The position numbers and the translations under genes are program-made. Shown here piece by piece: positions 1-29,246 of a stretch of 29,246 nt of DNA. The notes under the pieces are model-generated. The model was not told the DNA's origin. It was given only the letters and a program-made list of their open reading frames with translations, and ran no database searches. The DNA comes from a virus. Position 1 is the first letter of the stretch. Each line of letters starts with the position of its first letter. The stretch is taken from positions 1-29,246 of IMG/VR virus record IMGVR_UViG_3300037963_002224. One strand, 5' to 3'.

Positions 1-1
1 A

Positions 2-268
2 CGTTTGTGCTCTGTTTTCATAACCAAACCTAGCGATCTTACGTATACCTAATGCTAGATTATAGTCGTATGGTGTTTGTATTGTAGCTGTTTCAAGTCC
101 ATTTGTAACTGAAAACGTTTCTACATCAGATATAGAAGTACCACCATTTGCCGCGGCATAAAACGTAGCAAACTTAAAGTATTTCTTTAAATTTACTTGA
201 GCACAACAGTCTTTTGGAGCAGCGCAAGATGTTATGATTACCAGTAATATTATTAGTATTTTCTTCAT
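2..268 (-). CDS. Predicted exported protein (lipoprotein or signal-peptide beta-barrel-like), 3' end off the left edge
   Basis: This ORF is too short and too close to the edge to be listed as a long ORF, but it reads open for 89 codons from an ATG at 268-266 to the window edge. It starts MKKILIILLVIITSC, a short basic N-terminus followed by a hydrophobic core and a lipobox-like ITSC. A second possible cleavage site is A|Q in CCAQVNL, a common flavobacterial signal peptidase I position. The mature part (KKYFKFATFYAAANGG..., later LGIRKIARFGYEN) is rich in aromatic and beta-prone residues, like an outer-membrane or surface protein. I recall similar proteins in marine flavobacterial phages but cannot name a function. 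It starts 30 bp after the giant gene's stop, with only AAAAAG-type purines upstream of the ATG. Export from the cytoplasm is the safest inference; virion attachment, entry exclusion and lysis are all open. Confidence 0.75.
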   Translation of the reverse strand, partial: MKKILIILLVIITSCAAPKDCCAQVNLKKYFKFATFYAAANGGTSISDVETFSVTNGLETATIQTPYDYNLALGIRKIARFGYENRAQT

Positions 269-298
269 ATCTTTTTAATCACTTGTTTTTATTGTTTT

Positions 299-3200
299 TT
301 ACTGATGAGCGTAGCACCTGCCAGATTTGTTTTCAGTTCTATTCTTACATCTAGGGCCTTTACCTTTTCTTGTAAACGCAGAGCATTGAACTTCTCTAGC
401 TTCTCTTTCTTTTCTTAACCTTTCTTTTTCTTTCTGCTTTTCTATTTTTTCCTCCTCTTTTTTCTTTTGTCTTATTTCTTCTATTTCACCCCTAGCGTTT
501 ATAACCTCTTGGTTTCTTACGCCAACATCCCAAGTGTTCCAACCAAGCAACATAGCTATACGTTGCCAAGTAGCATTATCACTATTAGCTGCTTCACGTA
601 AGTTCATAATTTTCTTATATAATCTATCTGTAGGTATGTTAGTTAATGCAGATATTGTTTGAGTAATAGGTGACCATATAGGATTATCTATATCAAACGT
701 GTCCATGTGTTCTATTTCTCTACGTTTAAACTTATAAGTTCTAAGACCTGTATTTACCTTTCTAACTTTACTACCAACAGGTGGAGATATTTGTAACATC
801 TCAAGTATTATAGCAGCAGTGTCCATACGGAAACCTTTTTGATTTTCCTCTACAAACTTCATTATCATATTTTTAAGTGTAGCAACAACTGCGCCAGCAA
901 CTCCAATACCACGTAAGAAAGAATCAACAACACCGTTAGCAAGTCTTAATGTAGCTCTATCTTTTTCTTCAGCTTTCTTTTTATCTTTTTCTTCATCTTC
1001 ATCATCGAACATGTATTTAAACAGTGCTTGTTGTAATGAACCAAATATTATATTTTGTATAGCACCATAATACATTATTTTAGATATATTTGTTTTAGCA
1101 TCACCTCTACCATTTTTAAGATCAAGTATAGCTTTTTTAGTTAACCTAGCATATTGCATTGGTGTATTTTGGAAAGCAAGTATTAATCTACCAAGTGGTG
1201 AAGCTTGTTGTGAAGAGATCATATCAGGTCTAGAAGACTGTTGAGTTTCTTCAGTTATTTTCTGGAAGTCAGTAAATGCTTTCGCTTCAGCTTCAGCTTT
1301 TGACATACCTTGTTTCATGTATGTTTTTATTCTATTTCTATAAAAAGTAGCACCACCAGAAGCAATAGCAAAGCTATCTGCAATTTGCGTAGGTAAAAAC
1401 CCAAACTCTAACAATTTATTTAAAACACCACTAACACCGTTTCTCTCTGCCATTTGTGCTATTTCATTTTCACTAACAGATCTTTGGTTACCAGCACGTC
1501 TTTGCTTTAACATGTCTGAATTAAATAGATACGCAAAGTCTTTCCAAAACTGTTTTTGGTTTGCAAATGCAGCTGCAGCTTTAGCTGGATTATTATCTGA
1601 CCAGTTTATGAAGTTTATTGTTGATAACGTTTGTAGCACGGCTGATCTACCGTTAAAGAACATGATAGCACCAACAGAGTTGTTAACCCAATTTGTAAAT
1701 TGATTAGTTAGTTTGTTAGTACCAAAGTTTCTGTTAGTACCATTTTCCATACGCCATAGTATATCTTCCATAGCATCTCTCCAATTAGTACCTAACGCAG
1801 CTTCTAGCTTGTTCATTAAAGGACCATCTAATCTATTACCTTTCCAGTCACCAAATAGTTTTTGTCTGTTTTCAATAAACTCACTTAACATATCCTTACG
1901 ACTATCACCTTGTGTCATCATGTAAAGATCCATTGCAACTGTACTTGTTAACCAAGTTTCTGAAGGCGTTACATAGCTAGGATTTTTAGTAATTCTTAAT
2001 ATACCATTTGCATAATCAATCATTTCTTGATCTGCATTAATAGCTTTGTTTATTTGTTTAATGTCTGTTTTTGATATACCAGGAACTTCAACACCAGCTT
2101 TTGTCCACATCCAAACTCTAATACCTTGATCGTAAGTAAACTCTGTTCCAGGTATTTTTTTGTTTAACTTTCTTTTTGCCTTTGGCATAAGCTTATTTAA
2201 AGCTTTATAATCTACAGATAAACCTTGAGCCATGCGATTCATTTGTTCTACACCTCTAGAGTATGGATCAAACAATACATCTTTAAAAAACTGCATGTCA
2301 GCATCACCTTTAGCTCCTTTACCTAACAATGGATACATTAAACCTTTAAAATCTTCTGCGCTAGGCGGTATAAAAAACTTCCATCTACCTTTCTTTTTAC
2401 CAATAAGTTTGGCTTTAGCTTCAGAATATTCTTTGTACTCAGCAATACCAAGGTTTCTAGCAATCATTTCGTTTAAAGTAGAGGCCTCAGATTTACTTCT
2501 TAAAGTAGCTTGTCTAACTTTTGACTTAACATCAAACTGATCTAATATATTTTTAACAGCTTGTACGTTTTTAAGAGCATCATCAGCAAAGTAAAAATCA
2601 TTATAACCTTCAGCCGCTTTGTCAGCAACCCATAATGCTTTTGCTTCAGCCGTACTATTACCTAAACCAGTTATATTGTTTATAGGTATATCAAGACCGT
2701 TATCTTTTAAAAATTTATGTATAGCTTTTTGAGCTTCTTGAGGTCTTGCTGTTAATATAAATATATCGTTAGTACCAAATTTTTCTTGTAACTTTAAAGC
2801 TTTTTTAAATAGTGGTGCTATCTTACCATCAATAACCTTGTTAAATTGTGAAAAGTCAAACTTATAACCAAGATCAGCTAAGCTTTCGTATTCGGCAGCA
2901 TATTGCGCAGGTGTTAACGTACCAGTTGTACCGTCTGGTCTTGTAAACTCAACTAAAGATTTGCTTGTAGCAAGCGTGTCGTCAAAATCTAATACACTTA
3001 TGCCTTTACGATTAGCCGACTTTAAAGTTCTAGCATCATTATTTAGTTTACCTAACTTTGTTTCTTTTGCTACTTCATCACGCGTTTTAAATAATTTATC
3101 TACACTAATAATATCAGCTATACGTGCGTCAGCTTTTTGACCACTTACGTGATATATTCTTTCTAATATTTTAGGAAAACCTTTTAGTCCTTGGGTTATT

Positions 3201-6200
3201 CTAACATGACCTAGTCTACTTGTTTGTCCTAACTTGTCAATAATGTCCATTACATATTTAGGACCAAAAAACTGCGTATGATCTTTGTGTATATTGTCGA
3301 ACACGCTGTCATTATATTTTCCTTGTATAATAGACGTAATTACATCAGCAGAAGTATTTGCAGAAGCTCCTATATGTTCACCTTTAACAACAAGACCTTT
3401 GTATGTAGCTACGTTTGCAGCTCGCTCAATTTCAGCGTCTGTCATTTTAGGATTCTTTTTTCTTACATCAGCTAACTTTCTATTGTAAACAAATTCATAA
3501 TCATCATATTTACTTAACTTATCTACAAAAGCATCGTAATCAGCATTAATTTCAGCTAATTTAAATTTAGTATTATCAATGTAGTTACCAAACATGAAGT
3601 AATCTATACCACTCAAAGCTCTTGTACCAGAAACAATATTTGTTTGTATTTGAGCAAGTGTTACTAAGTCAATATCTTTTATTTTACCATCTTTATAAGC
3701 TTGATTTATTTTATTCCAAAAATATTTTAAATGACCTAAGTTTGAAATATTTGCTTTTTCAATAGTGTTTTTAATTTTTTCTAATGCAGCAAGCTTTTCA
3801 CTAATAGTAGCGTTACTATGTAGTAAAGGTGTATACATTTTTCTTAGCTTTGTATTTTTCTTATTAGCTAATATTATATCTTGTGATTCGTAACCTGTAT
3901 TGTCGTCAGTTAACTTGCCTTTGTTTTTTAATTGATCTGGGTGAAAAGGAGCTGGGCCATCAAACTTAGCAGAGTTTTTAGCAGCATCTAAAGCTCTGTT
4001 AAAATAACCTAGTATAGCCATATCACCACCTAAAGCATCAATAAAACCTCTATCCATACCGTAATCATTAACTAGCATGTTTACCATTTTAGAGTAACGC
4101 TGTGCATTTGCGTTTGGTTTTTTATCTTTACCTCTAAGTTGATGACCTTTGTTTTTTATCATATCTGCTAGTTCAGCAGGAATACCTGGGTGGTTAGTTA
4201 TTTGTTCTAAAAACTTTATATTATCTTTACTTACGTTACCAGCATAAAGATCTTGTATTATAAGCTCTGCAACGCTACCTAAACCAGGATATTGAGCATC
4301 CAACATAGCAAGTTGTATATCGACCTCTTCAGAATCAAGACCAATATTAACAGCCGTTCTAACAGTTGGTATTATTAATTCTAACATACCACTTTTGTCG
4401 TAGTTTTTAAACAATAACTCTCTGTTTATTACTCTGTCACTTTTTAGCACGTTACCTCTTTCAAGTTGTTCTACGGCTTGTATAACAGCATTATCAGCAA
4501 GTTCACCATATAACAATTCTTGTCTTGATTTAAATATATCAGCAATATCTGTTTCACCAATTAATTGTGATCTAAATTGTTCTAAACCTATTTCTTGAGC
4601 CATAGCTCTAGTTAGTGTGTCAAGACCACCTCTTCTAAGCTCTGTCATTGTAGTACCATTAAAGAACTTTTTAATAATATCTACAGATGTTATATCAGTC
4701 ATAGCCTTAGGGTTACGTCTGATTTTTTGTTTACCATCAGTCATACCTTTGTATGGACCCTCTTCACTTGATCTATAAAAATCTACTTGACCAGGTTTTG
4801 TACCTTTAGTTCTACCTTGGAAGTCTGTTGTCCATACTTTTGTACCATCTTCTTGTATAACTAGCTTTTGTACAGCTTTAGGCAAGTTTTTAGCTAACCA
4901 AGTAGTTGGCATGTGTTTTAATATAAGAGCTTTGTTTTTAGGAGTTTTTAACCACATCTCTACTTCTTGTGGTGTTTTACCCATTGTAGCTTCTATAACT
5001 TGTTGTATAGGATTTTTTTCTTTGTAAAATTCTTTTTTAAGAACTGAAACCAAAGGGCTTACCACAGCATTTTTACCACGTTCTGCGGTTATACTAGGTA
5101 AAATACCTCCTAGGTTTAATTTAACATGGTCTAAGACAGTATTTTGATTTTCTTGACTAAGGGCCAATCCATCAGTAAAAGGTGTTTCAGGGGTTAAAAC
5201 ATTTCCTTCATCATCAAAATCAACATCAGTGTCATCATCTGTTAAAACTCTATTAGCAGTATCTAAATCACTTAAAAATTGATCTTGAACGCCAAGTCTT
5301 TTTGCTAAATCATTAGCTCTTAAATTAAGTCTACTGCTTAAAAACTTATCCATATTTTGTATAGCTGGATCATATTCTCTTATAAGTATATCAGCTGCAT
5401 CAGTTAACAACGTTTCTACATAAGTTTTTCTATCCAAACCTTTTCTAAGCTCTGCAGGTATTCTATCGTAAAGTCTTTTTGTTATACTTTCTATAATACC
5501 ACCTACTTCACTTTCAAAAGCAGATCTTTTATTAGAATTTGTAGTAAACTCACCATCAGAATCCATCATAAACATGTCTGAAATCATTGGTGCTATATCT
5601 GATTTTTTAGGTTTGTTGTTAGTTCTTTGATCTAATATACCTTGTAAGTTAGATTTTGATTTTAATATACCAAGACCACTAATTGTTTCAATGCCTTTTC
5701 TTTTTCTAGCTTCTATTCTAGCTCTAGCCATTGGACTTTCTTTACCTCTTTGAAAGTTTTTTCTAAAATCATTAAAGTAATAAGCTGCAGCTTCAGGTGT
5801 GTTTATTTCAAAATCTGCGTTTACCAAAGCTCTTCCTCTTGTTATAATACCTGGTTTTACTTTAGCAAGCTTTCTTTGCACAACACCATTGTTTACAGTT
5901 CCACCTTCAAGATCAATAGCATCTTCAACATAAGTACCAAATTCCATATGGAACTTTAAATTTTCTTGTGCGTCTTCAAACGGTGATAACCAGTTAACTT
6001 CTGGATCTATAAGTCCAGCATTATCAAACCTTGACATAGCTTGAGCATATATATGCGGAGCATTTTCTTTAATCCATAAAGCTAGATTTTGAGTATAAAC
6101 AGCCATTTCTTGAGGAGTAAAAGCTTTTGTATCAGCAGCGTGTCTAGTTTCATGTGCCCAAACTGTACCAACTTCAAAAGCAGGCATATCTTGGTTTAAT

Positions 6201-9200
6201 AATTTTGTAGCTTGAGAAGCGTCTGCAGCTATTAATATGTTTGGTCCATCTAAATAAGCTCCATTAGTCTCTCCGCTTCTAACCTCTTCGATTAATCTTT
6301 CTAAATTTAACAATTCTTTCTCGCTAAGTTTTTCTTCTTGAGCTAGTTTGCGTATATCATATTCAAAGCCTTTATCACTTACTTGAACAACTCTTGGCGC
6401 TCCTTTTTGTTTATCAAATATTAACTCTGCGTTTATTTGTTGATCTGTATTTTTAGCTATTGCATTACCAGTCATTGCCGCAAATAATCTACCAGCCCTT
6501 AAATAAGCAGCTTCTTCAGCTTTTTTAGCCCTTCTTTGTCTTTTCTTACCATCTTTAGTTCTTGCTAAGGCAAATGGAGCTCCATAAACATCTCTTTCTA
6601 CCATTTGTACTAATTGTGGGTCTTTTTTAGCTTTATTTATTAATGCTTTATTCATGTCAGCTTTAATAGCCTCATGAACCATTAATGTTTTCTCTTGGTC
6701 AGAAAGATCTTTATAACGAGAATCTGTCTTTAAAAAGTTTTCATGAACTACTTGACCTCTTTGTCCCCATGCTTTCCAACCCTCTTTGTAGTTAATAGAG
6801 TTAAATATATTCTTATCAGTGTCTAAAGCGTCTTTTAATCTAGACTCGTAATCTTTTCTAGCCTCACCTTGTAAACTTTCTATGTGTTGCTTTACTTTTT
6901 GCTCTCTAATTTGATAACTATCACCTTCTATTACACCAGCCTCGCCATATATACCGTCTAACACATAACCATTACGCATTAGTTGGCTCATTTTTTTACC
7001 ACCAAGTAAAAGTGTTGCAACTTCATTATTACTTGAAAGTCTAGCTTGTGTGTTTGCTTCAACAACAAGAGCTTCTCTATAAAGATTTTTTTGTACTTCA
7101 TCGGTTGATCTAGCTATTTTCATAGCTAACTCTTCTTGTCTATTTTTAGAGTTTTGATATTTAGCCCTAGCGTTTTGTATATCTGCGTTAAAAAATCTTT
7201 TATGTATAGATGGAACTGCTACACCAGGAATATTCATTGTACCACCTGTAATTATAGAGCTAAATATAACATCTTCCCAACCTTCATAATCAAAATCTCT
7301 ATTTAATATTAAAGCTTCAGACGCGGCGTCACCAAAATGTATAGCAAGCTCTTCAACAACTTCACCAGCAGTTCTAGTTCCTATAGCAGCAAGTGAATTT
7401 GCAATGTAAGCAGTGTTACTAAGTGTTATAGCTTTTGTTATATCAGAAGCAGCACTACTACCTATTAAACCTCTAGCTGTTTTACTAGCGTTAGGTATTG
7501 TACCTAAAGCAAAAGCAATACCACCTTCAATACAACCACTAGCTAAAGACTGTAGTATTATTTGATTATCACTCATATCACCAAGAGCAATAGTTTGTTC
7601 TAATGAAGCTAATCTATTGTAATAATCTTCAGCAGACATATTGTCTTTGTTAGCCATTAACTCTTCTCTTGCTTCTTTAGCATATTCAGCAGCGTTTTGC
7701 TGTATAGTCAAATCAGCTCTTTTACTACCACCAGCATTAATACCAAAAGCAGTTGCTGTTAAAGCACTAGCAATATTATAAGCGCCTGCAGCACTACCAA
7801 GTGCTAAACCAGCAGCTCCTTGAGTTCCCACGGCTAATAAAACGTTTGGCATTTGTTGAGCTAAAGTTATAAGACCTTGTCTACGTAATTGACCGCTTGA
7901 TCTAGCGGTTTTGTAATCCATAGCTTGTTCGTAATATTCTTTACCGTTTAATCTACTAGCGTGCATTGTTATAGCATTTTTATTACCAAATATAGCTGGT
8001 ATACTATAACCTATATTTTCCCAAGCACTACTCCACTCGTTTAACAATATATTTGAAAGATCATTTTCTCTAGTTAATATCTTGTTTATACGTTGGTTGT
8101 CTTGATTGTCTTTCATGAAAGTCATGTACTCTTTAGACCATGCTTTTCTTTCTTGTAAATGTAAATCGCTATAAGCAGCTTCGTTAGAAGCTACTTCGTT
8201 AAATTTTTCTTGATGATATTTTATTGCAGGATTGTCAGGATTATTAGAAAAAGCTTTGTATAAAACAGTACCATCTTTTAATCTTTTCATTTCAACACCA
8301 ACACCATCTTTCTGAGCGTTTAACCTAACTCTTTTTAATTGCTCAATTACTTTTTTCTGATTGTTTACAAATTTATCATCAATTTTAGTTGCAGCTTCTT
8401 TTCTTATCTCACCCTGTTTGTACAAGTCAAACTTTCTACTTTCAGCCCACCAATTAGTTTCTACATCACGTTCACCTTCTCTGTTTTGTTTATTATATAA
8501 TACGTCCCAAGATTTTTTTAAGTTAAACTCATGCTGTTCGTCTATTGAGCCAGCAGCCTGCTTGTCTCTTTGTAGTTTAGCCTGGTCAAATATAATTTTA
8601 TCCTCATCAGATAGCTGCTCTCGTATTTCATCATTAAATACAGTTTCATATCTTGTTTTTTCCCAACCATCAACAGTAACAGGCATTTCTACAGTTCTAG
8701 TGCCAGCGTTAACCATTCTATTTTCTTTTATCTCAGTATTAAGATGTTTTTCAAGTATAGAATAACCTTCTTCAGACATACCGTCTGTTACAATTTTTAA
8801 GTCTGTTTTTGATCTTGGGGATTTTGCGTAGTCTAGGATAGCGTCATCTCTTGTCGCTATATTTGGATTTTTTATTTGTATTTCTTTATATAACTCGGCC
8901 TCACGCTTAGCTATATTAGCTTTAGCGTTATCCATTTTATTTTTTTCTTCGTCTGTAAAAGTATTTTTATCTGCTAAAAACTCTTGTACTTTAGCTGGAG
9001 TACCTTTAAATATAACCTCACCGTCTCTTGTTACAGAATAACCATTTACTCTACCTTCAGCAGCGCTTGCATCTGGTTGTATTGAAACATTTACACCGTT
9101 TTTACTATAAAAATTATTAGCACCATTTAAATCGTCTTGTTCAAAAGAAGTAAATAAACCACCAAGTTTATCAGTATCACTTTTTACACCAGTTAATAAA

Positions 9201-9877
9201 TTATAACCATACTCTCTATTAGCTATCTCTTCTTGATTAGCCACTTTGTCGTCCATCAATTTTTTAACTTTCATCCATTTTTGATAGTTTAACATTTCAG
9301 GACCAGTTAAACCTAATTCTTTTTGAAGTTCTTTGTCAACGTTTTTATTAGTAAAAAAAAGTTCTGGATTATCAAACATATCAGGATCTAAATCTATCTC
9401 TATTTTTTCACCATTTATAGTAAATACAACCTCGCCAGACTGAGCTATTACTTGTGCTTTTCCATCTGTAAAAACATCTCCATAATTTTCATTAAACCAA
9501 TCAACAAGTTCACCTGAGTTTTTGTCTATAAAAGGTTTGAAGTTACCTTCATCAAAAGCCGTCTTTACTAAGTCATTATCAACACCTTCTCCAGCTATCA
9601 TTGCCGATTTATCTAAAGCTTTAGCATTATTAACTTTTTCTAACCTTGCTTTTTCTGCCGCCTCTCTTTCTTTTTGAATCTGCTCGTTATACTTTTTGTC
9701 AGCTGCAATTTGTTTTTTTATTAAGGCATTTTGGTCAGCAACCCAAGCGTTGTTTTTGTCAACCACATATTTATCAAGAGTCTGACGTATGGTAGCGCCA
9801 GGAACTCTGTTTTTATACATGTGCTCATATATTTGCTGCATTTCAGCTTTATGCTGATCGTTTAATTCAAATTTCAT
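299..9877 (-). CDS. Giant multidomain protein (3192 aa), putative virion-delivered polyvalent/internal protein
   Basis: This is the largest gene of the window and has no recognised single function. Visible parts in order: a charged N-terminus with a Lys/Glu-rich helix (about 55-85); hydrophobic Ala/Gly-rich segments (about 665-716 and 770-796) that could contact membranes; a basic patch (KKRQRRAKK, about 1105-1115); an HETRHAAD motif at 1242-1249, fitting a zinc metallopeptidase HExxH; a HAD phosphatase-like domain (about 2290-2465) with DFDDT (D2297, D2299), T2376 in ILTARP and D2432/D2433 in FADDA; a hydrophobic stretch near 2730-2755; a Lys/Glu-rich helix (about 3125-3163); and a terminal Cys/His knuckle (C3165, C3177, C3188, H3191). 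It lies 3 bp after the internal virion-like gene, at the end of the structural block where podoviruses encode ejected proteins. T7 gp16 (1318 aa) is the positional analogue, but no transglycosylase motif is seen. Packaging in the virion and both enzyme activities are inferred. Confidence 0.85.
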   Translation of the reverse strand: MKFELNDQHKAEMQQIYEHMYKNRVPGATIRQTLDKYVVDKNNAWVADQNALIKKQIAADKKYNEQIQKEREAAEKARLEKVNNAKALDKSAMIAGEGVDNDLVKTAFDEGNFKPFIDKNSGELVDWFNENYGDVFTDGKAQVIAQSGEVVFTINGEKIEIDLDPDMFDNPELFFTNKNVDKELQKELGLTGPEMLNYQKWMKVKKLMDDKVANQEEIANREYGYNLLTGVKSDTDKLGGLFTSFEQDDLNGANNFYSKNGVNVSIQPDASAAEGRVNGYSVTRDGEVIFKGTPAKVQEFLADKNTFTDEEKNKMDNAKANIAKREAELYKEIQIKNPNIATRDDAILDYAKSPRSKTDLKIVTDGMSEEGYSILEKHLNTEIKENRMVNAGTRTVEMPVTVDGWEKTRYETVFNDEIREQLSDEDKIIFDQAKLQRDKQAAGSIDEQHEFNLKKSWDVLYNKQNREGERDVETNWWAESRKFDLYKQGEIRKEAATKIDDKFVNNQKKVIEQLKRVRLNAQKDGVGVEMKRLKDGTVLYKAFSNNPDNPAIKYHQEKFNEVASNEAAYSDLHLQERKAWSKEYMTFMKDNQDNQRINKILTRENDLSNILLNEWSSAWENIGYSIPAIFGNKNAITMHASRLNGKEYYEQAMDYKTARSSGQLRRQGLITLAQQMPNVLLAVGTQGAAGLALGSAAGAYNIASALTATAFGINAGGSKRADLTIQQNAAEYAKEAREELMANKDNMSAEDYYNRLASLEQTIALGDMSDNQIILQSLASGCIEGGIAFALGTIPNASKTARGLIGSSAASDITKAITLSNTAYIANSLAAIGTRTAGEVVEELAIHFGDAASEALILNRDFDYEGWEDVIFSSIITGGTMNIPGVAVPSIHKRFFNADIQNARAKYQNSKNRQEELAMKIARSTDEVQKNLYREALVVEANTQARLSSNNEVATLLLGGKKMSQLMRNGYVLDGIYGEAGVIEGDSYQIREQKVKQHIESLQGEARKDYESRLKDALDTDKNIFNSINYKEGWKAWGQRGQVVHENFLKTDSRYKDLSDQEKTLMVHEAIKADMNKALINKAKKDPQLVQMVERDVYGAPFALARTKDGKKRQRRAKKAEEAAYLRAGRLFAAMTGNAIAKNTDQQINAELIFDKQKGAPRVVQVSDKGFEYDIRKLAQEEKLSEKELLNLERLIEEVRSGETNGAYLDGPNILIAADASQATKLLNQDMPAFEVGTVWAHETRHAADTKAFTPQEMAVYTQNLALWIKENAPHIYAQAMSRFDNAGLIDPEVNWLSPFEDAQENLKFHMEFGTYVEDAIDLEGGTVNNGVVQRKLAKVKPGIITRGRALVNADFEINTPEAAAYYFNDFRKNFQRGKESPMARARIEARKRKGIETISGLGILKSKSNLQGILDQRTNNKPKKSDIAPMISDMFMMDSDGEFTTNSNKRSAFESEVGGIIESITKRLYDRIPAELRKGLDRKTYVETLLTDAADILIREYDPAIQNMDKFLSSRLNLRANDLAKRLGVQDQFLSDLDTANRVLTDDDTDVDFDDEGNVLTPETPFTDGLALSQENQNTVLDHVKLNLGGILPSITAERGKNAVVSPLVSVLKKEFYKEKNPIQQVIEATMGKTPQEVEMWLKTPKNKALILKHMPTTWLAKNLPKAVQKLVIQEDGTKVWTTDFQGRTKGTKPGQVDFYRSSEEGPYKGMTDGKQKIRRNPKAMTDITSVDIIKKFFNGTTMTELRRGGLDTLTRAMAQEIGLEQFRSQLIGETDIADIFKSRQELLYGELADNAVIQAVEQLERGNVLKSDRVINRELLFKNYDKSGMLELIIPTVRTAVNIGLDSEEVDIQLAMLDAQYPGLGSVAELIIQDLYAGNVSKDNIKFLEQITNHPGIPAELADMIKNKGHQLRGKDKKPNANAQRYSKMVNMLVNDYGMDRGFIDALGGDMAILGYFNRALDAAKNSAKFDGPAPFHPDQLKNKGKLTDDNTGYESQDIILANKKNTKLRKMYTPLLHSNATISEKLAALEKIKNTIEKANISNLGHLKYFWNKINQAYKDGKIKDIDLVTLAQIQTNIVSGTRALSGIDYFMFGNYIDNTKFKLAEINADYDAFVDKLSKYDDYEFVYNRKLADVRKKNPKMTDAEIERAANVATYKGLVVKGEHIGASANTSADVITSIIQGKYNDSVFDNIHKDHTQFFGPKYVMDIIDKLGQTSRLGHVRITQGLKGFPKILERIYHVSGQKADARIADIISVDKLFKTRDEVAKETKLGKLNNDARTLKSANRKGISVLDFDDTLATSKSLVEFTRPDGTTGTLTPAQYAAEYESLADLGYKFDFSQFNKVIDGKIAPLFKKALKLQEKFGTNDIFILTARPQEAQKAIHKFLKDNGLDIPINNITGLGNSTAEAKALWVADKAAEGYNDFYFADDALKNVQAVKNILDQFDVKSKVRQATLRSKSEASTLNEMIARNLGIAEYKEYSEAKAKLIGKKKGRWKFFIPPSAEDFKGLMYPLLGKGAKGDADMQFFKDVLFDPYSRGVEQMNRMAQGLSVDYKALNKLMPKAKRKLNKKIPGTEFTYDQGIRVWMWTKAGVEVPGISKTDIKQINKAINADQEMIDYANGILRITKNPSYVTPSETWLTSTVAMDLYMMTQGDSRKDMLSEFIENRQKLFGDWKGNRLDGPLMNKLEAALGTNWRDAMEDILWRMENGTNRNFGTNKLTNQFTNWVNNSVGAIMFFNGRSAVLQTLSTINFINWSDNNPAKAAAAFANQKQFWKDFAYLFNSDMLKQRRAGNQRSVSENEIAQMAERNGVSGVLNKLLEFGFLPTQIADSFAIASGGATFYRNRIKTYMKQGMSKAEAEAKAFTDFQKITEETQQSSRPDMISSQQASPLGRLILAFQNTPMQYARLTKKAILDLKNGRGDAKTNISKIMYYGAIQNIIFGSLQQALFKYMFDDEDEEKDKKKAEEKDRATLRLANGVVDSFLRGIGVAGAVVATLKNMIMKFVEENQKGFRMDTAAIILEMLQISPPVGSKVRKVNTGLRTYKFKRREIEHMDTFDIDNPIWSPITQTISALTNIPTDRLYKKIMNLREAANSDNATWQRIAMLLGWNTWDVGVRNQEVINARGEIEEIRQKKKEEEKIEKQKEKERLRKEREAREVQCSAFTRKGKGPRCKNRTENKSGRCYAHQ

Positions 9878-9880
9878 TTA

Positions 9881-11686
9881 TTAGCTTTCTTTTTGTATAT
9901 TTTCTAATATTGCGTTGTAATCAACAGTACCATCTGAACCAGTTGGTACATTTTGTGCATAACCTAATTGTTTGTCTTCAGCAGCAGTACCTCTACCAAT
10001 CATTCTGTTGTATTGGTTTTCAAAGTCTGCAACTATATAATTAGACATCATATCTACAAGAGTATCTTCATCAAAATTAGGATTTTCTCTATTAGTTAAA
10101 GCATCCATTAAAGTGGCTTGATCTTCGTCTGATAGTTTTTCAAATTCTTCTCTACTTATTTTACCGTCATCGTCTTCAATACCTTTTAAACCTAAACCTT
10201 CATAAGTAAACATGTTTGAATCTAGCAAGTCATCAACAAAATTTCTACCATTACCAAGAACATCATCATTCATTAATGACACTAAATTACCATCTCTTAT
10301 AGTTTTTTGAACTTGGTTTCGAGTATCTTTTCTCATGTTTTCAAAATCAGCCGTGAAATTATTATCACCATCACCAGAAGATATAGCAACATCTTCTAAA
10401 GCTTTAGCTTTTATTCCGTCTCTAACTTTTTGTATACTATTTATAGTAACAACATCTTCTTTTGAATCATATAGCTTTTGCTCAATTTCATTTTTAGTAT
10501 ATTCTTTACCGTTAACATTAAAAGTTGTTACCACCTTGCCATCAACCATTTTAGTGCTAACTTTTGTTGAAGGATCTATTACGGCTTTTAAAATGTTTTG
10601 AGTTTCTGCATCTAAATTTTTAATTAAGTTTGGAGATTCTTTACCGTCAACACTTTGTGTGTCAAAAGTTTTTGCAACATCCATACGTAAGTCTTTTAAG
10701 TTTGCTGTTTCTGCAGCATAAGTATTCATTTGACCTTGCAATTTAGCTTGTAATTCTTTATCGCCATCTAAAACAGCTTGATCATAATCACCCTGCATAG
10801 CAGTTATATTAGTTGTAAACGCATCAAAATAGTTATCACCTAAAGCACCAGCACTATCCAAAACACCTTGCGATAACTCTTGACCTTCTTTTTTAGCAGC
10901 AGCATTTTCTTTTTTTGTCTCTTCTCTTTTTGCTTTTACATCTTTAGCAAAACCCTTAGCTACATCTACAAGACCACTAGCTCTTGTACCAGCTTTTTGA
11001 TCTACTCCAGATAATGCACCAGCTCTATAAGCGCTTATTAATCCAGCATCAACTGCTTTTAACGGTGACTTCATTGGTGTTGGACTTGCTAAACTAGCTA
11101 CAGAACTAGCAGCATTAGTTATACCACCCCACATTTGATCGTTAGCTTGTTGTTCTTTATAGTTTGCAGCTTCAAGATCAGCGCTAGCCATAGCCATAAG
11201 GTTTGACACCTTATCTCTTTCCATATTTCTTGACATAATTTCGCCCTCTCTTTCTGCATTTTGTATTTGAGATGCAGCTTGTCTTTCTAATTGTTGGTTA
11301 GCTTGTTCTTGTTGACCAATTGATATAGCTGCTTTTTGAGAGTCTATGCTACCTTGATTAGCTAATGTTTGAGCTAAAGCAGCAATACCAGAACTACCAG
11401 CAGAACCTTTCATTTGATTTAATATATTGGCTTGATTTTGCTGTTGTTGAGCTTTAATAAACTCAGCTTCTTGTTGGTTCACAGCAAGATCTTCCATTTT
11501 GTTCTCCATATTAGCAAAAGGATTACTAGTATCTAGTTGTTCAAATTGTTTTTTTCTTTGTTCTATTTCGGCTTTAGCTATTTTAGCCTCTGCTTCAGCG
11601 GCTTTTCTTCTTTTAGAACCTCCGATAGCTTGGGCTACACCAGCACCAACACCAACAGCGGCAGCACCTACTAGTAAAAAACTCAT
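9881..11686 (-). CDS. Internal virion-like protein with N-terminal hydrophobic segment and EF-hand-like loop (601 aa)
   Basis: Probably an internal core or ejection protein, analogous in position to T7 gp14/gp15. The N-terminus has an Ala/Gly/Val-rich hydrophobic segment (residues 3-22, FLLVGAAAVGVGAGVAQAIG), then a basic patch (KRRK) and a long Gln/Ala/Glu-rich helical region (about 28-185) with many predicted coiled-coil heptads. I recall the piece NPFANMENKMEDL as frequent in marine phage internal proteins. A second Lys/Glu-rich helix follows around 245-270. Near the C-terminus, residues 503-514 (IEDDDGKISREE) match an EF-hand calcium loop at positions 3, 5, 6, 8 and 12, but position 1 is Ile instead of Asp. 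The gene is 3 bp from the cupin stop and 3 bp from the giant gene start, so all three are probably co-transcribed. The virion role is inferred from composition and position. Confidence 0.75.
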   Translation of the reverse strand: MSFLLVGAAAVGVGAGVAQAIGGSKRRKAAEAEAKIAKAEIEQRKKQFEQLDTSNPFANMENKMEDLAVNQQEAEFIKAQQQQNQANILNQMKGSAGSSGIAALAQTLANQGSIDSQKAAISIGQQEQANQQLERQAASQIQNAEREGEIMSRNMERDKVSNLMAMASADLEAANYKEQQANDQMWGGITNAASSVASLASPTPMKSPLKAVDAGLISAYRAGALSGVDQKAGTRASGLVDVAKGFAKDVKAKREETKKENAAAKKEGQELSQGVLDSAGALGDNYFDAFTTNITAMQGDYDQAVLDGDKELQAKLQGQMNTYAAETANLKDLRMDVAKTFDTQSVDGKESPNLIKNLDAETQNILKAVIDPSTKVSTKMVDGKVVTTFNVNGKEYTKNEIEQKLYDSKEDVVTINSIQKVRDGIKAKALEDVAISSGDGDNNFTADFENMRKDTRNQVQKTIRDGNLVSLMNDDVLGNGRNFVDDLLDSNMFTYEGLGLKGIEDDDGKISREEFEKLSDEDQATLMDALTNRENPNFDEDTLVDMMSNYIVADFENQYNRMIGRGTAAEDKQLGYAQNVPTGSDGTVDYNAILENIQKES

Positions 11687-11689
11687 ATC

Positions 11690-12142
11690 TTATTTATTTT
11701 GATTAATGTATTCTTCATATTCTTTAAAATCTTTAGCTACAATCTCTTTTTCTAACCACTCTATATCTTGAGAGTTTGTAGGGTTTTTATGTATGTTTAC
11801 AAATATACTTTCTTTATTTGCATATATAACTCTTTTTGTTCCTGGTGTTGCTACTACATAGCATGGTGCTACGTAATCTTCAATGTTATCTTCTGTAGCA
11901 ACTGAAATATGTCCGGTTAGTAAAAACCAAACATGTAAGTGTTTGTGTATAGCACCAACAACAACTGATCCAGGTTTCATTGACATTTGTCTAACATATA
12001 TACCGTCTGCAAAAGTGTGTTTTAAAGGAAATAATTCTGAGTCTTGATGTGTAACGATGTTCACCCCATCAGATTCACTTATCAACATCGATTGAAAATC
12101 TAAGATTTTCTTACGAGTAGATAATTTTATATCTTTATTCAT
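11690..12142 (-). CDS. Cupin-fold protein of unknown role (150 aa)
   Basis: A small protein with a probable RmlC-like cupin barrel. The core reads GAIHKHLHVWFLLTG (residues 63-77), which resembles the first cupin motif with H66, H68 and H70 as possible metal ligands. The usual Glu of that motif is not present at the expected place. A later His (H118 in IFVNIHKN) could supply the second-motif ligand. A metal-binding or sugar-binding function is therefore possible but not shown. It sits between a small beta-rich protein and the internal virion-like gene. Cupin-like proteins in phage structural blocks are known to me by recollection, with unclear roles: tail decoration, receptor-related, or an assembly factor. 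The start is chosen at 12142 because the ATG follows directly on the 41-bp gap and no earlier in-frame start is compatible with the neighbouring gene. Confidence 0.65.
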   Translation of the reverse strand: MNKDIKLSTRKKILDFQSMLISESDGVNIVTHQDSELFPLKHTFADGIYVRQMSMKPGSVVVGAIHKHLHVWFLLTGHISVATEDNIEDYVAPCYVVATPGTKRVIYANKESIFVNIHKNPTNSQDIEWLEKEIVAKDFKEYEEYINQNK

Positions 12143-12147
12143 ATTTA

Positions 12148-12165
12148 ATTTAATTATAATTAAAT
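12148..12165. repeat. 18-bp perfect AT-only palindrome between two genes
   Basis: ATTTAATTATAATTAAAT reads the same on both strands. It fills the centre of the 41-bp gap between the 112-residue gene and the cupin gene, and ends 6 bp before the cupin ATG. It could be a small operator, an AT-rich translation-initiation region or chance in AT-rich DNA. It has no GC stem and no adjoining U-run on the transcribed strand, so it is not a convincing terminator. Confidence 0.5.
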
Positions 12166-12183
12166 AATCACACTTTTTTTACG

Positions 12184-12522
12184 TTATTTACTACTTTCAA
12201 ATGTATCTATACCAACACTAAATAGCTCAGAAGTTGTTGTAGAGCTGTTTTTAAACTTAACTTCAGCATAATAACCTAAAGCTGAACTTAAATTAGCTTT
12301 ATTGTCTTTACTAAATAATATATAAGCTCCATTAGGTGGGTTGTTTATTTGGGTTCCTACTGTAACCACTAAACCCGTTATATTTGTTACAACCCCTATC
12401 TCAACAACACTTGATGAATTAATACTATATCCACCTGAAGTAGATGTTGGTACATAGTAAGCTGTATCACCTACTTGTAAAGAAACGTTTAATGGTTGTG
12501 TAAATGTTAATACTGATGGCAT
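12184..12522 (-). CDS. Small beta-rich structural protein of unknown function (112 aa)
   Basis: I do not recognise a named family. The protein is short, neutral, Ser/Thr/Val-rich and beta-prone, with no signal peptide or membrane segment. It begins MPSVLTFTQPLNVSLQVGD, then has YYVPTSTSGG and a C-terminal part (ALGYYAEVKFKNSSTTTSEL). This resembles short proteins I recall next to the nozzle gene of marine podoviruses. Its start codon is 1 bp from the stop of the 2499-residue tail gene, so the two are almost certainly translated from one message, and a tail or fibre accessory role is the natural inference. Other options are a head decoration protein or a trimer-forming fibre tip. The pairing with the cupin gene downstream may mean both act on the same tail structure. 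Confidence 0.65.
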   Translation of the reverse strand: MPSVLTFTQPLNVSLQVGDTAYYVPTSTSGGYSINSSSVVEIGVVTNITGLVVTVGTQINNPPNGAYILFSKDNKANLSSALGYYAEVKFKNSSTTTSELFSVGIDTFESSK

Positions 12523-12523
12523 A

Positions 12524-15500
12524 TTAGTTTGAAGTTGAAGTTATAAAATTAGACGCTTGTAAAGTTATAGTACCGTCAGGTGCGGACTTACCATATTGTC
12601 TAAGCCTTATTGTTCCAGTAACAGTTACTATAGTGCTAGGATCGTTTATAGTAGCTTTAGGATTTATAAGCTCGTATTGCCAGTCACTAAATATTCTTAG
12701 ATTAGAGCTAGCTGGTAAACCAGAGTGTGCCACGTCTATTGATATAGAGTCGTTTGTGGCTACTGAAACTACTTTTGACACTTGTGTTTTATTAAGTCTA
12801 TTTGTAGTTTCACCATTAGCATAATCAAGATCTTCAACAAACATACCTACTTTAATACCAGTAGTATCAGGCATGTGTATAGTAGTTCCTGCGTTATCAG
12901 CTTGACCCGCTGTAGTGTACTCGTTATCAAAACCTAAGAAATCGTTTAAAACTGGTTGTCTGACTATACTTAAAGTTCTACTTGCTGTTCTTGTATATGT
13001 AAACGTAAAAGGAAAATCTAGCTTTGTTTCAGAGGCAACTGACTTAAGCGATCTACCAGCTGTAACAGTAACATCACTTCCAGAAGCAGTCACATTTGTT
13101 ATAGTGCCTTTTGTTATAGTACCACTAACATTACCAACAACTTCCCAGCTACTAGCAGCATCAGTGTTTATGTTTGTAGGTATTCCAGAAGCTAAAGCTA
13201 TGTTTTGTGGTGCATTAGAAACGCCGTTAACAGTAAAATCACCAGCTTCAAAAAACACACAATAAGTACCAGTAGGACTAGCAGTATCGTCAGGCATTAT
13301 TGATTGTAAAAACACAGTACCATTGTTAGTGACAACATGAGCGTTTGTTCGTAATCTATACGGATTAGTGCTATTACCTTGTGCTGAATCAGCGCCTTGA
13401 TGATTACCAATACCATGTGGACCAGTATTTCCAGTTAAGTCTGTAGTATCAACCCAAGCACTTGTATTCCAGTTGTAAGCTTTTTCTATTCCATTTTGTG
13501 CGGTATTTAATTTTACCATCATAGAATAAAACAAGCCGTTTACATCTGTAGGTATAGTATAACCAGTACTGTCAATTTGTACGGTAACAGTATCTGTAGG
13601 TGACAAAATACTATTTGAAATGCTTGTTTGAGTAACTCTTTTTCCTAAACTAGTTTTTGTAACTATAGTTCTAGCTAGGTAGCTAAGTCTAATATCGTGA
13701 AGGTGTGCGCAGAAACCTCCCTCACCACTTGGTGGATCTGGATCTAAACCAGGTACGTTTACTGGTGGAGTATAAAATATTTCTATAACAGACTTTTCAA
13801 TTTTATTTGTGTTACCAGTAGAAGTATAATAAGTGTCTGTTACGTTCCAAGTGTAATAAGAAGCCCAAGGTGCATTTGATAGCCTGTTAAACCAAGAAAC
13901 ATCAACACCACCACCACTTTGGCTTTGTGCTGACAAGTGGTAACCTGATGCAGCTGTTATGGTATATTCTGCTATTTTAGTTGTAACACCTTGTGTTACT
14001 GTACCACTCCATTTATCTGAAGCTATGTTTGTTGCTCCTGATAAAAACGTAACATTATCAGTTCTAGTTATTCCAGTTACAGGTGAGCTAGGTACTATTA
14101 CAACATTATCAGCGCCGTGCTCTTCATAAGAAACATGTAAACAAGCATCTCTAAGTATTTCACCACCTGTTGCGGTTCCACCGTGATCAACGTCAAAATG
14201 TCTATCATAATCACTACTAGGCATAGTGAAACTATCATAATACGCCCTTGCTTCTACAACGTTTGCAGGATCACCAGCTATACCTTGGTTTCTAAATTCA
14301 ACTTTTGTAATATTTTGATCAGCGTTCCAACCTACTGCGGCTGTGTAAATATAAACAGTTGAATTACCACTACCACTTGTTGTCGCTGTACCATTAGGCA
14401 CGCTAAAATCTTTAGCGTCTAAATCTAAACCTGAGTAAGTATAAAGACCGTTTGTTAAAGTTAAATTATCAATATAACTACTTGATGTACCAGCAGGAAC
14501 TGTAGAACCAGCAGCAGCTGAATTAACTTGAAAAGATCCTATTTTAAAATCAGCATCAGCACCGCTTGAATCCCAATTTACATTACCAGCTGCGTTTGTA
14601 GGATGTGCATGTACATTTATTTTATAAACAGTTGCTGGATCACCACTATTGTTAGTGCTTGCATTACCTAAGCCTTGTACAGAAAACTCTCTCTCATCTA
14701 AGTTATCCAATGTTGTTGTTACACCTTTTAATGTACCAAACCACTTGCCTTCTTTATTTTTAAACTCTATGTCATCAATTTCTTGTAAGTCAGTAGTTAT
14801 GCTATCAACATACCAACCAGCTTTAGCTGTTAAGTTATCATATCTATTATCTGTTTTACTACTAACAGTTGTAAACTGTGATATTCTAGCTTGAGTACCC
14901 TCGTAATTTATAGTATTAAAACTCTTTACAGATCCTGGTTGATCATTAAATATTAACGTAAAGTCAGAATAATATTGAGTGCCGTAAAAATTATTAGTTG
15001 TTGTGTTGTTATGGTGTTTCCATATACTACCTTCTTTAAAAGTATAGTATTGATTATTTAAACTTATACCAGCTTCAGGGCCAAAAGACTTAAAACTTAC
15101 CCAGCCTTGAGTTAATTCATTATAACTTAAAGTTGTTGTTGTAGGTCTAAATTGACGTTTATCTACTCTAGTACATAAAGTTAAATTATACTCATTTTTC
15201 TTTTCATCATAAGTACCTATAAGTTCTGATAAGTTTTCAAGATTATCATTAAAGTAATCTTTCATACCTATATCAGATATACTTTTTATTGACATACCAC
15301 CTTCTAAAGCTAACACTTGACCTCTCATTTGATCTGCCCAATACATACCAAAAGGTGTTACTGCTAAAGATTCTGGGTTTGTTGATATACCATAATCGCC
15401 ATTTATCGGAGTTGCTTGACCAAGCACCGCGCTGTTAGACGTTACATTAGCGTTACCATCAGCATTAAACAAAGCATCTTTGTTTGTTAAAATTCTTAAA

Positions 15501-18500
15501 ACTTTGTCTTCACAAAAAGCAAAAGTATCAGTATCTCTACTAACAAGCTTTTGTATAGACCCATGTCTTGGGCTAAGATCTTTAGTTATAGGTTCTGCTT
15601 GTATAAACTGGTTTAAATTATTAACACCACTTGTTGAGTTGAATATACCAGAAAAAATCATACCACTGCTTCTGTGCTCTTCAGAATAAGGTTCAGCTAA
15701 AACAGTAGATGCTTTAACACCATTAGCAACTTTAGGTGCATTATAATCATCTCTAATTCTATCAGACTCTATACCGTTACCAAAAGACCAGCAATTGTGC
15801 CAGCCTAAATATTGTGGTTGGTGATGTGGAGCTCTCCAAGGTTGTGGAGCAAATGGTGCTCTTTTATTAGAAGGAGCTTTACCTGTTACAACTTCAATAA
15901 TTTGTGTACCAGCAGCATAAGGATTTGCAGTTGCCTTAGACACATAAAGAACAGAATAACTACCGTCGTATTTTTTTATTTTTATATACTGATCATGATC
16001 TAAAGTATCTACTAAAGCTGGTGACACTGTTATTTTTGTTAAGTCTTGATCTGAAGGCTGATTAACAGCTGTTATTTTATATACTTGTCTTTCATTGTTA
16101 GAGTCAACGTGCCAAGCGTTGCTATCATTTCTAGCTTCAAATGTTGAGAATAAAGGTATTAACAACTCGTTATTTTTATGAGTAACATTTAAAGGTATAG
16201 CGCCAGATGCTTCAAAATAAATATCTACGTCAACATTTTCTTTTGGTTCAGTTTCCCATATAGCTGGTTCTTCAGTAGAAAGCTCACTTCGATCAGCACC
16301 AAAAGTTGTATCTGGTGTTACTATATCAATTATTGTAGAACTATAACCATCATGCCTCATTGCGCTTAAAGGATCCCAAGTCATTGAATTTTGTCCTTGA
16401 CCTAAATCCATTGGTAAACCATCTTCATCTCTTACAATATCATGAATAAACATTCTTCTTTTAGCAGAGTCTGGTTCGTTACCCCAATGGTGACTCCAAG
16501 CATTTGCATGACCAACAGCTCTTACAACTCTATAAACAACTTGACCTGGATCTGATCTGAATCTAAAAAGCGTACCAGCTCTTCTCATTGCCGCATAAAA
16601 GTCTACTGAGTTTTGATTACCAATAGTAGAATTTGTACTACCATGTCTTCTTATTCCCCAATATATTCTAGTGCGATCAGAATAATGTCTTATACCTCCT
16701 CTTCCCATACCATTGTCTATATCTGTGTGAGATGGATGAGTTCCATTATCATCTGAGTGCCAACCACTACCGTCTGTCCACGTCCATTCGTCGTGTTTAT
16801 ATCCAGCAGCATCTATCCACCACTGATCGTGAGCTGGCATATTTATCCAATATTTTCTATCTCTACTTCTAGAAGAATAATAACCCATTTGCTCGCTAGC
16901 AGAAAATTTACCAGGTTGACCGTAAGCACTTGCGGTTGTCCCAGGACTACTAGCTTCAGAACCGTACCAATTACAATTACCTCTATGGAAAGTGTGACCT
17001 GTTTGATTTACAGAAGGATGCCTTGTATCACCTTGATCTCCAATACCAGATATAAACCTTACTGGGTGACTACTAATTATGTTATAAGCAGTGGTAGGCT
17101 CAGCAGCGTTTGTTAAAACATTATTCTCTAATGTTGAATCTCTATATATTTTTACAAAAAACCTACCATCAAACTCAGCTTTATTTTCTACAACATTTTC
17201 TCTTAGTTCAACTCTATATACAGGGAAATTACTATCATCTCCTAAACCTTGAGGATTAACAACAGTACCGTTACCAAGCTGAGCGCTCATTAAAGCATCG
17301 TCACCAAAAGCCGCTGACAAGCGTATAACGTGGTTTGCACCAATCTCTCTAATACTTGCAATGCTTACAAACTCTGTTGCCATTGTAACATTGTTAAGTG
17401 TAGCTGTTAATCTAACCTGCATACTACCTCTTCCAACTTTAGCATAAACATCTGTCATCCAACTTTCTCCAAAAATATCGTCCCAGCCATCGTTACTACC
17501 TGGCGCTGTTGGAATAATAATTTCATTAGCAGTAGAAAAAAACGTACCACTTCCACTACCTTGCTGAGTAGTTCTAACCGCTCCATGAGGTTTTCTTGTT
17601 GTTTTTACAAATAAAGGAGCGTCTTCTGATATTGCTATAACTTTATATCTTGCTTTGTCAATGACAGGGTCTTCACTATCATGTTTCTTTTTTAGTATTA
17701 AAAACGTTTCATCATCTACTTTATTTCTTTCTGCAGATGGAAAAGAAATCCATACGTTACCATCTTCTGCGTTATACCAACGATCCATAGCTAAGTTGTA
17801 ATACTCGTTTGAAGTTTCTTTAACATAAAACTTCATGTATTCTGCCCATGTAGGTATTGTTGAATTAGGGTGAACTCTTGCTTTTAAACAATTAGAATAA
17901 GTAGACCATTTTTTATCTAAATAAATACTACTACTTTTTGTAGGTATTTGTACTGGAGTTTCTCTGCCGTACTTATCACTAAACACAACTCCAACTTGAT
18001 ATGTTCTAAGCGTTTTGCAAGAAGTTTCAGTTGAATAATTTCTCTTGTGATCAAAACTAACATCTAGTTTTAAATCCTGTGCTAATTCATAATTTTGTTT
18101 GTAGTTACCATATATTAATCTATTAGAAGTTATTTCTTGAGTCAAAGCACTTTTAGGTACGTTGTCCCAAGGTCTTAACAATTGATTAGAAGGTAATATA
18201 GCATGAATCATTTCTGATGTTAAATCATACTGACCTCTATTATAAGGACTAGCGGCTGTATCAGGCCATTGAGGTGCACCGTCTTTTTTTGTTATTTCTT
18301 TTACAGTATATATTTCATTCTTACCATCTTCTTTGTACAACAAATCTACTTGAATAACATCATCTGGCATCATGTGAGTTTCTGGGAAAAAGTTTGTTAA
18401 CCTTAAACTTTTCATTCTGTTTGTCATACCTAAGTTGTAACCTTTTTTGCAAACATAATCAAAACTACCAGGTATAAACGCTACTTGTGTCCAAGGTGCA

Positions 18501-20023
18501 AAAGTAGAATATTCACCGTCAGTATATTTCCATCTATAAGAAAATCTAGGGAATTTAAATTCAAATAAAGCTGGAGGTGAGTCTAATCTACATCTCCAAG
18601 TTGTTGGTGATGTTGCAATGTTTTCAGCAATACTTATTATTTCAAACTCATAAGGTCCAATTTCACCACCGTTGTTTGGCATGCCATTTGGCCCATCAGT
18701 AACTTTAACTCTTACTTGAGCGATTTCAGCGTCAAAAGAATCTGCTAAAACATTTAAGTCATCTGTAAACAATAGTACATCACCAGTTCTAAAATCTACA
18801 GGTTGGTTAAAGTAAAAGTTTGATATTATCTCTCCAACTTCATAAGCATCACCATTAGCATCACTCCATTGAAAAGTTCCATTAGCACCAGTAGATGTTC
18901 CCGTGTCAGCATATGTTAAGTTTGCTTCCGGCTCTGGAACTGCTAGTGTAGAGTCTGGAACTCTATCTATGCTAGTTTCTAGCATTCGTAATTCTAAAGG
19001 ATATTTAGGTGATTTTTTTATTACAGTTATGTTTTCTGTCATTATCCACTCTGGCCTAACATTAGTTCTGTTTAAACATGTTCTAAAACCAAGAGGACTT
19101 TTTATAACATTTCTAGTATGGAAATTAGCGTTATCACCAAACGAAGGTGGTATTAAGTCAGCTTGAACATTACCAGTGTTATTAGTATGACTACCTTTTT
19201 GAGCGTCGTCCCAACCGACAACTTGTAACAAACCACCAGTACCCATCAAACTTCTTTCTATATGTATTTTTTTAGGCTCATTTACACCGTCAGTCCAAAA
19301 CAACATACCTTCTAAATGGTTTATGTTGTTTATTTTAACATAAGGATTAAAATTTAAAATTCTTTCACCAAACTCAGAGTGAAAATAAATATTTTCATTA
19401 TTACTAACTGGTATAGCCTCACCATTAGAACCGTTGTCCCATTTGTAATCATGCCACACTTGCCAACCGTTGCTAATCTTTACAAGATCTGTTACCAAAA
19501 CGTTGTCTTCAAATGTTAAGGTTTTAGTAGCACCACCTACGTGATTAGTAAAAGTACCTGTTATATGCATTCCAACTCTAACGCCAGTTGTGTTGTTTGC
19601 AGTACCATTATCACTTATGGTAAAATACTTATTAGTATTATCATTACCAACTTGAGCTTCTTCAACATTATATATATCTACAAAAACATATCTAAAAGTA
19701 TTAGTAATAGTGTTGTATTCTATTATATAATCTTTTTTAACAAGAGGTTTATAATGACCAACGCCACCACCTGAAACAAAATAATATATTAAGTCTTTTT
19801 CAGCTATTGCATGAGCGCCAACACAAGTACAATAATCAGCTGGAACAATATTATTACTTAGCTCTGTGTTACCAAGTAGAGTTTGTAAAGCGCCAACATC
19901 ACTACCGTCTGAAGTTGATATTTGTACGTTTAATGCATCTCGATACTGACCAGAAGGTAAAACTCTCTCGTCCATATCTTTGTTCATCTTTGCACCTGAA
20001 AAATTTCTTTTTAATTCAGCCAT
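12524..20023 (-). CDS. Giant tail nozzle/fibre-like protein (2499 aa)
   Basis: The N-terminus (residues about 8-50, FSGAKMNKDMDERVLPSGQY then DALNVQISTSDGSDVG) matches the opening I know from podovirus nozzle-type proteins, which begin with a short 'few-knots, must-obey' strand before a beta-propeller. T7 gp12 is 794 aa and P22 gp10 is 472 aa, so this protein is three to five times longer. The excess is mostly Ser/Thr/Asn/Gly-rich beta sequence with repeated short domains, a Trp/His-rich stretch at about 1055-1190 (for example WTWTDGSGWHSDDN), and a Pro-rich linker (PGLDPDPPSGEGG) near 2100. It could be a nozzle fused to receptor-binding fibre domains. It lies 9 bp after the 318-residue adaptor-like gene. 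Gene identity as tail protein is strong; the exact assignment to nozzle or fibre is inferred. Confidence 0.75.
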   Translation of the reverse strand: MAELKRNFSGAKMNKDMDERVLPSGQYRDALNVQISTSDGSDVGALQTLLGNTELSNNIVPADYCTCVGAHAIAEKDLIYYFVSGGGVGHYKPLVKKDYIIEYNTITNTFRYVFVDIYNVEEAQVGNDNTNKYFTISDNGTANNTTGVRVGMHITGTFTNHVGGATKTLTFEDNVLVTDLVKISNGWQVWHDYKWDNGSNGEAIPVSNNENIYFHSEFGERILNFNPYVKINNINHLEGMLFWTDGVNEPKKIHIERSLMGTGGLLQVVGWDDAQKGSHTNNTGNVQADLIPPSFGDNANFHTRNVIKSPLGFRTCLNRTNVRPEWIMTENITVIKKSPKYPLELRMLETSIDRVPDSTLAVPEPEANLTYADTGTSTGANGTFQWSDANGDAYEVGEIISNFYFNQPVDFRTGDVLLFTDDLNVLADSFDAEIAQVRVKVTDGPNGMPNNGGEIGPYEFEIISIAENIATSPTTWRCRLDSPPALFEFKFPRFSYRWKYTDGEYSTFAPWTQVAFIPGSFDYVCKKGYNLGMTNRMKSLRLTNFFPETHMMPDDVIQVDLLYKEDGKNEIYTVKEITKKDGAPQWPDTAASPYNRGQYDLTSEMIHAILPSNQLLRPWDNVPKSALTQEITSNRLIYGNYKQNYELAQDLKLDVSFDHKRNYSTETSCKTLRTYQVGVVFSDKYGRETPVQIPTKSSSIYLDKKWSTYSNCLKARVHPNSTIPTWAEYMKFYVKETSNEYYNLAMDRWYNAEDGNVWISFPSAERNKVDDETFLILKKKHDSEDPVIDKARYKVIAISEDAPLFVKTTRKPHGAVRTTQQGSGSGTFFSTANEIIIPTAPGSNDGWDDIFGESWMTDVYAKVGRGSMQVRLTATLNNVTMATEFVSIASIREIGANHVIRLSAAFGDDALMSAQLGNGTVVNPQGLGDDSNFPVYRVELRENVVENKAEFDGRFFVKIYRDSTLENNVLTNAAEPTTAYNIISSHPVRFISGIGDQGDTRHPSVNQTGHTFHRGNCNWYGSEASSPGTTASAYGQPGKFSASEQMGYYSSRSRDRKYWINMPAHDQWWIDAAGYKHDEWTWTDGSGWHSDDNGTHPSHTDIDNGMGRGGIRHYSDRTRIYWGIRRHGSTNSTIGNQNSVDFYAAMRRAGTLFRFRSDPGQVVYRVVRAVGHANAWSHHWGNEPDSAKRRMFIHDIVRDEDGLPMDLGQGQNSMTWDPLSAMRHDGYSSTIIDIVTPDTTFGADRSELSTEEPAIWETEPKENVDVDIYFEASGAIPLNVTHKNNELLIPLFSTFEARNDSNAWHVDSNNERQVYKITAVNQPSDQDLTKITVSPALVDTLDHDQYIKIKKYDGSYSVLYVSKATANPYAAGTQIIEVVTGKAPSNKRAPFAPQPWRAPHHQPQYLGWHNCWSFGNGIESDRIRDDYNAPKVANGVKASTVLAEPYSEEHRSSGMIFSGIFNSTSGVNNLNQFIQAEPITKDLSPRHGSIQKLVSRDTDTFAFCEDKVLRILTNKDALFNADGNANVTSNSAVLGQATPINGDYGISTNPESLAVTPFGMYWADQMRGQVLALEGGMSIKSISDIGMKDYFNDNLENLSELIGTYDEKKNEYNLTLCTRVDKRQFRPTTTTLSYNELTQGWVSFKSFGPEAGISLNNQYYTFKEGSIWKHHNNTTTNNFYGTQYYSDFTLIFNDQPGSVKSFNTINYEGTQARISQFTTVSSKTDNRYDNLTAKAGWYVDSITTDLQEIDDIEFKNKEGKWFGTLKGVTTTLDNLDEREFSVQGLGNASTNNSGDPATVYKINVHAHPTNAAGNVNWDSSGADADFKIGSFQVNSAAAGSTVPAGTSSSYIDNLTLTNGLYTYSGLDLDAKDFSVPNGTATTSGSGNSTVYIYTAAVGWNADQNITKVEFRNQGIAGDPANVVEARAYYDSFTMPSSDYDRHFDVDHGGTATGGEILRDACLHVSYEEHGADNVVIVPSSPVTGITRTDNVTFLSGATNIASDKWSGTVTQGVTTKIAEYTITAASGYHLSAQSQSGGGVDVSWFNRLSNAPWASYYTWNVTDTYYTSTGNTNKIEKSVIEIFYTPPVNVPGLDPDPPSGEGGFCAHLHDIRLSYLARTIVTKTSLGKRVTQTSISNSILSPTDTVTVQIDSTGYTIPTDVNGLFYSMMVKLNTAQNGIEKAYNWNTSAWVDTTDLTGNTGPHGIGNHQGADSAQGNSTNPYRLRTNAHVVTNNGTVFLQSIMPDDTASPTGTYCVFFEAGDFTVNGVSNAPQNIALASGIPTNINTDAASSWEVVGNVSGTITKGTITNVTASGSDVTVTAGRSLKSVASETKLDFPFTFTYTRTASRTLSIVRQPVLNDFLGFDNEYTTAGQADNAGTTIHMPDTTGIKVGMFVEDLDYANGETTNRLNKTQVSKVVSVATNDSISIDVAHSGLPASSNLRIFSDWQYELINPKATINDPSTIVTVTGTIRLRQYGKSAPDGTITLQASNFITSTSN

Positions 20024-20032
20024 TATTTAGTT

Positions 20033-20989
20033 TTAGTGTTTTATCCATTTAGATTTACCTCTAAGTATCTGAGTAATCTCTTCAATTTTTATATTTGATA
20101 ATCTTATTTTTGCTTTTCTAGTTTCTGCAAACTTTTCTTTTTTTAACATTTGTAGCATGTTATAATCTACATTTTTTCTACCTTGCATACAAGCGTATAA
20201 TACATGTTTTATCACAGCTTCTTGAGCAAATTTATGTAAAATAAAATCTTCTTGTACATTTGGAGTTGTTTCAAAGTTTCCTGTGTGAGACTGTAAGTTA
20301 CCAACACCATCACTTATATAATGTAACGTTACAACTTTACCTGCACAATTACCACTAAAATGTATTCTTCCTCTATCATAATCTATATAAAAAGATCCAT
20401 TTTGATTCATATGTCTAGGTTCTCCACCATACTTTCTTCCTCTTGCATCTTCAAAAATATCAGTGTCATCTTTGTAAGGGTCAGAGTTGCTTGAAGATGT
20501 TTCTGTTTTATATTTATCCCAAGTTTCTGAGTCAGAGGCTAATAAACTATCATTAGGAGCGTTAGTATCAAAAGTAAGTTCGTGATCAGCGTCTTGAAGA
20601 TATGCTGTTGGATTGCTAGTTAATATAGCTGGCATTAAAGTTCTTTGTATACCATTACTATCTAACCAAGTAACTTTAGTATAACCTACATAGTCATGAG
20701 GTAACGACATCATTAAAGAAGGTGGTATTTCTATTTCCATAGATCTTGCAGATCTAAACGTATCAAAACTAAACTCTTGTAAAGCTCTATAAGTATGATA
20801 TGTAACGTCTGAAACTCTTGTTCCTTCTAACATTTTGTCTAGTTGACAATATGTTGCTACAATATCATTTATTAAGTCTGAAGCTTTCATAAACTGATAG
20901 CTACCCTGAACACCATCACCAGTTAACTGTGCGTTGTCAGTTCCTTCGTAATATTGTTTATGCGTTAATGTTATTAAGTTTATTGGCAT
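20033..20989 (-). CDS. Adaptor/head-tail connector-like protein (318 aa)
   Basis: A soluble mixed alpha/beta protein placed between a second connector-like gene and the nozzle-like gene, the position of the T7 gp11 or P22 gp4/gp10 adaptor set. The N-terminal half (about residues 30-110) has helices and EIPPSLMMSLPHDYVGYTKV, a beta strand typical of the ring adaptors I recall from marine phages. The C-terminus contains FILHKFAQEAVIKHVLYAC and a basic tail (KKEKFAETRKAKIRLSNIKI), which could bind DNA or the portal. No enzyme motif is visible. It begins 6 bp after the neighbour's stop. The adaptor role is an inference from position and general sequence character, and structural comparison would be needed to say which T7 protein it replaces. 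Confidence 0.65.
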   Translation of the reverse strand: MPINLITLTHKQYYEGTDNAQLTGDGVQGSYQFMKASDLINDIVATYCQLDKMLEGTRVSDVTYHTYRALQEFSFDTFRSARSMEIEIPPSLMMSLPHDYVGYTKVTWLDSNGIQRTLMPAILTSNPTAYLQDADHELTFDTNAPNDSLLASDSETWDKYKTETSSSNSDPYKDDTDIFEDARGRKYGGEPRHMNQNGSFYIDYDRGRIHFSGNCAGKVVTLHYISDGVGNLQSHTGNFETTPNVQEDFILHKFAQEAVIKHVLYACMQGRKNVDYNMLQMLKKEKFAETRKAKIRLSNIKIEEITQILRGKSKWIKH

Positions 20990-20995
20990 TTTTTA

Positions 20996-21814
20996 TTATT
21001 TTGTTTGTCCGTCATTTTGAGCTTCTTCATTTGAAGCTATTTGCACTAGTCCTGGTTTATTTATAGTTATACCAGCTAGTTCTAATATTTTTATTACTAA
21101 ATTTGTTTCTTCAGATCTATGTAGGTTAAAATCTGTAGAGTTGCTAGCATCATATAAAGCTTTTTCATTTACAACTACATAACCCCATTTAACTGGAGCA
21201 GGAACACCAGCTATCACTTCAATTTTTAATTGACCAGATGCTGTTATAGGAGTATCACTATCTTCTTTGTATAAAGAAAAACTACCATCAGAGTTTTCAG
21301 TATAGAAAAAATCAGCACTATCTGCAATATGCCATCTGCTATTATTCCTAGCATTGTACATATCTACAATTGGCTTAATATCTGTTTGTTCAATAAGTGT
21401 TAGTGGGATTGACGATCCGTTTGTACCAGAATAGTACATTCGCCCTGTTCTATATAAACCTGTTGCAAGTGGTGGTAAACGATAACATTTATTTGTTGTA
21501 TCAGGCACTAGTTCTGCGTCTGCACCTTTATATATAGATAGTTTTTCTCTAATTATATTTACAGTATCACCAAAATCAGGTTCTAGCGGATTATTTATAC
21601 CAGGTTTTCCAGCTTCTCCTCTAGCTTTTAAATTTGTCATAGCAGCTAAATCATAGAAGTATTGTTCAAAAATATCTAACTGCGCTTGGTTAGCGTGTAA
21701 ATTAAATTCTTGAGGTGTTATATAACCTCTTTGCTCTTTATTAGCCAATGCTAATACTCTTTGATAAACCGTGTCTATACTTATGGTTGTTATGTCAGTT
21801 ACTGTTATTGGCAT
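20996..21814 (-). CDS. Head-tail connector-like structural protein (272 aa)
   Basis: Opens MPITVTDITTISIDTVYQRV, then a helix with NKEQRGYITPQEFNLHANQA, a motif I recall from structural proteins of marine podoviruses in the same gene position. The rest is a beta-rich domain with YYSGTNGSSIPLTL and a predicted C-terminal helix (SEETNLVIKILELAGITI), ending in an acidic tail. There is no membrane segment or enzyme motif. It lies between the 276-residue head-associated gene and the 318-residue adaptor-like gene, with a 60-bp gap upstream that holds a conspicuous hairpin (21831-21865). A role as adaptor or stopper at the portal is likely; which of the two neighbours contacts the portal cannot be told from sequence. 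Confidence 0.65.
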   Translation of the reverse strand: MPITVTDITTISIDTVYQRVLALANKEQRGYITPQEFNLHANQAQLDIFEQYFYDLAAMTNLKARGEAGKPGINNPLEPDFGDTVNIIREKLSIYKGADAELVPDTTNKCYRLPPLATGLYRTGRMYYSGTNGSSIPLTLIEQTDIKPIVDMYNARNNSRWHIADSADFFYTENSDGSFSLYKEDSDTPITASGQLKIEVIAGVPAPVKWGYVVVNEKALYDASNSTDFNLHRSEETNLVIKILELAGITINKPGLVQIASNEEAQNDGQTK

Positions 21815-21830
21815 TTATTTCTTTTTTTAA

Positions 21831-21865
21831 AGTATAGCAATCACCCCGAAGGGTGACTGTATACT
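21831..21865 (-). promoter_or_regulatory. Hairpin with UUCG tetraloop between head gene and connector gene
   Basis: In the message sense the inner stem is TCACCC-TTCG-GGGTGA (6 bp, GC-rich, C(UUCG)G loop). It is flanked by AGTATA and TATACT, which pair after a small internal loop, giving about 14 bp in all. It starts 9 bp after the stop of the 276-residue gene and ends 16 bp before the next ATG. There is no U-run on the downstream side (TTTAAAAAAAG follows), so it is not a classical terminator. An RNA-processing, stability or attenuator element is the best guess. Confidence 0.6.
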
Positions 21866-21874
21866 ATTGTTTAA

Positions 21875-22705
21875 TTATCCTAATTGTTTTTCAACAGATT
21901 TTAAAACTTCCATACCTTCATCAGTTTTAAACCAAGCGGCTAAAGCTGAATATGGATGTTCTTCAAATGGAACGTTTAAAAGTTTTCTTCCGTTAGAAGC
22001 GTAAGATATTGTTCTTTGATCTGGTGAAAGTGTTAATATACCTTGCTCAACAGACTTAACACCTATATTTCTAAGGTAAATATTATCATCTTTCATTAAA
22101 CTTAGAACTAAATTAGGTTTTTGTCTAGCTAATACTAGTATATCTCTTTTAAGCTCCTTAGAACTCAAACCAGATACTTTAGAACCAACCTCTGCTCGCA
22201 TGATAGCTTCAACCATATCTATATCCATGTTTCTAGCAGCAATCATAGCGTCTAACTGCACATCCATAACTTCTAATTCATCTATAGCTGTTTCTTTATC
22301 CTTAACTTCTTCCCATAACTTATCAGCTAAAGGGTGGTATATAGATAAAAACTTTTGAACCATAATTTTGTTTTTAGGAACATGTAACACTCCGTGTCTA
22401 AAAACTATTCTAGCTGGTCTTACTTGTCCTTTAAACTCGTCTACAAAAGGTGTGTTTTGATTTGCTGTTAATGCAATTTCTCTTTCATAACCTTTTTCTT
22501 CATCAAAATAGTATTTTCCTTTAGCACTAACATGGTAAGATAAAGGCTTTAAACCATCTTTTAATATGTAAACTCTGTCTTTAATTTCCCAACCATCAAT
22601 TACTCTATTAGTTGGTTCTTTTCTTTTTGGTTTTACAACCGGTGGTGCTTCCATTACTGGAGTTTCTACAGGCACCTCTGTTTTTGTTTCTTGTTTTTTT
22701 GCCAT
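21875..22705 (-). CDS. Conserved head-associated protein of unknown function (276 aa)
   Basis: I do not recognise a characterised family. The N-terminus (residues 1-30) is Pro/Lys/Glu-rich and probably disordered (VETPVMEAPPVV). The middle contains a compact domain (WEIKDRVYILKDG... and RIVFRHGVLHVPKNKIM), and the last 130 residues look helical, with ELEVMDVQLDAMIAARNMDI and PNLVLSLMKDDN. It lies directly after the capsid gene, separated by a strong terminator, so it is read at a lower level or by read-through. Similar proteins follow the capsid gene in other marine phages by recollection, so a minor head, completion or assembly role is plausible. No catalytic residues are visible. Confidence 0.6.
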   Translation of the reverse strand: MAKKQETKTEVPVETPVMEAPPVVKPKRKEPTNRVIDGWEIKDRVYILKDGLKPLSYHVSAKGKYYFDEEKGYEREIALTANQNTPFVDEFKGQVRPARIVFRHGVLHVPKNKIMVQKFLSIYHPLADKLWEEVKDKETAIDELEVMDVQLDAMIAARNMDIDMVEAIMRAEVGSKVSGLSSKELKRDILVLARQKPNLVLSLMKDDNIYLRNIGVKSVEQGILTLSPDQRTISYASNGRKLLNVPFEEHPYSALAAWFKTDEGMEVLKSVEKQLG

Positions 22706-22730
22706 AATATATAATATAATTTAATAAGTT

Positions 22731-22761
22731 AAAAAAAAGGGGAGGAGTTTTCCTCCCCTTT
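22731..22761 (-). terminator. Intrinsic terminator after the capsid gene
   Basis: In the message sense a perfect 11-bp stem, AAAGGGGAGGA / TCCTCCCCTTT, encloses a 4-nt loop AAAC and runs straight into eight T (22731-22738 read A on the plus strand). It starts 24 bp after the capsid stop codon. The shape is a textbook rho-independent terminator acting leftwards, and it is the only such structure in the window. It would cut transcription after the capsid gene or set the ratio between capsid and downstream genes by partial read-through. Confidence 0.88.
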
Positions 22762-22784
22762 CAAAGTTAATTTGAACTGTTAGC

Positions 22785-24332
22785 TTAGTTAAAAGCTCCG
22801 TTTCCAGCTCCTTTTAATAATACAAAGTTGTTAGCTCCTTGTACTACTAAACATCTTTCAGATAAGAAGTGCATCTCCATTGCATCTAAATCAGAAGTAA
22901 CAGCACCAACTGAACCAGTAGTCCAAGTTTTGTACTTTCTACTTTCCATGTTAGAAGCTCTGTATCTTACATGTAAGAATGGTCTCTTTAGGTTTTTACC
23001 TAAATTTTGATCATATACAGAAGAAACTCCTGCTGGTATCATAACACCAGTAATCGCAGCATCTCCTGCTTTAGTGTTAATTAAACCTCTTGTCGCATGA
23101 TCGTTTAGGTATTTAAAGTCAGACTTGTAGAAGTCATAAGAACCTCTTCTAAATCCAGAGAAACCTAAGTTTAACGCCATGTCAGCATCGTTGTTAAATA
23201 CTCCAAAAGAAGTACCTCTACCACCATGTACATTAGCAACCGCAGCACCAGCAACACCACCATTAGCACCTGCTAACATATCATCAATGTTTAGAGCAAC
23301 GTTTCTGTTTAAGAACATCATGTTCTCTTCAATAGCACCTTGCTTGTCAAGCTCTGCAATAATGTCATCAAATTCTTGTAAAGCAACTTGATGAGAAGGA
23401 GAACCGTCTAAAGCGTCAGAGATATTACCTCTATCTGCTAAAGCAGCCCAAAGACCTTCAGTACCGTTAAAGCTACCACCTTGGTGAGCACCTGTTATAG
23501 GAGACGAAGTTAATGTTGACTCCATCATTGCCATCTCTAAGTAGTCAGAGAATCTAGCCTTAGTATCACCAGAAGCTTTTAAGTACCACATATAACCTGA
23601 TTGACCTTCTTCACCAGAAACTTCAACCCAACCGATTTGAGCAGCATCAGATCCAGAGATCTCATACTTGTCTTTTAATATGATTGGCTTGTTAGTTCTA
23701 GATTTGAATACTGGCTTATTAGCACCTGCTCTTCCTTCAGTTCCTTTTGCATATTCAGAACCATAAACCATTACGTGAACGTCTTGGTTTTCTGCAAGAC
23801 TACCAGAAGCAATGTTACCACCATCATAACGTTTCCAAGAAACAGCACCATTTGCAACACCAGAACCAGAAGCAGCTACCGCAGTAACGTAACCTCTTGT
23901 TACTGAATCAGCATCAGCTACTAATATCATGTCACCTGGACGTATACCGTGAACGTAAGCACTAGTTGTACTAGTTACAGAGTTACCATCAGCATCTGTA
24001 GTACCAGCGTCAAAGTTTAATGTACCTAAAGTTGCAGTTCCACCGTTTGCAGTTAACTTAACATCTTTATATGATAAGTGTAATCTACCTTGCTCAGACC
24101 AAATTACTTGGTCAGCAGTCATAGACTCTTCAGCCCCAACTTGTGATAAAAAACCTGAGATAGTTCTGTTTCCAAAAATCTCAGCTTCTTTTTCCATTAG
24201 GTCTGGTAAATATTGTTGCGCCCAATTCGCACTATTTGCACCTGCATCAGCAAAGTCAATATAGTTTGTAGCGAGCGTTTGTTTTTGCGGAGCAGCAGTT
24301 AATTTTGCCGCCGCGACACCTGTTACAGCCAT
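22785..24332 (-). CDS. Major capsid protein, probably HK97-type (515 aa)
   Basis: Forms the head shell. The call rests on position right after the scaffold-like gene and on sequence character: an N-terminal helical arm (PQKQTLATNY, then NWAQQYLPDLMEKEAEIFGN), beta-rich segments, and a long Gly/Ala-rich core of 515 residues, near the size of other phage capsid proteins with an inserted domain. Residues about 88-190 (HGIRPGDMILVADADS, RGYVTAVA) look like an inserted beta-barrel domain. The C-terminus (residues about 400-510) has LKRPFLHVRYRASNMESRKY. By my hand count, only 5 of 20 Ile codons are ATA, against 14 of 17 in a sample of the giant gene, so codon choice is shifted in the way of a highly expressed gene. 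No protease is encoded nearby. Confidence 0.85.
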   Translation of the reverse strand: MAVTGVAAAKLTAAPQKQTLATNYIDFADAGANSANWAQQYLPDLMEKEAEIFGNRTISGFLSQVGAEESMTADQVIWSEQGRLHLSYKDVKLTANGGTATLGTLNFDAGTTDADGNSVTSTTSAYVHGIRPGDMILVADADSVTRGYVTAVAASGSGVANGAVSWKRYDGGNIASGSLAENQDVHVMVYGSEYAKGTEGRAGANKPVFKSRTNKPIILKDKYEISGSDAAQIGWVEVSGEEGQSGYMWYLKASGDTKARFSDYLEMAMMESTLTSSPITGAHQGGSFNGTEGLWAALADRGNISDALDGSPSHQVALQEFDDIIAELDKQGAIEENMMFLNRNVALNIDDMLAGANGGVAGAAVANVHGGRGTSFGVFNNDADMALNLGFSGFRRGSYDFYKSDFKYLNDHATRGLINTKAGDAAITGVMIPAGVSSVYDQNLGKNLKRPFLHVRYRASNMESRKYKTWTTGSVGAVTSDLDAMEMHFLSERCLVVQGANNFVLLKGAGNGAFN

Positions 24333-24356
24333 AATTTTAAATTTTTAAATTAATAT

Positions 24357-25502
24357 TTAGTTTCGTTTTTTAATTCTTAGCTTCATATCACTAGAATCTT
24401 CACCTAAAACCCTAAACTTAATACCTCCTTCACCTTCATAAACTTTATGAGACTCTCTAGATGTGTTAATGTTCTTAGATTCAGCAACCGATTGCTTTAC
24501 AGCATCAGTTCTGCCTTGTTCATAGAAATGTTTCGCTATTGCATCAGGATTCATAGCTGTGAATAATGATTTGTGATAACCAGCAGCATCGTTCATCAAA
24601 CCATCGTTTAGGAACTTCCCAACGAAATTATTAATATCAACTTGCTTGTTTTTCACTGCGTCAACATCTGTAATATTGTATTTAATCTTTTTATCACCTA
24701 CATTAAACTCAAAACCGTCAAAGTTTTTAAAAACTTCATCTGTTTTATTTAAAAAGGTTCTTTGTTGATTTTCTACAGTTTTTACGTTTTGCTCTTCTTC
24801 CTGATTGTATCTATTAAAGAACTCAATTGCTTTTTGTTGCTCGCTCGTAAGCTTGCCCCCTGCTTTGATCTCTTTATAGTATTTGGATTTAGACTCTTCC
24901 AAGTGAGCTTTAGCCTCAGCAACTTGCTCTTTTAAGGCTATTTTTTTTCTTTTTATTTCTTTTTCATTATCAGATTCTTCATCATATGAAAAATTTTCTT
25001 CAAGTAAAAAGTTAATTTCTTCGTGATTTAGATGTGGTTTTGTTTGTTTATAGTAATCGGACAAAACTTCAGAGTCGTCCATTTCTTCTATATTCTTATT
25101 CAACATCATATAATCTTCTAAGCCACCACCGGTTTCTTCCATAAACTCCATCAATTTTTGTAAGTTTTCTGGAAGATCAACTACTTCATCTACTGTAGTC
25201 TCTTCTTGTGTTTGGGTTTCCGGCTGTACTTCTTCTTGTTCTTGTGTGGTCCCGGCGTCCTCGGGTTGAACATTCTCAACGATTCCTCCTTCGTCAGTAT
25301 TATTTTCTGTAAGTTCTGTTGTGGTTTCATTTTCTTTTTCTGGTTCTGGTTCTACTGGTATTTTTGTTAAATCTATTTTTATATCACCGTCTTCATTTAT
25401 TGACACTGGTGATTCTTCTTGTTTTTCTTCAACCTGAGGTTCTGTAGTTTGCTCTACAGTTTCTTGTGTAGCCTCTTCAGCTACGTTTTCGTTTTCTTCC
25501 AT
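24357..25502 (-). CDS. Acidic scaffold-like protein (381 aa)
   Basis: Probably the head scaffold that guides capsid assembly. It sits between the portal and capsid genes, the usual scaffold place. The first 130 residues are very rich in Glu, Thr and Gln (for example TQETVEQTTEPQVEEKQEE) and look disordered and acidic. The middle and C-terminal parts are helical, with Lys/Glu-rich coiled-coil segments (KEIKRKKIALKEQVAEAKAH) and a C-terminal portion that ends in a basic tail (LRIKKRN), the common end of scaffolds that bind capsid protein. There is no protease motif, so it is not a fused maturation protease. The start at 25502 lies 20 bp after the portal stop. A minor alternative is an internal capsid or assembly protein of another kind. 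Confidence 0.7.
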   Translation of the reverse strand: MEENENVAEEATQETVEQTTEPQVEEKQEESPVSINEDGDIKIDLTKIPVEPEPEKENETTTELTENNTDEGGIVENVQPEDAGTTQEQEEVQPETQTQEETTVDEVVDLPENLQKLMEFMEETGGGLEDYMMLNKNIEEMDDSEVLSDYYKQTKPHLNHEEINFLLEENFSYDEESDNEKEIKRKKIALKEQVAEAKAHLEESKSKYYKEIKAGGKLTSEQQKAIEFFNRYNQEEEQNVKTVENQQRTFLNKTDEVFKNFDGFEFNVGDKKIKYNITDVDAVKNKQVDINNFVGKFLNDGLMNDAAGYHKSLFTAMNPDAIAKHFYEQGRTDAVKQSVAESKNINTSRESHKVYEGEGGIKFRVLGEDSSDMKLRIKKRN

Positions 25503-25522
25503 GATATAATATTATTAAATAA

Positions 25523-27868
25523 TTAGTTTTCTGTTAAACCGCCCATACTTAAACCCTGGCCCATAGTATCGTTACCAGCTGATTCAAATTTAGCTTGTTC
25601 TCTTTGATCTTTACGATCTTCTTTCATTGCATCACCTTTCATTCTAGCTTCTGACTCCATACCTTTTAACTTTTGGTTAATTTCAAACTCATGATCCATA
25701 AGTTTTCTTTTTAATGCAGCCTCTTCCTTAAGGTATTGTATTTTCATTTCTGTTTTTGCTTTTTCAAGCTCGATGTCAGATTGTACATTAGCTTGCTTTT
25801 CTTGTATCTTAGCTTGTGAAGCAGCCTGTGCAGCTTGTTGGTTTGTTTGAGATTGCATCTGCATGTTTCTTTCATTCAGCTTTTGATCTCTTTCCATTTT
25901 CTTTTTTCTACGTATTTTTAACATCTGATTAGCCATTTTTAGATTTTTAATCTCACGTAAATCAATAGCATCATCTAAATCAATTAGCTTTTGCTGTATA
26001 GCCATTTGAATATTGTTTTCAAGCACTTGTTTTTCTTCTTCGTCTGGTTGTAAACTTATAAATATACCAAAATCATACAAATGTAATTCTGACATTTCTT
26101 TTAGTGTAGCAACGTTATGAGCACCTATAGCTTGTATGAAAGCATCTCTAGTTGGTGAATACTCTACAATATCAGAAATTCTTAATGATAATTGTTCTGC
26201 AGTTTCTACAGTTAAATAAAGCGAAGCATCTAACACGTGTCTTGTTGCAACATTAGAATTTGCTGCAGCTAATTTTTGTATACCTACTAATGACCTAGAA
26301 TCTGGCGTTGAAGCATCTCTAGCTTCATTTAAACCGGTTACGTCTCTAATCATTTGTAAGTAGTAGTTATAGTTACCTATAAGTGCTTGTAATTTATTAC
26401 CTGCACCGCCTCCATTTGATATTTCTTGTATAGGTATTTTACCTGGGTTTTGATCACCATCACCTGTAAATGATCTACCAACAACAGAACCAGTTTGGAA
26501 GAACATATTTAAAGCTTCTTGAGCATTATAATTCGTTCCATTACCTAAATCAACTTCTGCTAAACCATCTATGTCTAAATAAACACCATCTGGCACCATT
26601 CTAGATAATACTTGTTGTAATTTAAGATGTGTTAACTGTATCATATCAGCAAAACCAGTAATTCTACTAACTAAACTTTCTATTCTACCGTTATACATTT
26701 TAGGAGCAACAATAGAATAATTCATTTTTACTTTGTTAAAATCACTCTTTGTTCTCATCATGTTATCGGCTTTTTGCCACTTCAACAACTTGTCAGTACC
26801 TAAAACTAATACACCTTCAAACAAACACTCAACAGATCTTTGTAATCTAGAGTAATCAGCTGCATCAGCTGGTGGTTTAAAAGTGTCATCTCTACGTATA
26901 GATTTTTCTGCTCCAGAATTTAATTTTTTAACCTTATAAACATCATTCATATATGTTTTATAGTTAAAATATAGTACAGCAACTTTATTTTTATCGTTGT
27001 TACCATATATTCCTATACCATGCCTATTTGTATATTTAGATCTTATATCTTTTAATTCAAACTCATCTAAATGCGGAAACTCTTTAGCTAATTCATTTAT
27101 AGGTATATATTTAACCTCACCGCAGTAATATATGTCATCAAAATAAGGTGAATCTGTATAAGAATAAACTAAGTTAGCTGGATCAACATATTCAACTTTA
27201 GCACCTTCAGACCAGTTAAATGTTGTTTTTGTAGCCGCAATACCTAACACGGTTAAATCTTCTAAGCATCTTCTTCTTGTAAGATCGTATTTACTACCTT
27301 CCATTAATACATTTATAGCTTGTTCGTTTGCTAATTCAACCTCTTGTTTATATGTTAGTTGCATGTGCAAACCTAACTCTTCTTCAGTTTCAGGTAAAGT
27401 TTCTGGATCATTTTTGTAAAGATCTATATTAAACTGTTGTTTTGCTTGATCATTAAAGCTTTTGGTTCTCATATCTTTCAAGATACTTTCCATATACTCT
27501 GTCCTTTTTGCTACACCATAAGGATCTTGTGAATAAGCTTTTATATCATATGATCTATTTGCCATACCATTAACTACTATATCTACAAACTTAGGTATAA
27601 TAGGAACTGGTGTCCAGTCTAAATTAAGATAAGACAAATCACCGTTAATAGATAATTCATCTTTATATTTTTGTATTGATTGTTCTCCTCTAGCGTATAA
27701 TCTTAAGTTGTGATACTTTCTTTGTGATTGATTAGCTCTATTTTGAGCAGGCCCATCAAACCATTCTAGCTCTATAGCTTTTGCTACTTTCAAACCATAC
27801 TCTGTAGTGATTTTTTCTAAATCACTAACAACTTGAGAAGGAAAATTTGTATGTACAGACTCTGCCAT
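25523..27868 (-). CDS. Portal protein (781 aa)
   Basis: Forms the dodecameric ring at the head vertex through which DNA is packaged. The call rests on its place directly after the terminase, its length, and a typical N-terminal portion (about 50-110: NLRLYARGEQSIQKYKD, then PIIPKFVDIVVNGMANRS). The central domain continues with helices and YSQDPYGVAKRTEYMESI. The last 130 residues (about 655-781) are a Gln/Glu/Lys-rich coiled coil (for example EKQANVQSDIELEKAKTE), which in podoviral portals may form a barrel inside the head. The ATG is 1 bp from the terminase stop, so the two genes are translationally linked. Long portals of this type are known to me from marine podoviruses. Confidence is high for portal and lower for the barrel detail. 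Confidence 0.82.
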   Translation of the reverse strand: MAESVHTNFPSQVVSDLEKITTEYGLKVAKAIELEWFDGPAQNRANQSQRKYHNLRLYARGEQSIQKYKDELSINGDLSYLNLDWTPVPIIPKFVDIVVNGMANRSYDIKAYSQDPYGVAKRTEYMESILKDMRTKSFNDQAKQQFNIDLYKNDPETLPETEEELGLHMQLTYKQEVELANEQAINVLMEGSKYDLTRRRCLEDLTVLGIAATKTTFNWSEGAKVEYVDPANLVYSYTDSPYFDDIYYCGEVKYIPINELAKEFPHLDEFELKDIRSKYTNRHGIGIYGNNDKNKVAVLYFNYKTYMNDVYKVKKLNSGAEKSIRRDDTFKPPADAADYSRLQRSVECLFEGVLVLGTDKLLKWQKADNMMRTKSDFNKVKMNYSIVAPKMYNGRIESLVSRITGFADMIQLTHLKLQQVLSRMVPDGVYLDIDGLAEVDLGNGTNYNAQEALNMFFQTGSVVGRSFTGDGDQNPGKIPIQEISNGGGAGNKLQALIGNYNYYLQMIRDVTGLNEARDASTPDSRSLVGIQKLAAANSNVATRHVLDASLYLTVETAEQLSLRISDIVEYSPTRDAFIQAIGAHNVATLKEMSELHLYDFGIFISLQPDEEEKQVLENNIQMAIQQKLIDLDDAIDLREIKNLKMANQMLKIRRKKKMERDQKLNERNMQMQSQTNQQAAQAASQAKIQEKQANVQSDIELEKAKTEMKIQYLKEEAALKRKLMDHEFEINQKLKGMESEARMKGDAMKEDRKDQREQAKFESAGNDTMGQGLSMGGLTEN

Positions 27869-27869
27869 A

Positions 27870-29246
27870 TTATCGTTTAATTATTTTTGAATTTGATCCT
27901 CTATTGTTGTACCGAGCAATACTTATATCGATACTTTTTCTTTCTATCTTTGCATTTGGTGCATATAAGTGTCTATTGCAAGCCATTATAGCTAATCCAG
28001 AACTTATTGTTGCATCATACTTTGTTCTTTTGTTTATGTCAAATTTACTCCAATCATTTAAAGTATTATTGAAGTACATATTTCCATAATTGCCCTCGCT
28101 TGTTTCTCCTACTTTTTCTTGTATATACATTTCAATTGCAGCAGCGTGAGCTTGTTTAATATCTTCTGAAGTATTTGGTATACCTCCTATTTCTTTTTCA
28201 GTAGTTGATAATTTGTTCCAAACTTTATCTGGTCTATTCATACTAAAACCTCTATAACCTCTTCTTCTCATGTAATACAATAATCTTGGTTTGTTGTTCT
28301 CACATAAAAGAGGCATACCATAAAATACCAAAGCACATAAAACATCTTCAAAAAACATATCAGCTGTTTGTGGTCTAGCTATATATTCTAAAAAAAATTG
28401 TGCAGGTGGTGCATCTTCCATGCTAAATTTAGTTAAACCATGTAAAGCACCTTTTGAGCCTTGACCGTCTACCGTTCCTGATATATCGTAGCTATCACAA
28501 CCAAAAGCACCTATATGCTCATTACCAGGATATTTAACACCATTTTTAATTACAACTTTATTTTGTAAATGAGAAGGTGGAACCCAACTAACTTTAAACC
28601 TACCTTTTGGATTTGGATAAAACATTACTGTTGAATCTTTTACACCGTTTAACCATTGAAAACTACCGGTTGTAATTCCTAAAGTATTTCCTAAACCTTC
28701 GTTATAATCTATTTGTTGGTATAATTTTACTAAGTTAAATATTGAATTTTTAGACTCATCTCTAAAAGCATGTTCTGTTGTTCTTGGAAACTGCCTGTAA
28801 AATTCATTTAATGCGTCTTGATCAGATTTTAAACCATCTACTTCGTTTTGCCAACTATCTATTACACCAACATCTATTAACTCTCCGTGTGGGTCGAATA
28901 CATCGATGTCAGGCGTATTAAATACAGGAAGTCCGTACTCGTCAATAAATCCTTCGTAGTTCCATTCCATTGGGATAAACAAAGAGTACAAACCAGACTT
29001 CGTTTGACCATTTCTATTTCTTTCTGTGACGTCTGAGCTGTTATATAGTTTTTTGAAATTGTCTCCACCTTTATCTAATGCGTTTGAAGTCGAGCCCATC
29101 ATACATTTACCTATAATTCTACTACCTAATCGTAAACATGTTTTTGTAACCCTCCAGTTATTTAAAATATTATCGGGTCTTTCCCACTTACCACTTTCAT
29201 CATGTACTAGTAAATTTAGTTTTTCACCATCATAACTATTATCTCC
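27870..29246 (-). CDS. Large terminase subunit, 5' end off the right edge
   Basis: ATP-driven motor and nuclease that packages phage DNA. The frame is open to the right edge (458 codons). The ATG at 29102 is internal: upstream residues GDNSYDGEKLNLLVHDESG keep reading and contain a Walker-B-like LLVHDE (DE codons at 29196-29201). The downstream GSTSNA fits the ATPase coupling motif. The C-terminal RNase H-like nuclease carries Asp in GCDSYD (codon 28494-28496), FEDVL and KYDATISSG as likely metal ligands. The Walker A end is missing beyond the window. This order (terminase, portal, scaffold, capsid) is the standard packaging block. The type of DNA ends it makes cannot be told here. Confidence 0.88.
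   Translation of the reverse strand, partial: GDNSYDGEKLNLLVHDESGKWERPDNILNNWRVTKTCLRLGSRIIGKCMMGSTSNALDKGGDNFKKLYNSSDVTERNRNGQTKSGLYSLFIPMEWNYEGFIDEYGLPVFNTPDIDVFDPHGELIDVGVIDSWQNEVDGLKSDQDALNEFYRQFPRTTEHAFRDESKNSIFNLVKLYQQIDYNEGLGNTLGITTGSFQWLNGVKDSTVMFYPNPKGRFKVSWVPPSHLQNKVVIKNGVKYPGNEHIGAFGCDSYDISGTVDGQGSKGALHGLTKFSMEDAPPAQFFLEYIARPQTADMFFEDVLCALVFYGMPLLCENNKPRLLYYMRRRGYRGFSMNRPDKVWNKLSTTEKEIGGIPNTSEDIKQAHAAAIEMYIQEKVGETSEGNYGNMYFNNTLNDWSKFDINKRTKYDATISSGLAIMACNRHLYAPNAKIERKSIDISIARYNNRGSNSKIIKR

Follow-up and report, generated by a model that had tools for sequence, protein, structure and literature searches.

A 3192-residue phage protein with predicted zincin, sigma-70 region-2-like and PNKP-like HAD domains at the end of a structural operon

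What role might a phage have for a single protein of more than 3000 residues that combines several unrelated predicted domains and is encoded directly behind the virion genes? The question is raised by the final long gene of a portal-capsid-structural operon in the virus record IMGVR_UViG_3300037963_002224, the whole of which (29,246 bases) is called the window here. A first-pass annotation of this DNA had placed an open reading frame of 3192 codons at 299–9877, and its position and length were borne out, on the minus strand, as are all the main genes of the record (Table 1). The product has a computed mass of ∼359 kDa and a computed pI of 8.5. The virion-type setting that had been claimed for the gene was also found: it ends the structural operon, the relatives of which are those of flavobacterial podoviruses, and lies behind a 601-aa gene that we take, by resemblance, to encode an internal virion or ejection protein. 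The gene in the capsid position probably encodes the major capsid protein, judging from its place, and a 381-aa gene lies between it and the portal gene; the operon has further virion structural genes, among them the one of 2499 aa in Table 1. The reading that we favor, with a probability of roughly 0.55, is that the giant is a phage polyvalent protein, most likely packaged and brought into the cell together with the genome, and that its modules act there.

Table 1. Features of the 3192-aa gene and of its operon in the window (aa, amino acids).
Feature	Position	Strand	Basis
Whole gene, 3192-aa ORF	299..9877	minus	ATG at 9877, stop ends at 299
Residues 1–1138, variable N-terminal part	6464..9877	minus	BLAST: common to 3–5 of 48 relatives
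Residues 773–791, hydrophobic segment N-terminal of the peptidase	7505..7561	minus	hydropathy
Residues 1139–1392, predicted zincin-type metallopeptidase domain	5702..6463	minus	HExxH and Glu, AF2 model, fold match
HExxH motif, H1242–H1246, single occurrence in the protein	6140..6154	minus	motif
E1312, predicted third zinc ligand, 70 residues past the first His	5942..5944	minus	alignment
Residues 1459–1532, sigma-70 region-2-like domain, behind the zincin	5282..5503	minus	fold and profiles
Residues 1533–2284, variable linker	3026..5281	minus	mostly lineage-specific by BLAST
Residues 2285–2460, predicted HAD phosphatase, PNKP-like	2498..3025	minus	phrog_415, T4 Pnkp fold, motifs
HAD motif I DFDDT, residues 2297–2301	2975..2989	minus	motif
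Residues 2460–3120, conserved helical C-terminal region	518..2500	minus	alignment and model
Residues 2983–3009, hydrophobic stretch in C-terminal region	851..931	minus	model, hydropathy
Residues 3165–3192, Cys/His knuckle resembling DUF5763	302..385	minus	pattern
601-aa gene, directly upstream of the 3192-aa gene	9881..11686	minus	label by resemblance
2499-aa virion structural protein, same operon	12524..20023	minus	phrog_14478
Virion structural protein in capsid position	22785..24332	minus	phrog_13704
Portal protein	25523..27868	minus	phrog_6547
Terminase large subunit, cut by contig end	27870..29246	minus	named from place beside portal in relatives

Relatives of the giant protein and exchange of its N-terminal half

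For the whole 3192-aa protein, Pfam gave no match close to its cut-offs, NCBIfam gave zero matches, and the only PHROGs match with E below 0.001 was that of phrog_415 to the HAD part (1.4e-5). A protein search of viral contigs yielded 49 related loci, and the comparison set was defined as 49 proteins, i.e., the window protein and 48 loci (L numbers below); we left out L003, whose frame is truncated by the contig end at residue 2607, and, for L033, its second fragment. Expressed as means per 100 residues, BLAST coverage showed that residues 1–2200 were common to 3–9 of the 48 relatives and residues 2301–3100 to 39–48 of them. Pfam and PHROG searches recognised no domain in the window protein's N part, and PADLOC, run on 20 of the 38 family N parts, detected LmuC only, in one of the 20 (E 1.2e-4).

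The two halves of the protein record different relationships. The C part of L008 shows 74–75% identity to those of L009, L010, and L019, and 6–7% of its N part is common to it and them. For L013 and L040, by contrast, C-part identity is 40%, and 58% of the N part is common to the two. Because these patterns conflict, exchange of N halves, and not drift alone, must have operated, and the sequence comparison indicates that the N-terminal halves have been swapped independently of the C-terminal region among the relatives. Because the C-terminal region stays constant during this exchange, the payload seems to be the fastest-evolving part. Front-half swapping would fit a multi-tool protein that the phage brings into the host along with its genome. 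In L046, a separate 702-aa gene encodes the C-terminal region; its start and the end of a 1307-aa frame have ∼4 bases in common, so this region can stand alone. Both L020 and L046 are without the N part, and L026 and L042 have an N part without HExxH. The exchange of N halves, the sigma region-2-like domain, and the PNKP-like character of the HAD domain were all absent from the first-pass annotation.

The shared part is concentrated at the C-terminus. The 49-row alignment has 52 invariant columns, every one of them within residues 2512–2945, and the region is predicted to be mostly helical. Its whole model matched 49 viral predicted structures at E ≤ 0.001, including 10 with polyvalent-type names and the Gundel_1 structural protein; the polyvalent-named matches are loose (TM-score on the query 0.19–0.40, some rows partial). 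By sequence, the region matched no solved structure at E ≤ 1. We infer that the C-terminal region ties the protein to the particle. The first-pass annotation had also claimed hydrophobic segments and a Cys/His knuckle. Two segments, residues 773–791 and 2983–3009, indeed passed the threshold of 1.5 in a 19-residue hydropathy window, but both are modest, and clear membrane helices were not seen. The knuckle is real but optional: its Cys/Cys/Cys/His pattern occurs in 17 of the 49 proteins, the window protein included, and Pfam DUF5763 matched 10 of the 49 at E ≤ 1 (best 9.6e-9) and the window protein not at all at that limit.

A search of the phage records found no close DNA relative of the window, and tblastn gave no match for the N half of the protein and two weak records for the C half. 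Portal relatives were present in 87 records of the phage collection, 86 of which have flavobacterial genus names, the other being an uncultured Caudoviricetes record. Seven isolate records were examined (elemo, phi38:1, phi19:3, Calle_2, MW202828, Panino, and Gundel_1), and a giant gene closes the structural operon in six of them; in the exception, Gundel_1, a 2482-aa giant is placed before the terminase. The operon-end giants are 1691 to 3859 aa in the five listed whole. They are annotated as structural protein in elemo, phi38:1, phi19:3, and Calle_2, as “reticulocyte binding/rhoptry protein” in MW202828, and as “tRNA methyltransferase” in Panino; the labels of phi38:1 reportedly rest on mass spectrometry. 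The giants of elemo, MW202828, and Gundel_1 (gp074) contain HExxH, and the operon-end giants of phi38:1, phi19:3, and Panino do not.

The first-pass annotation had proposed a search for homologues in marine flavobacterial phages; among the isolate proteins, gp074 of Gundel_1 alone matched. The match to gp074 was obtained with the sub-profile of residues 2700–2900 (3e-7; hhalign 1.8e-7); the HAD and whole C-terminal profiles found nothing at E ≤ 1 among the isolate proteins, and none of the other isolate giants, of which that of Calle_2 was not covered whole, aligned significantly with the C-terminal profile in hhalign. The giant genes that close the structural operons of Elemovirus, Pervagoviridae, Pachyviridae, MW202828, and Panino occupy the same slot as the window gene; apart from that of Gundel_1, the giants compared have no significant match to its C-terminal region.

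Predicted peptidase, HAD phosphatase, and nested kinase

The HExxH motif claimed by the first-pass annotation occurs once in the window protein, and shuffling produced such a motif in 45 of 2000 shuffled versions of this protein. It is kept in 45 of the 47 family proteins with an N part, 0.69 being expected from composition, and a downstream Glu is aligned in all 45. In a separate alignment of 41 sequences with 15% mean identity, the HExxH residues and this Glu (4) were the only invariants. The AlphaFold (AF2) model of the zincin and sigma-like parts is of moderate quality (mean pLDDT 61.5), and the block containing the first His and that containing the Glu, both helical, have mean pLDDT values of 79 and 88, respectively. 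Structure prediction, which had been put forward as a check on the peptidase and the HAD domain, gave a PNKP-like fold for the latter, but for the peptidase it gave a match only at the level of common arrangements (a lethal-factor chain, Z 7.4, 190 aligned residues). The polyvalent zincins described in the main text of PMC5512222 are related to lethal factor too. Pfam Peptidase_M78 matched one of 18 family N parts (4e-4), and no Pfam peptidase matched the window protein. A PDB profile search with the zincin part returned no significant peptidase among its eight matches at E ≤ 10: the best was a four-helix bundle (0.015), and the peptidases were M16 (0.72), IrrE (0.96 and 2.3), and stromelysin (3.7). 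Against viral predicted structures, the zincin/sigma model had no match at E ≤ 0.001. The zincin assignment is supported, and what it rests on is mainly the conserved predicted ligands.

The HAD domain, claimed earlier with its acidic and Thr motif residues, was confirmed by DFDDT, T, K, and DD. The set DFDxT, T, K, DD is intact in 40 of the 40 proteins for which a pattern search recovered motif II; no such match was obtained in nine of the 49 (L021, L038, L039, L040, L042, L045, L046, L048, and L050), and L021 still carries DFDDT. The family phrog_415, “polynucleotide kinase,” matched the window HAD part at 2.5e-6 when the family was scanned with it, and it matched 13 of the 49 family proteins. 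A model of residues 2271–3192 (922 residues) had a mean pLDDT of 74.0. When solved folds were re-aligned to the HAD fold with VIA-align, the top rows were the T4 Pnkp 3′-phosphatase (Z 13.2), Pnkp1 (12.5), and T4 polynucleotide kinase (12.3), and the row after these three PNKP chains had a Z of 11.2. Plain Foldseek of the whole 922-residue model against the PDB had no match as good as E ≤ 0.001, and the 50 matches listed include other HAD proteins but no PNKP chain.

The spacing between motifs I and II divides the family. It is 76–79 residues in 32 of the 40 proteins and 276–279 in seven, and in these seven a predicted P-loop kinase occupies the interval, nested behind motif I; in L029, motif I lies 220 residues ahead of motif II, and the insert is different by eye. 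Many HAD enzymes have a cap in the position where this kinase lies, and a kinase within the HAD domain of seven relatives is, in our judgement, an unusual build. All seven nested kinases matched AAA_33 and Zeta_toxin and keep a Walker-type loop, and phrog_505, “polynucleotide kinase,” matched in five of the 38 N parts scanned (4 of 20 and 1 of 18). Only two PDB sequence matches were obtained for the nested kinase, a shikimate kinase and a zeta toxin (E 0.0024). In the window protein, residues 1–2280 contain no P-loop pattern, and Pfam detected no kinase family. T4 Pnkp and Pnkp1 are the top solved folds of its HAD domain, and like them the seven relatives combine phosphatase and kinase. The window protein differs from T4 Pnkp and Pnkp1 in having the phosphatase alone, and the seven relatives differ in the placement of their kinase, which interrupts the HAD domain past motif I.

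These results bear on two alternatives to a delivered protein with an intracellular repair and takeover role. First, the protein could be a scaffold or morphogenesis factor that is expressed late, with a zincin that matures virion proteins in assembly, while the other domains are mainly architectural. The late operon position immediately behind the virion genes would suit such a factor, as would the constancy of the zincin motif, the most constant feature of the N half; moreover, no prohead-protease family occurs in the Pfam and PHROG matches of ten window proteins (a set that leaves the 381-aa gene and the terminase outside). However, the HAD catalytic residues and the Walker-type loop of the kinase are strictly kept, which a structural role does not need, and N halves are swapped between relatives with similar C parts. 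We therefore regard this alternative as unlikely. Second, the protein could be an effector against rival phages or the host, with the nested kinase of the relatives being zeta-type and acting on UDP-sugars. Zeta_toxin matched seven of the seven nested kinases, a solved zeta toxin is one of the two PDB matches, and the swapped N halves resemble effector diversification. Nevertheless, the HAD domain around this kinase is PNKP-like, the kinase is also matched by phrog_505 “polynucleotide kinase,” and the window protein has no recognised kinase, so that an effector of this kind appears very improbable.

A sigma-70 region-2-like domain behind the peptidase

Model residues 1407–1531 match the fold of sigma region 2 with Z scores of 7.4–8.6. 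By title, 49 of the 50 fold matches listed are RNA polymerase or sigma-factor entries, and ∼20 of the listed sigma or RNA polymerase matches superpose near 2 Å over 63–71 residues. The sequence evidence for the domain is separate from the structural model. A 30-row profile of the patch, compared with PDB sequences at E ≤ 10, retrieved sigma factors as five of its six matches (best 0.0023), and a 41-row alignment of the wider region retrieved them as three of four (best 0.035). In a 29-row alignment without L040, sigma factors made up five of nine matches, the best sigma factor had 0.31, and the top match was another protein; an 18-row sub-alignment found no sigma factor in the PDB. This loss of the PDB sigma signal in the smaller alignments is one of three weak points of the sigma reading; the others, given below, are the missing direct Pfam match in the window protein and a non-significant profile comparison.

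The family itself provides a second route. The Pfam model Sigma70_r2 matched L040 in the patch that follows the zincin (20.3 bits, 2.7e-5) and L045 at residues 2214–2276 (21.6 bits, 3.3e-6), the E values being for one record; these are the only two of 50 records with matches within giant frames, and both are below the 24-bit cut-off. A profile built without L040 and L045 matched both (1e-16 and 2.6e-13, respectively) at the Sigma70_r2 stretches, which none of 50 column-shuffled control profiles did. Because the held-out profile and Pfam hit the same stretches, homology to region 2 is supported through these family members. Run on 30 family members, Sigma70_r2 matched one (0.001), and it had no match at E ≤ 1 in the window protein and none in the seven isolate records; the core sigma-like profile found no convincing isolate protein either.

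Separate sigma-like genes also occur in the family records: Sigma70_r2 detected eight separate frames of 253–259 codons in the 50 records, seven of them over the cut-off. In hhalign, the domain scored 15.4 against these eight standalone phage sigmas, which was not significant; one of 100 shuffles reached this score, and several control tiles taken from other regions equalled or exceeded it (up to 20.5). The core profile had a best E of 0.022 against the eight, with scattered positions and no clear match.

The domain is present in 41 of the 49 proteins, including the HExxH-less L026 and L042. Absence was defined as a domain E < 0.01 not being reached, which applied to L013, L020, L031, L032, L035, L039, L046, and L048, and matches were only partial in L011, L016, and L033. 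We consider it quite probable that residues 1459–1532 are homologous to sigma-70 region 2, a sigma function being at most predicted. The likeness to sigma-70 factors lies in the fold and profile relation of region 2; the difference is that region 2 is the only region recognised and that it lies in a giant chain behind a peptidase.

How much the domain does after delivery can be read in two ways. According to one, the protein is delivered, only its peptidase and phosphatase act, and the sigma-like domain is a retired helical module with another partner. The domain is divergent, as seen in the two sub-threshold giant-frame matches among 50 records; Sigma70_r4 is absent from the Pfam matches of the window and of 38 N parts, in scans that also missed region 2; and the giant need not supply a sigma factor, because eight of the 50 records carry a separate sigma-like gene. 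Its presence in 41 of 49 proteins, two of which are without HExxH, argues against retirement, as does a pattern that by eye resembles regions 2.2–2.3. Retirement seems less likely than not. According to the other, the sigma module is virion-borne: an injected peptidase and sigma region 2 would seize the host RNA polymerase before phage expression, together with healing of nucleic-acid ends by the phosphatase and, in relatives, by the kinase nested in it. This specific version is tentative and rather doubtful. It would be a counterpart to the ejected polymerase of N4, borrowing the host enzyme, with an N-terminal payload that is exchanged between phages.

Comparison with polyvalent and ejected phage proteins

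The defining paper on polyvalent proteins, phage proteins with several enzyme domains, is that of Iyer, Burroughs and others (2017; PMC5512222). Two of their features were found in the window protein, i.e., at least two disparate predicted domains in one chain (zincin, sigma-like, and HAD, in this order, with conserved motif residues in the first and last) and adjoining late virion genes. The likeness extends to the HExxH of the zincin within a giant chain of unrelated predicted domains, to the portal and structural genes on the same strand, and to the loose C-terminal fold match to polyvalent-named proteins. The difference is that LPD38 of Pfam (PF18857) is absent: it exceeded the 27-bit cut-off in none of 56 records and was not found at E ≤ 10 in any of the 50 family records, the Panino giant reaching 20.4 bits and none of 14 control genomes matching. 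The polyvalent idea of the first-pass annotation is thus supported as to the kind of protein, by the disparate domains, the zincin, the late neighborhood, and the loosely matching C-terminal model, whereas delivery, cleavage, and an anti-defence role can be put forward only conditionally.

If the favored polyvalent reading is correct, the conserved helical C-terminal region would anchor the protein in the virion or ejection apparatus. After entry, the zincin would cut its own chain or a host protein, freeing the other modules, and the sigma region-2-like domain would dock on the clamp of the host RNA polymerase, which it would either steer to phage promoters for early transcription or withdraw from the host. 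The PNKP-like HAD domain would strip 3′-phosphates from cut DNA or RNA ends, permitting resealing, and the nested kinase of the seven relatives could supply the 5′-phosphate. Packaging, self-cleavage, polymerase capture, and end repair are all steps that we infer. The anatomy fits a polyvalent protein, with a payload on a constant base and a peptidase that could free this payload.

The ejected RNA polymerase of N4 type is the nearest working analogue (PMC12633501). The N4-like virion RNA polymerase has ∼3500 residues and is ejected (PMC12633501, PMC10925440), and it has a zincin in the same chain (PMC5512222). The window protein resembles it in size, podovirus-type neighborhood, chain zincin, and proposed role in genome entry; it differs in its sigma-like domain, through which the polymerase of the host would be borrowed. 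An RNA polymerase domain was also sought in the giant, and no such family was among the Pfam or PHROG matches, although searches of this kind may overlook fast-evolving polymerases.

What is known of polyvalent proteins comes mainly from lists of their domains, and the present family adds two kinds of domain, sigma region-2-like and PNKP-type, that are unnamed in the main text of PMC5512222. This main text does not contain “sigma,” “polynucleotide kinase,” “PNK,” or “haloacid”; “had” occurs three times, the instance viewed being the verb. Within the openly licensed literature, as judged by title or abstract start, we found no virion proteomics of these phages and no report of a delivered phage protein with a sigma or PNKP domain. 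Binding of RNA polymerase by the sigma-like domain, if it occurs, would give the phage a means of controlling transcription as soon as it enters. Both kinds of domain are directly testable with isolated domains and cultured flavobacterial podoviruses. Additionally, a contig from the human gut contains a 2739-aa frame with HExxH and the C-terminal part (7e-12).

Extent and division of the giant frame among relatives

The architecture of the giant protein may extend to gut phages, because an open reading frame on a contig from a human faecal sample (MT836673.1, locus L066), which is still open at the contig end, contains the HExxH motif, a predicted zincin signature, and part of the conserved helical C-terminal region. 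In the related locus L046, two overlapping frames occur in place of the single giant of the other relatives, and the second of these corresponds to the C-terminal region by itself. The giant of Maribacter phage Panino (L052), which is the last gene of the structural operon, matched LPD38 (PF18857) below the threshold of 27 bits (20.4 bits, E = 1.8e-5).

Coordinates of the frames and domains described
Sequence	Positions	Length	Feature
Window	2-268		cut frame directly after the giant gene
Window	9881-11686	601 aa	gene directly upstream of the giant
Window	11690-12142	150 aa	protein in the virion operon
L031	9353-10063		nested P-loop kinase (example)
L046	6057-9977	1307 aa	first frame
L046	9974-12082	~702 aa	second frame
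L052 (Panino)	8229-13718		giant, annotated tRNA methyltransferase
L066	3-8219	2739 aa	frame

Inserts in and around the HAD domain

In the relatives L023, L024, L027, L030, L031, L041, and L049, the HAD domain is interrupted after catalytic motif I by a nested P-loop kinase, which is about 200 residues long. On visual inspection, a domain of about 140 residues lies within the HAD domain of the L029 giant and another after that of L021, and by eye the two look like one and the same mobile domain.

Flanking and separate genes

The 150-aa protein, cupin-like in appearance by eye, is 81–99% identical in the related loci L002–L005. The 601-aa gene gave a weak EF-hand-like match (E = 0.035), and the cut frame starts with what appears by eye to be a lipoprotein-like signal peptide. 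Eight relatives (L058–L065) have a stand-alone sigma-like gene, with frames of 253–259 codons that match Pfam Sigma70_r2.
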